Assembly (NCBI RefSeq): GCF_002213425.1
Contig: NZ_NJGV01000001.1
Span: 62,001 to 126,000 of the forward strand
Direction of reading: 5' to 3'
Source: Herbaspirillum aquaticum
GTDB taxonomy: Bacteria; Pseudomonadota; Gammaproteobacteria; Burkholderiales; Burkholderiaceae_D
DNA: 64,000 nt
Shown: one piece after another, positions 1 through 64,000 of the stretch
Numbering within the stretch: the stretch's first letter is position 1
How the letters are laid out: every line of letters starts with the position of its first letter
Notes under the pieces: generated by a model
Database searches by the model: none
Seen by the model: only the letters and a program-made list of their open reading frames with translations
What the model was told of the DNA's origin: nothing
Position numbers and translations under genes: made by a program

Positions 1-19
1 AACTTTGAAAGGAAATACC

Positions 20-454
20 ATGCCTTCGAACAAGATTGAAAAAGCCCTGTACACCGCTACCGCTACCGCCACTGGCGGCCGTGAAGGTTCGGCCAAGTCC
101 TCCGACGGCGTGCTGGACGTCAAGCTGTCGACCCCCAAGGAACTGGGCGGCGCCGGTGGTAACGGCACCAACCCGGAACAGCTGTTCGCCGCCGGTTACT
201 CGGCTTGCTTCCTGGGCGCGCTGAAGTTCGTCGCCGGCCAGGCCAAGGTGGCCCTGCCTGCGGATGCCAGCATCACCGGCAAGGTCGGTATCGGCCAGAT
301 TCCGGGCGGTTTCGGCATCGAAGCCGAACTGAACATCTCGCTGCCGGGCATCGACCAGGCCGTGGCGCAAGATCTGGTGAACAAGGCTCACCAAGTGTGC
401 CCGTACTCCAACGCCACCCGTGACAACATCAACGTCACCCTGAACCTGGTGTAA
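20..454 (+). CDS. ohr: Organic hydroperoxide resistance protein Ohr (OsmC family)
   Basis: A 144-residue OsmC/Ohr-fold thiol peroxidase that reduces organic hydroperoxides in the cytosol using a reactive cysteine pair. Both cysteines are visible: Cys63 in the SACFLGA segment and Cys127 in [13 protein letters not shown]. The spacing and the [10 protein letters not shown] motif before the first Cys are typical of Ohr rather than OsmC. The ATG at 20 follows an AAAGGA ribosome site; an upstream in-frame TTG at 5 would place that site inside the gene and is unlikely. No OhrR repressor gene is present in the window, though the left edge is cut only 19 bases upstream. A clear hairpin terminator follows the stop. 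Confidence 0.95.
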
Positions 455-498
455 TGGCTGGGTTCGGCTTCCTGCCTGATCCGGGCGGGAAGGCGTAA

Positions 499-536
499 AA
501 AATCGCCGCTGCGACTTCTGTCCCAGCGGCGATTTT
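499..536. terminator. Bidirectional terminator between ohr and the SMP-30 gene
   Basis: Perfect 13-bp inverted repeat: AAAATCGCCGCTG at 499-511 and its reverse complement at 524-536, with a 12-nt loop. A-tract on the left and T-tract on the right let it serve both ohr (plus strand) and the convergent lactonase gene (minus strand, ending at 556). Confidence 0.85.
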
Positions 537-555
537 CATGGGCGATCAGGAAAGA

Positions 556-1626
556 TCAGACCGCGCCGCGTGTCTCTACATACAGCGCATAGAGAGAGTG
601 GCTGCTCGCCATGAACAGACGATTTTTCTTGGTGCCGCCAAAGACCAGGTTGGGGCAGCGCTCTGGAAGATGGATGTGGGCGATGGCTTTGCCTTGCGGG
701 TTGAATACGCGCACACCGTCGAGTTCTTCAGCCTTGGCGTCCAGTGCGCCGTTGCTGCCCCAACCGCACCACAGGTTGCCATCCACGTCGATCTTGAAAC
801 CATCGATCCCGCCAGGGCCGTTGGCATCGATCACCAGGCGGCGGTTGCCGATGCGGGTGCCGTCACTGCTCATGTCGTAGGCCCAGATGACGCGGCTGGG
901 CGTGGCGCGCGATTCGTTGATGTAGAGGATCTTTTCATCCGGAGAAAACGCCAGGCCGTTGGGGCCGGCGAGCTGGTCCGTGATCAGCGAGACCTTGCCA
1001 CTGCGGCCGTCGATGCGATAGACCGAGTGCGGCAATTCGGATACCTGCTTGTCGCCCTCCCATTCCCCGGCGATGCCGAAGGGCGGATCGCTGAACCAAA
1101 TCGAGCCATCGGATTTGCAGATGATGTCGTTGGGCGAGTTGAAACGCTTGCCATTGTAGTTGTCGGCCAACACCGTGATGCTGCCGTCGTATTCAGTGCG
1201 GGTCACGCGACGGGTGAGGTGTTCGCAGGCCAGCAGGCGCCCCTGGCGGTCACGCGCCAGGCCGTTGCTGTTGTTGGACGGCTGTCGGAATACCGAGGTC
1301 GTGCCAGTGGTTTCATCCCATCGCATGATGCGGTTGTTGGGAATGTCGGAAAAGAGCAGGTAGCGTCCGTCGCCAAACCAGACCGGCCCCTCGACCCAGC
1401 GAAAACCGGTGGCCAGCCGTTCCACACTGGAACTGAACAGGCGGTACTTGAGGAAGCTCTTGTCGAGTACCTCCACGCTGGGATCCGGATAGCGCTGGCT
1501 GGGAATGAACTCGCCATTCTGGGCGCGGGCGCTGATGGCGGTGGCTGCCAAGCCAAGCCCGGCCATCAAGGTTGTACGACGAGTTGGGCTAAAATTGGCT
1601 GAAGTGTTCTTGTTGTGCTGCGACAT
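556..1626 (-). CDS. SMP-30/gluconolactonase-family protein, Tat-exported
   Basis: A 356-residue six-bladed beta-propeller of the SMP-30/gluconolactonase/LRE family, probably a periplasmic metal-dependent lactonase; the substrate cannot be read from sequence. Typical metal-site segments are seen: WVEGPVWF (Glu), NSPNDI (Asn) and GGIDGFKIDVDGNLW (Asp). The N-terminus carries a twin-arginine signal (SPTRRTTLMAGLGLAATAISARA region, about residues 13-35), so the protein should be exported folded. I chose the ATG at 1626 because a GGAGA ribosome site lies just upstream; in-frame ATGs at 1638 and 1659 would only lengthen the region before the signal. It stands alone, convergent with ohr. Confidence 0.85.
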   Translation of the reverse strand: MSQHNKNTSANFSPTRRTTLMAGLGLAATAISARAQNGEFIPSQRYPDPSVEVLDKSFLKYRLFSSSVERLATGFRWVEGPVWFGDGRYLLFSDIPNNRIMRWDETTGTTSVFRQPSNNSNGLARDRQGRLLACEHLTRRVTRTEYDGSITVLADNYNGKRFNSPNDIICKSDGSIWFSDPPFGIAGEWEGDKQVSELPHSVYRIDGRSGKVSLITDQLAGPNGLAFSPDEKILYINESRATPSRVIWAYDMSSDGTRIGNRRLVIDANGPGGIDGFKIDVDGNLWCGWGSNGALDAKAEELDGVRVFNPQGKAIAHIHLPERCPNLVFGGTKKNRLFMASSHSLYALYVETRGAV

Positions 1627-1912
1627 CGAAGTCTCCATGGTCAGGGATGGTCGTTCCACGTCAACGCGACGAGGGCGATCCAGAAAGCCTAATGGCGGGG
1701 AATCGAGGAAGACAGCGTCGCCCGGGGCGGGCTGCTGGCGCTGGTGGACATCTTCCCTGGCGCGGACCTGTCAGTGCGATAGTCCGTTCTTGTGGTAAGA
1801 CATCGTACATCATGAATTGCCATTTGACAATCCGACCGCCGCATTGACAAAGGAGGGCCCGCGGCAGCGCGAGCGCGACCGCGACGGGCGCGACAGCCAG
1901 GCGGGGACTGAC

Positions 1913-2434
1913 TCAGGCCTGCCCAGCCGGCTGTCTCACCACCTGTTGCAGCAAGGTACGGGCGACGCAGCGATGGAAGGGCATGATCGCCGCCAGGTAG
2001 GCCTTGCCCAGCAGGCGTTTGGTGCGCACCACGGTAGTCACGGTGAGCCACTGGTCGTCGTCTGCCGACTGGCCGGTGGCGGCCGGCGACTTTTCGACGC
2101 ACAGCCGGAAATCTAGGTGACGGTCATCCATTCCCATCACGACCCTGGCCGGCTCGGCCAGCAGTAGGGGAAACCCGGCCGGCCCGCCGCCATGGTCGCC
2201 GGCCTGCTTGAGGCCCAGCGGTGCCATCAGGCGATCGCGCAAACGGATCAACGCACTGACCCAGGCCGGCTGGGTTGCCATCATGCGGGCCGCGATCTCG
2301 GTGGTATTCAGTTTGGCCAGTTGCGGTGTGAGGCGGATGCGGTAACTGTCGGCGAAACCGGCTCCCGGCAGCAAGGCCCAGTGGCGCGGCGCGGGCGCGA
2401 CTTCTTCGGTGTGCGAGACAAGCGAGGCAGGCAT
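1913..2434 (-). CDS. DUF2867 domain-containing protein
   Basis: A 173-residue protein resembling the DUF2867 family, often annotated as uncharacterised: family-like segments are ADSYRIRL, the ARMMATQPAWVSALIRLRDRL stretch (about residues 48-70), VVMGMDDRHLDFRLCV and LTVTTVVRTKRLLGKAYLAAIMPFHR near the C-terminus. No signal peptide or membrane segment is visible. A GGAG ribosome site precedes the ATG at 2434. It lies just downstream of the cyd operon on the same strand but behind a strong hairpin terminator, so it is either expressed by read-through or from a promoter I cannot see. The family has no established reaction and I assign none. Confidence 0.7.
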   Translation of the reverse strand: MPASLVSHTEEVAPAPRHWALLPGAGFADSYRIRLTPQLAKLNTTEIAARMMATQPAWVSALIRLRDRLMAPLGLKQAGDHGGGPAGFPLLLAEPARVVMGMDDRHLDFRLCVEKSPAATGQSADDDQWLTVTTVVRTKRLLGKAYLAAIMPFHRCVARTLLQQVVRQPAGQA

Positions 2435-2454
2435 GATGGTCTCCAGACAAGTTG

Positions 2455-2484
2455 AAAAAAAAAGCCGGCAGCAGCGCTGCCGGC
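2455..2484 (-). terminator. Rho-independent terminator of the cyd operon
   Basis: On the minus strand GCCGGCAG (2484-2477), a 5-nt loop and CTGCCGGC (2471-2464) form a perfect 8-bp GC stem followed by nine T residues. It lies 40 bases after the cydX stop and only about 20 bases before the DUF2867 start codon, so it should separate the two or act as an attenuator. Confidence 0.9.
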
Positions 2485-2523
2485 CTTGCTCACGCGGTCA
2501 CGCGATCACGCGATCCCTTGAGC

Positions 2524-2694
2524 TCACCTGCCGTTGCGCCGCTGTTTTTCCGCCGCACGGGCGCTGGCAAAGCGCTCATGGGTTTCCTCGGCCTTGCGAC
2601 GGCCGAAGGCATAGTTGGCTTCCAGCCACATGACGTTGATGATGCCGAAGGCCAGGGCCAGTCCGATGCCGAGTATCCAAGCGAAATACCACAT
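2524..2694 (-). CDS. cydX: Cytochrome bd oxidase small subunit CydX
   Basis: A 56-residue ORF (start MWYFAWILGIGLALAFGIIN) matching the CydX/YbgT family. CydX is a single-span inner-membrane peptide that stabilises the haem b595/d site of cytochrome bd. The segment MWYFAWILG is the family hallmark, and the helix (residues 2-22) is followed by a charged cytoplasmic tail rich in Arg, Glu and Lys, somewhat longer than the 37-residue E. coli protein. A GAGGAG ribosome site precedes the ATG at 2694. It is the last gene of the operon, 36 bp after cydB, directly before the terminator. Confidence 0.92.
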   Translation of the reverse strand: MWYFAWILGIGLALAFGIINVMWLEANYAFGRRKAEETHERFASARAAEKQRRNGR

Positions 2695-2730
2695 GATGTT
2701 CTCCTCGTTGCAGTTTGCGATTGCGCGTAA

Positions 2731-3870
2731 TCAATACGCCGTGTGTTCGTTCTCGTGGATGTCGCGGGCGGTCACCTTGCCCTTGACCACGCGATAGACC
2801 CAGCCGGTATAGACGATGATGAGCGGCAGGAAGATCAGCACCATCCAGAACATCAGGCCCAGGGTCTTGTGGCTGGAGACCGAATCCCACAGGGTCAGGC
2901 TGCTCTTGGCGTCCAGCGAAGAGGGCATGACGAAGGGGAAGAGCGACATGCCGGCGGTGAGGATGATGCCCGTCACCGACAGCCCGCTGGCGATGAAGGC
3001 CAGGCGTGCACTGCGCACCAGCGCCAGCAAGGCCGCCAGCACCGCACCGGCCACGCCCAATGCCGGGAACAGCTTGGTCACGGGCCACTTGGCGTAGTTG
3101 TCGAACCAGGCGCCCGCGACCACTTCCACGGTCTTGGCCAGGGGGGTGAAGGCGCTGTTGGCATCCGGCATGGAGGTGATGCGATAACCCGGCATCTGGG
3201 CCACCCAGAAGCCGCCGGCGACGAACAGCAGCACCGTCACCAGGGCAGCGCCGATGATGGTCTTGCGCGAACGTTCCGCCACGGCAGCGTCGGTCTTGAC
3301 GAAGGCGAAGGCGGCACCGTGCATCAGCAGCATGGCCACCGACAGCAGGCCGGCCAGCAGGCCGAAGGGATTCAACAGCGCAAAGAAGCTGCCGGTGTAT
3401 TCCACGCGCATGGTGTCGTCATAGTGGAAGGGCACGCCCAAGAGCAGGTTGCCGAAGGCCACGCCGCAGATCAGGGGCGGCACGAAACCACCGATGAACA
3501 GACCCCAGTCCCAGGCATTGCGCCAGCGTGGATCGGCCACCTTGCTGCGGTAGTCGAAGCCCACCGGACGGAAGAACAGCGAGAACAGCAACACCATCAG
3601 GGCAATGTAGAAGCCCGAGAAGGCGGTGGCATACACCAGCGGCCAGGCCGCGAAGGTGGCGCCGCCGGCGGTGATGAACCAGGTCTGGTTGCCTTCCCAG
3701 GTGGGGCCGATGGAGTTGATCAGGATGCGGCGCTCGGTGTCGTTCTTGCCGGCGAAGGGCAGCATCATGCCCACGCCGAAGTCGAAGCCGTCGGTGAGCG
3801 CAAAGCCGATGATGAGTACGCCCACGAAGGCCCACCAGATCAGCTTGAGTGTTTCGTAATCGAAGATCAT
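2731..3870 (-). CDS. cydB: Cytochrome bd ubiquinol oxidase subunit II
   Basis: A 379-residue CydB, close to the E. coli length. It is the polytopic partner of CydA in the bd-type quinol:O2 oxidoreductase, a non-proton-pumping, high-affinity terminal oxidase of the inner membrane. The start [30 protein letters not shown] is the family N-terminus, with the [14 protein letters not shown] motif, and [19 protein letters not shown] is the conserved second-helix region. Eight to nine hydrophobic helices are apparent. The gene sits 27 bp after cydA with cydX downstream. Confidence 0.97.
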
Positions 3871-3897
3871 TCTGCTTTCCTCATTTCTTCTGGTGGC

Positions 3898-5520
3898 TTA
3901 GTGGCTGCCTGCATTGGCCGACGGATTCAGGGGTGGCGGCAGGACATCGCCGGGACCGTTGTCCTTGCCCTTGGTTTCCCAGTAGTACTGGCCGGTATGC
4001 AGGCTGCTGGGCCCCAGGCGGGCGTACTTGACCATCAGGATCATCTCCACCACCAGCAGGAAGGTATAGAACAGGATGAACCCGGCCAGGCTGAAGTAGA
4101 GGCTGCCCGGCTGCAGCGAGGAGGCCGACAGGTGGGTCGGCAGGATGCCGGCAATGGTCCAGGGCTGGCGGCCGTATTCGGCCACGATCCAGCCGAGTTC
4201 GGCGGCGATCCACGGCAGCGGGATCGAGATCACGGCCAGGCGCAGCAGCCAGCGTTGCGGGGCCAGCTGCTTCTTGGCGAGGAACCAGAACGATGCCGAG
4301 AAGATGAACAGGAACAGGAAGCCCAGCGCCACCATGCCACGGAAGGACCAGAACAGCGGTGCGACCTTGGGGATGGTGTCGTTCACAGCCAGGCTGATCT
4401 GCTCGGGCGTCGCATCGACCACGTTGTTGGTGTACTTCTTCAATAGCAGACCGTAGCCCAGGTCCTTCTTGAGCTTGTCGAACTCGGCGCGCGCTTCGGG
4501 CGACTTGTCGCCGGACTTCAGCCGGGTCAGCGCGGCATAAGCCAGCATGCCGTTGCGGATGCGGACTTCATGCTCCTTCTTCAGGTCCTTGATGCCCAGC
4601 ACCTGGGTGTCGGCCGAACGGGTGGCGATCAGGCCCAGCACATAGGGAATCTTGACCGCGTAGTCGGTGCGCTCTTCCTTGTCATTGGGCAGGCCGAACA
4701 GGGTCAGGCCGGCCGGGGCAGGGTGGGTGTCCCACTCGGCTTCGATGGCGGCCAGCTTGACCTTGTTGACTTCACCGGCGGTATAGCCCGATTCGTCGCC
4801 CAGCACGATCACCGACAAGGTCGCGGCCAGGCCGAAACCGGCCGCCACCGCGAAGGAGCGCAGCGCGAAGGCGGTATCACGTGCCTTCAGCAGGTACCAG
4901 GCGGAGACGCCCAGCACGAACATGGAGGCCGTCACGTAACCTGCCGCCACGGTGTGCACGAACTTGACTTGCGCCACCGGATTGAAGATCACGTCGGTCA
5001 TGCTGACCAGTTCCATGCGCATGGTCTCGAAGTTGAATTCGGCGCCCACCGGATTGTTCATCCAGCCATTGGCAATCAGGATCCACAGCGCCGACAGGTT
5101 CGAGCCCAGCGCCACCAGCACGGTGACCACCAGGTGCTGCTTGCGCGAGAGCTTGTCCCAGCCGAAGAAGAACAGGCCGACGAAGGTCGATTCCATGAAG
5201 AAGGCCATCAGCCCTTCGATGGCCAGGGGCGTACCGAAGATGTCGCCCACGTAGTGCGAGTAATAGGACCAGTTGGTACCGAACTGGAATTCCAAGGTGA
5301 TGCCGGTGGCCACGCCCATGGCGAAGTTGATGCCGAAGAGCTTGCCCCAGAAGCGGGTCATGTCCTTGTAGATCTGGTTGCCGGTCATGACATAGACCGA
5401 CTCCATGATGACCAGGATCCAGGACAGGCCTAGCGTGAGGGGGACGAACAGGAAGTGATAGAGCGCCGTGACGGCAAACTGCAGCCGTGACAGCGAGACG
5501 ACTTCATCGATGGGAACCAT
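3898..5520 (-). CDS. cydA: Cytochrome bd ubiquinol oxidase subunit I
   Basis: A 540-residue CydA, the catalytic haem subunit. Visible markers: the haem ligand His22 in ALYHFLFVP; the VHTVAAGYVTASMF helix bearing the second His; the Q-loop segment KLAAIEAEWDT with the quinol-binding Lys and Glu; and the GRQPWT motif near residue 450. GRQPWT and a long Q-loop of the E. coli type point to a true cytochrome bd-I-like enzyme rather than a cyanide-insensitive CioA. About nine transmembrane helices are seen. It lies between cydP and cydB in a tight operon. Confidence 0.97.
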   Translation of the reverse strand: MVPIDEVVSLSRLQFAVTALYHFLFVPLTLGLSWILVIMESVYVMTGNQIYKDMTRFWGKLFGINFAMGVATGITLEFQFGTNWSYYSHYVGDIFGTPLAIEGLMAFFMESTFVGLFFFGWDKLSRKQHLVVTVLVALGSNLSALWILIANGWMNNPVGAEFNFETMRMELVSMTDVIFNPVAQVKFVHTVAAGYVTASMFVLGVSAWYLLKARDTAFALRSFAVAAGFGLAATLSVIVLGDESGYTAGEVNKVKLAAIEAEWDTHPAPAGLTLFGLPNDKEERTDYAVKIPYVLGLIATRSADTQVLGIKDLKKEHEVRIRNGMLAYAALTRLKSGDKSPEARAEFDKLKKDLGYGLLLKKYTNNVVDATPEQISLAVNDTIPKVAPLFWSFRGMVALGFLFLFIFSASFWFLAKKQLAPQRWLLRLAVISIPLPWIAAELGWIVAEYGRQPWTIAGILPTHLSASSLQPGSLYFSLAGFILFYTFLLVVEMILMVKYARLGPSSLHTGQYYWETKGKDNGPGDVLPPPLNPSANAGSH

Positions 5521-5526
5521 GTTGTG

Positions 5527-5802
5527 TTACTCCGTTTGTTGTGTGGCGGACAGGTCTTGGTGTTGATATGGCTGTTGTGCGGTGGCCGCCGGAGGTGTGG
5601 CGGAGGACAGCATGCGCTGCTCCACCCGCTGTACCGGCATCTGCATGTGCTTGGCTTCGGGATGGGCGAAGAAGGTCTTGGCCAGTACCGTGATGAGGGC
5701 GATCTTGACCACCAGCAGCAGGGTGATTTCCACCCCCAGCGGCAGCTGGGTCAGGCGTGGCCAGCGCCACGGGCGTTTGCGCAGGAATGATGCGGCTTGC
5801 AT
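5527..5802 (-). CDS. cydP: CydP-type putative small subunit of cytochrome bd oxidase
   Basis: A 91-residue protein with one hydrophobic span (about residues 22-45) after a basic N-terminus, and a polar Gln-rich C-terminus. Position (6 bp before cydA, directly after the regulator gene), single span and size fit the CydP family, proposed small subunits found at the head of proteobacterial cyd operons. Function in assembly or stability is an inference from this context; no catalytic residue is expected. The assignment is by context and general likeness. Confidence 0.75.
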   Translation of the reverse strand: MQAASFLRKRPWRWPRLTQLPLGVEITLLLVVKIALITVLAKTFFAHPEAKHMQMPVQRVEQRMLSSATPPAATAQQPYQHQDLSATQQTE

Positions 5803-5807
5803 GCGGA

Positions 5808-6380
5808 TTACTCCTTTTCGTTGCTGCTGCCGCCGACGCGGAACTTGTCGCGCACGTCCAGCAGCTTCTTGACCTTGGAACCCATCTTCATCAGCGACAC
5901 CAGCGTCTCCGGTGAAAGACGCTGCACATCGTCGAACCAGGAACTGGAAAGTTCGATCAGTTCATACATCTCGCGCATGCGCTTTTGCACTTCCTTGTCG
6001 TCCTTGCTGCCAGGTGCTTCCAGCAGGGCGTCGCGCAGCATGGAGAGGGTCGGCTCGATCTCGCGTCGGCGGCGTTCTTCCAGCAGTACCTTGAAGATGT
6101 CCCAGATGTCGCCGGGCGGTTCGAAATATTCACGACGATCACCCGGTTTGTGCAGCAGCTTCACCAGACGCCAGGACTGCAATTCCTTGAGGCCCATGCT
6201 CACGTTGGAGCGCGAAAAACTGAGGTACTCGGCAATCTCGTCGGCATTGAGCGCGCGCCCGCAGATATAGAGCAGCGCATAGATCTGGCCCACGGTGCGA
6301 TTGATGCCCCAGCGGCTGCCCATCTCGCCGAAATGGCTGATGAAACGCTGCATGAGCGGGCTGAGTACGTTGTTTTCCAT
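5808..6380 (-). CDS. GbsR/MarR-family transcriptional regulator of the cyd operon
   Basis: A 190-residue winged-helix protein of the GbsR/MarR type. The segment VGQIYALLYICGRALNADEIAEYLSFSRSNVSMGLKELQSWRLV (about residues 30-72) is the helix-turn-helix core, followed by a wing and a long helical C-terminus. It is the first gene of the leftward operon, 5 bp upstream of cydP, so it probably controls bd oxidase in response to an unknown signal. A perfect 24-bp palindrome lies 14 bp before the ATG and is the obvious candidate operator, implying autoregulation. The ribosome site is weak (GAAAG). Ligand unknown. Confidence 0.82.
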   Translation of the reverse strand: MENNVLSPLMQRFISHFGEMGSRWGINRTVGQIYALLYICGRALNADEIAEYLSFSRSNVSMGLKELQSWRLVKLLHKPGDRREYFEPPGDIWDIFKVLLEERRRREIEPTLSMLRDALLEAPGSKDDKEVQKRMREMYELIELSSSWFDDVQRLSPETLVSLMKMGSKVKKLLDVRDKFRVGGSSNEKE

Positions 6381-6394
6381 GTCGAAGACTTTCG

Positions 6395-6418
6395 AAATTT
6401 CAGTAATTACTGAAATTT
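6395..6418. promoter_or_regulatory. 24-bp perfect palindrome upstream of the cyd operon regulator
   Basis: AAATTTCAGTAA (6395-6406) is followed immediately by its exact reverse complement (6407-6418). It is AT-rich in a GC-rich region and lies 14 bp before the regulator start. Likely an operator for the GbsR/MarR-type protein; binding is inferred from position and symmetry only. Confidence 0.65.
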
Positions 6419-6465
6419 AAAACAATTGCTTGACCCATCGCAATGTCACGCACCTGTGTATTTGC

Positions 6466-6480
6466 TGATAACAGTTATCA
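6466..6480. promoter_or_regulatory. Inverted repeat TGATAAC-A-GTTATCA
   Basis: A 15-bp perfect inverted repeat with one central base, about 50 bp upstream of the 24-bp palindrome in the same cyd promoter region. A second operator for a dimeric regulator is possible; the protein is unknown. Confidence 0.35.
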
Positions 6481-6707
6481 CGGATGAGAATGACGCGCGC
6501 CCGGCGCGGATGCGCGGGCGAGGGCCGTCGGCAGGCTCAGGGGCTGGCAGGGGTGAAGGCGCTTATTAACGTCTCTTCATGACGACATCGCGTCTTGTGG
6601 ACTTCCCGGTTCCACAAGGACGCAGCCCTGTTCAGCATCGTGTTGCGCTGCATGAATGTATTTTCACGCTTTCCTACAAAGCCAGAAGGATTTGGCTGAT
6701 AGAAAAC

Positions 6708-6721
6708 CTGATGCGGATCAA
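6708..6721. promoter_or_regulatory. FNR/Anr-like box
   Basis: Read on the minus strand it is TTGATCCGCATCAG, matching the FNR/Anr consensus TTGAT-N4-ATCAA at 9 of 10 defined positions. It lies in the 522-bp gap between the leftward cyd operon (starting at 6380) and the rightward permease gene (6909), and oxygen control of bd oxidase would make sense. It is 330 bp from the regulator ATG, so a long leader or action on the rightward gene is also possible. Apart from this box and the two inverted repeats I see nothing gene-like in 6381-6902. Confidence 0.45.
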
Positions 6722-6908
6722 ATAAGGTGCAGTTGCAGCTCAGCCGTAGCGCGACAAAGTGCCGAAAACGACATTTTTGCCACTCTGCTGATGAAGTGCT
6801 GGGTGCAAGCGTCTGCCGGTTCCTTCATCCCGGTAGCGAGGGGCTGGCGGGCAGGGGTTGCCCGTGGCGCGCGCGCACGGCGTCCTCTTTTTCCAAGGGT
6901 GAATGTTT

Positions 6909-8066
6909 ATGCTGGGTTTCGATTTCCGCGTGGCCAGGATCGTCTGGACCGTCTTCCTGGTGGCCTTGCTGCTCTATGTCACCTATACCATTTCGGCCAC
7001 CGTGCTGGTGCTGGTGTTTGCCGTCTTCTTCAGTTACCTGGTCTATCCGCTGGTGGAGCAGGTCGAGCGCGTGCGCCCGGCCAAGGTGCCGCGGGCGGTC
7101 TCCATTGCGGTGGTGTTCGTGCTGGCCATCGGCATCGTGGCAGCGGTGGCGACCATCTTCGGCGCGCGCATCCAGGAGGAAGCCGTGCGCCTGTCCGAGC
7201 AACTGCCGGCGCTGCTGCGCTCCAATGATGCGGTTTCCAAGATTCCGCTGCCGGGCTTCGCCGAACCGCTGCGCGCCCGTATCCTGGGCTTCATCCGCGA
7301 CCAGCTCGCCAACGGCACTGACCAGGCCATGCCGCTGGCCAAGCAGTTCGGCGTGGGGGTGATGCATGCGGCCAGCAACCTCATCTACCTGGTGCTGGTG
7401 CCGGTGATCAGTTTCCTGCTCATCAAGGAAGCGCCGGCCATGCGCGATGAAATCCTCTCCTGGATGAACCGTTCCAACCGCAAGCTGTGGGATGGCATCA
7501 TCAAGGATCTCGACGTGCTGCTCTCGCGCTATGTGCGCGCGCTGCTGTTCCTCTCCATTGCCACCTTCGTCGCCTACAGCATCGCCTTCTCGCTCATGGG
7601 CGTGCCCTACGCCATGCTGCTGGCGGGCCTGGCGGCGGTGCTGGAATTCATTCCCTTTGCCGGTCCGCTGGCCGCCAGCGCGGCCGCCTTGGTGGTGGCC
7701 GGTTTCAGCGGCTATGACCACCTGCTGTGGCTGGTGGGCTTCATCGTGGCCTATCGGGTGTTCCAGGATTACGTACTGAATCCTTACCTGATGAGCGAGG
7801 GCGTGGAAGTGAGCCCGCTGATGGTGATCCTGGGCCTGCTGGCTGGCGACCAGCTGGGCGGGGTGGCGGGCATCTTCCTGTCGGTACCGGTGATGGCCGC
7901 CTTGAAGATCATCTTCACGCGCGCCTCGGCAGCCCAGAAGGCAAGACGTGCGGCCGAAGCCCGCGAGGCAGAACTGGCGGCCCAGGCTGCGCAGGAGGCC
8001 GTCAGTGCGGCGCAAGCGCCGGTCCCTGCACCGGCAGCGTTGCCGCCGACGGGAAGAACAGGCTGA
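6909..8066 (+). CDS. AI-2E family transporter (UPF0118 / PerM-TqsA superfamily)
   Basis: A polytopic membrane protein of about 385 residues. Hydrophobic helices near the N-terminus are followed by an amphipathic central part and a C-terminal helix cluster (YAMLLAGLAAVLEFIPFAGPLAASAAALVV) with the family's FIP-G-P motif, ending in an Ala-rich polar tail. Members export autoinducer-2 or act as Na+/H+ antiporters or permeases, and the substrate cannot be predicted. Two in-frame ATGs (6903, 6909) follow AAGGG; the second has better spacing. The last 65 bases overlap the end of the convergent sensor-kinase gene. Confidence 0.85.
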   Translation: MLGFDFRVARIVWTVFLVALLLYVTYTISATVLVLVFAVFFSYLVYPLVEQVERVRPAKVPRAVSIAVVFVLAIGIVAAVATIFGARIQEEAVRLSEQLPALLRSNDAVSKIPLPGFAEPLRARILGFIRDQLANGTDQAMPLAKQFGVGVMHAASNLIYLVLVPVISFLLIKEAPAMRDEILSWMNRSNRKLWDGIIKDLDVLLSRYVRALLFLSIATFVAYSIAFSLMGVPYAMLLAGLAAVLEFIPFAGPLAASAAALVVAGFSGYDHLLWLVGFIVAYRVFQDYVLNPYLMSEGVEVSPLMVILGLLAGDQLGGVAGIFLSVPVMAALKIIFTRASAAQKARRAAEAREAELAAQAAQEAVSAAQAPVPAPAALPPTGRTG

Positions 8067-9462
8067 AACGGATCCAGCCCGGCTGCGGACATTCGACCGC
8101 CGCCGTGCCGCGATGCAAGGCCATGATGGCCTTGACGATGGCCAGCCCCAGGCCGTTGGATTCGGTGAAGGCGCTGCGCGAACGGTCGCCGCGATAGAAA
8201 CGGTCGAACATGCGCGCCATCGCATGGGGCGTGACGCCCTCGCAGCGGTTGTCCACCAGGATGCGGCTGCCGCTGGCGTCGCTCTCGGCCTGGATGCGGA
8301 TGACGCCGTCAGCCTCGCCATAGCGCACGGCATTGATGACCAGGTTGTTCACCGCCCGGCGCCACATGTCGCGGTTGGCGTGGCAAATGCCTTGGGCCTG
8401 GAGTTCGAAGCGCAGGCCGCGTTCGTCGGCGATGCCTTCGAAGTAATCGGTCACCTTGCCCAATTCTTCATGCAGGTCCAGCGCGCTGCATTCCACGGCC
8501 AGCGTGGCATGGTCCGCTTGCGCCAGGAACAGGATGTTCTCGACGATGCGCGAGAGCCGCTGCAATTCCTCTACATTTGATTCGAGCAATTGTTCATATT
8601 CTTCCAGGCTGCGGCGCTGCCCCAGGGCGACCTGGCTCTGGCCCATCAGCACGTTGATGGGCGTGCGGATCTCGTGGGCCAGGTCGCCGGAGAATTGTGC
8701 CAGGTGGTCGTAGCCGGCTTCCAGCCGGTCCAGCATGGCATTGAAGGAGAGCGCCACGCGGCGCAGTTCGGAGGGCATGCCGTCCTGCTCCAGGCGGGTG
8801 GAGAGGCGGTCTGGCGTGATCTGGGCGGCGCGCTGGCTCATCGCTTCCAGCGGCTGCAGCCCGCGCCGCAGCAGCAGGAATCCCAGGACCGAAGTGAGCA
8901 GGATGGCCGCACCGGCCGCACCGGCGATGCGCCAGCGATAGCTGTGCATCATGCGGCTTTCCTGCACCATCACATAGGCGGCCACGATCTCCACGCGGTC
9001 GCCGCCTGCGCCACCCTTGCCCACATCAGCCAGCGCCGAGACCCAGCGCACCTTCACGCCATCCGGGCGAACACTGGTCTGCAGGCTGGCCGAGCTGACC
9101 GGGCGGCCTACCGGCAGCGGAGTCATGTCAGGTGGCTGCAGGTGGTCGGGATTGCTCTGGATGAAGGGAGCTTCACCCTGACGGCGAAAGATGCGCACAT
9201 CCTGTTCATTGCCCATCATGCTTTCGAAGAGGGCCGGACGCTGCTCCATCTGCTCGACGTTGTAGAGGTCGTGCATCAGGTTGCGGAAGTGTTCCACGCG
9301 CCCGATCAGGGCCTGGTCGGCGCGCTGCGAGAGGGCGACCCCGGCCGCCCGATCCAGGTAGAAGCCCAGGCCGGTGACCACCAGCGCAGTCATCAGCGCG
9401 AACAGGGCGGTGACGCGGGAAGTCAGGGTCCAGCCGCGCACGGGTGTGGCAACGGTGTTCAT
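8002..9462 (-). CDS. Sensor histidine kinase, HprS/CusS type
   Basis: A 486-residue membrane kinase. TM1 (about residues 15-38) and TM2 (about 178-200) flank a periplasmic sensor loop; then come HAMP, a HisKA domain with phospho-acceptor His263 in [16 protein letters not shown], and an HATPase with [11 protein letters not shown] (N-box), LVDN and NGLGLAIV (G2). It matches heavy-metal-type sensor kinases (CusS, IrlS, HprS/YedV). The ATG overlaps the regulator stop (ATGA), so the two are translationally coupled. Being divergent from msrP-msrQ favours an HprS role sensing oxidants or HOCl over copper, by analogy with E. coli hprRS-msrPQ; this is inference. The 3' end overlaps the convergent permease gene. 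Confidence 0.88.
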
Positions 9463-10130
9463 GGGTTTTCCGAGAACATGTAGCCGACGCTGCGTACGGT
9501 GTGGATCAGTTTTTTCTCGAAGGGCGCATCGATCTTGGCGCGCAGGCGCTTGATGGCGACGTCGACCACGTTGGTGTCGCTGTCAAAGTTCATATCCCAG
9601 ATCTGCGAGGCGATCACGGTGCGCGACAGCGCTTCGCCCTGGCGCTTGATGAGCAGGTGCAGCAGCATGAATTCCTTGTTGGTCAGGGCGATATGGATGC
9701 CCTGGCGCGTGACCTTGTGGCGCACGTGGTCCAGCTGCAGGTCGGCGATCTCATAGACCTCAGCCTCGCGCGTGACGCCCCGGCGCAGCAGGGTGCGGAT
9801 GCGCAGCACCAGTTCAGTGAAGGAAAAGGGTTTGACCAGGTAGTCATCCGCCCCCAGCTGCAGGCCGCGGATACGGTCTTCCACCTGGTCCTTGGCGGTC
9901 AGGAAGAGCACCGGCAGGTCGCGCTTGCTGCGCAGCGCGCTCATGACTTGCCAGCCGTCCAGGCCGGGCAGCATCACGTCCAGCACCACCAGGTCGTAAT
10001 CCTGTTCCAGTGCCATGTGCAGGCCGTCACTGCCGGTACGGGCAAGGTCGACGGCATAGCCGGATTCGCGCAAGCCTTTGCGCAGGTAGTCACCGGTCTT
10101 GGGGTCGTCTTCGATTACCAGGATGGCCAT
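9459..10130 (-). CDS. OmpR-family response regulator, HprR/CusR type
   Basis: A 223-residue regulator: a receiver domain with the acidic pair Glu7/Asp8-Asp9, phospho-acceptor Asp51 ([13 protein letters not shown]) and the Lys of DYLVKPF, followed by an OmpR winged helix ending [15 protein letters not shown] start it at 10130 (MAILVIEDD), which is how such regulators normally begin; the open frame reaches 10217, but the extra residues are not domain-like. It is co-transcribed with the kinase. Its likely DNA target, a near-consensus CusR/HprR box, lies at 10248-10263 in the shared promoter with msrP. Confidence 0.9.
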
Positions 10131-10247
10131 GCTGTGGGGAACCGTGTGAGGTGGAATTGACGTGAAGTGCCGCTGCAAAGGCGGCACGGATCGGAGAGAA
10201 TGATCCGGAAAATGCACTCGATTCTAGCAATGGAGGGATTTTTCTTC

Positions 10248-10263
10248 ATGACAAAATTGTCAT
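10248..10263. promoter_or_regulatory. CusR/HprR-type box in the divergent regulator-msrP promoter
   Basis: The sequence is ATGACAA-AA-TTGTCAT. The E. coli CusR/HprR box is AAAATGACAA-N2-TTGTCATTTT, so the complete inner core matches. It lies 117 bp upstream of the regulator start and 109 bp upstream of msrP, well placed to control both. Confidence 0.75.
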
Positions 10264-10372
10264 CAAAATGCCACCCGGGCGTCACCGCGCCGCTTTTACC
10301 ATGGCATCTCATCGGCGAGGTCCAGGCCTTGCCTCCGCTTTGCATCCATTTCCTTTTTTGCCGGAGCGCACC

Positions 10373-11341
10373 ATGCTGATCAAGATTCGTCCCGACCAGA
10401 TTGATATCCCGACCGCCTCCGAGATCACCCCGCGTGATCTCTACCTGTCGCGCCGCAGCTTCATGGCGCGCGTGGCGGCCGGTGCCGCGCTGGCCGGCGG
10501 CATGGGCGCGCTGCCGCAAGCCTTCGCCCAGCAGGGCAGGAAGTTGCCGGCCCAGCTCAATAACGCCTTCGCGGTCATGGACAAGCAGACCGCCTACAAG
10601 GACGCCACCAGCTACAACAACTACTACGAATTCGGTACCGACAAGGCCGATCCGGCCAAGAATGCCGGCACCCTGAAAACCAGCCCCTGGACCATCGACA
10701 TCGAAGGCGAGGTCAAGAAGCCCATGACCCTGGACCTGGATGCCCTGACCAAGCTGGCCCCGCTGGAAGAGCGCATCTACCGCATGCGCTGTGTGGAAGG
10801 CTGGTCGATGGTGATCCCCTGGATTGGCTATTCGCTGTCGGCCCTGATCAAGAAGGCCGAACCCACCGGCAACGCCAAGTATGTCGAATTCGTCACCCTG
10901 GCCGACAAGAAGCAGATGCCGGGCCTGTCCACCCCCATCCTGAACTGGCCGTATCGTGAAGGTTTGCGCATGGACGAAGCCAATCACCCGCTCACCCTGC
11001 TGACCCTGGGCATGTACGGTGAGGTGCTGCCCAACCAGAACGGTGCGCCGGTGCGCATCATCGTGCCCTGGAAGTATGGTTTCAAGTCGGCCAAGTCCAT
11101 CGTCAAGATCCGTTTCGTCAAGGACGAGCCCAAGACCGCCTGGAATCTCTACGCCCCGCAGGAATACGGCTTCTACTCCAACGTCAACCCCAACGTGGAC
11201 CACCCGCGCTGGTCGCAGGCCACCGAGCGCCGCATCGGTGAGGACGGCTTCTTCGCGCCCAAGCGCAAGACGCTGATGTTCAACGGATACAACGACGTGG
11301 CCAGCCTCTATACCGGCATGGACCTGCGCAAGTTCTTCTGA
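10373..11341 (+). CDS. msrP: Periplasmic protein-methionine-sulfoxide reductase, molybdopterin subunit MsrP (YedY)
   Basis: A 322-residue sulfite-oxidase-fold molybdoenzyme that reduces methionine sulfoxide, free of stereochemical preference, in periplasmic proteins. A twin-arginine signal is clear (SRRSFM, Arg27-Arg28, then an Ala-rich h-region ending near AFAQ). Cys140 in [17 protein letters not shown] is the expected molybdenum ligand. The frame is open upstream, but the ATG at 10373, preceded by GGAGC, gives the normal YedY N-terminus. It is followed 14 bp later by its membrane partner msrQ, and is divergent from its probable regulators. Confidence 0.95.
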
Positions 11342-11355
11342 AGATCGGATCAGGC

Positions 11356-12012
11356 ATGCAGCTCGCTCCGGCCGCCTTGCGCAATCTCAAGCCACGCTCC
11401 GTGACGGGGCTGTGGTGGCTGTTCCTGGTCCTGGCCTTCGTTCCGCTGGTGCGGCTGGTGGTGCTGGGCTTTACCGGCGGGCTGGGAGCCAATCCGCTGG
11501 AGTTCATCACCCACAGCACCGGCGACTGGACCTTGTACCTGTTCTGCATCACCCTGGCGGTCACGCCCCTGCGCAAGATCACCGGGCTGAACTGGCTGGT
11601 GCGCATGCGCCGCATGCTGGGGCTGATGGCCTTTCTCTATCTGTGCCTGCACTTCACGACCTTCGTCTGGTTCGATCACTTCTTCGACCTGGGCGAGATC
11701 TGGAAGGACATCGTCAAGCGGCCCTTCATCACCGTGGGCGTGCTGGCGCTGCTGCTGTCGATCCCGCTGGCCATCACCAGTACCAACGGCATGGTGCGTC
11801 GCCTGGGCGGCAAGCGCTGGCAGGCGCTGCACCGGCTGGTCTATGTGATCGTGCCGCTGGGCGTGCTGCACTACTGGTGGGACAAGGCCGGCAAGAACCT
11901 GATCGCCCAGCCCCTGCTGTTTGCCGTGCTGGTCGGGGTGATGCTCGCTGTGCGCCTGCTGTGGCGGCGCAGCGGCGCATCGAGCACGGCGGGAAAGCCC
12001 GTGCGACGCTGA
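11356..12012 (+). CDS. msrQ: Haem-binding membrane subunit MsrQ (YedZ)
   Basis: A 218-residue inner-membrane b-type cytochrome of the ferric-reductase-like family that passes quinol-derived electrons to MsrP. About six hydrophobic helices are present; the His-bearing segments MRRMLGLMAFLYLCLHF, WQALHRLVYVIV and LGVLHYWW carry the probable haem ligands. The sequence TGDWTLYLFCITLAVTPLRK is typical of the family. The gene is 14 bp after msrP and surely co-transcribed; its own ribosome site is weak. Confidence 0.94.
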   Translation: MQLAPAALRNLKPRSVTGLWWLFLVLAFVPLVRLVVLGFTGGLGANPLEFITHSTGDWTLYLFCITLAVTPLRKITGLNWLVRMRRMLGLMAFLYLCLHFTTFVWFDHFFDLGEIWKDIVKRPFITVGVLALLLSIPLAITSTNGMVRRLGGKRWQALHRLVYVIVPLGVLHYWWDKAGKNLIAQPLLFAVLVGVMLAVRLLWRRSGASSTAGKPVRR

Positions 12013-12089
12013 ATGCTTCACATCCTGTACGTTTGAACTGATCGTTCTCACCGATTTTCTGATTTTTTCCTGCCTTGTCGGAGCCTGCC

Positions 12090-12788
12090 ATGTCCCTGTT
12101 CAAACCTGCCGTCCTGGCCTCAGCGGCCAGCCTTTGCCTGGCGCTGGCCTGTGCATCCACCTTCGCTGCCGAAGCGGCGGTCGCCGTGCCCGCGCCGAGC
12201 GGCAAGGCGGTGCTGGCCTCCACTGCCAACATGGCCACCGTGGTCCTCGCCGGTGGCTGCTTCTGGGGTGTGCAGGGGGTGTTCCAGCATACCCAGGGCG
12301 TGTTGCAGGCGGTCTCCGGCTATGCCGGCGGCAAGGCCGATTCGGCTACCTATTCCATGGTCAGTTCCGGGACCACCGGCCACGCTGAAGCGGTGCAGGT
12401 GACCTACGATCCGCGCAAGATCTCGTACGGCCAGATCCTGCAGATCTATTTTTCGGTGGCGCATGACCCGACCCAGCTCAATCGCCAGGGCCCGGACCAT
12501 GGCACGCAATACCGTTCGGCCATCTTCACCGCCAGCGACGAACAGGCCCAGGCCACCCGGGCCTACATCGCCCAGATCAATGCCGCCAAGGTCTTCAGCG
12601 CCCCCATCGTGACCCAGGTGACGCCGCTGCAAGGCTTCTACCGGGCCGAGGATTACCATCAGGACTACGCTACCCTGCATCCGAACCAGCCCTACATCGC
12701 CTACAACGACCTGCCCAAGATCAGCAACCTGCAGAAGATGTACCCGGCCATCTATCGCGCCGATCCGGTGCTGGTGTTCAAGCGCTGA
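12090..12788 (+). CDS. msrA: Peptide methionine sulfoxide reductase MsrA with N-terminal signal peptide
   Basis: A 232-residue MsrA: GGCFWG with catalytic Cys57, GYAGG, GHAEAVQVTYDP and DHGTQYRSAIF are all present. MsrA reduces the S-epimer of methionine sulfoxide. Unusually it starts with a signal-peptide-like stretch (Lys5, then a hydrophobic run at about residues 7-26 and an A-X-A type site near TFAAEA), so it should act in the periplasm; the core begins only near residue 48. A lipobox reading around Cys21 is weak. It follows msrPQ by 77 bp on the same strand, fitting an envelope repair module. The ATG at 12090 follows GGAGC; an upstream TTG at 12075 is less likely. Confidence 0.93.
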   Translation: MSLFKPAVLASAASLCLALACASTFAAEAAVAVPAPSGKAVLASTANMATVVLAGGCFWGVQGVFQHTQGVLQAVSGYAGGKADSATYSMVSSGTTGHAEAVQVTYDPRKISYGQILQIYFSVAHDPTQLNRQGPDHGTQYRSAIFTASDEQAQATRAYIAQINAAKVFSAPIVTQVTPLQGFYRAEDYHQDYATLHPNQPYIAYNDLPKISNLQKMYPAIYRADPVLVFKR

Positions 12789-12803
12789 CGCAGTGCCCCG
12801 GCA

Positions 12804-12836
12804 GGGATGAGACAATAGGCGGGTTTGTCTCATCCC
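12804..12836. promoter_or_regulatory. 12-bp inverted repeat just before the TPR-glycosyltransferase start
   Basis: GGGATGAGACAA (12804-12815), a 9-nt loop and the exact reverse complement (12825-12836) end 7 bases before the next ATG. In RNA this hairpin would cover the ribosome site of the downstream gene; there is no T-tract, so it is not a standard terminator. It could also be a DNA operator. Confidence 0.5.
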
Positions 12837-12843
12837 GCCCGCC

Positions 12844-14556
12844 ATGAACGCCACTGACACCCTGCGCCTCGCGCTCGACCATTTCCATCAGGATGACTAC
12901 GCCGCCGCCGAGCAATTGCTCTTCGGCCTGCTGGAGACCCATCCGCGCCACAAGGATGCGCTGCAGCTGCTGGGCAGCGTGGCGGCCGCGCAAGGACGTT
13001 TCGAGGAAGCAGCCCTGGCCTGGCAGCAGGCCTTGCCACTGGTCGACCCCCACAGCGACGAAGCCCTGGCCCTGCGCTATCGCTTGGGCCGCGCCTTCTA
13101 CGAGCAGGGGCGACATGAAGACAGCTTCCTGCTCTATCGCGACCTGATCGAAGCAGGGCATGAGCGCCCCGAATTCTTCGTCGCTGCCGCTGCCGCCTTG
13201 CAGGGCCTGTCGCCTTCCGGGAAGAACGATGGGCAGGCGCTGGCCTTGCTGGAGGAGGCACTGCGGCGCAATCCCGATGTTCCCGATACCTGGCACCGCA
13301 AGGCTCGGCTGCATGAGCGCGCCGGCCAGTGGGAAGCCGCCCGCGAATGCCTGCGCCAGGTGCTGCTGCGCTTCGACCAGCGGGCGCAATACTGGCTGGA
13401 TGCTGGGCTGATCGAACATGCCATGGGGGAATACGAGGAAGCGCTGCGCTACTACGACCGCGCCCTCATCCTCGATCCCGACCTGGTGGATGCCCACGTC
13501 AGCCGCGGCACTACGCTGGCGCGCCTGCGCGACCACGAGGAAGCCATCGACAGCTTCCGCCGCGCCCTGCGCATGGACGCCGGCGACGCCGATGCCCACG
13601 TCAACCTGGCGCTGTCACTGCTGGCGCTCGGCCAGCTGGAAGAAGCCTGGCCGCTCTACGAATGGCGCTGGGAAGGACGCGGTGCCGATCCTTATCGCCA
13701 TGCCGCCATCCCGCCCTGGAACGGCGGCAGCTCGCTGTCCGGCAAACGCATCCTGCTGTGGGCCGAACAGGGGCAGGGCGATACCATCCAGTTCAGTCGC
13801 TATGTGCTGCAGATGGTGGAGGCGGGGGCCGAGGTGGTGTTCGAGGTTCCGGAAAGTTTGTTCACCTTGATGCAGGGCTTGCCAGTGGCCGGGCGCATTC
13901 AACTGGTGGCCACCGGGGCGGTCTTGCCCGAAGTCGACTATCAACTGCCGCTGATGAGCCTGCCGCTGGTGTGCAATACGGCGATGGACAAGATCCCGGC
14001 ACCGGTACCCTACCTGAACGTTCATACCGACCTGAAGCGGCAGTGGGAGCGGCGCCTCGATGCGATTGCACCGCGCGCGGCGGCGCAGGTGCGCGTGGGC
14101 ATCATCTGCTCCGGCAACCCCGGAAACGTCAACGATGCGCGCCGGTCCATCGCGCTGGAGCGCTTTGCTGAACTGGCGAAGGCGCGTGAGGAGGTGTCCT
14201 TCTTCATCATCCAGCCCGATCTGCGCCCGGCCGATGCGCAATGGCTGCAGCAGGCCGGACCGCAGTGGCATGCCGTCGGGGAGGGCATTGGCGATTTCGC
14301 CGATACGGCCGCAGCGCTGTCCTGCATGGACCTGGTCATCAGCGTCGATACGGCGGCGGCCCACCTGGCCGGCGCGCTCGGCCTGCCCGTCTGGATCGCC
14401 TTGCCCCATGCGCCGGACTGGCGCTGGTTCCTGCAGCGCCACGACTCGCCCTGGTATCCGACTGCACGGCTGTTCCGCCAGCAGCGGGCGGGCGACTGGG
14501 GCGAGGTCATCACCACCCTGCGCGCCGCCCTGGTGGTAGCGGCGTTTTCTTCCTGA
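12844..14556 (+). CDS. TPR-repeat protein with C-terminal GT9-like glycosyltransferase domain
   Basis: A 570-residue protein. Residues about 1-295 are tandem tetratricopeptide repeats (for example EALRYYDRALILDPDLVDAH and EAIDSFRRALRMDAGDADAH). The C-terminal part resembles heptosyltransferase/GT9-like domains, with GKRILLWAEQGQGDTIQFSRY (nucleotide-sugar fold start) and the ISVDTAAAHLAGALGLPVWIALP motif. Such proteins are usually soluble and are suspected of glycosylating proteins or surface glycans; donor and acceptor are unknown. It lies directly upstream of the type I secretion locus, so its substrate could be the secreted surface protein, but that is inference. The start ATG at 12844 is overlapped by a leader hairpin. 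Confidence 0.8.
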   Translation: MNATDTLRLALDHFHQDDYAAAEQLLFGLLETHPRHKDALQLLGSVAAAQGRFEEAALAWQQALPLVDPHSDEALALRYRLGRAFYEQGRHEDSFLLYRDLIEAGHERPEFFVAAAAALQGLSPSGKNDGQALALLEEALRRNPDVPDTWHRKARLHERAGQWEAARECLRQVLLRFDQRAQYWLDAGLIEHAMGEYEEALRYYDRALILDPDLVDAHVSRGTTLARLRDHEEAIDSFRRALRMDAGDADAHVNLALSLLALGQLEEAWPLYEWRWEGRGADPYRHAAIPPWNGGSSLSGKRILLWAEQGQGDTIQFSRYVLQMVEAGAEVVFEVPESLFTLMQGLPVAGRIQLVATGAVLPEVDYQLPLMSLPLVCNTAMDKIPAPVPYLNVHTDLKRQWERRLDAIAPRAAAQVRVGIICSGNPGNVNDARRSIALERFAELAKAREEVSFFIIQPDLRPADAQWLQQAGPQWHAVGEGIGDFADTAAALSCMDLVISVDTAAAHLAGALGLPVWIALPHAPDWRWFLQRHDSPWYPTARLFRQQRAGDWGEVITTLRAALVVAAFSS

Positions 14557-14585
14557 GGGGCAGCGCACCCGCCGCCGCCCTGCCG

Positions 14586-14622
14586 GCTGCAGACGTTCTT
14601 GGCAGGGTCTGCAGCTGTTCTT
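14586..14622 (+). terminator. Probable terminator after the TPR-glycosyltransferase gene
   Basis: GCTGCAGAC (14586-14594), a 12-nt loop, its exact complement at 14607-14615, then a T-rich run. The rest of the 330-bp gap (14557-14886) holds a small hairpin CTCGAA-TTTC-TTCGAG at 14643-14658, an AT-rich stretch at 14684-14693 (GGACAATTAA) and presumably the tolC-like promoter; no gene is visible. Confidence 0.7.
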
Positions 14623-14886
14623 TATTAATCTTTGTAGCAATTCTCGAATTTCTTCGAGGGTATATGAAGATTTCCGCACCAAGGGACAATTAATTCCCTG
14701 GTGTCCTTTCCGCGATCATCCAAGCCAATTCTCGTCTCCCGTCATCGCAGCTGGCCCGCTGTGCTGCCGCCTTTGCGGCTGCTGTCCGGCCAGTGTGCAG
14801 TTGTGTGAAGCCCGGCGCCCGGCGCCGTCTTCCCGCCTGCCGCGAGACCTTCCCCCTGGGCGAGATCCAACCTGAAATGAGCGCAG

Positions 14887-16212
14887 ATGAACCACATTCC
14901 TTCCCCCGGCCGCGCGCGCGTCCCGCTGTCTTCCCCGATCCTGCCGTATCAGCGCTGGCGTAGCCGGCTGCTTGCGGTGATGGCGGCTTCCCTGGGGGTG
15001 CTGAGCCTGCCGGCCGGTGCCGTGACCCTGGGCGAGCTGGTCAAGCAGGCCGCCTTCAACAACCCTTCTGCGGTTGCACGTCAACGCGCCGTCGACGCCG
15101 CCGCCGAGGGCATCTCGTCGGCCCGGTGGCAATTCTTCCCCACGCCATCGATGTCGGTCGAACGCGCGGGCGTGACCAGTTCGCGCGACATTTCTTACAG
15201 CGGCGACGACACCGTGCTCACCCTGCGCTTGCAGCAGACCCTGTGGTCAGGCGGCCGGCTGACGGCCCAGCTGGAACAGGCCGGGTTCAACCACGAGTCT
15301 GCCGAGGAAGCCCTGCGTGAACAGCGCTTCCGCCTGGCCGAGCAGGTCATTTCGCAATACAGCCTGTGGGTACGTTCGGACCTGGCCACGGAAGCCAACC
15401 AGAAGAACCTGAAGGCGCTGGAAGACTTCCTCGCACAGAGCCAGCGCCGCGAGAAGGAGGGCGCTGCGGCGCGGGTCGACGTGACCCTGGTGCGGGGCCG
15501 CCGCGACCAGGCCCAGACCGATCTGCTGGCCTCCAAGGCCAGCCGCCAGTCGGCGCGACTGCAGCTGGAACAGCTGGTGGGCCTGCCCCTGAGTGATGAA
15601 GAACTGCGCGCCGATGTGAACCGGATGAAAGTCAATGACGACCTCCCCGCGCTGACCGACAGCATGCTTCAGAGCAGCCCGTTGCTCAAGCGCCTGCGGG
15701 CCGATGCCAAGGTGCAGGAGGCAGCCATCCAGATCCGCAGCGCCTCCTACTGGCCGGAAGTCTATGCCCGCCTGGAGCACCAGCGCGGCAATTTCAGCGT
15801 GCCCCACACACCCAACGCCAACCGCGCCTTCATCGGCATGCAGATGCAGCTGGGCGCCGGGCTTTCGCTGGGTTCCGAGGTCTCCGCTGCCAAGGGACGC
15901 TATCAAGCAGCCTTGCTGGCGGTGGATGCCGCGCGGCTGGAGCTGATCTCGCAGATCGCTGCGACCTACACCGAATACCAGCAGGCCGAGGCGCGTTCGC
16001 GCAACCTGGAAGAGGTCAGCCTGTCGGCCGACGAGGTGCTGGCGTCTTATACGCGCCAGTATCTCTCCGGCCGGCGCTCCTGGCTGGACGTCATGAATGC
16101 CGTGCGCGAAGTGGTGCAGACCGAACTGCAGAAGGCCGACGTCACCGCCATGATCATCGCCGACGGCCGCAAGCTGCAACTATGGGCTTACGGGCTGGAC
16201 CAGGTGCGCTGA
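14887..16212 (+). CDS. TolC-family outer-membrane channel of the type I secretion locus
   Basis: A 441-residue outer-membrane efflux protein of the TolC/LapE class. A basic N-terminus and hydrophobic stretch (about residues 26-45, ending SLPAGA) form the signal peptide. Two related halves rich in long helices follow, with the typical LQQTLWSGGRLTAQLEQA and LRLEQ-like segments and a conserved second-half repeat (GLSLGSEVSAAKGRYQAALLAVDAARLELISQI region). It should form the trimeric exit duct for the ABC/HlyD pair at 18-21 kb. An EAL gene follows 60 bp downstream, so the two may be co-transcribed. Confidence 0.88.
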   Translation: MNHIPSPGRARVPLSSPILPYQRWRSRLLAVMAASLGVLSLPAGAVTLGELVKQAAFNNPSAVARQRAVDAAAEGISSARWQFFPTPSMSVERAGVTSSRDISYSGDDTVLTLRLQQTLWSGGRLTAQLEQAGFNHESAEEALREQRFRLAEQVISQYSLWVRSDLATEANQKNLKALEDFLAQSQRREKEGAAARVDVTLVRGRRDQAQTDLLASKASRQSARLQLEQLVGLPLSDEELRADVNRMKVNDDLPALTDSMLQSSPLLKRLRADAKVQEAAIQIRSASYWPEVYARLEHQRGNFSVPHTPNANRAFIGMQMQLGAGLSLGSEVSAAKGRYQAALLAVDAARLELISQIAATYTEYQQAEARSRNLEEVSLSADEVLASYTRQYLSGRRSWLDVMNAVREVVQTELQKADVTAMIIADGRKLQLWAYGLDQVR

Positions 16213-16272
16213 GGCGATCCTGACCAGGGGGAAGGGTGCCACCGCGGGCGCCCTCATGTCGCTGTGGCGAGA

Positions 16273-17130
16273 ATGAACATGAACAAAAAAGCGCATTTCA
16301 AGCGCGCCATCCAGCGCAATGAATTCATCGTCGTCTATCAGCCCATCGTGGCGCTGGCCGATGGCAGCTGCACGGGGGCCGAGGTGCTGGTCCGCTGGCA
16401 GCGCGAAGATGGTGCGCTGCTGGGGCCGGACCGTTTCTTGCCGGATGCCCAGCGTCATGGCTACCTGGCGGCCATCACCGACCTGGTGCTGGCGCAGACC
16501 CTCGCCGACATGGCGCCGATCCTGCGCAGCCATCCTGGGCTGCATGTGGCGGTGAATATCCCGGCGCAGGACATCAACAGCGGACGCATCCTGAAGGTGA
16601 TCGAGCACCACCTGGCCGGGGCCAGCGTCGCGCCGCGCCAGCTCTGGCTGGAAATCACCGAGGGCAGCAGCATGGAGACCGCCGCCTGCAGAAGCGTCAT
16701 GGAACAGTTGCGGCGCAACGGACATCTGCTCGCCCTGGATGATTTCGGCACGGGATATTCCTCCCTGCGCTACCTGCACGAATTGCCCTGCGACGTCCTC
16801 AAGCTGGATCGTTCCTTTGTGACCAGCATCGGTACCGAACTGCCACCGCATCCGGTGCTCGGCTGCATCATCGACCTGGCGCGCAAGCTCAAGCTGAAGA
16901 TCGTGGCAGAAGGAGTGGAAACGGCGGCGCAGGCGCGCTATCTGGAAAAGCAAGCCGTCGACTACGCCCAGGGATGGCACTACGCGCGGCCCATGCTGGC
17001 AGCCGAATTTGCCCGTCATTGCGGGATCCACGCTTTGCTGTCTTCAGCTCCTGCGGCGCCGGCGGTGCAGGGTGGGCCGCTGTCGGTCCTGGCGCTGGAC
17101 CCGTTGGCGGCCCCTGTCTCAGCAGACTGA
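16273..17130 (+). CDS. EAL-domain cyclic-di-GMP phosphodiesterase
   Basis: A 285-residue stand-alone EAL domain. All main catalytic motifs are seen: the EAL variant EVL (Glu37 in GAEVLVRW), the Asn in VNIP, the Glu in LEITE, DDFGTGYSSLRYL, the Lys in LKLDRSF, AEGVET and QGWHYARPM. It is therefore probably an active c-di-GMP hydrolase. There is no sensor or membrane segment, and the C-terminal 40 residues are Ala/Pro-rich. The ATG at 16273 follows a GGCGAGA site; GTG at 16264 and ATG at 16279 are alternatives. It sits between the TolC-like gene and the ABC transporter operon, which suggests local c-di-GMP control of the secreted surface protein. Confidence 0.88.
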   Translation: MNMNKKAHFKRAIQRNEFIVVYQPIVALADGSCTGAEVLVRWQREDGALLGPDRFLPDAQRHGYLAAITDLVLAQTLADMAPILRSHPGLHVAVNIPAQDINSGRILKVIEHHLAGASVAPRQLWLEITEGSSMETAACRSVMEQLRRNGHLLALDDFGTGYSSLRYLHELPCDVLKLDRSFVTSIGTELPPHPVLGCIIDLARKLKLKIVAEGVETAAQARYLEKQAVDYAQGWHYARPMLAAEFARHCGIHALLSSAPAAPAVQGGPLSVLALDPLAAPVSAD

Positions 17131-17931
17131 TGTCGGCGGCCTGGGCGGTGCGGTCAGGCGGCGGTGCGAGCCGGTTTCTTCTTGCGGATGAGTCTTCCTT
17201 TTGCGTTGCTTACGTGTTTCCGAAACGCGCTGGAAACTAATGCTGTAGATGTCATCCGATTCCCCCACCATCGGACAATATTTAATCTTCAATTTGTTAG
17301 ATAAAGTGGTTCCCGCGTCGCTGTTCATGGTCTAGCAGAGACGCTGTCACCAGTGCTGACTGCCTGTCGGATAATCAGGTGGCGAATGGCAACAAGCTCC
17401 CCTCGAATGCAATTTTGTTCGAGGGGAGTTTTATTTTTAAAGCATTGGTTTTAAAAGAATTTTATTGATTGGTGCCTTCCTTTGATCTGTGGGAAAGAAG
17501 AGGTCTTCATTTCTCTTCAACGACAAGAAGTCCGCGCGTCATTTCCTTCCTCTCAGATTTCATCGTGGTTCAGAAAGATTCGTCATTTACTTAGTTTTCT
17601 GGTGCGATGAAATATTTCCAAAATGAACTAAAGGACAATTAAAAATTTCTATATTTTCAAAGATCATGTGCCTCATTGACGATCTGCCGCAGCGCCTGAA
17701 TCCGGACTTGATCTCCCTCGGTTTTGCCCGTTTCTGCCGCATGGCGAAGCACCAACGTTGACGTGATTCTGGTCGTTTCCGATATCGCGTCACGCATCGT
17801 CCCAGGGGTTTCCTCCCGCTTTTCGCTCTCACTGTCGGTCAAGCCGAGTACGTCCGAAGACGCGCCATCGACAGTCCTTCCCGAGAAGGAAGGCCGATCG
17901 TCGCTACTGATATCAAACCAAACGAATCGCC
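17131..17931. other. AT-rich intergenic leader of the type I secretion operon
   Basis: About 800 bp without a convincing gene, clearly more AT-rich than its surroundings, especially 17400-17660. It contains the terminator at 17397-17438, a GGACAATTAA word at 17633-17642 also found upstream of the TolC-like gene, and TATATT at about 17649, a possible -10 element. Such composition is common for silenced or heavily regulated surface-protein promoters. A 61-codon minus-strand ORF at 17657-17842 is open but unsupported. Confidence 0.6.
17397..17438 (+). terminator. Strong terminator in the leader of the ABC transporter operon
   Basis: CTCCCCTCGAA (17397-17407) pairs perfectly with 17418-17428 across a 10-nt loop and is followed by a T-rich tract. 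It lies 267 bp beyond the EAL stop, so it ends either the tolC-EAL transcript or a separate short RNA. A smaller hairpin, TCCGAT/ATCGGA, is at 17255-17275. Confidence 0.85.
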
Positions 17932-18051
17932 ATGAGAATGAATCTTCCTCCCCGTTCCAGTTCTCCGCCTCTTGCCGCTATCGAGGTCGTGGCTGGTGTC
18001 GCCACCCTGCAGGCCAGCTGCCTATTCCGCCTGGCAGGAGGCTTGCAATGA
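17932..18051 (+). CDS. Possible 39-residue leader peptide coupled to the ABC transporter gene
   Basis: A short ORF starting MRMNLPPRSSSPPLAAIEVV whose TGA stop (18049-18051) overlaps the transporter's ATG (18048-18050) as ATGA. This layout would allow translational coupling, but the ORF has no good ribosome site and no recognisable domain, and the transporter has its own strong AGGAGG. It is therefore a weak call that a ribosome profile could decide. Confidence 0.3.
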   Translation: MRMNLPPRSSSPPLAAIEVVAGVATLQASCLFRLAGGLQ

Positions 18052-20147
18052 GTGAACTGGCTTCTTCCCTCTCATGGGCCGTGACGACCGCAGCACGGCG
18101 CCACGGCGTGGTGATCGACAGCGTCCGGCTCAATGCCGCCATCACGCAAGCGATGGTCAAGAATGGCGTGGCGGCGATGGACATCAACAGCCTCTGTGCT
18201 GCCCTGGGCCTGCCCAAGTCGCAGCATCTGGCCAAGCCGGACCGCGCGCAGCTGCCCATGCTGGGGGTGGTGGGCGAACGTGGCTGGGGCGTGATCGTCG
18301 ACCAGCGTCCGGATGGACGCTGGATCTTCATCAGTGAAGAGGGCCATGCCCTGGTCAGCGACAGCGAACTGGGGGAGGGCGCTTACAAGCTCGATTTCTC
18401 TGCCCTCGGCAACAAGCCGGACCAGCACGGCTTTGAACGCGTCTTCAAGGAAGCACTCGCCGAGTACCGGCCCATTCTCCTGGAAGTGGTCATCGCCTCG
18501 GTGGTGATGAGCGTCATTGCGCTGGGCGCATCGATCTTTTCCATGCAGGTCTATGACCGCGTCATTCCGACGCACGGTGTGGCCACGCTGATCGTGCTGG
18601 CCATCGGCGTCTCGCTGGCCATCATTTTCGAGCTGGGCATGAAGTTCGCGCGCTCCCACATCATGGACAACGTGGTCTCCGGCCTCGATGCCAAGCTGTC
18701 GCAGGCGCTCTTCGAACGCTTGCTGTCGGTTCGCGTGGACCAGTTGCCAGGTTCGGTCGGCAGCCTGGCCGGGCAGTTGCGCGGATATGAACAAATCCGC
18801 TCCTTCTATACTTCACAAACGCTCTTCACCCTGGTCGACTTGCCGCTGGGCCTGCTGTTCGTGCTGGTGATCGCCTTCATCGCCAGCCCCTGGATGGCGA
18901 TGGTGCCGACCGTATTCGGGCTGGCCGCCATCGGCATCGGCTACCTCTCCAATCGCAAGGTGGTGCGCCTGGCCGACAAGAGCGCGGCCGCCTCCAACCT
19001 CAAGACCGGCCTGCTGGTGGAGACGGTGGAGGGGGTGGAGACCATCAAGTCCGGTTCCGGCGGCTGGAAGTTCCTCTCGCGCTGGATCGACGTGAGCGCC
19101 GAATCCATCCGCAGCGACATGGCCATGCGCGCCATTGGCGACCATGCCGGCTACATCGCTGCCATGTTGCAGCAACTGAGCTATTCCACCACCGTCATCG
19201 TCGGTTCCTTCCTGGTCATCAACGGCCAGATCACCATGGGGGCGCTGATCGCCTGCTCCATCCTGGGCGGCCGCATTTTGGCCCCGGTGGCCATGATTCC
19301 CGGCCTGATGGTGCAGCGTGCGCATACCAAGGCCACCCTGGCCGGACTGGAAAAGATCTACGCGCTGCAGACTGACCAGGGCAATGAACGCCAGTTGACG
19401 CCAGATACCTTGCGCGGCGAATTCCGCGTCGAAGAGGTCAAGTTCACCTATGCCGGCAGCCTGCTCAATGCCATGAGCATCGACCAGCTCAGCATCAAGG
19501 CCGGCGAGCGGGTCGCCATCCTGGGACCGATCGGCGCCGGCAAGTCCACCATCCTGCGCCTGCTGTCCGGTCTTTACCGGCCGCAGCAAGGCCGCATCCT
19601 GATCGATGGCCTGGACATGGCCAACATCAACCGCCTGACGCTGAACCAGCACATCGGCTATCTCCAGCAAGACCACCGCCTCTTCGTGGGCAGCTTGCGC
19701 GAGAACCTCCTGATCGGCCTGCCCGATCCGGGTGACGAAGTCCTGCGCCAGGTGATGGAGCGGACCGGCCTGTTGCGCCTGGTCTCGGCCCATCCCAAGG
19801 GACTGGACCTGCCGATCCAGGAGGGCGGACGCGGCCTCTCCGGCGGCCAGCGCCAGCTGGTGGCGTTCACCCGCCTGCTGCTGTGCCGTCCTGACATCTT
19901 CCTGCTCGACGAGCCCACCGCATCCATGGATGAAGAACTGGAGCGTCACTGCCTGGGCGTGCTCAATGAAGAAATCAGCGGTGGCCGCACCCTGGTGGTA
20001 GTGACCCACAAGCCTGCCTTCCTGCCCATGGTCGAACGCGTGATCGTGGTGGTGGGCAACCGCATCGTGCTCGACGGCCCGCGCGATGCCGTCCTGGCCC
20101 GTCTGCGCGGTGATACCGCCGATGCGGGCAATGCCGTCGTCAGCTGA
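18048..20147 (+). CDS. Type I secretion ABC transporter (LapB/SiiF/HlyB type)
   Basis: A 699-residue fused permease/ATPase. Residues about 1-115 form a C39-peptidase-like domain lacking the catalytic Cys-His pair, as in RTX and adhesin exporters; transmembrane helices fill about 140-430; the nucleotide-binding domain has Walker A GPIGAGKST (about 493), signature LSGGQRQ (about 597), Walker B IFLLDEPTASMD and the H-loop VVTHK. It exports unfolded substrate using a C-terminal signal, here presumably the product of 23117-26104. The frame stays open upstream to 17724, but AGGAGG at 18037-18042 fixes the ATG at 18048. The HlyD-type gene follows after 8 bp. Confidence 0.93.
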   Translation: MSELASSLSWAVTTAARRHGVVIDSVRLNAAITQAMVKNGVAAMDINSLCAALGLPKSQHLAKPDRAQLPMLGVVGERGWGVIVDQRPDGRWIFISEEGHALVSDSELGEGAYKLDFSALGNKPDQHGFERVFKEALAEYRPILLEVVIASVVMSVIALGASIFSMQVYDRVIPTHGVATLIVLAIGVSLAIIFELGMKFARSHIMDNVVSGLDAKLSQALFERLLSVRVDQLPGSVGSLAGQLRGYEQIRSFYTSQTLFTLVDLPLGLLFVLVIAFIASPWMAMVPTVFGLAAIGIGYLSNRKVVRLADKSAAASNLKTGLLVETVEGVETIKSGSGGWKFLSRWIDVSAESIRSDMAMRAIGDHAGYIAAMLQQLSYSTTVIVGSFLVINGQITMGALIACSILGGRILAPVAMIPGLMVQRAHTKATLAGLEKIYALQTDQGNERQLTPDTLRGEFRVEEVKFTYAGSLLNAMSIDQLSIKAGERVAILGPIGAGKSTILRLLSGLYRPQQGRILIDGLDMANINRLTLNQHIGYLQQDHRLFVGSLRENLLIGLPDPGDEVLRQVMERTGLLRLVSAHPKGLDLPIQEGGRGLSGGQRQLVAFTRLLLCRPDIFLLDEPTASMDEELERHCLGVLNEEISGGRTLVVVTHKPAFLPMVERVIVVVGNRIVLDGPRDAVLARLRGDTADAGNAVVS

Positions 20148-20155
20148 GGCCCGCC

Positions 20156-21331
20156 ATGACCATGACCTTGAAAATGAATAAACCTGATTCCCGCCACCCC
20201 CTGGTGTCGGCGCGCTGGATGCTGCGCCTGTCCATGCTCAGTGTCGTCTTGCTGCTGGTCTGGGCGGCCGTGAGCCCCATCGACCAAGTCACCCGGGCGC
20301 AAGGCCAGGTGATCGCCGTTTCCCGTACGCAGTCGGTGCAGGCACCTGACGGCGGACCGGTCAAGCAGATCCTGGTCAAGGAGGGCGAGGCCGTCAAGCA
20401 GGGGCAGCTGCTGATGGTGCTGGAGCAGGACCGTATCCAGACCTCGCTCAACGACAGCCGCGCCAAGGTGGCCGCATTGCGCATCAGCCTGGCACGCCTG
20501 CGGGCCGAAGTCTACGGACAGCCGTTGGTGTTCGAGCCGGACCTGCTGGACTACAAGGAATACATCGCCAACCAGAAAGACCTCTACGTCAAGCGCAAGG
20601 CCCTGATCGACCAGGATCTGCAAGCCTTGCATGACATGCTCGGACTGGCCTCGCACGAGCTGGAGATGAACCGCAACCTGGAGAAGACCGGCGACGTCGG
20701 CCGCGCTGACGTGCTGCGCCTGCAGCGCAACGTGGCCGACATCCGCGCCCAGATCAACAACAAGCGCAACAAGTATTTCCAGGAAGCCCTGGTCGACATG
20801 ACCAAGGTCCAGGAAGACCTCAACACCCAGCGCGAGCAGCTCGAAGACCGCAGCCAGGTCCTGGAGCATACCGAGCTGCGGGCGCCGGCCGATGGCGTGG
20901 TCAAGAACATCAAGCTCACCACCATCGGCGGCGTGGTCCGTCCGGGCGACGTGGTCATGGAGATCCTGCCGGTGGACAACCTCATCGTCGAGGTGAAGGT
21001 TTCTACCGCCGACTCCGCCTACGTCAAGACCGGCCAGCAGGCCAACGTGAAGCTTGATGCCTATGACTATTCGATCTACGGCACCCTCAATGGCCAGGTC
21101 TACGTCAGTCCCGATACCTTGCTGGACGAAACGCGCCAGGGCGCCGTGCCGTACTACCGCGTGCACATCGCGCTGGAGGACGCCGTCTTCAAGGGCCAGA
21201 AAGCCAGTGCCATCCATGTCAAGCCCGGCATGACCGCCACCGTCGAAATCAAGGCCAACACCCGTACCGTCCTGTCCTTCTTGGTCAAGCCTATCGCCAA
21301 GACACTTCAGGAATCGATGGGCGAGCGCTAA
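20156..21331 (+). CDS. Type I secretion membrane-fusion protein (HlyD/LapC/SiiD type)
   Basis: A 391-residue periplasmic adaptor: a short cytoplasmic start, one transmembrane helix (about residues 23-42), a split lipoyl/barrel-sandwich domain (VQAPDGGPVKQILVKEGEAVKQGQ and ELRAPADGVVKNIKLTTIGGVV), a long coiled coil between them (about 95-235) and a C-terminal beta-barrel part (MTATVEIKANTRTVLSFLVKPI). It links the ABC transporter to the TolC-like channel. The gene is 8 bp after the transporter with a GAGG site. Confidence 0.93.
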   Translation: MTMTLKMNKPDSRHPLVSARWMLRLSMLSVVLLLVWAAVSPIDQVTRAQGQVIAVSRTQSVQAPDGGPVKQILVKEGEAVKQGQLLMVLEQDRIQTSLNDSRAKVAALRISLARLRAEVYGQPLVFEPDLLDYKEYIANQKDLYVKRKALIDQDLQALHDMLGLASHELEMNRNLEKTGDVGRADVLRLQRNVADIRAQINNKRNKYFQEALVDMTKVQEDLNTQREQLEDRSQVLEHTELRAPADGVVKNIKLTTIGGVVRPGDVVMEILPVDNLIVEVKVSTADSAYVKTGQQANVKLDAYDYSIYGTLNGQVYVSPDTLLDETRQGAVPYYRVHIALEDAVFKGQKASAIHVKPGMTATVEIKANTRTVLSFLVKPIAKTLQESMGER

Positions 21332-21380
21332 GCAGCCAACCCGCGATTGCCCCACCTCTACCTACTACAAGGAAAATCCA

Positions 21381-23000
21381 ATGAAACCCATCACCCTGCC
21401 CAAGCAACCCGCTCCCGATCCGGCCTATCTGCTGCCCTGGGCGGGCACGCTGGCGGTCTTCGCCATGTACGTGCTGGTCAACATCTGGCTCTACGAGCGC
21501 GTGATGCAGCTGATCCAGCACGTGGCCAACCCCTTCTTCGTCATGCTGCTGGTCGCCGTCACCGTTTGCGGCCAGTTGATGACCATCTGGCAGACCTGGC
21601 GCTTTCTGGGAGAGGCACGCTCCCTTGATCTTCTGACCCGGCGCCTGAGGTCGTCGGAAAACCAGGACCGCAAGACCAGGCTGGTCAATCTGGACGACAG
21701 CCTCAACAGCATTCCTGCCGGCCAGGACGTGCGTGCACTGTTCCAGAATCTGCTGCGCAAGGATGGCGAGGCGCTGGTCCATGATCCGGCGCGCCTGCAG
21801 CACCAGGCCGACAACTTCGCCCAAAGCATCCAGCGCCGTACCACCCTGGTCCAGTACATCGCCAACACCCTGATCGGCCTTGGCCTGTTCGGCACCTTCC
21901 TGGGCCTGATCGTGACCCTCAAGGAAGTGGCTGCCCTCATTGGCCTGTTCGGCGTGGCCGGCACCGAAGGCAGCGACATGATGGCGCAGTTCTTCCAGAA
22001 GATGAGCGGCCCCCTGGCCGGCATGGGCGACGCCTTCGTCGCCTCGCTGCTGGGCCTGGGCGGTTCCATCGTCAACAACGTGCAGCTGCTGGCTACCCGC
22101 AAGCTGCAACGTGTGCTGTGCAGCCGTGCCGAAGCCGCTTACATGAGCGTAGCCGATGCGGTCTGCGTTCCCGCCCAAGGAGAGGCAGGGGCGCAGCCTT
22201 CCCAGGCCGATTTCAATGACGGCAAGGTCCAGCTGCAGGAAATTCGTGCCATCCGCGCCGAAATGCATCAGCAGACCGAAGCCATCCTGCTGGCCTCATC
22301 CCGCATGCGCCAGGCCAGCGAGCCGCTGGTCAAGTGCCTGGAGGCACTGGAAATGCGCACCGCCGCCCAGGCCCAGGATCGCCCGCAACTGGAGCAGATC
22401 GCCGCCACCATGGAGCAGCGCCTGGCGGCCATGGTGCACAAGTTCGAAGACACGCAGCAGGCGCATCAGGGCTTGCTGGCCAGCGTGCGCGCCATGGAAG
22501 TCCATCTGGCCAGCCTGGCCGTCGGTCAGAGCGAAGTGAACGACGACCAGCGCAGCATTTCCCGCAAGCTGAGCGACCTGATCGCCGCCGCCACCCAGGA
22601 TGCCGAACTGTCACGCCAGGCCATGCGCGAGCACGCCGACAGCTTGCGCAACGGCTTGGGCCAGGATCTGCGCCAGGTCAGCGAGCTGATCGACGCAACG
22701 CTGCGCGAGCAACGCGAACAAGGGGTGGTTCTCGGTGGCATCCAGAGCAGTGCCAGTGGCGCCCAGGTGGCGGTAGAAACGGTCGGTGCGCAACTGCTGC
22801 AGCAAGGCCAGCAGCTGCAGCCACAGCTGATCGATGTGATCGCCCGTATCGACAAGCTCGATATCAACCTCGCCAGTACCGCACAGTGGGCCATCGCCGA
22901 GGCCAAGGGCCTGGCCAGCAAGCCCGAACCGCATGCGCAGCCTGCGCCGCAGCAAGAGCTGCAGCGACTTTCCGGTGACGATCCCGACAGCCATTCCTGA
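21381..23000 (+). CDS. MotA/TolQ/ExbB-like membrane protein with long helical tail (SiiB-like)
   Basis: A 539-residue protein. Four hydrophobic helices lie at about residues 18-40, 46-70, 153-178 and 200-236, and the last two (NTLIGLGLFGTFLGLIVTL; PLAGMGDAFVASLLGLGGSIVNN) look like the pore helices of the MotA/TolQ/ExbB family. Residues 260-535 are a long, largely helical Gln/Ala-rich tail that may form coiled coil in the cytoplasm, as in ZorA-like proteins. With the MotB-like protein at 26238 it could form a proton-driven stator. It lies between the HlyD-type gene and the secreted substrate, a context seen for Salmonella SiiAB. A role in energising or gating secretion or surface retention is inference. 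AAGGA ribosome site. Confidence 0.75.
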   Translation: MKPITLPKQPAPDPAYLLPWAGTLAVFAMYVLVNIWLYERVMQLIQHVANPFFVMLLVAVTVCGQLMTIWQTWRFLGEARSLDLLTRRLRSSENQDRKTRLVNLDDSLNSIPAGQDVRALFQNLLRKDGEALVHDPARLQHQADNFAQSIQRRTTLVQYIANTLIGLGLFGTFLGLIVTLKEVAALIGLFGVAGTEGSDMMAQFFQKMSGPLAGMGDAFVASLLGLGGSIVNNVQLLATRKLQRVLCSRAEAAYMSVADAVCVPAQGEAGAQPSQADFNDGKVQLQEIRAIRAEMHQQTEAILLASSRMRQASEPLVKCLEALEMRTAAQAQDRPQLEQIAATMEQRLAAMVHKFEDTQQAHQGLLASVRAMEVHLASLAVGQSEVNDDQRSISRKLSDLIAAATQDAELSRQAMREHADSLRNGLGQDLRQVSELIDATLREQREQGVVLGGIQSSASGAQVAVETVGAQLLQQGQQLQPQLIDVIARIDKLDINLASTAQWAIAEAKGLASKPEPHAQPAPQQELQRLSGDDPDSHS

Positions 23001-23116
23001 GCCGCAGTAGCAGCAGGGGCCAACGCGAAGTTGGCCCTTGCCTGTCTGGCGCGCCGGTTTCGTCACTTATTTCATTCATTACTCCTTTCATAGACCAAAG
23101 AGAAAGCACGCTTCGT

Positions 23117-26104
23117 ATGTCCAATGATCAAAACAAGGATGCAACCAACCCGATCAGCAACAAGCAATTGGGCTCTGCCCCGCTCCCGTTGATCATGCCG
23201 GTAGCCCGGCGCAGCACCGTCGCCGTCACCGGCAAGTCTGGCAAATCGGCCAAGGCTGGCCAGCGCGACAAGGACCGGCCGGAGGCTGCGCAAGACGAGC
23301 CGGTCTCCGACCTCTCGGCCATGAATGACATGAACCAGCTGACCGAAGCCGAGGCCGCTGCGCGTGCGCAGGAAAGCGCCGATGCTGCCATGTCGGTGCG
23401 CCGGGGCGAGGCGAGTGAAGAGGAGGATGAAGCCGCGCAGGATCTCGCGCGCAGTACACAGCAGGACGACGCGCGCTTGCTGCTGGCCCAGGCAGGCAGC
23501 TCTTCTTCCGGAGGCCAGGCCGCAGCCGGCCAGTCCGGCGCCGATGCTCCGGTGAGCGTCGGCGAAGAACTGCTGCGCCAGGCCGCACCCTTGCCCGGCG
23601 CGCGCGAGAAATCCGGCGCCGACTGGTTCGAGAGCATGTTCGGCAAGGACTGGAAGTTGCCACTGGCCATCGGTGGCGGCGCCTTGGCCTTGCTGGGCCT
23701 GGCCTCCCGTGGCGGTGGCGGCAGTGCGGGCAATGGCGTAACCAATGACGCGGCCGATGCGGGAAGTACCCCGGCCGTCCCCAGCAACACCTGGAATCTG
23801 ACCGTCACCCCTGCGGCTGGCAGCTTCATGGCAGGCGCCTCGGTGCGCGCCATCGCCCAGAAATGGGTCGGCGGCCAGTGGCAGGACATCACCAGCACCA
23901 CCACGGTGGACCGCTTTGGCCGCATGAGCTTGAAGGTCGACAAGACACAGGTCACCGCGCAGGACATGGTGCGCGTGGTCATCCGCGATACCGGCAGCAG
24001 CGCTGACCATCGCGATGAAGTCGCCGGCCCGCTGACCCTGGGGTCGACCGACATGGTGGCGATCATCGGCAACGTCACCTCCGACCAGCAAGTCACCGTC
24101 AACCCGCTGACCACGCTGGCGGCTGGCCGCATTGGCCAGGATCTGTCGGCGGCCAACATCGAGGCCAAGGCCGTGGCCGGCGACGGGCTGTTCGCGCACG
24201 ACATTGCAGTCTGGCCAACCAATGACATCAGCAGCATCGGTATCCGGCTCGATGGCCCGCAGCTGGACCTGCAGAAGGACAAGCTGGTCCTGGACGTGCC
24301 GCTGTCGCTCAACGCCAGCCTGGCTACGGTCAGCGGCAAGAGCATCGGCGGCGTCAACGGCTTGAGCTATGGCTATGACGCCAGCACCCATGTGCTGACC
24401 ATCAGCAAGAGCTCGGGCGCGGCCATGAGCGGACTGGATGCGCGTGCCATCGTGAAGGCCATCCAGTACCAGAACGCCACGCCGAGCGCAGGCGACCGCA
24501 GTGCCACCATCACGCTCACCGATGTGGCCGGCAACAGCAGCAATACCGGCGCGACCTGGTCGGTGGATATAACAGCACCGGCCAGCCTCACCGGCACGCT
24601 GGTGATCAACAAGCAGATCAGCTACAAGATGCTGAGCATTCCGGACATCATGGGCAGCGCCAATACGCACAACCTGCACACAGGAGAGAGCGCCGATCTC
24701 ACCAGCCTGTTGCCGGCCGGGATGACGCCGACCAGCTTCCTCTCTTCGCTCAAGGGTTTGTATACCGAATGGGGCGGCGTGACCATCACCAGCAACCCCA
24801 ATACCACCATGAACAAGTACACCACCGTGTTCTCCTTCCCGGCAGGATTCGGCATGGATACCCCGTTCAGCCTGGTGCACCAGGGGGGAGGTGCAGTCAA
24901 GGGCGAGAACTTCAAGTTCAGCTCCCCCGATGGCACGAAGTTGTTGCTCAACGCTGTGGATGGCTTCTACATCCTCAATACGGATGTGTATGCTTTCAAG
25001 GCCGGGAACATGGTACAGAGCTATGACATCGGCAATGTCCGCCTGCTGTACCAGGTCACTACGGACAACCCCAATTCGCTGCCGACCATCAATGTCAGCT
25101 ACGACGGCACCAAAGCCAGTGCAGGGGATGTGATCTCCCTGTACGAGGGCGACAAACTGCTGGGCAGCCGCATCCTCGGTACGACCGATGTCGGCAGTAC
25201 TTCAGCGACCCTGGATGTGACGGTTGCCAGCAGCCTGGCTGCCGGCAACCACGTGATCACCCCCAGGTTCAGCGATCCGGCGGGTAACGTGGTGGTTGGC
25301 AATGACATCCGGCTTGCGATCACGGGCGATGCGGTGGCGCCGGTACTGAGCAATCTGCGCGTCAATGGCGAGACGCCCGACACCCAGCCCATCAATGGCT
25401 CGGCGACGAAGTACGCCATGATCGCGGAAACGCCCACCAGTCCGGTGACCCTGTCCGGCCTGGACCAGAACCTGACCTTCTCCGGCACGGTCGGGGGGGC
25501 AGGTGCCGATGACAGCTACCTTATCTCGGTGAGCATGGGCGGCAAGGTGATCCTCTTCAACGAGGTGAAGGCAGGTGACTTCTCGCTGACCACCCCGGCC
25601 AACATCCTGGCTCCGGGCATGTATCACGACCTGACCATCACGGCGACCAATATCAGCAACGGCGTCAACAACGGTCAGACCGCCATCGTCCAGAACCAGA
25701 CACTGGGCTGGTACTGGGTGCCGCAGAAGCTCGACAGTCTGACCGGTGGTGCCGGTGACGACCAGATCCAGCTCGCAGTCACTACCGGTGGCATCAATAC
25801 CGTGATACAGACCGGCCAGGGCAAGGACACGCTGACGTTGGGCGGATTCGGGACCAACGACTCCACCAGGCTGGTGGCCACTGTCTCTGATTTCACCTTG
25901 GGACAGGACAAAGTGAAGGTCTTCGGACAAACCATCACCAAGGACAACCTCAATACCTTCGTCACGGCCTCCGCCTACAACACCAGTTCCACCAAGCTGG
26001 TGGTGGATCTGGACGGTGCCGGAGCGGGGGGCACGAGTTACACCTTGTACCTGCAGAACGTGGCCTACAACCCCGGCAATACCCATACGATCTTCGGTGT
26101 GTGA
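23117..26104 (+). CDS. RTX-tailed type I secreted surface protein (adhesin candidate)
   Basis: A 995-residue protein without a Sec signal. Order: a polar, low-complexity N-terminus (1-175); a short hydrophobic segment with Gly-rich follow-on (LPLAIGGGALALLGLAS, 181-197, then RGGGGSAG); then beta-rich, Ig-like modules (ITLTDVAGNSSNTGATWSVDI and similar, to about 860); and a C-terminal export region with one RTX nonapeptide GGAGDDQIQ (about 877-885), a degenerate second one (GQGKDTLTL) and DFTLGQDKVKVFG, typical of T1SS C-terminal target domains. It is probably exported by the adjacent ABC/HlyD/TolC system and acts at the surface. It is small for an adhesin of this type (SiiE exceeds 5,000 residues) and lacks long tandem repeats. 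The position between MotA- and MotB-like genes is striking. Confidence 0.85.
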   Translation: MSNDQNKDATNPISNKQLGSAPLPLIMPVARRSTVAVTGKSGKSAKAGQRDKDRPEAAQDEPVSDLSAMNDMNQLTEAEAAARAQESADAAMSVRRGEASEEEDEAAQDLARSTQQDDARLLLAQAGSSSSGGQAAAGQSGADAPVSVGEELLRQAAPLPGAREKSGADWFESMFGKDWKLPLAIGGGALALLGLASRGGGGSAGNGVTNDAADAGSTPAVPSNTWNLTVTPAAGSFMAGASVRAIAQKWVGGQWQDITSTTTVDRFGRMSLKVDKTQVTAQDMVRVVIRDTGSSADHRDEVAGPLTLGSTDMVAIIGNVTSDQQVTVNPLTTLAAGRIGQDLSAANIEAKAVAGDGLFAHDIAVWPTNDISSIGIRLDGPQLDLQKDKLVLDVPLSLNASLATVSGKSIGGVNGLSYGYDASTHVLTISKSSGAAMSGLDARAIVKAIQYQNATPSAGDRSATITLTDVAGNSSNTGATWSVDITAPASLTGTLVINKQISYKMLSIPDIMGSANTHNLHTGESADLTSLLPAGMTPTSFLSSLKGLYTEWGGVTITSNPNTTMNKYTTVFSFPAGFGMDTPFSLVHQGGGAVKGENFKFSSPDGTKLLLNAVDGFYILNTDVYAFKAGNMVQSYDIGNVRLLYQVTTDNPNSLPTINVSYDGTKASAGDVISLYEGDKLLGSRILGTTDVGSTSATLDVTVASSLAAGNHVITPRFSDPAGNVVVGNDIRLAITGDAVAPVLSNLRVNGETPDTQPINGSATKYAMIAETPTSPVTLSGLDQNLTFSGTVGGAGADDSYLISVSMGGKVILFNEVKAGDFSLTTPANILAPGMYHDLTITATNISNGVNNGQTAIVQNQTLGWYWVPQKLDSLTGGAGDDQIQLAVTTGGINTVIQTGQGKDTLTLGGFGTNDSTRLVATVSDFTLGQDKVKVFGQTITKDNLNTFVTASAYNTSSTKLVVDLDGAGAGGTSYTLYLQNVAYNPGNTHTIFGV

Positions 26105-26237
26105 TGGCGCTGACCTGAACCGAGATCGTAGACCCGCAAGCGCATCGGCTCCTCCAAGGGCCGATGCCTGCGCCTCGACAGAAGGACATGGCAAACAGCC
26201 ATGTCCGGTGTTTTTCAAACCAGTAGAAGGAGAAAAA

Positions 26238-27095
26238 ATGGCAGCCCCATCCGCAGATACCGATGAACAAAACTTTTGGCCCGGCTATGTCGATTCCATG
26301 GTCAACATGGTCATGTACCTGTTGCTGTTGCTGTTGATCGCCATCCTGGCCATGGCCGTGATGTACTTTTCCATACGTGCCCGAGACGAGGCCAAGGATG
26401 CCAAGGCCACCGAAATGGAGGCGCCAGGCAAACCTTTCCCCAAGGCGCTGCCCGGCCCCAATGCGCTGGCACCGGTCAGTCCCAGTGCTGAGGAACTGCA
26501 TGCCCAGATCGAGCAGATGCGCCAGACGCTCAACAACAACGAGGTCCGCTACAAGGCCGACGTGGCCGAGCTGAAGGAAAAGCTGCGCGAGAGCGACCAG
26601 CGCTTCAAGGCGTCCGGCCTGGCCAAGATCGAGAAGCCCAATCAGAAGGAGCGCGGCAACAACATGAAGTCCACGCCCGAAGCCGACCTGGCCAAGGAAG
26701 GCGCCTCCGAGCGCGTACTCAACGCCAGCGGCACGGCCGGGGCGCTGCCCACCGGCGTGGAGCAGTTTGCCTTGCGGCCCAGCGTGCTGATCGTGCGCTT
26801 CCGTCCAGGTACCGTGGACCTGAATCCGGACGAAGCCAGGCGCATGAATGAGACCTTCGTCAAGCACTTCGAATGGAACCCCGGCGTGGAACAGAACTTC
26901 ACCATTTCCTCGGCGGCCGTCGAGGGCTTGTCGGAGTCCAACCGCATGGCCTTCTATCGCGTGGTGGCGGTGCGTAACCACCTGCTGTCCATCGGTGTGC
27001 CGGCGGCCCGCATCCGCCAGCGCATCGAACCGGTCCCGGCTGCCCGCCAGAGTGGCACGGAAGGCCTGGAAATCCGTATCCAGAAAAGCGAATGA
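26238..27095 (+). CDS. MotB/OmpA-like membrane protein (SiiA-like)
   Basis: A 285-residue single-span protein. The helix (about residues 20-47) is preceded by FWPGYVDSMVNMVMY, in which Asp19 sits where MotB-type stators have their proton-binding Asp. A helical linker (90-160) leads to a C-terminal OmpA-like peptidoglycan-binding domain (VRFRPGTVDLNPDEARRM; SNRMAFYRVVAVRNHLLSIGVPAARI). It is the expected partner of the MotA-like protein at 21381, from which it is separated by the secreted-protein gene. A strong GAAGGAGA site sets the ATG at 26238; the frame is open further upstream but without domain content. Confidence 0.78.
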   Translation: MAAPSADTDEQNFWPGYVDSMVNMVMYLLLLLLIAILAMAVMYFSIRARDEAKDAKATEMEAPGKPFPKALPGPNALAPVSPSAEELHAQIEQMRQTLNNNEVRYKADVAELKEKLRESDQRFKASGLAKIEKPNQKERGNNMKSTPEADLAKEGASERVLNASGTAGALPTGVEQFALRPSVLIVRFRPGTVDLNPDEARRMNETFVKHFEWNPGVEQNFTISSAAVEGLSESNRMAFYRVVAVRNHLLSIGVPAARIRQRIEPVPAARQSGTEGLEIRIQKSE

Positions 27096-27104
27096 GGACG
27101 CCTG

Positions 27105-27497
27105 ATGTCTGACGCCGCAAGTTCCATCGAGGAAGCCCTGGTCGGCAAGACCACTTATACGCTGGACGTGACCCAGGCCGGGACCGCGCTGCGCAAGATT
27201 CCCATCGAAACCATCCGGGACGTGCGCAGCCTCGGCATCGACCTGTTGCTGGTGTTGCGCAGCGGCGGCCAGATCCTGCTGCGCGAAGGCGCGCTGGATG
27301 CGCTGGTGAACCCTGAGCGGCGCCTGGAGTTCAGTGATGGCGTACTGACGTTGCAGCAGATTTTCATGCAGAGCGAGCAGTTCGATTTCCTCAATCAATC
27401 CGGTTCCAGCCTCGGACACGACCACCCTGTGGCCGATGCCGGCGGCCGGCACTGGCCGGAGTGGGTGCCCGCTTCGCCTTATCCGTTCGGAGGTTGA
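27105..27497 (+). CDS. Small protein resembling a BapA-type prefix domain
   Basis: A 130-residue soluble protein. Residues about 18-95 (IPIETIRDVRSLGIDLLLVL, RSGGQILLREGALDAL, then LEFSDGVLTLQQIF) recall the beta-rich prefix domain found at the N-terminus of BapA/LapA-type adhesins, where a D-L-L-L-T-L-x-x-G-x-x-I pattern is typical. Here it is encoded as a separate gene 9 bp after the MotB-like gene, with a GAGGAC site. It may be a periplasmic-side or cytosolic accessory factor of the secretion locus; the homology call is tentative and no signal peptide is seen. The C-terminal 35 residues are polar and Pro/Gly-rich. Confidence 0.5.
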   Translation: MSDAASSIEEALVGKTTYTLDVTQAGTALRKIPIETIRDVRSLGIDLLLVLRSGGQILLREGALDALVNPERRLEFSDGVLTLQQIFMQSEQFDFLNQSGSSLGHDHPVADAGGRHWPEWVPASPYPFGG

Positions 27498-27499
27498 AC

Positions 27500-27886
27500 A
27501 TGGATGCGCCCATTGACAATGACAATGACAACGCGCCGGGATATGCCGTCGGCGGCAGCAAACAAGCCATCGGCGAGCGCCTCAAGGCGACGCGCCATAT
27601 GAGCGGCCTGAACCAGCGCGACTTTGCCAGTCGCCTGGGAACTTCCGGCGCCTACATCAGCTGTGTGGAATTGGGGCACAGCATGCCGGGTGGGCGTTTC
27701 CTGCGATCGCTGCACAGGGAGTTCGACGTCAACATCAACTGGTTGCTGACCGGTTTGGAACAGGAACTGCCGCCACGCCATGGCTTCCATGTCAAGGTAC
27801 TCATCGGTGATTACATCCGCGCGACAGAACGCGGCAAGGCGCTGGTGATGGCGGTAGCGAGCTTCCTGGTCGCCAGGCGCGGCTGA
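27500..27886 (+). CDS. XRE-family HTH regulator (first of a tandem pair)
   Basis: A 128-residue protein with a lambda-Cro/XRE helix-turn-helix at about residues 24-82 (IGERLKATRHMSGLNQRDFASRLGTS, then GAYISCVELGHSMPGG). The start at 27500 follows GGAGG and comes 2 bp after the stop of the prefix-like gene, so it belongs to the secretion operon. It is a paralogue of the gene at 28012, sharing the HSMPGG/KAMPGG turn and an N-WLLTG segment. The C-terminal half is short and lacks a known sensor. Likely a local regulator of the operon; target unknown. Confidence 0.8.
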   Translation: MDAPIDNDNDNAPGYAVGGSKQAIGERLKATRHMSGLNQRDFASRLGTSGAYISCVELGHSMPGGRFLRSLHREFDVNINWLLTGLEQELPPRHGFHVKVLIGDYIRATERGKALVMAVASFLVARRG

Positions 27887-28011
27887 ATATCGCCGCATTG
27901 GCCATTGCCGTGCTTGCCTTCCGGCGGCACGGGTCAGGATAGCGTCAGCAGCACCGTGGGCAACAGGGGTACGGGCGGCGCGAGCGGGTGCGTCCGTACA
28001 GAGGAGAGGAT

Positions 28012-28347
28012 ATGTTCAGTGAAGAAATCGGCGTCCGGATCAAGGAGATCCGGCTCGCCCACGGCCTCAGCCAGCGTGAGCTGGGTCAGCGCCTCAGTAC
28101 CTCCACCGGCCACATCAGCTGGCTGGAGGCCGGCAAGGCCATGCCCGGTGGCGAATTGCTGTTGCAGCTGTACCGGGAATTTGCAGTCGACCTCAACTGG
28201 CTGCTCACCGGCAGCGAGCCGGAAGTCCTGCCGCAGGAAAGCGATGCCGACGTGCGGCAGCTGATCGACCATTACTGCCGCACCGATGTGCAAGGCCGCG
28301 AGATCATCCGCAGCCTGGCCAGCTATGCCGGCCGCACTGGTACCTGA
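28012..28347 (+). CDS. XRE-family HTH regulator (second of a tandem pair)
   Basis: A 111-residue XRE protein; HTH at about residues 4-62 (IGVRIKEIRLAHGLSQRELGQRLSTS, then GHISWLEAGKAMPGG). It aligns over nearly its full length with the gene ending at 27886, so a local duplication is likely. GAGGAGAGGA directly precedes the ATG at 28012; the open frame extends to 27988 but no ribosome site fits there. The 125-bp gap from its paralogue could hold a promoter. Target unknown. Confidence 0.8.
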   Translation: MFSEEIGVRIKEIRLAHGLSQRELGQRLSTSTGHISWLEAGKAMPGGELLLQLYREFAVDLNWLLTGSEPEVLPQESDADVRQLIDHYCRTDVQGREIIRSLASYAGRTGT

Positions 28348-28404
28348 AAGGGCGCCTCCGCACACCTCTTCCTCTTGATGCAGGCGGGGCAGGGCGCCGC
28401 CCGA

Positions 28405-29706
28405 TCATCTTCCCGCCGCATTGGCGGAGGATGCCTGCGTGGCGGCTGCCATGGTGGCTGCGCTTGCCTTGACGTCGCGGTTCAGGCGCCACACCAGCAC
28501 CGAGGCCAGCAGCGTCGTGCCGACAATGACGTAACCGACCACATCGAAATGCTGCAGTTGGCCATTGGGCCCCAGGCTAACGATATGTCCCGCCACGATC
28601 GAGGCCACGCCACCCGAGAGCTGCTGGATCGACGAACTGATCGCATTGAAGGAGCCGCGCTGGGTGGTTGCCGGCACCGATGAGACCAGTGCCTGGAACG
28701 GGATCATGCGCGAGAAGATGCCCAGGAACAGCACTGCGTTCACCAGCACGATCATCGGCACCGTCACCGGCCCCAGATGGGTGTAGATCAGCACCATGAT
28801 GATGGACAGCACCGCACCGAAGACGAAGACGCGGAACTTGCCCACCTTGTCGGCAGCGCGTCCGATCAGGGGACCGAAGGCGATGGTGCACAGGCCGGTC
28901 ACCAGGTAGACCGTGGGCAGGTGATGCAGGTCGATGCCCAGGTTGCCCACCAGGTAGGCGCTGCTGAAGGGCATGAGCATGAAGCCGCCGGTCATCAGCA
29001 GCGCCGTGGTGGCAAAGGCGGTCAGGTAACGCGGTTCCGTGATGGTGTGATAAAGGTGCATCCATGCGGTGTGTTCCTGCTTGAGCTTGAGGTGGCCATC
29101 CACCGGTTGCATCTTGAAGCTGACCACCACACCACCCAGCGCGCCCAGCGCAGCCATGGCCAGGAAGGGGACATGCCAGTTCCACGCGTTGGAGAGGTAG
29201 AGCCCGATCGGAATGCCCAGCACCTGGCTGGCGGCAAAGGCGGTCTGGATGATCCCCATGACGCGTCCGCGCAGGTGCGGCGCGAACAGGTCGGCGGCGA
29301 TGGCCAGGGTGATGGAGCCGATCACGCCGCCGAACAGGCCCGTGACGATGCGCGCCACCAGCAGGCTTTCGAAACTTTGCGCCAGGCCGCACCAGACGGT
29401 CCCCAGCACGAAGCCGCCATAGAAGAACAGCAACAGGCGCTTGCGATCGAAGCGGTCGGCAAAGCCCGCCGTGAGCAGGCCGGAGGCGCCGGCGCTGAAG
29501 GCATAGGCCGACACCACCAGCCCGAACTGCTGCGGCGTGATCTGCATGGCCGGCATGATCACTGCGCCCAGCGGCGACATCAGCATGAAATCAAGAATGA
29601 CCGCAAATTGCAGGAAGGCCAGCAGGCCGACCACGGTCTTCTGGTAGCGGGTGAAGCCGGCCGGGGCGGCGGTATGGCTGGATGGGCTGGGCGGGTGCTG
29701 ACTCAA
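28405..29706 (-). CDS. MFS transporter
   Basis: A 433-residue major facilitator with about 12 transmembrane helices, the motif-A-like GFADRFDRKRLL between TM2 and TM3, and GRAADKVGKFRV in the second half. Substrate unknown; it resembles the AraJ/sugar-efflux type of exporter. I start it at a TTG (29706) because AAGGAG lies 5 bases upstream, and the residues encoded further upstream in the open frame are not transporter-like. The leader has strong hairpins. Confidence 0.82.
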   Translation of the reverse strand: MSQHPPSPSSHTAAPAGFTRYQKTVVGLLAFLQFAVILDFMLMSPLGAVIMPAMQITPQQFGLVVSAYAFSAGASGLLTAGFADRFDRKRLLLFFYGGFVLGTVWCGLAQSFESLLVARIVTGLFGGVIGSITLAIAADLFAPHLRGRVMGIIQTAFAASQVLGIPIGLYLSNAWNWHVPFLAMAALGALGGVVVSFKMQPVDGHLKLKQEHTAWMHLYHTITEPRYLTAFATTALLMTGGFMLMPFSSAYLVGNLGIDLHHLPTVYLVTGLCTIAFGPLIGRAADKVGKFRVFVFGAVLSIIMVLIYTHLGPVTVPMIVLVNAVLFLGIFSRMIPFQALVSSVPATTQRGSFNAISSSIQQLSGGVASIVAGHIVSLGPNGQLQHFDVVGYVIVGTTLLASVLVWRLNRDVKASAATMAAATQASSANAAGR

Positions 29707-29729
29707 AGGGGCTCCTTGGCGTAGGGGAG

Positions 29730-29747
29730 GCCGGCCTTGAGGCCGGC
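29730..29747. promoter_or_regulatory. Hairpin in the leader of the MFS gene
   Basis: GCCGGCC-TTGA-GGCCGGC is a 7-bp perfect stem 24-41 bases before the TTG start, next to its ribosome site. A second inverted repeat, CGCCCTG...CAGGGCG, lies just upstream at about 29758-29790. Together they could form a structured leader; it matches no riboswitch I know. The rest of the 347-bp gap (29707-30053) holds no visible gene. Confidence 0.4.
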
Positions 29748-30053
29748 GCTGTCTTCGCGCCCTGGTCCGGGTGGGGGAATCAGGGCGCTGTGTCTGCGCT
29801 GACGGCTGGCCGCGCGCGATATTGTGCCGCCCGCAAGACATGGTGCATCAGGATCAACGCGCCAGACCGGGCAGGGCGGTTGCAAGAGTAGGCGCAAGCT
29901 CCAGCCAAGGCAAGTCGTTGATGTAAAGAGCGCACGGATGGTCAAGCCACGGTGGACTTGCCATCAGGCACATGAATGACGAAGGGCGAGACCCCCAGGC
30001 CCCGCCCCCAAACCGCAGGTTCTGCCCTGCTGCGGTGAAACTTCACTTCCCCA

Positions 30054-31268
30054 TCACTGCTTGAGCAGGCTGCATTTGGAATCCGCCACCGTGGTGAAGG
30101 CTTGTTCACCCGGGATGGTTTCCAGCAACTTCAGGTAATCCCACGGCTTCTTCGACTCGGCAGGCGACTTCACCTGGTACAGGTACATGTCGTGGATATT
30201 GCGTCCATCCGCGCGGATGTAGCCCTTGTTGTAGAAGTCGTCGATGCGGGTCTTCTTCAACTGCGCCATGACCTTGGTGGCGTCATCGGTACCAATGGCT
30301 TCCACCGCCTTCAAGTAAGTCATCGTGGCCGAATACGCCGCTGCCTGGTGCGTGCTGGGCATTTTCTTCATCTTCTGGAAGAAGCGCTCGGCGAACTTGC
30401 GCGAAGGCTCGTCCTTGTCCCAGTACCAGCTGTCGGTCATCATCAGGCCTTCGGCATTGGCCAGCCCCAGCGCATGGATGTCGTTGATGACCATCAGCAG
30501 CCCCACCAGCTTCATGGTCTTGGTCACGCCGAATTCCTTGGCCGCCTTGATGGAATTGACCGTGTCCTCCCCAGCATTGGCCAGCCCCAGGATCTGTGCC
30601 TTGGAGGCCTGCGCCTGCAGCAGGAAGGAGGACAGGTCCGAGGACTGCGGCGGATGCTTGATCGAGCCCACCACCGTGCCGCCACTGGCCTTGACCACGG
30701 CACTGGTGTCATTGGCCAGCGAATGGCCGAAGGCGTAGTCGGCCACCAGGAAGAACCAGGACTTGCCGCCCTGCTTGATCACGGCGCTGGCCGTGCCCTT
30801 GGCCAGGGCCACGGTGTCGTACTCGTAGTGCACGGTGTAGGGCGTGCATTCCTCGTTGGTCAGGCGCGCGGTACCGGCCCCGATGTTGATGTAGACGCGC
30901 TTCTTTTCGGCCATCACCTTGTTCATCGACAAGGCCGTGGCCGAATTGACGCCGCCGATGAGCATGTCCAGGCCGCGTTCGTCAGCCCATTCACGGGCGC
31001 GGGTGGCGGCGATGTCGGCCTTGTTCTGGTGGTCCGCCGAGAGCACCTCGATGGGTTTGCCCAGCACTTTGCCGCCGTAGTCGGCCACTGCCATGCGGAT
31101 GGCTTCGAGCCCGCCCAGGCCATCGGTGTCGGCATAGGGGCCGGACATGTCGGTGATGAAGCCGATGCGGACCGCGTCGTTGGACACCTGGGCCATGGCC
31201 GGCCCGGCAAAAATGCCTGCGATGGCGCAGGCGGCTGCCAGCTTGCGCAGCGTAGTCGATGGGTTCAT
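30054..31268 (-). CDS. ABC transporter substrate-binding protein, LivJ type
   Basis: A 404-residue periplasmic binding protein of the branched-chain amino-acid (Peripla_BP_6) family. The signal peptide ends at about residue 26 (IAGIFAGPAMAQ). The body begins VRIGFITDMSGPYADTDG, typical of LivJ-like receptors, with NIGAGTARLTNEECTPYTVHYEYDT in the middle. These proteins bind amino acids, amides, aromatic acids and other carboxylates. No permease or ATPase gene is nearby, so it must share one elsewhere. It is 66 bp downstream of mvaA on the same strand, suggesting mevalonate or a related acid as ligand. Strong GAGGAG site. Confidence 0.85.
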   Translation of the reverse strand: MNPSTTLRKLAAACAIAGIFAGPAMAQVSNDAVRIGFITDMSGPYADTDGLGGLEAIRMAVADYGGKVLGKPIEVLSADHQNKADIAATRAREWADERGLDMLIGGVNSATALSMNKVMAEKKRVYINIGAGTARLTNEECTPYTVHYEYDTVALAKGTASAVIKQGGKSWFFLVADYAFGHSLANDTSAVVKASGGTVVGSIKHPPQSSDLSSFLLQAQASKAQILGLANAGEDTVNSIKAAKEFGVTKTMKLVGLLMVINDIHALGLANAEGLMMTDSWYWDKDEPSRKFAERFFQKMKKMPSTHQAAAYSATMTYLKAVEAIGTDDATKVMAQLKKTRIDDFYNKGYIRADGRNIHDMYLYQVKSPAESKKPWDYLKLLETIPGEQAFTTVADSKCSLLKQ

Positions 31269-31334
31269 GCGCTTGTCTCCTCGTTGTTATTGGCCGCCGG
31301 AAGCGGCTCAGGGTCATTCTCCGTGATCGGTACT

Positions 31335-32636
31335 TCAGCCGCGTCGCTCGGCCAGCAGCGACCTGGCGTAATCCACGCGCACATCGTGGCGTGCCACCAT
31401 CTGCTGCACCAGCCATTCCATCTCGTGCGGCTCGGCACCGGCGGCCAGCGCAATATTGCGCGCATGCAGGGCCATGTGGCCGCGCTGTATGCCTTCGGTG
31501 GCCAGCGCGCGCAGGGCCGCCATGTTCTGCGCCAGGCCCACGGCCACTGCCACTTCGGCCAACTCCTGCGCCGATTGCACGCCCAGGATCTTGAGCGCCG
31601 CGCGTGCCGCCGGATGGGTCTTGGTGGCACCGCCCACCAGGCCCACCGGCATGGGAATCTCCAGCGTGCCCACCAGGTCGCCATCGGCAGCGATTTCCCA
31701 GTGCGTCAACGAGGTGTAGCGGCCATGGCGGCAGGCGTAGGCATGGGCACCGGCTTCCACGGCGCGCCAGTCATTGCCGGTGGCGACGATGACCGGATCG
31801 ATGCCGTTCATGATGCCCTTGTTGTGGGTCGCTGCGCGGTAGGGGTCGACGGCAGCAAATTCATAGGCATCGACGATGCCATCGATGACTTCCTCGCCAC
31901 TGTACGCGTTGGTGGCCAGCACCTCTGCAGAAACCTTCACCCTGGCCCTTGCCAGCCGCAGGTCGGCCAGGTTGGAGAGGATGCGCAGCCGCACCTTGCC
32001 GCCGGTGATTTCCTCGATATGGCCGGCCACTGCCTCGGCCATGGTGTTGACGGTATTGGCGCCCATGGCATCGCGCACATCCACGATCAGGTGGGTCACC
32101 ACCATGGCGCCGCGCCGGGTGTCCGGGAAGACGTGCACCTCAATGTCCCGGCAGCCGCCGCCCAAGTCGTTGAGCAGCTTGTCGCGGCTGTTGGCGATGT
32201 CGATGATGGCCTGGCGGTCCTTGAGGATGGCCAGCCGGGCTCCATGCGGATCGGTCACCCCGAGCAGCTGGATCTGGGCGCGCATGAGCGGCGTGCTGCT
32301 GGAGGTCTGGAAGCCGCCGCAGGCCCGCACCAGCTTGGCCATGAAGGAGGCGGCGGCCACCACCGAGGGTTCTTCGACGGCCATCGGCACCAGCACGTCG
32401 CGGCCGTTGAGCTGGAAGTAGCCTGCCACGCCCAGCGGCAGCTGGAAGGTGCCGACCACGTTCTCGATCATGCCATCGGCCGTGGCCAGCGGCAGGCCGC
32501 CAGGTTGCCCCAGCAAGGCTTGCTCGCCTCCTCCCAGTCCGGCCAGGCGGGCGATTTCCGCCAGGCGCTGCGGCGGGGTCAGGGTGCGGAATCCGGGCAG
32601 TCGCGAATCGCTGGCGGAGTGGGTGTCACTGTGCAT
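31335..32636 (-). CDS. mvaA: Class II (degradative) hydroxymethylglutaryl-CoA reductase
   Basis: A 433-residue class II HMG-CoA reductase, which interconverts mevalonate and HMG-CoA with NAD(P). Visible: [17 protein letters not shown] with catalytic Glu, [30 protein letters not shown] (nucleotide site), [20 protein letters not shown] with catalytic Lys and Asp, and [11 protein letters not shown] with the catalytic His. The MEP genes ispD and ispF in the same window imply this enzyme is catabolic. The start at 32636 is preceded by GAGAGAC; upstream extension is not family-like. It is divergent from a MocR regulator and followed by a binding-protein gene. Confidence 0.92.
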
Positions 32637-32740
32637 GCGCTTGTCTCTCTTTTGGTCGTGATATGAAAGCTTGTGAAAGGGCAGCGCTTGCAGCGGCCCT
32701 CTCCAGCGCTGGCAGAATAACAAGGGTGTACCATTACGCA

Positions 32741-32779
32741 TGGGTACAGTTGGTGCCAACAGCGCTGCAACTGTACCCA
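32741..32779. promoter_or_regulatory. 12-bp inverted repeat in the mvaA-MocR divergent promoter
   Basis: TGGGTACAGTTG (32741-32752) and its exact complement (32768-32779) are separated by 15 bp, with a related word GGGTGTACCAT just to the left. Located between the starts of mvaA (32636) and the regulator (32818), it is the likely MocR-type binding site. Confidence 0.65.
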
Positions 32780-32817
32780 AGACAATCCCTTTGCATTGCA
32801 GCAAGATTCGATCACCC

Positions 32818-34215
32818 ATGGCCCCAGCCCCGACCCTCACCCTGACCCGGACACTGGTGGAACTGATCCGCCGCCAGATCACCGAGGGCGCCTATGCCCC
32901 GGGCAGCCGCCTGCCGTCCATTCGCGCGCTGGCGGACCAGCATGGCTGCGCCAAGAACACCATCGTCAACGTCTTCGAGGAATTGACGGCGCAGGGCGTG
33001 GTGGAGCCCCGGCGCGGCTCCGGCTTCTTCGTTTGTGCCACGCCGCCGCGTCCCAAGGAGGAAGAGGAGGGCAGCCTGAGCCGCGCCATGGACGTGGTCT
33101 GGCTCATGCGTGAACAGTTGAAGCACGACCCCGGCCACCTGCGCCTGGGCGATGGCTTCCCGCCGGTGGAGTGGCTGCACGACGTGCGGCTGGACAAGTT
33201 CCACCAGAAGGTGGTGCGCACCGGCATGGGTGCACTGTTCGGCTACGGCAGCCGCTTTGGCTACCTGCCGCTGCGCCAGCACCTGGTGCAGAAGCTGGCC
33301 CAGCATGGCATCGAGGCTGCTACCAGCCAGATCGTGCTGACCCATGGCGCCAACCAGGCGCTGGACATCGTGATCCGCAACTTCATCCGCCCCGGCGACC
33401 GCGTGCTGGTCGATGAGCCGGGCTACTACATGTTGTATGGCAAGTTGAAGCTGTCGGGGGCGCGCATCATCGGCATTCCCCGCCACGCCGACGGGCCCGA
33501 CCTGGAGGTACTGGAGCGCGAGTTGAAGCGCCCGGGCAAGGCGCCCCTGTTCTTCACCCAGTCGCTGGCGCACAATCCCACGGCGTCCGACACCGCGCCC
33601 CACAAGGCCCACCAGATCCTGCAGCTGGCCGACCGCTACGATGCCCTCATCGTGGAAAACGATGCCTTCGCCGACTTCAAGCCCGCCACCGCGCCGCGCA
33701 TCGCCACCCTCGACCAGTTGCGCCGCACGCTCTACATCGGCAGTTTTTCCAAGTCGGTCTCGGCGGCGCTGCGGGTCGGTTTCATCGCCTGTCACCGGGA
33801 CCTGGCCAGCGACCTGGCCGACATCAAGATGCTGGTGCACATGAGCAGTTCCGAATACTGCGAGCGCACGCTCGATGTGATCCTCTCCGATGGCCATTTC
33901 AGCCGCCACACGGCGCGACTGCGCGATCGCCTGCAGCAGGCGACCGACGCCGCCTGCCGGCAGTTGCAGCAGCTGGGCGCGGAGCTGTTCTGCGCACCCC
34001 AGCAATCGATGTACCTGTGGGCGAGGTTTCCCGGCTTTGCCGACGCCAAGCCATTGGCGCAGGCCTTGCTGGCGCATCATGTGGTGTTGGCGCCGGGCAG
34101 CATCTTTCATGTCGAGCCTGAGCAGGCAGTGCCCTGGTCGCGCTTCAACGTCGGCCTGCTGTCGGATCCGCGATTTGCCGCCGCGATGGCCGGCTTGCTG
34201 GATCGACAAGCCTGA
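32818..34215 (+). CDS. MocR/PdxR-type regulator (GntR HTH fused to aminotransferase fold)
   Basis: A 465-residue fusion. Residues about 8-72 are a GntR winged helix ([25 protein letters not shown], then [26 protein letters not shown]). The rest is a fold-type I aminotransferase domain with the PLP-lysine motif [17 protein letters not shown] and the VENDAFADF Asp. These proteins are usually effector-sensing regulators rather than enzymes. The divergent position from mvaA and the inverted repeat between them suggest control of the mevalonate module. The ATG at 32818 gives the normal MocR N-terminus; the frame is open to 32740. Confidence 0.87.
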
Positions 34216-34430
34216 ATTCCCGCATGCTGGGGCGTTTTGCGGTGCATTTCCGTGCCCGCCGGAAGAGAGCCGCCATTGCACGTCTGTTCGGGGTTTAGTT
34301 GCCTTGTCCCGCTTGCCTGTGCGTGCCATAGTGCTCATCGATGGCAGTGGGGACTGCCGTCGTGACAACAATAATCAAGATGACAATGCGCAGGCGCCGC
34401 CCCGTAGCCTGCGCTAGGGACGGAAAACAC

Positions 34431-36041
34431 ATGAATATCCTTGGCAACATGAACATCGGCAAACGCCTGACCTTGGGCTTTGCCGTCATCCTGGCGTTTT
34501 CAGCGGTGGTGGCAGGCATCAGCCTGTGGCGGCTGGAGCAGGTCTCCACGGCCACGCGCGAGATGATGAATGACCCCCTCAAGACCGAGCGCCTCATGGG
34601 TGATTGGTACACCAACCTGACTGCCGGTATCCGCCGCACCCTGGCCATCGCCAAGAGCAGTGATCCGTCACTGGCAGCGTACTTCGCCGAGGAGGCAGCA
34701 GCCTCCACCAAGAGTTCATCGGAGTACCAGAAGCAGGTTGAAGGCTTGCTGGTCACCCCCGAAGAGAAGGCGCTGTTCCAGAAGATCGGCGAGCAGCGCA
34801 AGGTCTACCTGTCCTCGCGTGACCAGATCGTCAAACTGAAGGCGGCAGGCAACGTGGAAGAGGCCATGCGCCTGCTTGATACGGTGTTCGTGCCGGCGGC
34901 TGCGACCTACCAGAAGCTCATGCGCGAATTGGTCGACATCCAGCGCAAGGCCATCGATGATACCGCCAAGGAAATCGACAACATCGCCGCACAGAGCCGC
35001 ATCCTGATCCTGGTGCTGGAGGGCCTGATCCTGTTGCTGGGCATCGTGCTGGCGCGCGCCTTGACGCTGGGCATCACCAAGCCCCTGCAGACGGCGGTGG
35101 TGGTGTCGCGCAAGGTGGCCGAAGGCGACCTGGCCACCGAGGTACAGGTCAAGTCAAGCGACGAGACCGGGCAGTTGCTGCAATCCCTGAAGGACATGAA
35201 TGACAGCCTGCGCGGCATCGTCACCAATGTGCGCTCGGGTACCGACACCATCAGCACGGCCTCGGCCGAGATCGCCGCCGGCAACCTGGACCTCTCCAGC
35301 CGCACCGAGCAGCAGGCCAGTTCGCTGGAAGAGACCGCGTCGGCCATGGAAGAACTGATTTCCACCGTGCGCCAGAATGCCGACAATGCCCGCCAGGCGG
35401 CGCAGCTGGCGCAATCGGCCTCCAGCGTGGCCGAGCAGGGCGGTGGCGTGGTCAACCAGGTGGTCGATACCATGGGCGCCATCAATGCGTCCTCGCGCAA
35501 GATCGTGGACATCATCAGCGTGATCGATGGCATCGCCTTCCAGACCAACATCCTGGCGCTCAACGCCGCGGTGGAAGCCGCGCGTGCCGGTGAACAGGGA
35601 CGCGGTTTTGCGGTGGTCGCTTCGGAAGTGCGTTCGCTGGCCCAGCGTTCGGCGTCTGCCGCCAAGGAGATCAAGGAACTGATCAATGACTCGGTGGAAA
35701 AAGTCGGCGACGGCAGCCGCCTGGTCGAGCAGGCCGGCGCCACCATGCAGGAAGTAGTCAGCAGCGTGCGCCGCGTTACCGACATCGTCGCCGAGATCAG
35801 CGCGGCCAGTGCCGAGCAGACCAGCGGCATCGAGCAGATCAACCTGGCCATCACCCAGATGGATCAGGTGACCCAGCAGAATGCAGCGCTGGTGGAGCAG
35901 GCGGCTGCGGCTGCCGCTTCCATGCAGAACCAGGCGGGACGGCTGGCGCAGATGGTCAGCGTGTTCCGGGTCAGTGAAGGGGAAGCCGTGGTGCGCCGGG
36001 AGATCGATGTGACCCCGGCCAGCCCGACGCTGCCGCACTGA
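34431..36041 (+). CDS. Methyl-accepting chemotaxis protein
   Basis: A 536-residue chemoreceptor: TM1 (about residues 14-34), a four-helix-bundle type periplasmic domain, TM2 (about 190-212), HAMP, and a signalling domain with the conserved hairpin tip [36 protein letters not shown]. The methylation-helix segment [22 protein letters not shown] is typical of the Tsr/Tar class. The C-terminus (TPASPTLPH) lacks a CheR-tether pentapeptide, unlike the receptor at 60069. The ligand is unknown. Its 3' end is 7 bp from the convergent LysR gene. Confidence 0.92.
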
Positions 36042-36048
36042 GCCTGCT

Positions 36049-36969
36049 TCAGCGCAGGCCCGCGCCGGTCTGCTTCCAGTAGTCCGGCTGCGCATAGGCA
36101 TGCCGCAGGAAATCCACGAAGGCGCGAATGCGCAGCGGCAGGTGCCGCCGCTGTGCAAACACCGCGTAGATGGAAGGTGCCGGGGCGGCGAATTTGTCCA
36201 GTACCGTCACCAGTTCGCCCGCCTCGATGGCCGCGCCCACTTCCCACATCGAGCGCCAGGCCAGGCCGCGCCCGGCCAGCGCCCAGTTGTGCAGCACCTC
36301 CCCGTCATTGCAGACCATGTTGCCCCCGACCTTGTAGACGCTCACCTTGCCGGATTGCTTGAGCGTCCAGCCACGCTGGCTGCCTTCGCTGCTCATGGCC
36401 AGGCAATTGTGGCGCACCAGTTCATCAGGACTGGCCGGCGTGCCATGACGGCGCAGGTAGGACGGGGCGGCCACGATCACGCGATGGTTCTCGGCCAGCT
36501 TCACGCTCACCAGGTTGGAGTCCGTCAGGGTGGCGATGCGGATGGCCACGTCGATGCCTTCACCGATGACGTCGGCAATACGATCATTCAGGTTCAGGGT
36601 GAGCGTGACATCGCGGTGCTCGGCCAGGAAGGAAGGCACCAGTGGTGCCACGTGCTGGCGGCCAAAGCCGGCCGGGGCCGAGATCAGCAATTGCCCGCTG
36701 GCACGGGCGCTGCGTTCGGACACCGCCGATTCGGCATCTTCCAGGTCGGCCAGGATGCGCTGGCAGTCCTCCAGGAAGGCCGCGCCCTCGTTGGTGAGCA
36801 CGATCTTGCGCGTGGTTCGCTGCAGCAGTTTGACACCCAGGCGCTCCTCCAGCGCATCGAGGCGCCGGCCTATCATGGCCGGGGCGATGCCTTCCGCACG
36901 GGCGGCCGCCGACAGGCTGCCACGGGCGGCTACCTCGGCAAAGGTTGAAATCTGCTTGAACTGATCCAT
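36049..36969 (-). CDS. LysR-family transcriptional regulator
   Basis: A 306-residue LTTR: N-terminal winged helix (FKQISTFAEVAARGSLSAAARAEGIAPAMIGRRLDALEERLGVKLLQRTTRKIVLT) and a periplasmic-binding-like effector domain. It resembles the large CrgA/DmlR subgroup. GGAGGG precedes the ATG at 36969. It is divergent from aceB across 252 bp, so control of malate synthase is possible but unproven. Effector unknown. Confidence 0.87.
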   Translation of the reverse strand: MDQFKQISTFAEVAARGSLSAAARAEGIAPAMIGRRLDALEERLGVKLLQRTTRKIVLTNEGAAFLEDCQRILADLEDAESAVSERSARASGQLLISAPAGFGRQHVAPLVPSFLAEHRDVTLTLNLNDRIADVIGEGIDVAIRIATLTDSNLVSVKLAENHRVIVAAPSYLRRHGTPASPDELVRHNCLAMSSEGSQRGWTLKQSGKVSVYKVGGNMVCNDGEVLHNWALAGRGLAWRSMWEVGAAIEAGELVTVLDKFAAPAPSIYAVFAQRRHLPLRIRAFVDFLRHAYAQPDYWKQTGAGLR

Positions 36970-37113
36970 GCTGTCACCCTCCCAACGCCTTTCTATTGGC
37001 GGCAAAGCCGCGCCGCAACTGGCGCGGCGCGATGCGGCCATTATTGGCTCACTTGTGACTAAAACGCAAAGATAAATTGATAAAAGCTTTCACTCATATC
37101 GATTTGGTTTAAA

Positions 37114-37119
37114 TATACT
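37114..37119 (+). promoter_or_regulatory. Possible -10 element for aceB
   Basis: TATACT about 100 bp before the aceB ATG, in an AT-rich stretch between the divergent LysR gene and aceB. No good -35 is seen at normal spacing, which would fit activator dependence. Confidence 0.35.
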
Positions 37120-37221
37120 GCGTACATAAAGTGTCTGATGCGATGCAAAAAGCTGCACGCTCTCAGGCACAATCATGAAAACAAGATCACCCAGTCCATT
37201 TTTCTTTTTGAGGAGTCCAGC

Positions 37222-38808
37222 ATGACGCAACTGAAGCTGCCCACCGGCATGGAAATCTCCGGCGAGATCAAGCCGGGTTACGAGAACGTCCTGACCTTTG
37301 AAGCCCTGTCGCTGGTCGCCAAGCTCTCGCGCGCCTTCGAAAGCCGCCGCCAGGAACTGCTGGCCGCCCGTGCCGAGCGCGTCAAGCGCCTGGACGCCGG
37401 CGAGCGCCCCGACTTCCTGAAGGAAACCGAATCCATCCGCACCGGCGACTGGAAGATCGCCCCCATTCCCGAGGCGCTGAAGTGCCGCCGCGTGGAAATC
37501 ACCGGCCCGGTCGAGCGCAAGATGGTCATCAACGCCTTCAACTCGGGCGCCGACAGCTACATGACCGACTTCGAGGATTCCAACTCCCCGGTCTGGGACA
37601 ACCAGATCAGTGGCCAGATCAACCTGTATGACGCCATCCGCCGCACCATCTCGCTGGAATCGAACGGCAAGAGCTACAAGCTCAACGACAAGATCGCCAC
37701 CCTGGTGGTGCGTCCGCGCGGCTGGCACCTGGATGAAAAGCACGTCACCATCGACGGCAAGCGCATCTCCGGCGGCATCTTCGACTTCGCCCTGTTCCTG
37801 TTCCACAATGCCAAGGAACAGCTGGCGCGCGGCGCCGGTCCGTACTTCTATCTGCCCAAGATGGAATCGCACCTCGAAGCCCGCCTGTGGAACGACATCT
37901 TCGTGATGGCCCAGAACGAAATCGGCCTGCCGCAAGGCACCATCAAGGCCACCGTGCTGATCGAGACCATCACCGCCGCCTTCGAGATGGAAGAAATCCT
38001 CTACGAACTGCGCGAGCACAGCGCTGGCCTGAATGCCGGCCGCTGGGATTACATCTTCTCCTGCATCAAGAAGTTCAAGAACGACAAGGACTTCTGCCTG
38101 GCCGATCGCGCCAAGGTCACCATGACCTCGCCCTTCATGCGCGCTTACGCGCTGCTGCTGCTGAAGACCTGCCACAAGCGCGGCGCGCCGGCCATCGGCG
38201 GCATGAGTGCGCTGATCCCGATCAAGAACGATCCGGAAAAGAACGCCATCGCCATGCAGGGCATCATCAACGACAAGCGCCGCGATGCGACCGACGGTTA
38301 CGACGGCGGCTGGGTGGCCCACCCGGGCCTGGTCGAAGCCTCCATGAAGGAATTCGTGGCCGTGCTGGGCGACAAGCCCAACCAGTTCGAGAAGCAGCGT
38401 CCGGACGTCGAAGTGAAGGCGGCTGACCTGCTGAACTTCCAGCCGGAAACCCCGATCACCGAAGCCGGCCTGCGCTACAACATCAACGTCGGCATCCACT
38501 ACCTGGGTGCCTGGCTGGCCGGCAACGGCTGCGTGCCCATCCACAACCTGATGGAAGATGCGGCCACCGCCGAAATCAGCCGTGCGCAGGTGTGGCAGTG
38601 GATCCGCAGCGCCAAGGGCAACCTGGAAGACGGCCGCAAGGTCACCGCTGACATGGTGCGCGCGATGATCCCGGAAGAGCTGGCCAAGGTGAAGCAAGTG
38701 GCAGGCGATGGCCCGACCTATGACCGCGCCGCCAAGATCTTTGAAGAAATGTCCACTTCCGAGACCTTCGCCGAGTTCCTGACGCTGCCGCTGTACGAAG
38801 AAATCTGA
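37222..38808 (+). CDS. aceB: Malate synthase A
   Basis: A 528-residue malate synthase of the A class (E. coli AceB has 533). It condenses glyoxylate and acetyl-CoA to malate in the glyoxylate bypass. Conserved segments: [34 protein letters not shown], the [18 protein letters not shown] region with catalytic Glu, and [12 protein letters not shown]. The start follows GAGGAG; the open frame to 37138 is not part of the protein. No isocitrate lyase gene is in the window. A perfect terminator follows. Confidence 0.97.
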
Positions 38809-38832
38809 TTCAGATCCGCTTCAGTTGAAATG

Positions 38833-38870
38833 AAAATCCCCGCCACTCACAAGAGGGCGGGGATTTTTTT
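38833..38870 (+). terminator. Terminator of aceB
   Basis: AAAATCCCCGCC (38833-38844), an 11-nt loop, the exact complement at 38856-38867 and a run of seven T residues. Confidence 0.92.
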
Positions 38871-38890
38871 GTGCCCATCGCTTCACGTTG

Positions 38891-38938
38891 CGAAAGTACG
38901 AAAGTAGGAAAGTAGGAAAGTACGAAAGCAAGAAAGTG
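38891..38938. repeat. Six-unit 8-bp tandem repeat
   Basis: Units CGAAAGTA, CGAAAGTA, GGAAAGTA, GGAAAGTA, CGAAAGCA, AGAAAGTG in direct succession, lying exactly between the aceB and cold-shock terminators. A short, decaying microsatellite with no evident function. Confidence 0.8.
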
Positions 38939-38945
38939 AAGGACG

Positions 38946-38976
38946 AAAAAAATCCCCGACGAGTCGGGGATTTTTT
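38946..38976. terminator. Terminator of the cold-shock gene
   Basis: TCCCCGAC (38953-38960) and GTCGGGGA (38963-38970) form a tight hairpin flanked by A and T runs, so it can work on both strands; its main role is for the leftward csp gene ending at 38992. Confidence 0.88.
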
Positions 38977-38991
38977 ATCAGCTTGAAAAGC

Positions 38992-39198
38992 TTAAGCAGC
39001 CGGAACGATGTTCGAAGCTTGCTTGCCCTTCGGGCCGGTGGTCACTTCGAAGGAAACGCGTTGGTTTTCCTTCAGGGACTTGAAGCCATTCGATTGAATA
39101 GCCGAGAAGTGAGCGAACAGATCTTCGCCACCTTCATCGGGAGTGATGAAACCAAAACCCTTTGCATCGTTGAACCACTTGACGGTACCAGTTGCCAT
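38992..39198 (-). CDS. Cold-shock protein, CspA family
   Basis: A 68-residue single cold-shock domain with RNP1 (KGFGFI) and RNP2 (LFAHFSAI) nucleic-acid binding motifs. It acts as an RNA chaperone or transcription antiterminator. The strong AT-rich promoter and a leader of about 100 nt are typical of this family and suggest post-transcriptional control. Which paralogue it is cannot be told from sequence alone. Confidence 0.97.
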
Positions 39199-39309
39199 TA
39201 CGGACTCCTAAATTTAATTGATTGGGGCTTGCGCCCGGCTCTTTATCGTTACTCGGGAGGAATGACAGCGAAGAACCGCACTACCAGCTCGAATCCTAAC
39301 GACGCGACG

Positions 39310-39315
39310 ATTATA
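39310..39315 (-). promoter_or_regulatory. -10 element of the cold-shock gene
   Basis: TATAAT on the minus strand with TTGCAT (39336-39331) upstream at a short 15-bp spacing. It predicts a start near 39302 and a 5' leader of about 100 nt. The remaining gap to ispF (39316-39514) contains AT-rich upstream DNA and no gene. Confidence 0.6.
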
Positions 39316-39514
39316 CTCATTAAATCGAGAATGCAAGCCATTTTCGGCACGAAAGTTCAATTAAAAGTTTTAATGGTTTTTTTCGGTGCTTTAGATTTCC
39401 ATGCATGCCGGGAAATGGTGCAATCCGTCGCCCGCAATCCCTTGTCTGGTGCGGCTTTCGGCGTGTCAGGCGATGTCCTACGAGGTCCTGTCCGTCAGTT
39501 TCTGACAGGCCGTT

Positions 39515-40018
39515 TCAGCCGTTTTGGCGGTGGATCAGCACAACCGCTTCGGTGGCAATCCCTTCTTCACGGCCCAAAAATCCCATTTTTTCGTTGGTTT
39601 TCGCCTTGATGTTGACTTGCCCCTCGGTAATCCCGAGGTCGGCCGCAACGTTGGCGACCATGACCGGGATATGCGGCGCCATCTTGGGCGCCTGCGCGAT
39701 GATGGTGGCATCCACGTTGCCCACGGCGTAGCCGGCGGCAGCCAGCCGCTTGGCGGCTTCGCGCAGCAGCACGCGCGAGTCGGCGCCCTTGAATTGCGGG
39801 TCGGTATCGGGGAAATGGCGGCCGATGTCGCCCAGCGCGGCAGCGCCGAAGAGCGCGTCGGTGATGGCGTGCAGCAGCGCATCGGCATCCGAATGACCCA
39901 GCAGGCCCTTTTTGTGCGGGATGGTGACGCCACCCAGGATCAGCGGGCGGCCTTCCACCAGGGCGTGGCAGTCATAGCCCTGGCCGATACGGAAGGGGAA
40001 GGGTGAAGAAGCGTTCAT
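39515..40018 (-). CDS. ispF: 2-C-methyl-D-erythritol 2,4-cyclodiphosphate synthase
   Basis: A 167-residue IspF of the MEP isoprenoid pathway, which cyclises CDP-methylerythritol 2-phosphate. The zinc site is present (GYDCHAL, with Asp and His), as are [35 protein letters not shown] and the C-terminal [23 protein letters not shown]. The ATG overlaps the ispD stop (ATGA), indicating translational coupling. Confidence 0.98.
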
Positions 40019-40755
40019 GCGTGCGGACCTTTCAGGAAGAATTCGGCCAGCGCGGCGTCCTGCGCCAGCGTGACCTTCAGATTGCGGGGGCTGCCCTCTA
40101 CCAGGCGGGGACGCAAGCCCAGCATCTCGATGGCACTGGCGTCGTCGGTGATCTCGCCCAGGCGGCCTTGGGCTTGTGCCTGCTGCAAGGCGCGCTGCAG
40201 CAGGGCATAGGGAAACATCTGCGGGGTCTGCGCCGCCCAGAGGCCCGCGCGCGGGACGGTCTCCTGCGAGCGGGCAGGGGTGCCGCCATCGCCGCGCTTC
40301 AAGGTGTCGACAACCGGCACGGCCAACAGGCCACCGACTTCGTCGCCTGCCAGCGCATCGAGAAGACGGTCCAGCAGCGCCGCATCCAACCCGGGACGGG
40401 CAGCGTCATGGACCAGCACCCGGTCAGCGTCGGCGACCTGGTCACGGATGGCGTTGAGGCCATTGAAGACGCTGTCCTGGCGCGTTGGTCCGCCGACCCG
40501 CAGGATGCTCACGCGTTGCAACAAATCCTGCGTCATCAGGGAGTCAATCCAGCCATCTTCGGCACTGACCACTACATAGGTATGCGCAATGCGTGCATGG
40601 GCCGCGAAGGTCTGCAGCGCATGCAGCAGCATGGGGCGGCCTGCCAGCGGCATGTATTGCTTGGGGATCTGGCCGCCCATGCGCGCGCCCACGCCTGCGG
40701 CGGGGATGAGCGCAACGTGGCGGGACGGGGAAGAGGCGGACTGCGAAGGGTTCAT
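40015..40755 (-). CDS. ispD: 2-C-methyl-D-erythritol 4-phosphate cytidylyltransferase
   Basis: A 246-residue IspD, catalysing CTP plus methylerythritol phosphate to CDP-methylerythritol. The N-terminal nucleotide-binding loop [28 protein letters not shown] and VHDAARPGL are diagnostic. An ATG at 40755 and a GTG at 40764 are both possible; I prefer the ATG, which has an AGGTG site. It is the first gene of the ispDF pair, divergent from mfd. Confidence 0.97.
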
Positions 40756-40810
40756 GCCATGCACCTGGCCCGGCGCCCGCCTGGCGGCGGCTTGCGATGG
40801 GGCCTTCGTT

Positions 40811-40816
40811 TATAAT
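40811..40816 (+). promoter_or_regulatory. -10 element upstream of mfd
   Basis: A perfect TATAAT 55 bp after the ispD start and 137 bp before the mfd ATG. The -35 element is not obvious (TTGCGA lies too close). Confidence 0.5.
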
Positions 40817-40952
40817 GGGAGGCTGAATTCTAATGCCAATCCCTTGCAAGCGACCGGCATTTTGCGGCGCTGCCAGCACGGCCGCCGCCACCGGGCCTGC
40901 GCCGTTGCTCTACTCGAATCAAGTCCAAACCAAGCCGATCCTCCCGATCCTG

Positions 40953-43900
40953 ATGTCTTTTGACCCGAAAAAAAGCCTGCCCAAGGCAGGTGTGCGTTTC
41001 CAGCCTCCCGCCGTGCACGGTTCCGCCGATGCCTATCTGCTGGCCCAGGCCGCGCTGGCCCTGAAGGCCGAAGGCCGCATGCTGGCCGTGGTGGTGGCCG
41101 GGGCCACCGATGCCCAGCGCCTGCTGGCTGAAATCCCCTGGTTCCAGCCCAAGGACGGCGAGCGCCTGCGCTGCCACCTGCTCCCGGACTGGGAAACACT
41201 GCCCTACGACGCCTTCTCGCCGCACCAGGACCTGGTCTCCGAACGCCTGGCCACGCTCTATGAAGTGCAGTCCGGCCAGTGCGACCTGCTGATCGTGCCG
41301 GCCACCACGGCCTTGTTGCGCATGGCACCGCCGCAGTTCCTGGCGGCTTATACCTTCTTCTTCAAGCAGGGTGAAAAACTCGACGAGGGCAAGCTGAAGT
41401 CCCAGCTCACCCTGGCCGGTTACACCCACGTGGGCCAGGTGATGTCGCCGGGCGAATATTCGGTGCGCGGCGGCCTGATCGACATCTTCCCCATGGGCTC
41501 GGTGCTGCCGTACCGGCTGGACCTGTTCGGCGACACCATCGAGACCATCCGCACTTTCGACGCCGATACCCAGCGCTCGCTCTATCCGGTGCCCGAAGTC
41601 CGCCTGCTGCCGGGCCGCGAATTCCCCATGGATGAGGCCTCGCGCCTGGCCTTCCGCAATCGCTGGCGCGAAGTGTTCGAGGGCGATCCCTCGCGCTCGG
41701 CCATCTACAAGGACATCGGCAACGGCATCGCCTCGGCGGGCATCGAATACTACCTGCCGCTGTTCTTCGAAGAGACGGCTACGCTCTTCCAGTACCTGCC
41801 GGCCAATGCCATGTTCGCCACCGTCGGCGACATCGAACAGGCCATCAAACGCTTCTGGAGCGATACCCGCTCGCGTTGGACCTTCCTTCATGCCGACCGC
41901 GAGCGCCCGGTGCTGGAGCCGCGCGCCATCTACCTGGACGATGAAGATTTCTTCACCCTGCTGAAACCCCACGCCCGCTGGGTGCTCAAGACCGATGATG
42001 CGCCTTCGGCCATCTCGGCTCCGCTACCCAACATCGCCGTCAACCGCCGTGCGGAAGATCCGCTGGTCAACCTGCGCAGCTTCCTGCTCAAGGGCGCCGA
42101 GCGCGTGCTGATCTGTGCCGAGAGCAATGGCCGGCGTGAAACCCTGCAGCAATATTTTGCGGAATACGACTTGCATCCGGCGCTGTGCGACGACTGGAAC
42201 GGTTTCCTTTCCAGCACTGAGCCGCTGATGCTGGGCGTGGCCCCGCTGCACGCAGGTTTCGTCACCGCCGCTGGCCTGGCGCTGATCACCGAGACCGAGC
42301 TGTACGCCGGCAGCGGCCGCCGCGCCGGCAGCCGCAAGCAGCAGGCCGCCACCGATGTGGAATACATGGTGCGCGACCTGTCGGAACTGAAGATCGGTGA
42401 CCCGGTGGTCCACAGCAGCCACGGCATCGGCCGCTACATGGGCCTGGTCAGCATGGACCTGGGGGAGGGCGAGACCGAGTTCCTGCACCTGGAATATGCC
42501 AAGGAGACCAAGCTCTACGTGCCGGTGTCGCAACTGCACGTGATCTCGCGTTACTCCGGCGCCTCGCCGGAAGATGCGCCGCTGCATGCGTTGGGCTCGG
42601 GCCAGTGGGAAAAGGCCAAACGCAAGGCCGCCCAGCAGGTGCGGGATACCGCCGCCGAACTGCTGAACCTGTACGCCCGCCGAGCGCTGCGCCAGGGCCA
42701 TGCCTTCCAGTATTCGGCGCATGACTATGAAGCTTTCGCCGACAGTTTCGGTTTCGAGGAAACGGCCGACCAGGCCGCCGCCATCAATGCCGTCATCAAG
42801 GACATGACCGGTGGCAAGCCCATGGACCGCCTCATCTGCGGCGACGTCGGCTTCGGCAAGACCGAAGTGGCCTTGCGTGCCGCCTTCGTGGCGGTGATGG
42901 GCGGCAAGCAGGTCGCCATTCTCGCTCCGACTACGCTGCTGGCCGAACAGCATGCCGCCACCTTCGCGGACCGCTTCGCCAACTGGCCGGTCAAGATTGC
43001 CGAACTGTCGCGCTTCCGCACCGGCAAGGAAGTCACGCAAGCCATCAAGGGCCTGGGTGATGGCACCATCGATATCGTCATCGGTACCCACAAGCTGCTC
43101 TCCGATGAGGTGAAGTTCTCGCGCCTGGGCCTGGTCATCATCGATGAAGAACATCGTTTCGGTGTGCGCCAGAAGGAAGCCCTGAAGTCGCTGCGCGCCG
43201 AGGTGGATGTCTTGACGCTGACCGCCACGCCGATCCCGCGGACCCTGGGCATGGCGCTGGAAGGCCTGCGCGATTTCTCGGTGATCGCCACCGCGCCGCA
43301 GAAGCGCCTGGCCATCAAGACCTTCGTGCGCGCCGAGCAGGAATCGACCATCCGCGAAGCCTGCCTGCGCGAGTTGAAACGCGGCGGCCAGGTCTACTTC
43401 CTGCACAACGAAGTGGAAACCATTGCCAACCGCAAGGCCGCGCTGGAGCAGCTGTTGCCGGAAGCCCGCATCGGTGTGGCGCACGGCCAGATGCACGAGC
43501 GCGACCTGGAAAAGGTGATGCGCGACTTCGTGGCGCAGCGCTTCAACATCCTGCTCTGTACCACCATCATCGAGACCGGCATCGACGTGCCGACCGCCAA
43601 CACCATCATCATGCATCGCGCCGACAAGTTCGGCCTGGCGCAGCTGCACCAGTTGCGTGGCCGGGTCGGCCGTTCGCACCACCAGGCCTATGCCTACCTG
43701 CTGGTGCAGGATGTGCAGGGCTTGTCCAAGCAGGCGCAGCGCCGGCTGGAAGCCATCCAGCAGATGGAGGAGCTGGGCAGCGGCTTCTATCTCGCCATGC
43801 ACGACCTGGAAATCCGTGGTGCCGGCGAGGTGCTGGGCGATCACCAGTCGGGCGAGATCCACGAGATCGGTTTCCAGATGTATTCGGACATGTTGAACGA

Positions 43901-44390
43901 GGCCGTGCGCGCCCTGAAGGATGGACGCGAACCGGACCTGGCGGCGCCGCTCTCGACCACCACCGAGATCAACCTGCATGCCCCCGCCTTGCTGCCCAAT
44001 GACTTCTGCGGCGATGTGCATGAACGCCTCTCGCTCTACAAGCGCTTCGCCAACTGCGAGAAGGCCGATGCCATCGATGCCTTGCAGGAAGAACTGATCG
44101 ACCGCTTCGGCAAGCTGCCTGATGCCGCCAAGGCCTTGATCGAAACGCACCGCCTGCGCATTGCCGCCAAGCCGCTGGGCATCATCAAGATCGATGCGCA
44201 TTCGGAAGCGGCGCTGTTGCAGTTCGTTCCCAATCCGCCGATCGACGCCATGCGCATCATCGAGCTGGTTCAGAAGAACCGCCAGGTCAAGCTCAATGGC
44301 CCGGACAAGCTGCGCATCACGGCCAGCATGCCGGACCTCAATGCCCGCGTGCAGCAGGTCAAGGCGACCATGAAGGCGCTTACCGGCTGA
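40953..44390 (+). CDS. mfd: Transcription-repair coupling factor
   Basis: A 1145-residue Mfd (E. coli 1148). It displaces stalled RNA polymerase and recruits UvrA to transcribed-strand damage. Order: UvrB-homology module (about residues 1-330), RNA-polymerase-interacting CarD-like domain (PVVHSSHGIGRYMGLVSMDLGEG, about 485-550), and translocase motor with Walker A GDVGFGKTEVA, DEEH box IIDEEHRFGV, TATPIPRTL and LRGRVGRSHHQAYAYLL, then the C-terminal domain. The ATG at 40953 begins MSFDPKK; the open frame reaches 40833, but that region contains the promoter. Confidence 0.97.
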   Translation: MSFDPKKSLPKAGVRFQPPAVHGSADAYLLAQAALALKAEGRMLAVVVAGATDAQRLLAEIPWFQPKDGERLRCHLLPDWETLPYDAFSPHQDLVSERLATLYEVQSGQCDLLIVPATTALLRMAPPQFLAAYTFFFKQGEKLDEGKLKSQLTLAGYTHVGQVMSPGEYSVRGGLIDIFPMGSVLPYRLDLFGDTIETIRTFDADTQRSLYPVPEVRLLPGREFPMDEASRLAFRNRWREVFEGDPSRSAIYKDIGNGIASAGIEYYLPLFFEETATLFQYLPANAMFATVGDIEQAIKRFWSDTRSRWTFLHADRERPVLEPRAIYLDDEDFFTLLKPHARWVLKTDDAPSAISAPLPNIAVNRRAEDPLVNLRSFLLKGAERVLICAESNGRRETLQQYFAEYDLHPALCDDWNGFLSSTEPLMLGVAPLHAGFVTAAGLALITETELYAGSGRRAGSRKQQAATDVEYMVRDLSELKIGDPVVHSSHGIGRYMGLVSMDLGEGETEFLHLEYAKETKLYVPVSQLHVISRYSGASPEDAPLHALGSGQWEKAKRKAAQQVRDTAAELLNLYARRALRQGHAFQYSAHDYEAFADSFGFEETADQAAAINAVIKDMTGGKPMDRLICGDVGFGKTEVALRAAFVAVMGGKQVAILAPTTLLAEQHAATFADRFANWPVKIAELSRFRTGKEVTQAIKGLGDGTIDIVIGTHKLLSDEVKFSRLGLVIIDEEHRFGVRQKEALKSLRAEVDVLTLTATPIPRTLGMALEGLRDFSVIATAPQKRLAIKTFVRAEQESTIREACLRELKRGGQVYFLHNEVETIANRKAALEQLLPEARIGVAHGQMHERDLEKVMRDFVAQRFNILLCTTIIETGIDVPTANTIIMHRADKFGLAQLHQLRGRVGRSHHQAYAYLLVQDVQGLSKQAQRRLEAIQQMEELGSGFYLAMHDLEIRGAGEVLGDHQSGEIHEIGFQMYSDMLNEAVRALKDGREPDLAAPLSTTTEINLHAPALLPNDFCGDVHERLSLYKRFANCEKADAIDALQEELIDRFGKLPDAAKALIETHRLRIAAKPLGIIKIDAHSEAALLQFVPNPPIDAMRIIELVQKNRQVKLNGPDKLRITASMPDLNARVQQVKATMKALTG

Positions 44391-44430
44391 ACCGCTTCCC
44401 GGCCGCGCATTACCGAATCCCACCGCATCC

Positions 44431-45315
44431 ATGAATCAACAGAACAACATGAACCTGATCCTGCAAGCCCCCAAGCACCACGCTGTTTCTTCTTCGGCCA
44501 TCGAGACCATTGCGGAGTTGGCCGGTGGCCGCGCCGAACGCATCAGCGATAGCCGCGTACCGGAGGCCGACGCCTGGCGCGTGGCTGGCGTAAGCCAGAG
44601 CGATGCACTCAAGGCCAGCATCGATGCGGCTTGCCTGCAGGCGCGCCTGGACTATGCCTTCATCGAAGAGGGTCGCAAGCTGTCCGATTTCCGCCTGGTG
44701 GCGATGGACATGGATTCCACCCTCATCACCATCGAATGCATCGACGAGATCGCCGACATGCAGGGGTTGAAGCCGCAGGTGGCCGAGATCACCGAAGCCG
44801 CCATGCGCGGCGAGATCGAGTTCAACGAAAGCCTGACCCGCCGCGTGGCATTGCTCAGGGGCCTGGATGCGGGTGCGCTGCAGCGGGTCTACGATGAACG
44901 CCTGCAGTTGTCCTTGGGCGCGGAAAACATGCTCAAGGCAGTGCAGGCCGCAGGCCTGAAGACGCTGCTGGTCTCGGGCGGCTTCACTTTCTTCACCGAC
45001 CGCATGAAGGCACGCCTGAACCTGGACTACACCCACGCCAACACCCTGGAAGTGGCCGACGGCAAGCTCACCGGCAAGGTGGTCGGCGGCATCGTCAATG
45101 CCGATGAGAAGCGTTCGACGGTGGAGCGTATCTGCCGCGAGATTGGTGCCGAACCGGGCCAGGCCATCGTCATGGGCGATGGTGCGAATGACCTGCGCAT
45201 GATGGGCATCGCGGGCCTGTCGGTGGCCTTCCGCGCCAAGCCGGTGGTGCGTGCCCAGGCCAGTGTGGGCTTGAATTTCGTGGGACTGGACGGCATCTTG
45301 AATCTGCTGGCCTGA
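44431..45315 (+). CDS. serB: Phosphoserine phosphatase
   Basis: A 294-residue HAD-family SerB, last step of serine synthesis. HAD motif I is MDMDSTLITIECIDEIAD (Asp nucleophile), motif II LLVSGGFTFFTDRM, motif III Lys in NADEKRSTVERIC and motif IV MGDGANDLRMM. The N-terminal 80 residues correspond to the degenerate regulatory domain of this type. ATGs at 44431 and 44449 are both possible. It follows mfd by 40 bp and may be co-transcribed. Confidence 0.95.
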   Translation: MNQQNNMNLILQAPKHHAVSSSAIETIAELAGGRAERISDSRVPEADAWRVAGVSQSDALKASIDAACLQARLDYAFIEEGRKLSDFRLVAMDMDSTLITIECIDEIADMQGLKPQVAEITEAAMRGEIEFNESLTRRVALLRGLDAGALQRVYDERLQLSLGAENMLKAVQAAGLKTLLVSGGFTFFTDRMKARLNLDYTHANTLEVADGKLTGKVVGGIVNADEKRSTVERICREIGAEPGQAIVMGDGANDLRMMGIAGLSVAFRAKPVVRAQASVGLNFVGLDGILNLLA

Positions 45316-45351
45316 CCTCGGGGCCGGTTTTCCCTCACTTCAGGAGACACG

Positions 45352-45714
45352 ATGAACCAGGAACTGGTATTCGATCCGCAGACCCAGACCGGCCGAGACC
45401 TGGTCTGGTGGCTCTATCTGGCGCATGCCGCCTGCCTGGTATTTTCGCTGGGCATGTTGTCCTGGCTGCCCCTGATCGTCAATTACCTCAAGCGCGGCGA
45501 CGTGCGCGAGACCTTCCTCTACACGCACCATCGCTGGCAGATCCGTTCCTTCTGGTGGTACCTGTTCTGGCTGTTCGCCGGCGGCGTGCTGTGGGCGACG
45601 GTGATCGGCATTCCCGTGGCGATCCTGGTATTCTCGCTGGCCTGGATCTGGAAAGCCTACCGGCTCATCAAGGGCTTCCTCGACCTGCAGGACAACAAGC
45701 CCATGCCGGTCTGA
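45352..45714 (+). CDS. Small membrane protein, DUF4870-like
   Basis: A 120-residue protein with three hydrophobic helices (about residues 18-42, 63-84 and 85-106). The layout and the LIVNYLKRGDVRETFLYTHHRWQIRSFWW stretch are like small proteins annotated as DUF4870 or "transmembrane protein". No catalytic residues can be assigned. It follows serB by 36 bp with an AGGAG site and is closed by a terminator. Confidence 0.7.
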   Translation: MNQELVFDPQTQTGRDLVWWLYLAHAACLVFSLGMLSWLPLIVNYLKRGDVRETFLYTHHRWQIRSFWWYLFWLFAGGVLWATVIGIPVAILVFSLAWIWKAYRLIKGFLDLQDNKPMPV

Positions 45715-45741
45715 TGCGGCACTTGGCCGCTTCCTGCGCTC

Positions 45742-45770
45742 AACGGCACCTTCGGGTGCCGTTTTTGTTT
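45742..45770 (+). terminator. Terminator after the DUF4870-like gene
   Basis: AACGGCACC-TTCG-GGTGCCGTT, a 9-bp stem with a stable TTCG tetraloop, followed by TTTTGTTT. Confidence 0.92.
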
Positions 45771-45810
45771 CCTTCGGGCAAAGAAAGCTTGCGCAAGGGA
45801 TAATAGTGAT

Positions 45811-45826
45811 ATTGAAAGATTTCAAT
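45811..45826. promoter_or_regulatory. Inverted repeat ATTGAAA-GA-TTTCAAT upstream of the wsp operon
   Basis: A 16-bp palindrome in an AT-rich stretch 120 bp before the wspA ATG. Possible operator or part of the wsp promoter; no regulator is known to me for this word. Confidence 0.4.
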
Positions 45827-45945
45827 GATAATCTCGAAGTATTACTAGATAGCATTAGAGCTAGAACCCAGCGAACTTTCGTTCACGCGCGCCCCTCTGC
45901 GAGCGCCGGGGCGGGGACGCTCACTCCAAAGGGGGAAACCTGCGC

Positions 45946-47571
45946 ATGAAGAACTGGACGATCAAGCAACGCATCCTCGGGAGCTTCGGGCTCATCCTGC
46001 TGCTCATGGCCGTCATGGCCGGGATTTCAGCGGTCAACCTGGGGCGCATAGAGAAGAGTGCGACGGCCTTGCGCGAGGACTCCACCCCAGGCCTTTACTA
46101 CAGTACCCAGATCAACGCCGCCTGGTATGAAAACCTGCTGATGACCCAGCAGATCATCCAGATCGATACCAGCGAGGCCGAGCGCCAGGCCGACCTGGCC
46201 CTGCTGCGCCGCAACGCCGAGCGCCTGGACCGCCTCCAGGAAGATTACGACAAGACCATCTTCAGCGATGGCGACCGCAAGCTCTTCGAGCAATTCAAGG
46301 AAACGCGGCAGAAGTATCGCGCCATCGTCAGCGAAGTCTTGAAGATGGAGTTCAGCCAGCGCGCCCCCATCGACAAGATCGTCAATGACCAGATCCGTCC
46401 GCAATGGCGCACCGGCTACCAGTTGACACAGCGCATGGTCGACACCAACAAGGCCATTGCCGACGACGCCGCCCAGCGTATCGGCGACGCCGTCAACTCG
46501 GCCCAGTTCACCCTGATGACGGCGCTCATGGCCGCGCTGCTGGTGGCGCTGGTGTGTGGTTTCTTCCTGATGCGCGCCATCAACGAACCGCTGCAGAAGC
46601 TCATGGGCCTGCTCGACATCATGCGTTCGGGCGACTTCTCGCGCCGCGTGGCGCTGGACCGCAACGATGAATTCGGCATCCTAGGCAATGGTTTTGACCG
46701 CATGACCGATGAACTGACCGCGCTGGTCTCGCAGGCTCAGAAGTCCTCGGCGCGCGTGGCCACCTCGGTCACCGAGATCGCCGCCACCGCCCGCCAGCAA
46801 CAGGCCACCGCCGCCGAAACGGCCGCCACCACCACCGAGATCGGCGCCACCTCGCGCGAGATCCATGCGACCTCGCGTGACCTGGTGCGCACCATGAATG
46901 AAGTGTCGGTGGTCTCCGAACAGACTTCGGCGCTGGCCGGCAGCGGCCAGGCGGGCTTGACCCGCATGGGCGACACCATGCAGAACGTGATGGACGCGGC
47001 CGGTTCGGTCAGCGCCAAACTGGCCATCCTCAACGAGAAGGCGGGCAACATCAACCAGGTCGTCACCACCATTACCAAGGTGGCTGACCAGACCAACCTG
47101 CTGTCGCTGAACGCCGCCATCGAGGCCGAGAAGGCCGGCGAGCATGGTCGTGGCTTCTCGGTAGTGGCCACCGAGATCCGCCGGCTGGCCGACCAGACTG
47201 CCGTGGCCACCTACGACATCGAAGTCATGGTCAAGGAAATCCAGTCGGCCGTGGCGGCCGGCGTGATGGGCATGGACAAGTTCTCCGACCAGGTCCGGCG
47301 CGGCATGCAGGATGTACAGACTGCCGGCAGCCAGCTCTCGCAGATCATTGCGCAGGTGCAGGCGCTGGCACCGCGCTTCCAGATCGTCAACGAAGGCATG
47401 CAGGCCCAGGCCAGCAGCGCCGAGCAGATCAACCAGGCGCTGGTGCAGCTCTCCGAGGCGGCCCAGCAGACGGTGGAGTCGCTGCAGCAATCGAGCCAGG
47501 CCATCGACGAACTCAATGTGGTCTCCAATGAATTGCGCAATGGTGTTTCGCGCTTCAAGGTGACGGACTGA
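45946..47571 (+). CDS. wspA: Wsp surface-sensing chemoreceptor WspA
   Basis: A 541-residue receptor, matching P. aeruginosa WspA in length and operon position. TM1 (about residues 10-32) and TM2 (about 186-208) enclose a helical periplasmic domain, then HAMP and a signalling hairpin whose tip reads [40 protein letters not shown]. In the known system it clusters laterally and, on surface contact, activates WspE. It lacks a C-terminal pentapeptide. Ribosome site AAGGGGG. First gene of the operon. Confidence 0.93.
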
Positions 47572-47600
47572 GCACCGGACCGGTCCAGCCCAGCGTGCTC

Positions 47601-48068
47601 ATGAGCCAGTCCCTGCATCTGCTGTTCTCCCTCGGGGAAGAGCGCTACGCCTTGCCCACCACTGCGGTGGCGATGGTGCTGCCGCTGACGCCCTGCAAAT
47701 CGCTGCCCGGGGCACCCGCATGGGTGGCTGGCCTGCTGCCGCACGGCCGCAGCCACGTTCCCGTGATCGACCTGTCCATGCTGGCATTGGGGCGGCCCGC
47801 CCCCGCCCGGGCGAGCACCCGCCTGGTGCTGGTGCATTACCAGGGCAGCCTGGCGGCACCGGTGTTGCTGGGCCTGATCCTGGAGCAGGCGACCGATACC
47901 CTGCGCATCGACCCGGCCGACTTCGCACCTGCGGCCATCCGCAATGACGGCGCACCTTACCTCGGGCCGGTCCTGCCCTACCAGGGCGGCCTGCTGCAGC
48001 GGGTGGAAGTGGGGGAACTGCTCGATCCGGCCGCATGCGCCTTGCTCTATCCCGAGGTGCTGGCATGA
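47601..48068 (+). CDS. wspB: CheW-like adaptor WspB
   Basis: A 155-residue CheW-domain protein (FSLGEERYALPTTAVAMVLPL; APAWVAGLLPHGRSHVPVIDL), coupling the receptor to the kinase WspE. An ATG at 47601 lies two codons after an in-frame GTG at 47595. Its stop overlaps the wspC start (ATGA). Confidence 0.88.
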   Translation: MSQSLHLLFSLGEERYALPTTAVAMVLPLTPCKSLPGAPAWVAGLLPHGRSHVPVIDLSMLALGRPAPARASTRLVLVHYQGSLAAPVLLGLILEQATDTLRIDPADFAPAAIRNDGAPYLGPVLPYQGGLLQRVEVGELLDPAACALLYPEVLA

Positions 48069-49345
48069 AGACCCTGCCGCTGATCGCTGACAAGCTCAAG
48101 GCCGCCATGGGACTGGACATCGCCACTGTTGGCAGCAGCCTCATCGAGCGCGTGGTGCGCGAGCGCATGGCCGCGCTGGCCATCGACGACGATGGCCTCT
48201 ATCTGGCACGCCTGCAAGCGTCGGCGGAGGAGCTGCAGGCCCTGATCGAACTGGCCGTGGTGCCGGAGACCTGGTTCTTCCGTGACCGCGAAGCCATCCT
48301 GGCCACAGCCCGCCTGGCGCGCGAACGGCTGGCATCGCAGCCAGGCCACCCGGTGCGCATCCTGAGCGTGCCGTGCTCTACCGGTGAAGAGCCGTATTCG
48401 CTGGCCATGGCCCTGCTGGAGGCGGGCGTGATGCCGTCACAGTTCGTCATCGAAGCCTACGACATCCGTACCCGCTCTCTGGAGATCGCTGCCGCCGGGG
48501 TCTACGGCCGCAATTCCTTCCGGGGCCAGGACCTTGGATTCAGGGCTCGCCATTTCCTGCCCGTGGAGCAAGGCTGGCAATTGAGTGAAGCGATCCGCCA
48601 GCAAGTGCGCTTTGCCCCCGGCAATCTGCTGGCCCCGGATTTCTTGCGGCAGGCAGCACCCTACGATTTCATTTTCTGCCGCAATGTGCTGATCTACTTC
48701 GAACGCGATGTGCAGCGCCAGGTCGTGACCCTGCTGGAGCGCCTCATGCAGGCCGGCAGCGTGATCTTCGTCGGTCCGGCCGAAGGCGGCATCCTGCTCA
48801 GTCCACGTCTGGAGTCGGCCGGCATTGCCCTGGCCTTTGGCTTTCGCAAGCGGGAGGCGGCCGAGCGGCCAGCCTGGCATCGTGCGATGGGGGCGGCGCC
48901 GCTGCCACCCTTGGCGCAGCCCGGTGTGCCGGGCGCGCCGCGTCCGCTCACGCCGCCGGCTTTCGCGACGGCAGGCGTGCAGCCCTTCGCAGCCCCTGCG
49001 GCGGCGCCGCTTTGCGCAAGCCGCCAGCCCTTGCTGGAGCGTGCCCGAGTACTGGCCGATGAGGGGCAGCTCGCGCAGGCTGCCGGCTTGTGCGAGCAAG
49101 CCATGGCCGAGCAGGGACCCAGTGCCGAAGCCTTTTACCTGCAAGGCCTGATCCACGATGCCGGGGGAGACATCGAACAGGCCCAGCGCTGCTATCGCAA
49201 GGTGCTTTATTTGGCACCGCGTCACCAGGCCGCCTTGCTGCAACTGGCCGCCTTGCTGCAGGCCCAGGGCGACGCGGCGGGTGCCGATCGCCTGCGCCAG
49301 CGTGCTGGCCGTGTGACGGCGAGCGAGGAGCCGCATCATGGCTGA
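48065..49345 (+). CDS. wspC: CheR-type receptor methyltransferase WspC with C-terminal TPR
   Basis: A 426-residue protein. The CheR core has the SAM site ILSVPCSTGEEPYSLAMALLEAG (about residues 100-122) and FIFCRNVLIYFERDVQRQVV; an Ala/Pro-rich linker (about 280-325) leads to C-terminal TPR helices (LLERARVLADEGQLAQAAGL; AEAFYLQGLIHDAGGDIEQA), as in known WspC. It methylates WspA. It overlaps both neighbours by a few bases. Confidence 0.93.
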   Translation: MKTLPLIADKLKAAMGLDIATVGSSLIERVVRERMAALAIDDDGLYLARLQASAEELQALIELAVVPETWFFRDREAILATARLARERLASQPGHPVRILSVPCSTGEEPYSLAMALLEAGVMPSQFVIEAYDIRTRSLEIAAAGVYGRNSFRGQDLGFRARHFLPVEQGWQLSEAIRQQVRFAPGNLLAPDFLRQAAPYDFIFCRNVLIYFERDVQRQVVTLLERLMQAGSVIFVGPAEGGILLSPRLESAGIALAFGFRKREAAERPAWHRAMGAAPLPPLAQPGVPGAPRPLTPPAFATAGVQPFAAPAAAPLCASRQPLLERARVLADEGQLAQAAGLCEQAMAEQGPSAEAFYLQGLIHDAGGDIEQAQRCYRKVLYLAPRHQAALLQLAALLQAQGDAAGADRLRQRAGRVTASEEPHHG

Positions 49346-50009
49346 ACTGAGCGTGACATCATCCGGCACGACGCTGGAGGCCTGCTGGAGCCGCATCGGT
49401 ACCAAGGGCGATGGCAGCTGCCCCGAGCTGGCTCATCACATCCGCTGCCTGAACTGCCCGACCTTTGCCCGCGCCGCATTGCTTCAGCTTGATCGCGTGG
49501 AGGCCTCCGATGAAGTGGCGCAGCGATGGCTGCACGCGGGGATGGCGATGGAAGAGGTGCAAGAAGATCAGGCGACACTGGCCTCGGCGCTGGTGGTGCG
49601 CATCGCCGGCGAATGGCTGGCCATTGCCACGTCGGTGGTGCAGGAAGTGACCGGGGCGCGGCCGCTGCACAGCCTGCCGCACCAGCGCAACAGCGCCATC
49701 GCCGGCGTGCTCAATATTCGCGGTGCATTGCGCATCTGTGTGTCGCTGGCGCAGCTGTTCCAGCTGCCGGCACAGACATCGGCTCGGCATCTGCTGGTGG
49801 CGGCCCATGAAGGGCAGGTGCTGGTGTTCCCGGTGGAAGAGGTGGCCGGTGTGCACCGCTACCGGCATGACAGCCTGGCCCCGGTACCGACCACGCTGGC
49901 GCAGGCGGCCATCCAGTACACACGCGGCATGGTGGAGTGGCGCGGCCGTCCCATCGGCTTGCTTGACCATGAATTGTTGTTCTACGTACTCAACCGGAGC
50001 ATGACATGA
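49338..50009 (+). CDS. wspD: CheW-like adaptor WspD
   Basis: A 223-residue protein with an N-terminal helical extension containing HHIRCLNCPTF (two Cys, typical of WspD) and a C-terminal CheW domain (VVRIAGEWLAIATSVVQEV; RNSAIAGVLNIRGALRICVSLAQLF). It is the second adaptor linking receptor and kinase. The start overlaps wspC by 8 bases and the end overlaps wspE by 4. Confidence 0.9.
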   Translation: MAELSVTSSGTTLEACWSRIGTKGDGSCPELAHHIRCLNCPTFARAALLQLDRVEASDEVAQRWLHAGMAMEEVQEDQATLASALVVRIAGEWLAIATSVVQEVTGARPLHSLPHQRNSAIAGVLNIRGALRICVSLAQLFQLPAQTSARHLLVAAHEGQVLVFPVEEVAGVHRYRHDSLAPVPTTLAQAAIQYTRGMVEWRGRPIGLLDHELLFYVLNRSMT

Positions 50010-52318
50010 GTACGCCCGATCTCAGCCAGATGTCCATGCTGGACCTGTTCCGCTTCGAGGCGGAAAGCCAGATCTCCCAGCTCAATACCAGCCTGTTGGC
50101 CCTGGAGCAGCAGCCGACGGCCGCCGAACACCTGGAAGCCTGCATGAGGGCCGGCCACTCGCTCAAGGGCGCAGCGCGCATCGTCGGCCTGGAAGCCGCG
50201 GTCAAGGTGGCCCACGTGCTGGAGGACTGCTTCGTGCTGGCGCAGCAGGGCAAGCTGCTGCTGGAGAAGAAACATATCGATGTGCTGCTGCACGGGGCCG
50301 ACCTGCTGGGACGGATCGCCTCGCCACCGGACGGCGACGAGGCTTGGGCCGACCACGCCGGCAGTGCCGAGGTGCAGGCTTTCCTGCAAGCCTTGCCGGC
50401 GGTCATGAGTGGTGCAGACGCTCCCCCCTGGCCTGTGCCGACGGCCGCAATGCAGGAGGCCCGCGCCGCCGAGGCGGCCCCGCAGCCGGCACCGCCTGCG
50501 CCGTCGGCCGCAGCCACGGAGCCGGCGCAGCCTGTCGCAACGGCACCCAGCGTCAGCCAGGCTGCCGCCGCGCGCGCCGTGCGCGTGAGTGCGGACAGCC
50601 TGGACCGCCTCTTGAGCCTGACCGGTGAATCGCTGGTAGAGTCGCGCCGCCTGAAACCCTTCTCTGCCAGCATGTTGCGCATGAAGCGCGTGCAGCGCGA
50701 AGCCGTGCAGGCGCTGGACCTGCTGCAACAGAAATTGTCGTCCAGCCAGCTCGATGAATTTGCCCAGACCACGCTGGCCGAACTGCGTGCACTGATGCAA
50801 ACCAACCAGCAACTGCTGGGTGAGCAATTGATTGCACTCGACGCCTTCGACCGGCGTTCGGTCAATCTCTCGCAACAGCTCTATGACGAGGCCCTGGCCT
50901 GCCGGATGCGGCCCTTTGCCGACGGCACTGGCGGCTTTGCGCGCATGGTGCGCGACGTCGGCCATGCGCTGGGCAAGTCGGTGCGGCTGGAGATCAGCGG
51001 CAACACCACGCAGATCGATCGCGACATCCTGGAGAAACTGGAAGCACCGCTGGGCCACCTGCTGCGCAATGCGGTCGACCATGGCATCGAGGACGCCGCT
51101 GCGCGCCGTGCCGCAGGAAAGCCGGAGCAGGGCGTGGTGCGACTGGAGGCGCGCCACAGTGCGGGCATGCTGATGATCGAGGTCGCCGATGACGGTGGCG
51201 GCATCGACCTGGACCGGTTACGCCGCACCGTCGTCGAGCGCGGCTTGTCTACCGAAGACATGGCCGCGCGCCTGTCCGACGCCGAATTGCTGGACTTCCT
51301 GCTATTGCCCAGCTTCAGCCTGCGCGACACCGTCACCGAGATTTCCGGGCGCGGCGTCGGCCTGGACGTGGTGGCGGACATGCTCAAGCAAGTGCGCGGC
51401 ACGATCCGTATCACCACGCGCAAAGGGCAGGGCAGCCGCTTCCTGCTGCAGTTGCCGCTGACGCTGTCGGTGATCCGCAGCCTGTTGGTGGAGATCGCCG
51501 GTGAACCTTATGCGTTTCCGCTGGCCTACGTGAATCGGACCTTGCGTTTGCCGGCCGAGGACTTGCAGACCCTGGAGGGCTATCAGCACTTCAGCCACGC
51601 AGGCCGCCAGGTTGGCCTGGTCAGCGCACACCAGGTGCTGCAGCGCGGCCAGTGGCGCGCGCGGGATGGCAGCGTGTGCGTGGTGGTCATTGGCGAAGAG
51701 GAACACAGCTACGGTATCGCGGTCGATGCTTTCCTGGGCGAGCGCATGCTGGTGGTGCAACCGCTGGATGCGCGCCTGGGCAAGATCCCCGACATCCTGG
51801 CCGGGGCGCTGATGGAAGATGGCGCGCCCTTGCTGATCCTGGACGTGGCCGATCTGCTGCGCACCGTGGAAAAGCTGACCGCTTCCGGGCGCCTGCAGAC
51901 GGTCGGCCAGGACAGCGCCGACCAGGCCGCCGTGACCGTGCGCAAGAAAGTGCTGGTGGTCGACGATTCGCTGACCGTGCGCGAGCTGGAACGCAAGTTG
52001 CTGGCCAACCGGGGCTACCAGGTCACGGTGGCCGTCGATGGCATGGATGGCTGGAACGCCGTGCGTGCCGAGCATTTCGACCTGGTCATCACTGATATCG
52101 ACATGCCGCGCATGGATGGCATCGAGCTGGTCACCCTCATACGCGGCGCGCCGCAATTGCAGGCGTTGCCGGTGATGATCGTGTCCTACAAGGATCGTGA
52201 AGAAGATCGGCAGCGTGGCCTGGCGGCCGGCGCCGATCATTATTTCACCAAGAGCAGTTTCCATGACGAAAGCCTGTTGCAGGCCGTCACGGATTTGATT
52301 GGAGAGGCCACAACGTGA
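50006..52318 (+). CDS. wspE: Hybrid CheA-type kinase/response regulator WspE
   Basis: A 770-residue hybrid kinase. HPt domain with phospho-acceptor His51 (AGHSLKGAARIVGLEAAV), an Ala/Pro-rich linker (about 150-190), dimerisation helices, an HATPase with HLLRNAVDHGIEDAAAR and DDGGGIDLDRL plus GRGVGLDVV, a CheW-like domain, and a C-terminal receiver with VVDDSLTVRELER and acceptor Asp in LVITDIDMPRMDG. It phosphorylates WspR and WspF. Confidence 0.95.
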   Translation: MSTPDLSQMSMLDLFRFEAESQISQLNTSLLALEQQPTAAEHLEACMRAGHSLKGAARIVGLEAAVKVAHVLEDCFVLAQQGKLLLEKKHIDVLLHGADLLGRIASPPDGDEAWADHAGSAEVQAFLQALPAVMSGADAPPWPVPTAAMQEARAAEAAPQPAPPAPSAAATEPAQPVATAPSVSQAAAARAVRVSADSLDRLLSLTGESLVESRRLKPFSASMLRMKRVQREAVQALDLLQQKLSSSQLDEFAQTTLAELRALMQTNQQLLGEQLIALDAFDRRSVNLSQQLYDEALACRMRPFADGTGGFARMVRDVGHALGKSVRLEISGNTTQIDRDILEKLEAPLGHLLRNAVDHGIEDAAARRAAGKPEQGVVRLEARHSAGMLMIEVADDGGGIDLDRLRRTVVERGLSTEDMAARLSDAELLDFLLLPSFSLRDTVTEISGRGVGLDVVADMLKQVRGTIRITTRKGQGSRFLLQLPLTLSVIRSLLVEIAGEPYAFPLAYVNRTLRLPAEDLQTLEGYQHFSHAGRQVGLVSAHQVLQRGQWRARDGSVCVVVIGEEEHSYGIAVDAFLGERMLVVQPLDARLGKIPDILAGALMEDGAPLLILDVADLLRTVEKLTASGRLQTVGQDSADQAAVTVRKKVLVVDDSLTVRELERKLLANRGYQVTVAVDGMDGWNAVRAEHFDLVITDIDMPRMDGIELVTLIRGAPQLQALPVMIVSYKDREEDRQRGLAAGADHYFTKSSFHDESLLQAVTDLIGEATT

Positions 52319-53337
52319 AGATCGGCATCGTCAACGACACCCCCATGATGGTGGAAGTGCTGCGCCGGGTGATTGCCGAATCCGCCCGCCATGAACTGAT
52401 CTGGATCGCCCGCGACGGTGAGCAGGCCGTGCAGATGTGCGCCTGGCAATTGCCGGACGTGGTGCTGATGGATCTGCTCATGCCCAAGATGGATGGCGTG
52501 GAAGCCACGCGCCGCATCATGCAGGACACCCCTTGCCCCATCCTGGTGGTGACCTCCGACATGGATACCAGCGCCGCCAAGATCTATGAAGCCATGGGTC
52601 ATGGAGCCCTCGACGCCACCCAGACCCCGGCGCTCATCGGTGCGGCCGGCAAGCGCGATGCGGCGGCACTGATCGAGAAGATCGACAACCTCGGGCGTTT
52701 GAGTCCCGACGACATGGCCGCGCCGGTGCGCCGCCCGGTACGCCCGCTGGCCCCGGCCGCCCATGGCGACCTGCCCCCGCTGGTGGCCATCGGCGCATCG
52801 GCTGGCGGTCCGGCGGCGCTCTCGACGCTGCTCAAGCAGGTGCCAAGCGAATTTGCGGGCAGCATCGTGATCGTGCAACACATCGATGCTGCCTTTGCGC
52901 CCGGCATGGCCCAATGGCTGCAGCAGCAGTCGGCCTTGCGCGTGCGCCTGGCGGTCGAAGGTGACCTGCCGCGCCGGGGAGAAGTCCTGCTGGCGGGCAG
53001 CAACCATCATCTCGTGTTCAAGGAAGGCAGCCGCCTGGGTTACGTCGACGGCGCGCCCACCGACGTCTACCGGCCCTCGGTCGACGCCTTCTTCCACAGC
53101 ATCGTGCGGCACTGGGAAGGCAAGGCTACCGGCGTACTGCTCACCGGCATGGGCCGCGATGGTGCAGCGGGCTTGAAAGCCCTGCGTGAGAACGGCTATC
53201 ACACCCTGGCGCAGGACCAGAAAAGCTGCGCCGTCTATGGCATGCCCAAGGCGGCCGTGGCGCTCAACGCCGCCGTCGAGGTCCTGCCGGTCAGTGCCAT
53301 GGCGGCACGGCTGCAGGCGCTGCTGGCTGCAGCCTGA
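52315..53337 (+). CDS. wspF: CheB-type methylesterase WspF
   Basis: A 340-residue receiver-methylesterase. The receiver has VNDTPMM and acceptor Asp in VVLMDLLMPKMDGVEATRR; the esterase domain has the Ser of IGASAGGPAALSTLL, the His of VQHIDAAFAPGMAQWL and the Asp of GMGRDGAAGLKAL. It demethylates WspA and damps the pathway; loss of WspF in pseudomonads locks WspR on, giving wrinkly colonies. The ATG overlaps the wspE stop. Confidence 0.95.
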   Translation: MKIGIVNDTPMMVEVLRRVIAESARHELIWIARDGEQAVQMCAWQLPDVVLMDLLMPKMDGVEATRRIMQDTPCPILVVTSDMDTSAAKIYEAMGHGALDATQTPALIGAAGKRDAAALIEKIDNLGRLSPDDMAAPVRRPVRPLAPAAHGDLPPLVAIGASAGGPAALSTLLKQVPSEFAGSIVIVQHIDAAFAPGMAQWLQQQSALRVRLAVEGDLPRRGEVLLAGSNHHLVFKEGSRLGYVDGAPTDVYRPSVDAFFHSIVRHWEGKATGVLLTGMGRDGAAGLKALRENGYHTLAQDQKSCAVYGMPKAAVALNAAVEVLPVSAMAARLQALLAAA

Positions 53338-53362
53338 CCCCATTGAAATGAAGGAAAGCATG

Positions 53363-54391
53363 ATGAGTTCGGTGCAAGCAACCGACACCACGGCCAGCGC
53401 CCCGGCGTTGCCCGCGGACGACTACAAGATCATGGTATTACTGGTGGATGACCAGGCCATGGTTGGTGAGGCGATCCGCCGCGCCCTGGCCAAGGAAGAC
53501 AATATCGATTTCCACTTCTGCACCCGCGCTGATGAAGCCCTGGCCGTGGCCGAGAAGACCCGCCCCACGGTGATCCTGCAGGACCTGGTCATGCCCGGCG
53601 TGGATGGCATGACCCTGGTGCGTCAGTATCGTGCCAGCCCGGTGCTGGCCAATGTGCCGATCATCGTGCTGTCCTCCCGCGACGATGCCGAGATCAAACG
53701 TGATGCCTTTGCCGGGGGCGCCAACGACTACATGGTCAAGCTGCCGGACGTGATCGAACTGGTGGCGCGGCTGCGCTATCACTCCCGCTCCTACATCAAC
53801 CTGCTGCAGCGCGACGCCGCCTATCGCGCCCTGCGCGAGAGCCAGCAGCAGTTGCAGAAAACCAATTTCGAACTGCAGCGCCTCACCAATACCGACGGCT
53901 TGACCGGCATTGCCAACCGCCGCTATTTCGATGACTACCTGGGCGCGGAATGGCGCCGTGCGCGGCGTGACGGATTGCACCTGGCGCTGCTGCTGATCGA
54001 TGTGGATTTCTTCAAGCTCTACAACGACAACTACGGCCACGTGGCCGGTGACGCCGTGCTGCGGCAGGTGGCACAGACCCTGGACAACAGCATCCAGCGT
54101 CCGGCCGACCTGTCGGCGCGCTTCGGCGGCGAAGAATTTGCCATGATCCTGCCGCGCACGCCGCTGGAGGGGGCGCAAGCCCTGGGCCAGAAACTGTGCC
54201 AGCTGATCGAGTCCAACCAGGTGCCGCATGCCCGTTCCGGCATCAGCCAGTGGCTGACGGTGAGCATCGGGGCGGCCTGCATGGTCCCCACCGAGCACCA
54301 GGAGATCAGCGAACTCATCGAGATGGCCGACCGCCGCCTGTATCTGGCCAAACAGCAGGGGCGCAATCGCGTGGTCTGGCAGGACGGCTGA
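53363..54391 (+). CDS. wspR: Diguanylate cyclase response regulator WspR
   Basis: A 342-residue regulator: receiver with acceptor Asp in VILQDLVMPGVDGM, a helical stalk (about 155-180), and a GGDEF domain with RFGGEEFAMIL (active GGEEF) and the product-inhibition I-site Arg-Pro-Ala-Asp just before it. It makes c-di-GMP when phosphorylated by WspE. Adjacent ATGs at 53360 and 53363 follow AAGGAA; I chose the second for spacing. Confidence 0.94.
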   Translation: MSSVQATDTTASAPALPADDYKIMVLLVDDQAMVGEAIRRALAKEDNIDFHFCTRADEALAVAEKTRPTVILQDLVMPGVDGMTLVRQYRASPVLANVPIIVLSSRDDAEIKRDAFAGGANDYMVKLPDVIELVARLRYHSRSYINLLQRDAAYRALRESQQQLQKTNFELQRLTNTDGLTGIANRRYFDDYLGAEWRRARRDGLHLALLLIDVDFFKLYNDNYGHVAGDAVLRQVAQTLDNSIQRPADLSARFGGEEFAMILPRTPLEGAQALGQKLCQLIESNQVPHARSGISQWLTVSIGAACMVPTEHQEISELIEMADRRLYLAKQQGRNRVVWQDG

Positions 54392-54466
54392 ACACGAAAA
54401 GAACAAGCAGGCCGGATGCAGCAGCGCTGCGCCGGCCCATCGATGAAGACACGGAAGGAAACCGGA

Positions 54467-54922
54467 ATGCGTACCATCGCCAGCCTGGAAGAACTGAAAT
54501 CGCTGGCGGGCCAGGAAGTGGCCTGCAGCGAATGGATTGCCGTCACGCAGGAACAGGTGGATCGTTTCGCCGATGCGACCGGCGACCATCAATGGATCCA
54601 CGTTGACCCCGAACGCGCCGCGCGCGAGCTGCCTTACGGTGGCACGGTAGCGCATGGTTTCCTGACCCTGGCCTTGCTGCCGCGCATGCTGTCGGAGTCC
54701 ATCAGCCTGGGTCCGGATGTGCGCATGCTGCTCAACTACGGGCTCAACCGCGTTCGTTTCCCGGCCCCCTTGCCGGTCGGCCGGCGGGTGCGCGGCGTGA
54801 TCCGGCTGGAGTCCACCGAGGACATTCCCGGCGGCATCCAGTTGGCCTGGCTCATCACGGTCGAGTGTGAAGGATCGGACAAGCCGGTGTGCGTGGCCGA
54901 ATTCCTGGTACGCCGCTACTGA
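54467..54922 (+). CDS. MaoC-like (R)-specific enoyl-CoA hydratase family protein
   Basis: A 151-residue hot-dog-fold protein. The hydratase 2 motif is clear: FADATGDHQWIHVDPERA with the catalytic Asp and His, then YGGTVAHGFLTLALLP. Such enzymes hydrate enoyl-CoAs in fatty-acid or PHA metabolism. AAGGA precedes the ATG at 54467. It follows wspR by 75 bp, but there is no functional link that I know of. Confidence 0.87.
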   Translation: MRTIASLEELKSLAGQEVACSEWIAVTQEQVDRFADATGDHQWIHVDPERAARELPYGGTVAHGFLTLALLPRMLSESISLGPDVRMLLNYGLNRVRFPAPLPVGRRVRGVIRLESTEDIPGGIQLAWLITVECEGSDKPVCVAEFLVRRY

Positions 54923-55128
54923 GCATCCGGGCCGCCCCCCCCCCCGAAAGGGGCCGCTCGCTTTCTCGCAGAAGCTCATGCATTGTGTGGCCTGAGCGCA
55001 TCGCTGGCGGTTGCCTGCGTGGATTTTCACCAGGGCCGTCGCCCGAACTTGTCTTTCAGTGCTAATGTGCAATCATTCGGCCGCTCCCTTGTGGCGCTGC
55101 CGCCGCGTCCTTGCTGAACCCGCCGCTC

Positions 55129-56967
55129 ATGATGTCAGAACGACCCCTCCATCAGGTTGACGCCGATCCGGATTGCCCCCGGAAGGAGCTCGCCTTTCTC
55201 CAGCAGACGCTGTCCTACATTGCCCGCGGTGCGCCGCTGGAGCAATTGCTGGGCCGTATCGCCAGCGCTTTCTCGGCCAGCTATCCGCAACGCTGCCTGG
55301 CCATCTTCCTGTTTGATCCCCAGTCCCGCCGCATGACGGTGGGCGCGGCACCGCGCCTGTCTGCGGCCTTCCTGGACGAACTGGGCCAATTGGACGTGCA
55401 AGACCCGGATTCGGCACCGTTCTGGAACGGCCTGACCGCCCTCAGTGCGCGTCACGCCCGCAAGCTGCTGGAAGTGCTGCCACTGCGCTCCTTTGCCGGC
55501 GAAGTGGCCGGCGTGCTGACCATTTGTACGGCCACCGATGCCGAAGGCGACGTATCGCACCGGCAACAGGCCTATCGGGATGCCGTCGGCGCGGCCGTCT
55601 CGATGGCCATGCTGGCCATCGAGCGCTCGCTGGTGCCGGTGCATGCACGGGTCAGCAGCGAGCCACCCGGCGAGGCGGATGAGCGCATGGCGCTGGCCAT
55701 TGAAGGCAGCGGTACCGGCATCTGGGACCGCAATGCCGTCACCGGCGAGATGTATTATTCGCGCGGCTGGAAGGCCATCCTCGGGTATGAGGACTGGGAA
55801 CTCTCCAGTCACCTGGAAGATGCCTACCAGCGCATCCATCCGGATGACCTGCCTTACGTACAGGAAACCATCCGCCAGCATTTCGCCTCGCGCTCCGACA
55901 GCTACCAGGTGGAGCACCGCATCCGCTGCCGCGACGGCAGCTACAAGTGGATCAGCAGCCGCGGCAAGGTCGTGGCGCGCGACGCCCAGGGCAATGCGTT
56001 GCGCATGATCGGCACCACGACCGACATCACCGAACTCAGGCGGCTCACCGACAAACTGGCCAAGAGCAGCCGCATGCTGGATTACCTGACCAGCGAGATC
56101 CCCGGCATGGTGTACCAGTTCCGGGTACCGCCCGGCGAGCGCGGCTATTTCACCTATGTCAGCGAGGGCGCGCGCGAGACCTATGGCCTGACCCCCCAGC
56201 AGCTGCTGGACTCGCCGGATGTCATCGATACCGTCCTCCATCCGGAAGACCTGTCGCTGTACCGCGCCTCGCGCATGGCGGCCCTGGCCGGCGCCTCGCA
56301 CTGGATGCTGGAGTTTCGGGTGATCGCACCCGGCCAGCGCGTGCGCTGGCTGCGCGGCCAGGCACGCCCGCGCCGGCTGGACGATGGCACCACGCTCTGG
56401 CACGGCTACATCAGCGACATCAGCCAAAGCAAGGCCATCGAACTGGAACTGCAGGAGTTCGCCCTCACCGACTACCTCACGCAACTGCCCAACCGCCGCT
56501 GCTTCATGCAGCGCCTGCAGGAAGAGCACAGCCGTATCCAGCGCGGGGTGAGTGATACTGCTGCGGTGCTGATGTGCGACCTGGATCACTTCAAGCGCAT
56601 CAACGACAGCCTGGGTCATGCCGTGGGTGACCAGGTCCTGAAACATTTTGCCCAGGTCCTGCAGCGCCAGCTGCGCAAGTCGGATGCGTCCGGACGGCTG
56701 GGGGGCGAGGAGTTTGCGGTCATCCTCTCCGGGGCCAACCTGCAGGCGGCCGCCGAATTCGCGACGCGCCTGCAGACCAGCTTCGCCAGCCAACCGTTGC
56801 GGCACGAGGGACGTGAAGTGGAGGTGACGCTGTCGATCGGCATCGCCCTGATGCAGGCCGATTGTCCGGGCCAGGAGCACGTCCTGCGCGCCAGCGACGA
56901 TGCCCTGTATCGTGCCAAGGAAAAAGGGCGCAACCGTTTCGAGTTTGCGCCCTTTGCCTGTCCCTGA
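55129..56967 (+). CDS. Diguanylate cyclase with GAF, two PAS and GGDEF domains
   Basis: A 612-residue soluble sensor. A GAF-like region spans about residues 15-170; PAS-PAC 1 about 185-310 (GSGTGIWDRNAVTGEMYYSRGWKAI region, with MIGTTTDITE at its end); PAS 2 about 330-440; and GGDEF about 445-610 with RLGGEEFAVIL and an upstream RKSD I-site, so it should be active and product-inhibited. No transmembrane helix is seen. Start ATGs at 55129 and 55132 are possible; no good ribosome site is visible. Confidence 0.9.
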   Translation: MMSERPLHQVDADPDCPRKELAFLQQTLSYIARGAPLEQLLGRIASAFSASYPQRCLAIFLFDPQSRRMTVGAAPRLSAAFLDELGQLDVQDPDSAPFWNGLTALSARHARKLLEVLPLRSFAGEVAGVLTICTATDAEGDVSHRQQAYRDAVGAAVSMAMLAIERSLVPVHARVSSEPPGEADERMALAIEGSGTGIWDRNAVTGEMYYSRGWKAILGYEDWELSSHLEDAYQRIHPDDLPYVQETIRQHFASRSDSYQVEHRIRCRDGSYKWISSRGKVVARDAQGNALRMIGTTTDITELRRLTDKLAKSSRMLDYLTSEIPGMVYQFRVPPGERGYFTYVSEGARETYGLTPQQLLDSPDVIDTVLHPEDLSLYRASRMAALAGASHWMLEFRVIAPGQRVRWLRGQARPRRLDDGTTLWHGYISDISQSKAIELELQEFALTDYLTQLPNRRCFMQRLQEEHSRIQRGVSDTAAVLMCDLDHFKRINDSLGHAVGDQVLKHFAQVLQRQLRKSDASGRLGGEEFAVILSGANLQAAAEFATRLQTSFASQPLRHEGREVEVTLSIGIALMQADCPGQEHVLRASDDALYRAKEKGRNRFEFAPFACP

Positions 56968-57015
56968 TCCGGGGTGCCGGGGACGGGCCTGAGCGCCGCC
57001 CCCGGTGATGTAGGA

Positions 57016-57708
57016 TCAGCGTTTCTGGTACTGGCTCTTGCCGAACAACAATTCCTTGGCCTTGTCATCCTGCAGCGGCTTGCGCTTGTCGGCCAGCACG
57101 GTCACGCCGCGCTGCACGGCCGGGCGTGCGCTGATGGCATCGAACCAGCGCTTGACGTTGGGGAAGTCCGCCAGATCGATGCCCTGGTTCTTGTGCGAAC
57201 GGGTCCAGGGGAAGCAGGCGATGTCGGCAATGGTGTAGTTCTCGCCGGCCAGGTAGGCGTGCTGGCCCAGTTGCTTGTCCATCACCTGGTACAGGCGGCG
57301 CGCTTCGTTGCTGTAGCGGTTCACGGCGTATTCGATCTGCTCCGGCGCGTACAGGCGGAAGTGATGCGCCTGGCCCAGCATCGGCCCGAGACCGCCCATC
57401 TGGAACATCACCCATTGCAGCACTTCATACTTCTCGCGCACGGTCTCGCCCAGGAAGCGTCCGGTCTTGCCGGCCAGGTAGATCAGGATGGCGCCGGATT
57501 CGAACAGCGAGATCGGGGCACCATCCGGACCATCGGGATCGACGATGGCGGGGATCTTGTTGTTGGGCGAAATCTTCAGGAATTCGGGCGTGAACTGGTC
57601 ACCGGCACCGATATCGATGGCATGCGCGGTGTAGGGCAGGCCGCACTCCTCCAGCATGATGTGAACCTTGTGGCCGTTGGGCGTAGCCCAGCTGTAGACG
57701 TCGATCAT
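57016..57708 (-). CDS. Glutathione S-transferase, YghU/YfcG (Nu-class) type
   Basis: A 230-residue GST. The N-terminal thioredoxin fold has IDVYSWATPNGHKVHIMLEE and the cis-Pro/ES motif (NNKIPAIVD and LFESGAILIYLA); the C-terminal helical domain has IADIACFPWTRSH. The Thr-Pro-Asn-Gly motif is that of YfcG-type disulfide-bond reductases, which use two glutathiones. AAAGGAAC ribosome site. It stands next to the aminotransferase gene on the same strand, 80 bp downstream of its stop. Confidence 0.9.
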   Translation of the reverse strand: MIDVYSWATPNGHKVHIMLEECGLPYTAHAIDIGAGDQFTPEFLKISPNNKIPAIVDPDGPDGAPISLFESGAILIYLAGKTGRFLGETVREKYEVLQWVMFQMGGLGPMLGQAHHFRLYAPEQIEYAVNRYSNEARRLYQVMDKQLGQHAYLAGENYTIADIACFPWTRSHKNQGIDLADFPNVKRWFDAISARPAVQRGVTVLADKRKPLQDDKAKELLFGKSQYQKR

Positions 57709-57788
57709 GGCGTTCCTTTTTTGCGTGTCGTGTTGAGGGGGGAAGTCACGTTACGGAAAATATCTAAACGATTTGCGCACCAGCCGTG

Positions 57789-58946
57789 TTACAGCTTGGC
57801 CAGCCGGTCCAGCGCCAGTTGCAGCGTCTCATCCTTCTTGGCGAAGCAGAAGCGCACGATGCCCGATTCCTTGGGCGTGTTGTAGAAGGCCGAGACCGGA
57901 ATGGCGGCCACGCCGATTTCACTGGTGAGCCACTTGCAGAAGTCGGCTTCGGACTGGTCCGAGATGGCGTCATACTTCACGCACTGGAAATACGTGCCCT
58001 GCGAGGGCAGCAGCTCGAAACGGGTGTTGGCCAGTCCGGCGCGGAAAAGATCACGCTTCTTCTGGTAAAACGCCGGCAGATCCAGATACGGTGCCGGGTT
58101 CTTCATATACTCGGCCAAGCCATACTGCACGGGCGTATTGACGGTAAAGACATTGAACTGGTGCACCTTGCGGAATTCGGCGGTCAGTGCAGCGGGGGCC
58201 GCCACGTAGCCGACTTTCCATCCGGTGACGTGATAGGTCTTGCCGAAGCTGGAATTGATGAAGCTGCGTTCGGCCAGTTCCGGATGGCGCGCCAGCGATT
58301 CATGCGGCTGGCCGTCGAAGACCATGTGTTCATAGACTTCGTCGGAGAGGATCAGGATATCGGTGCCGCGCACGATGTCGGCCAGCGCCGCCACGTCAGC
58401 CGCGCGCATGACGCTGCCGGTCGGGTTGTGCGGAGTGTTGACCATGATCATGCGGGTCTTGGGCGTGACCGCTGCACGCACCTTGTCCCAGGGGATGCTG
58501 TAACCGGCCGCGCCCACTTCCATCTGCACGAACACCGGTATGCCACCGGCCAGCTCGATGGCCGGCACGTAGCAGTCATAGACCGGCTCGATCACGATCA
58601 CTTCGTCACCCGGATGCACCGCGCACAGCACCGAGGTCAGGATGCCCTGGGTGGCGCCGGCCGTCACCGTGATCTCGGAGACAGGATCATAGCGATGGCC
58701 GTAGAGCCGTTCCACCTTGTCGGCGATGGCTTCGCGCAGCGGCAGCACGCCGGCCATGGGCGGGTACTGGTTCAGGCCGTCCTGCATGGCGCGGGTGACC
58801 GCATCCACCAGGGCCGGGTCGCAATGGAAATCGGGGAAGCCCTGTCCCAGGTTGACCGCGCCTTTTTCGCTGGCCAATGCAGACATGACGGTGAAGATGG
58901 TAGTGCCCACCTTGGGCAGCTTGGTGACGATGTTGGGGGTGCTCAT
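57789..58946 (-). CDS. PLP-dependent aminotransferase, YbdL/methionine type
   Basis: A 385-residue fold-type I aminotransferase. VTAGATQGILTSVLCAVHPGDEVIVIEPVYDCY, NTPHNPTGSVM (Asn), and the PLP Lys in SSFGKTYHVTGWKVGY are all present. The last motif and the length match E. coli YbdL, which prefers methionine, histidine and phenylalanine. It may take part in methionine salvage (KMTB transamination). The exact substrate is uncertain. Confidence 0.9.
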   Translation of the reverse strand: MSTPNIVTKLPKVGTTIFTVMSALASEKGAVNLGQGFPDFHCDPALVDAVTRAMQDGLNQYPPMAGVLPLREAIADKVERLYGHRYDPVSEITVTAGATQGILTSVLCAVHPGDEVIVIEPVYDCYVPAIELAGGIPVFVQMEVGAAGYSIPWDKVRAAVTPKTRMIMVNTPHNPTGSVMRAADVAALADIVRGTDILILSDEVYEHMVFDGQPHESLARHPELAERSFINSSFGKTYHVTGWKVGYVAAPAALTAEFRKVHQFNVFTVNTPVQYGLAEYMKNPAPYLDLPAFYQKKRDLFRAGLANTRFELLPSQGTYFQCVKYDAISDQSEADFCKWLTSEIGVAAIPVSAFYNTPKESGIVRFCFAKKDETLQLALDRLAKL

Positions 58947-59009
58947 TGCAGCGGACTCGTTCTTGTGATGATCGCAAGCCCGCTATTCTAGCCGCATTCG
59001 AGGGAGCCT

Positions 59010-59531
59010 TCAGGTGGCCGCATCAAGGAAGGCATCGGCACGCCAGAGCTGGGGCGGCACGATGGCAAACATCCCGCGCTTGACGGTGCGCTTGCCCAGC
59101 TTGAGGACGGCCTTGTCCTTGCTCACCAGCACGTGGGCCTGGCATTGCAGCGCCAGTTCTAGGAATTTCTGGTCGTCGCGATCGGTGCAGACGGGCAGGC
59201 CGAAGGTATTGACCTGGGCCAGCGGCAGGCATTGCAGCAGGCGGTCGAATTCGGCGCAGATCGCCGGTTTGGTCTCGGGGGTGACCGGCAGATGCGGATA
59301 ATCCAGCACCGCCAGCCACTCGCTGCGGCAATCCTCACGGGTGTAGGCCTCCACGGTGCCTTGTTCCAGCGCCGCCTGCAGCGCCGCCCAGCGCGGATCG
59401 CGGAAGACGAACAGGTCCAGGCAGACGTTGGTGTCCAGCACCACGCGCTGGCGCCTTAGGTTGGCGTCAGCGGGCGTGCCGGAAGGAAGGGAAGTTACAG
59501 GGGAGGGGAGTGGAGTTGCCTGGATGCTCAT
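59010..59531 (-). CDS. PIN-domain protein, putative toxin component
   Basis: A 173-residue PIN-fold protein of the COG1569 type often labelled putative TA toxin, PIN family. The acidic metal-binding residues are visible: VVLDTNVCLDLFVF, the Glu of REDCRSEW, and the Asp pair in CTDRDDQKFLELAL followed by VSKDKAVLKL. The first 25 residues are a low-complexity extension. No Shine-Dalgarno site is seen before the ATG at 59531; translation may be coupled to the small gene ending 11 bp upstream. Confidence 0.8.
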   Translation of the reverse strand: MSIQATPLPSPVTSLPSGTPADANLRRQRVVLDTNVCLDLFVFRDPRWAALQAALEQGTVEAYTREDCRSEWLAVLDYPHLPVTPETKPAICAEFDRLLQCLPLAQVNTFGLPVCTDRDDQKFLELALQCQAHVLVSKDKAVLKLGKRTVKRGMFAIVPPQLWRADAFLDAAT

Positions 59532-59542
59532 TGATCTGAAAA

Positions 59543-59827
59543 CTAGTTGTCGATGCCACGTTGACCGGGCGGCGGCGTTTCGTGCTTGCCGAAGAGTTCG
59601 CCACCGGTTTCGAGCGCATCATACCCCTGATCGGTGACGCGCCAGAAATTGTGCATGTCCACCGCCGCCAGTCCGCGGTCATAGAGCAGGCGCAGGTGAT
59701 GCAGGATCACCTCCGGCGCTACCTGGCCGGGCAGGGCGCTCTGGATCTTTTCCACGTCGCCGTAGAGGGTGCCGAAGGATGCCAGTTGCTTCAGGATTTC
59801 GCCCATGAGGGCTTTGTCGCGTTTCAT
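59543..59827 (-). CDS. Small winged-helix-like protein paired with the PIN gene
   Basis: A 94-residue protein whose N-terminus MKRDKALMGEILKQLASFG resembles DUF2513-type winged-helix proteins; EVILHHLRLLYDRGLAAVDMHNFWRVTDQGYDAL fits the recognition helix and wing. Strong AAAGGAGG site. It is 11 bp upstream of the PIN gene in the same operon, where an antitoxin would sit, but it is not a known VapB fold. A role as transcription factor or antitoxin is inference. The gap 59828-60068 shows no further gene. Confidence 0.65.
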   Translation of the reverse strand: MKRDKALMGEILKQLASFGTLYGDVEKIQSALPGQVAPEVILHHLRLLYDRGLAAVDMHNFWRVTDQGYDALETGGELFGKHETPPPGQRGIDN

Positions 59828-60068
59828 GATGTCCTCCTTTGCCGATGGCCGGCGGGATCAGGCGGGCAGCCTGTCCAATTCGTCCTGCTCGTTCACCATG
59901 GACAACGAAATGCCGCCAAAGTGCCGACAGTCTGCCCAGGCAGTAGCACGTAATGACTGCTGCAGTGTGCTCCTGCCATTTGCTTGCTGTCAGTCTAGTT
60001 GATGAACGGCAAGTTTGCTGCCGAACTTGAACATTCGCCCAGCGCCTGCACCGGCCGGGTGTGCCGGC

Positions 60069-61820
60069 TCAGAATTGCTCCCAGTCGCCCTCATCGGCCG
60101 ATGGGGTCTTGCCTGCTTTGACGGGCTTGGCTGCAGGCGCTGCGGGCAGTGCCGGTGCCGATACCGTGGCGACGGTGCGTGCCACCGGCTTGGGCTGGGG
60201 CCGTGCCTGCGCGTTGGGCGAGAGGGCGGCGGGCCGCGCAGGCGCCGGTGCGGCGGCAGAGGCGACATGGGCGCGTTCCAGCTTGAACACGCTCACCAGT
60301 TCCGACAGCTTGCCCGCCTGGTCCTGCAGCGAGCCTGCTGCTGCGGCGGCTTGCTCCACCAGCGCGGCATTCTGCTGGGTCACCTCATCCATTTGCGTGA
60401 TGGCCAGGTTGACCTGTTCGATGCCATTGCTTTGCTCGGAGCTGGCGGCGGTGATCTCGCCGACGATGTCGGTGACCCGGCGCACGCTGGCCACCACTTC
60501 GGTCATGGTGCTGCCGGCCTCTTCCACCAGGCGGCTGCCGGCGTCGACCTTGGCCACCGAATCATCAATGAGGCTCTTGATCTCTTTTGCGGCGGCAGCC
60601 GAACGCTGCGCCAGGGTGCGCACCTCGGAGGCGACCACGGCGAAGCCACGCCCCTGTTCGCCGGCACGGGCTGCTTCGACCGCGGCATTCAAGGCCAGGA
60701 TGTTGGTCTGGAAGGCAATGCCGTCGATGACGCTGATGATGTCGACGATCTTGCGCGAAGAGGCATTGATGGCGCCCATGGTCTCGACCACCTGCGACAC
60801 CACGCTGCCGCCCTGGGTGGCCACATCGGAGGCCGAGTGCGCCAGCTGGTTGGCCTGGCGGGCATTGTCGGCATTCTGCTTGACGGTGGAGGTGATCTCT
60901 TCCATGGCCGAGGCGGTCTCTTCCAGGGAGCTGGCCTGCTGCTCGGTGCGGCTGGAGAGGTCGAGGTTGCCGCTGGCGATTTCGCGCGAGGCCGTGTTGA
61001 TGGTGTCGGTGCCTTCACGCACCTGGGTGACGATACGCAGCAGGCTGTCGTTCATGGCCTTGAGTGAACTCATCAGGCGGCCGGTTTCGTCACGTCCTGC
61101 GGGATGGATATGCACCGTCAGGTCGCCTTCGGCCACCCGTTCGGCCACATGCATGGCATCCTGCAGCGGACGCGAGACGATCCGTGCCACCCAGGTCGCC
61201 AGCAGCAGGCCCAGGCCGATGCACGCCGCCAGCAGGATGCAGATCATCAGGCGCGAGCTCTCGTAGCGCTGCTGGGCGTCCTGGTCGGTTTTTTCGCTGG
61301 CGTCGATGTTGATGGCCACCGCCTTGTCCAGGTTCTCGAACAGGCGCAGGTAGACCGGCGTGACCTGCTTCAAGAGCAGCTCGCGCGCTTCGTCGGTCTT
61401 CTGGCCGCGCACCAGCTTGGCCATTTCCTGGTGCTGCTTGATGAAGACCGCAAGGTCGGTCTTGATGGCCGTGAAGTAGGTGCGTTCGTCGGCCATGTTG
61501 ACCAGCGGCTCGTACTTGTCGAGCGCCTTGTTGAGCCCGGCCAGCATGTCGGCGATGACCTTTTCGTTGGCCTCCACGTTCGCTTCGTTGCCCGGCAGCA
61601 GGTGCTGCAGCTGCACCGTACGTATCCTCGCCAGGGCGACCTTGGCCTCCAGCGGATGGCGCACGCTGGGCAGGGAGTTGGTGGCGATCTCGGTGGACGC
61701 ATCGTTCACGCGCGACAGTTGCACGATGGAAAAGCCGCCCAGGAGGGCAGTCAGCAGCAGGATGGCGGTGAAGGTCAGCAGCAGTTTGCGGGCGATGCGC
61801 AGGTCGTAGAACCAGTTCAT
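60069..61820 (-). CDS. Methyl-accepting chemotaxis protein with C-terminal CheR tether
   Basis: A 583-residue chemoreceptor: TM1 (about residues 11-33), a 4HB_MCP periplasmic domain, TM2 (about 190-212), HAMP, and a signalling domain with [36 protein letters not shown]. After an Ala/Pro/Lys-rich linker it ends Asp-Trp-Glu-Gln-Phe, matching the xWxxF pentapeptide that docks CheR/CheB in Tsr and Tar. The start at 61820 (MNWFYDLRIARKLLL) is the natural one; the frame is open 255 bases further. Ligand unknown. Confidence 0.92.
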   Translation of the reverse strand: MNWFYDLRIARKLLLTFTAILLLTALLGGFSIVQLSRVNDASTEIATNSLPSVRHPLEAKVALARIRTVQLQHLLPGNEANVEANEKVIADMLAGLNKALDKYEPLVNMADERTYFTAIKTDLAVFIKQHQEMAKLVRGQKTDEARELLLKQVTPVYLRLFENLDKAVAINIDASEKTDQDAQQRYESSRLMICILLAACIGLGLLLATWVARIVSRPLQDAMHVAERVAEGDLTVHIHPAGRDETGRLMSSLKAMNDSLLRIVTQVREGTDTINTASREIASGNLDLSSRTEQQASSLEETASAMEEITSTVKQNADNARQANQLAHSASDVATQGGSVVSQVVETMGAINASSRKIVDIISVIDGIAFQTNILALNAAVEAARAGEQGRGFAVVASEVRTLAQRSAAAAKEIKSLIDDSVAKVDAGSRLVEEAGSTMTEVVASVRRVTDIVGEITAASSEQSNGIEQVNLAITQMDEVTQQNAALVEQAAAAAGSLQDQAGKLSELVSVFKLERAHVASAAAPAPARPAALSPNAQARPQPKPVARTVATVSAPALPAAPAAKPVKAGKTPSADEGDWEQF

Positions 61821-62089
61821 GGCGTGTCCTTGGTGTTGGATCGGTTGGGATGCGGCGCGGCAATGCAGGCGGGAGCTTGGACCATGGCGGTCATGCAGGG
61901 GGGCATGGCCATTGACGTCCAATGTTTCAGTGTAGGGGCGGCGGGGCAGGGGGCAAAGGCCCAACAGCCGGGTTTTTGCTGCCCAAATTTTCATATCGGT
62001 CCCGAAGCTGGCATCACCGCACGGAAGCGCCGCGCTTTGGGTATCATGGCGGCCACCTTGTCCCAACCTGATCAATGGATGAACCCCTC

Positions 62090-62866
62090 ATGCTGATTGT
62101 TTTGTCTCCCGCCAAATCGCTGGACTACGACACGCCGCCCACCACCGACCTGCACACCACGCCGGCTTTCGTGCCGCGTTCGGCGCAGCTCATCGAAGTG
62201 CTCAAGACCAAGTCGCCGGCCGAGATCGGCAGCCTCATGGGTATCTCCGACCAGCTGTCGGTGCTGAACGTGAACCGCTATGCCAGCTGGTCGCGCAAGT
62301 TCACCACCAAGAATGCCAAGCAAGCCGTGCTGGCCTTCAACGGCGATGTCTACGAAGGGCTGGACGCGGGCTCGCTCAATGCCAAGCAACTGGACTACCT
62401 GCAGAATCACGTGCGCATTCTCTCGGGCCTTTACGGCATGCTGCGCCCGCTGGACCTGATGCAGCCGTATCGCCTGGAGATGGGCACCAAGCTGGCCAAT
62501 CCGGGCGGCAAGGATCTGTATGCCTTCTGGGGCAACGAGATCACCGATGCGCTCAATGGCGAACTGGCGTCGCAGAAGGCCCCGGTACTGGTCAACCTGG
62601 CGTCGGAGGAATACTTCAAGGTGGTCAAGCCCAAGCTGCTCAAGGCACAGGTGATCTCGCCGGTGTTCGAAGACTGGAAGGGCGGCAAGTACAAGATCAT
62701 TTCCTTCTACGCCAAGCGCGCGCGCGGTTTGATGGCGCGTTATGCGGCCCAGAAGAACATCAGCCAGCCGGAAAAGCTCAAGGCCTTCGACGTGGACGGC
62801 TATGCCTTCGCGCCGGACGCCTCCACCGAGAGCAGCTGGGTGTTCCGACGCAAACTGGAAGCCTGA
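62090..62866 (+). CDS. yaaA: Peroxide stress protein YaaA
   Basis: A 258-residue YaaA (same length as in E. coli). Begins [13 protein letters not shown], followed by [37 protein letters not shown] and the C-terminal [14 protein letters not shown]. It limits iron-driven damage during H2O2 stress and binds DNA. The ATG at 62090 is set by homology; an upstream ATG at 62075 adds five residues. A 16-bp perfect terminator follows. Confidence 0.96.
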
Positions 62867-62911
62867 CGGCGCACGCATACCGGCTCAGGCCGCTTGCCCG
62901 GGCCGGACAAC

Positions 62912-62947
62912 AAAAAACCCTCGCCATCTGCATGGCGAGGGTTTTTT
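62912..62947. terminator. Bidirectional terminator between yaaA and bamD
   Basis: A 16-bp perfect inverted repeat (62912-62927 and 62932-62947) with loop CTGC: six A residues, CCCTCGCCAT, then the complement ending in six T residues. It serves both convergent genes. Confidence 0.95.
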
Positions 62948-62972
62948 ATCGGGCGTTGCCGGTGTGCCGGTC

Positions 62973-63773
62973 TTACCAGATCTTCCACCAGGGCTTGGCC
63001 TTCTGCTTGGGGCCACCGGTGTACCAGGGGCTGTTGGGATAGGTTGCCTGGATGATGCGTTCGGTGTCTTCCTTCAGCTTGGTCTGGTCCAGGGCTTCGT
63101 AGGAGCGCATCAGGATGAACAGCGCCTCTTCATTGGCCGGGGAGTCCGGATATTGCTTGATGGCAGCCTGCGCACGGTTGGCGGCCGACACGTAGGCGCC
63201 ACGGCGGAAGTAGTAGTTGGCTACGTGGACGTCGTACTGGGACATCGCATTGACCAGGTATTTCATGCGGGCAATGGCGTCCGGGGTGTACTTGCTGTCC
63301 GGGAAACGTTCAGCCAGCAGCTTGAACGAATCGAAGGCGTCACGCATGGCCTTGGGATCGCGCTCAGTGTTGTCCTGGTCGGTGAAGGTGTCGAAGATGC
63401 TGGTGCGATCATTGAAGTTGATCAGGCCACGCAGGTAATACATGTAGTCGACATTGGGGTGGTTCGGGTGCAGCTTGATGAAGCGGTCCACCGCTGCCAG
63501 GCCTTGCGCCTGCTCGTTCTGGCGGTAATAGGCGTAGGCGATGTCCATCTGCGCCTGCTGGGCGTAGGTGCCGAAGGGGTAGCGCGATTCCAGCTTCTCG
63601 AAGTACTTGATGGCCTTGTCGTAGCCGCCGGCATTCAGTTCATCCTTGGCTTCCGAGTATAATTTCGAGGCAGACCAGCCGACCGTCTCGTCTTTTTGTT
63701 CCGGCAAGAGGCCGCAGGCGGTGAGCGAGAGGGCAAAACCGATGATGAAGAACTTCAATAAGATTTTGTGCAT
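62973..63773 (-). CDS. bamD: Outer-membrane assembly lipoprotein BamD (ComL)
   Basis: A 266-residue lipoprotein with signal peptide and lipobox LTAC (Cys20) and five TPR-like repeats (YDKAIKYFEKLESRYPFGTYAQQAQMDIAYAYYRQNEQAQ region). It is an essential part of the BAM beta-barrel assembly complex. The ATG at 63773 gives the expected lipoprotein start. Divergent from rluD across 112 bp, a common arrangement in betaproteobacteria. Confidence 0.96.
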   Translation of the reverse strand: MHKILLKFFIIGFALSLTACGLLPEQKDETVGWSASKLYSEAKDELNAGGYDKAIKYFEKLESRYPFGTYAQQAQMDIAYAYYRQNEQAQGLAAVDRFIKLHPNHPNVDYMYYLRGLINFNDRTSIFDTFTDQDNTERDPKAMRDAFDSFKLLAERFPDSKYTPDAIARMKYLVNAMSQYDVHVANYYFRRGAYVSAANRAQAAIKQYPDSPANEEALFILMRSYEALDQTKLKEDTERIIQATYPNSPWYTGGPKQKAKPWWKIW

Positions 63774-63875
63774 GACTCTTGTGTGCTTGTCTGGGACTAT
63801 CAGTTGTGCATGGCGCTGTGCGCCTACCCGAGCCGGCTGCATCGATACCCGAAATACAATCAACCCGATCCGGCG

Positions 63876-63881
63876 ATTATA
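63876..63881 (-). promoter_or_regulatory. Possible -10 element of bamD
   Basis: TATAAT on the minus strand about 100 bp before the bamD ATG. The -35 would fall within the rluD start and is not clear. Confidence 0.4.
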
Positions 63882-63885
63882 GCTG

Positions 63886-64000
63886 ATGTCACGTAAGAAA
63901 CCCCTTCCGATTACAAATGGCGATGAGCCTGTAAAGACCGACCTCCCGCTGGAGGACGATTTCGATGACGGCGAGCAAGCCGGCAACGAAAGCGTCTCCG
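63886..64000 (+). CDS. rluD: RluD pseudouridine synthase, N-terminal fragment (cut by window end)
   Basis: Thirty-eight codons from an ATG at 63886, starting MSRKKPLPITNGDEPVKTDL and continuing with an acidic stretch. Only the poorly conserved N-terminal extension is visible, so the identity rests on the usual divergent bamD-rluD pairing in betaproteobacteria. RluD modifies helix 69 of 23S rRNA. Confidence 0.55.
   Translation, partial: MSRKKPLPITNGDEPVKTDLPLEDDFDDGEQAGNESVS

What the first reader, a model, noticed from the sequence alone, without database searches (positions are those of the whole stretch)
14887..28347. Type I secretion locus with built-in MotA/MotB-like proton-channel pair: SPI-4-like design with a small substrate
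Seen: TolC-like, EAL, ABC (inactive C39), HlyD-type, MotA/TolQ-like with long helical tail, RTX-tailed 995-aa protein, MotB/OmpA-like with Asp19 at the stator position, prefix-like protein and two XRE genes. Known: Salmonella SPI-4 siiABCDEF pairs T1SS and giant adhesin SiiE with the MotAB-like channel SiiAB. Inference: this is a distinct lineage of stator-coupled type I secretion, with the substrate gene between the two stator genes, a c-di-GMP phosphodiesterase inside the locus, its own regulators and a substrate about five times smaller than SiiE. The proton flow may drive export, retention or release of the surface protein.
Basis: partly seen in the sequence, partly recalled or inferred. 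Interest (0 to 1): 0.85.

Follow-up and report, generated by a model that had tools for sequence, protein, structure and literature searches.

The report
Collapsed giant-adhesin secretion locus with stator
A soil and plant bacterium carries a protein-export machine with a built-in proton-driven motor pair like the one Salmonella uses for a giant adhesin, but its small cargo protein is most likely a leftover made when a large deletion joined the two ends of a pair of giant adhesin genes that some relatives still have.

Summary

The "small substrate" design is not supported. In three relatives the same interval holds two giant adhesins: A1 (3,127–3,215 aa; two pieces in one draft) and A2 (7,224–7,250 aa, 726–734 kDa, larger than SiiE). 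The 995-aa protein joins the N-terminus of A1 (about 343 residues in G019 numbering) in frame to the last 646 residues of A2 at a 4-base microhomology; about 28 kb is missing, and three 1,000-residue interior pieces match nowhere in this assembly. Seven of ten genomes with the locus carry different deletions; only this one of the seven keeps every machinery gene. Best reading: a SiiAB-type stator-coupled T1SS for giant adhesins, recurrently collapsed; here a complete machine with a chimeric mini-adhesin.

The parts
14887..16212 (+). TolC-type outer membrane channel
   Evidence: Pfam OEP 5.6e-44; TIGR01844 3e-37, under its cut-off
16264..17130 (+). EAL-domain c-di-GMP phosphodiesterase-like protein (DDFGTG and EGVET motifs seen in the sequence; their meaning is recalled)
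   Evidence: Pfam EAL 3.5e-65; no EAL ORF in the G020 locus
17394..17431 (+). terminator-like hairpin between the tolC-EAL and ABC-onward genes
   Evidence: 16-pair stem plus T run; shuffles give 1.7 on average, so a consensus match only
18048..20147 (+). type I secretion ABC exporter (LssB type)
   Evidence: TIGR03375 4e-197, 656.7 bits against a cut-off of 693.1 (on 18036-20147)
20156..21331 (+). HlyD-type periplasmic adaptor
   Evidence: TIGR01843 1.7e-86, above its cut-off
21381..23000 (+). MotA/ExbB/ZorA-like channel protein with a long helical C-terminal part
   Evidence: ZorA1 1.3e-7; GLGLFGTFLGLIVTLK and PLxGMGxAFVASL invariant in 22 aligned sequences; ExbB/ZorA fold matches
23117..24167 (+). 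5' part of the 995-aa gene: N-terminal module of adhesin A1
   Evidence: 59% identical to residues 1-342 of the 3,127-aa A1 of G019
24164..24167 (.). deletion junction, 4-base microhomology GCCA; about 28.2 kb missing relative to G019
24164..26104 (+). 3' part of the 995-aa gene: C-terminus of adhesin A2
   Evidence: 85% identical to residues 6598-7243 of the 7,243-aa A2 of G019
26238..27095 (+). MotB/SiiA-like stator subunit: one membrane helix with Asp19, helical linker, peptidoglycan-binding domain (about residues 172-285)
27105..27497 (+). stand-alone prefix-domain protein, 41% identical over 80 residues to the N-terminus of the G019 A2
   Evidence: its own function unknown
27500..27886 (+). 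XRE-type regulator 1
   Evidence: HTH_19 4.1e-12 (on 27494-27886)
28012..28347 (+). XRE-type regulator 2, 44% identical to regulator 1
   Evidence: HTH_31 4.6e-10 (on 27988-28347)

Best explanation
This is a SiiAB-type, stator-coupled type I secretion system for giant surface adhesins, seen here after its cargo genes collapsed. Shown by sequence: a complete TolC-HlyD-ABC exporter; a MotA-like and a MotB/SiiA-like gene flanking the cargo interval; in three relatives that interval holds two giant adhesins, A1 and A2; in the window the N-terminal module of A1 is fused in frame to the C-terminus of A2. Inferred by analogy with SiiAB: the ABC protein drives C-terminus-first export with ATP; the glycine-rich hydrophobic N-terminal module halts the adhesin in the channel; the MotA/MotB pair, anchored to peptidoglycan, uses proton flow to hold or release it. 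The 995-aa chimera keeps an N-terminal module and a C-terminal end, so it may still be exported as a short surface protein, but nothing shows that it was selected to be short.
Against: Proton conduction, assembly and export cannot be tested here. MotA is under the Pfam threshold and MotB has no related Pfam match. No sequence comparison with SiiA or SiiB was made; only the SiiA crystal fold was matched, and the MotA model is of middling confidence (mean pLDDT 66.8). The window's MotB has two extra Leu in its membrane helix that 27 of 27 aligned homologues lack, so the stator may be impaired. The 995-aa junction was not seen in a second assembly (the 18 hits have other junctions or none), so a join error cannot be wholly excluded. 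No Pfam family matches the first 4,889 residues of the G019 A2.
Confidence: 0.85

Rival explanations
1. A genuine small-substrate design: the 995-aa protein is the native cargo of a distinct lineage.
For: The ORF is open, in frame and next to a complete machine. In two other Burkholderiales genomes a MotA/MotB-linked T1SS has a cargo ORF of 969 and 1,052 aa, so short cargo is possible in this kind of system.
Against: The two halves belong to two separate giant genes in G019, G020 and G013; six other genomes have deletions with other ends, and protein P0071, 98% identical over the A2 part, has ABC fused to A2 instead.
Confidence: 0.06
2. Assembly error: the strain has giant adhesins and the contig was joined wrongly.
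For: Draft of 67 contigs; repetitive giant genes are hard to assemble (inference). The junction was not found in a second assembly.
Against: Only four bases are shared at the join; the three interior pieces tested are absent from the whole assembly; the 2,658-aa adhesin of the second system assembled in the same genome; two single-contig genomes, G043 and G049, also carry deletions; a 430-contig draft, G013, holds an unbroken 7,250-aa A2.
Confidence: 0.08
3. A ZorAB-like phage-defence motor next to a T1SS by accident.
For: The best MotA profile is ZorA1, 1.3e-7, and MotA has a long helical part after the membrane region.
Against: The ZorB match to MotB is E 0.25; no other Zorya-like gene was recognised among the ten genes scanned with Pfam and NCBIfam (PADLOC was run on four of them); conserved linkage is with T1SS genes; the periplasmic domain fits SiiA best.
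Confidence: 0.03

Closest known systems
Salmonella SPI-4 siiABCDEF (SiiAB proton channel, SiiCDF T1SS, SiiE adhesin)
   Same: T1SS plus a MotA/MotB-type pair; in three relatives a giant adhesin with Ig-like domains; peptidoglycan-binding domain of the SiiA fold; acidic residue in the membrane helix of the MotB-like protein.
   Different: Gene order; two giant adhesins, plus a third protein of 945-1,064 aa in two genomes, between the stator genes; A2 (726-734 kDa) exceeds SiiE (595 kDa); EAL, prefix-domain and two XRE genes beside it; cargo collapsed in the window. Whether SiiB has such a long tail was not checked.
ZorAB of Zorya phage defence
   Same: MotA-like protein with a long helical tail; profile and fold matches.
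   Different: No other Zorya-like gene recognised in the locus; linked to a type I exporter.
BapA-prefix / LapA-type T1SS adhesins
   Same: LssB-type ABC exporter; N-terminal prefix-like domain then a glycine-rich hydrophobic stretch; c-di-GMP gene nearby (the LapA comparison is partly recalled).
   Different: The BapA-prefix profile (NF033677) matches only other adhesins of this and a related genome, weakly and under its cut-off (E 0.00032-0.096); it matched neither the window's prefix gene nor the G019 and G020 A2 N-termini. No LapG-type protease recognised in the locus; MotA/MotB pair present.

Membership tests
SPI-4 SiiAB-type stator-coupled T1SS | TolC, HlyD and ABC components of a type I exporter | tested here: met
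SPI-4 SiiAB-type stator-coupled T1SS | SiiB-like MotA/ExbB channel protein | tested here: met
   ZorA profile 1.3e-7, ExbB/ZorA folds, invariant motifs; Pfam MotA_ExbB only 0.0043, under cut-off
SPI-4 SiiAB-type stator-coupled T1SS | SiiA-like protein: one membrane helix with an acidic residue and a peptidoglycan-binding domain | tested here: met
SPI-4 SiiAB-type stator-coupled T1SS | Peptidoglycan-binding arginines equivalent to SiiA R162 and R167 | tested here: inconclusive
   R236 and R241 invariant with the same spacing of five and the VIA ranges fit; no residue-level alignment seen
SPI-4 SiiAB-type stator-coupled T1SS | Giant Ig-repeat adhesin as cargo | tested here: not met
   Not met in the window (995 aa, no Pfam family). 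In G019, G020 and G013 A2 has 7,224-7,250 aa; Ig-like domains were seen in the G019 A1 and in the last 2,354 residues of its A2, none in its first 4,889
SPI-4 SiiAB-type stator-coupled T1SS | C39-like domain at the ABC N-terminus | tested here: inconclusive
   TIGR01846 aligns from residue 15; no Pfam C39 match
SPI-4 SiiAB-type stator-coupled T1SS | Proton conduction controls cargo retention | not testable with these tools
   needs experiment
SPI-4 SiiAB-type stator-coupled T1SS | Sequence homology to SiiA/SiiB | not tested
   no Sii sequence was fetched; the MotB profiles did not list the SiiA chain among PDB sequences
Zorya (ZorAB) | ZorA and ZorB profile matches | tested here: inconclusive
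   ZorA1 1.3e-7, ZorB1 0.25
Zorya (ZorAB) | Partner gene zorC/D or zorE beside the pair (defining genes recalled) | tested here: not met
   the genes of 14887-28347 are T1SS, EAL, cargo, prefix-domain and XRE genes by Pfam and NCBIfam; PADLOC was run on four of them
LapA/LapG/LapD system | LapG protease and LapD receptor | not tested
   none recognised in the locus; the rest of the genome was not searched

The most novel reading that the evidence does not exclude
The locus behaves as a deletion-prone contingency locus: strains repeatedly collapse a stator-coupled giant-adhesin system by short-homology deletions that often stay in frame (8 of 13 junctions; 7 of 13 if one uncertain junction is counted out), and some products, such as this 995-aa chimera beside a complete machine, are used as short exported adhesins.
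Probability: 0.15. Interest if true: 0.7.

Novelty: new variant of a known kind. Interest (0 to 1): 0.5.

Why it matters
In the papers whose passages I saw, SiiAB is the stator pair tied to type I secretion (PMC12204202 lists it beside MotAB, TolQR, ExbBD and ZorAB), and how its proton flow controls the adhesin is called unclear (PMC12607715). Herbaspirillum offers relatives outside Salmonella, up to three MotA/MotB-linked loci in one genome (G019), and natural strains with the same kind of machine but giant, chimeric or missing cargo, so the role of the stator can be compared with cargo size. It also warns that a protein read from one genome can be a deletion fusion: several database proteins that join an exporter gene to the adhesin look like such products.

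Tried and rejected
Small-substrate design: rejected, see above. Assembly artefact: tested by searching three missing pieces in the whole assembly and judged unlikely. Zorya defence: considered, no partner gene recognised. Programmed in-frame deletion: 8 of 13 junctions in frame gives one-sided p = 0.035 against one third, and 7 of 13 gives p = 0.10. The 13 junctions were picked by hand from the hit lists; five have an unaligned stretch of 6 to 524 bases at the join; in G012 the second junction counts as in frame only by the continuous ORF, not by the ungapped phase; repeat hits inside A2 were dropped. So this is suggestive only. Protein-level fusions were left out of that test because protein databases favour open fusions. 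Profile searches of MotB alignments against PDB sequences gave nothing useful. Literature: eight searches, seen as listings, gave no title or abstract start that describes this locus; the library holds open-licence papers only. Passages, not whole texts, were seen of PMC6272769, PMC12607715, PMC12204202 and PMC3093359; the last, an H. seropedicae genome paper, mentions adhesins and haemagglutinins and has no occurrence of 'type I secretion'. The MAG of L037 has MotB and prefix gene but no MotA match; the record is 2.5 Mb with completeness not given, so absence shows little. The joint MotA profile found nothing in G049, a genus member.

Full report
What is there. Pfam and NCBIfam confirm the TolC, EAL, ABC (closest to the LssB type), HlyD and XRE genes. 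A terminator-like hairpin at 17394-17431 separates tolC-EAL from ABC onward, but such hairpins occur 1.7 times on average in shuffled sequence. The window lies in a 5.42-Mb, 67-contig genome; names of homologues and of related records place it in Herbaspirillum.

Linkage to type I secretion. A second-type MotA hit (24-31% identity) occurs in 26 of 34 genus genomes (counted from the rows), the window's genome among them. Twelve such loci from 11 genomes were read: 11 have TolC-MotB-HlyD-MotA-ABC-adhesin in order, and L031 has all but ABC in the fetched stretch. These had been fetched because MotB matched, or in one case the prefix domain. In the window's genome the second system has a 2,658-aa cargo. 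Among 398 genomes of the order, 5 match the joint MotA profile at 1e-10 (own included). Of the other four, G058, G105 and G212 have MotA beside a MotB-like gene and T1SS genes, and in G033 no T1SS relative was recognised. The close MotB family is rare: 2 of 399 genomes of the order at 1e-15, own and one genus member.

The cargo. The 995-aa gene is a chimera. In G019 (one contig) the order is TolC-EAL-ABC-HlyD-MotA-A1 (3,127 aa)-A2 (7,243 aa)-MotB-prefix-XRE-XRE. G020 (one contig) has A1 of 3,215 aa and A2 of 7,224 aa but no EAL ORF between TolC and ABC. G013 (draft) has A2 of 7,250 aa and A1 in two ORFs. G020 and G013 also have a third protein of 1,064 and 945 aa between A1 and A2; its C-terminus resembles that of A1, and the G013 copy aligns to G019 A1 2337-3119 at 32%. 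The window protein aligns at 59% to A1 1-342 and at 85% to A2 6598-7243 of G019. The join shares only GCCA, and about 28.2 kb of G019 is missing. The interior pieces A1 343-1342, A2 600-1599 and A2 3001-4000 of G019 have no match at E 0.001 in the window's whole assembly, whereas G019, G020 and G013 match all three.

Recurrent collapse. At least 10 of 34 genus genomes have the locus, whole or in part. Seven (G000, G043, G049, G008, G011, G012, G018) carry deletions with different ends: for example EAL joined to A2 in G049, TolC to A2 in G012, and HlyD to MotA to A2 in G043. G018 is an 87%-complete draft whose contig starts at HlyD, so its upstream genes were not seen. The protein database adds more, such as ABC 1-522 or 1-221 to A2, TolC 1-386 to A2, A1 to A2, MotA to MotB and MotA to XRE2; P0071, 98% identical to the window over its A2 part, has ABC fused to A2. 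Of the seven, only the window keeps TolC, ABC, HlyD, MotA, MotB and prefix genes whole. Orphan A2-like adhesins elsewhere follow suit: by open-frame length, 4 of 5 copies in genomes with a giant A2 exceed 3,600 aa (5044, 3663, 7938, 6486; the exception is 544), against 0 of 6 hits (660, 810, 324, 507, 183, 98; 0 of 5 without the 98-residue one) in genomes with deletions (one-sided Fisher p 0.015 and 0.024). The rows are few and not independent of ancestry. The 98-residue hit in G008 lies beside a remnant with a 712-aa open frame.

Selection. dN/dS is 0.06-0.10 for ABC, HlyD and MotB, 0.12-0.15 for TolC, 0.26 for MotA, 0.10-0.22 for the prefix gene, 0.19-0.23 for the A2 C-terminus and 0.37 for the A1 N-terminus (one to three genome pairs each). 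So the machine was under constraint; most of that history may predate the deletions. A two-codon CTGTTG expansion in the MotB membrane helix is found in the window but in none of 27 aligned homologues, which may hint at relaxed constraint.

How it most likely works. Reviews state that SiiE is exported C-terminus first, is held in the exporter, and that SiiA and SiiB form a proton channel controlling retention; loss of siiA and siiB leaves secretion into the medium intact but lowers invasion (PMC6272769 and PMC12607715, passages). By analogy, the ABC protein here would export A1 and A2, the N-terminal hydrophobic module would plug the channel, and the pair would use proton flow to hold or release the adhesin. 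Every step after 'the genes are there' is inference. The EAL protein may link release to c-di-GMP but is not in every locus with giant cargo. The stand-alone prefix protein may compete with or cap the adhesin N-terminus; this is a guess.

Verdict. A SiiAB-type stator-coupled T1SS, in an arrangement with two giant adhesins between the stator genes, recurrently collapsed in this genus; the reported small substrate is most likely a deletion product. Small cargo does exist in two distant relatives (969 and 1,052 aa), so a role for the chimera cannot be excluded.

Noticed in passing
window 26319-26336: Three CTGTTG units add two leucines to the MotB membrane helix; 27 of 27 aligned homologues lack them.
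   Followed up: partly
L016 8143-15487 and L043 1089-9065 (window's genome, contig C38): A second, complete-looking T1SS with its own MotA/MotB pair and a 2,658-aa cargo.
   Followed up: yes
L031 8495-19901 (G019): A third MotA/MotB-linked locus in one genome: TolC, MotB, HlyD, MotA and a cargo ORF of at least 1,994 aa, without ABC in the fetched stretch.
   Followed up: partly
L059 11726-14168 (window's genome, contig C11): A decayed orphan A2-like adhesin in two frames (657 and 207 aa); G019 and G020 have orphan copies of 5,044 and 3,663 aa. Whether they sit at the same site was not tested.
   Followed up: partly
L073 10635-13544 and L074 6073-9231 (G058, G105): MotA/MotB-linked T1SS with a cargo ORF of only 969 and 1,052 aa in another Burkholderiales genus.
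   Followed up: partly
L055 (G020) and L056 (G013), between A1 and A2: A third protein of 1,064 and 945 aa with a C-terminus like that of A1, possibly a third cargo.
   Followed up: partly
L037 8377-11097: In a Burkholderiales MAG, MotB and prefix gene follow an adhesin tail, with no MotA match in the MAG.
   Followed up: partly
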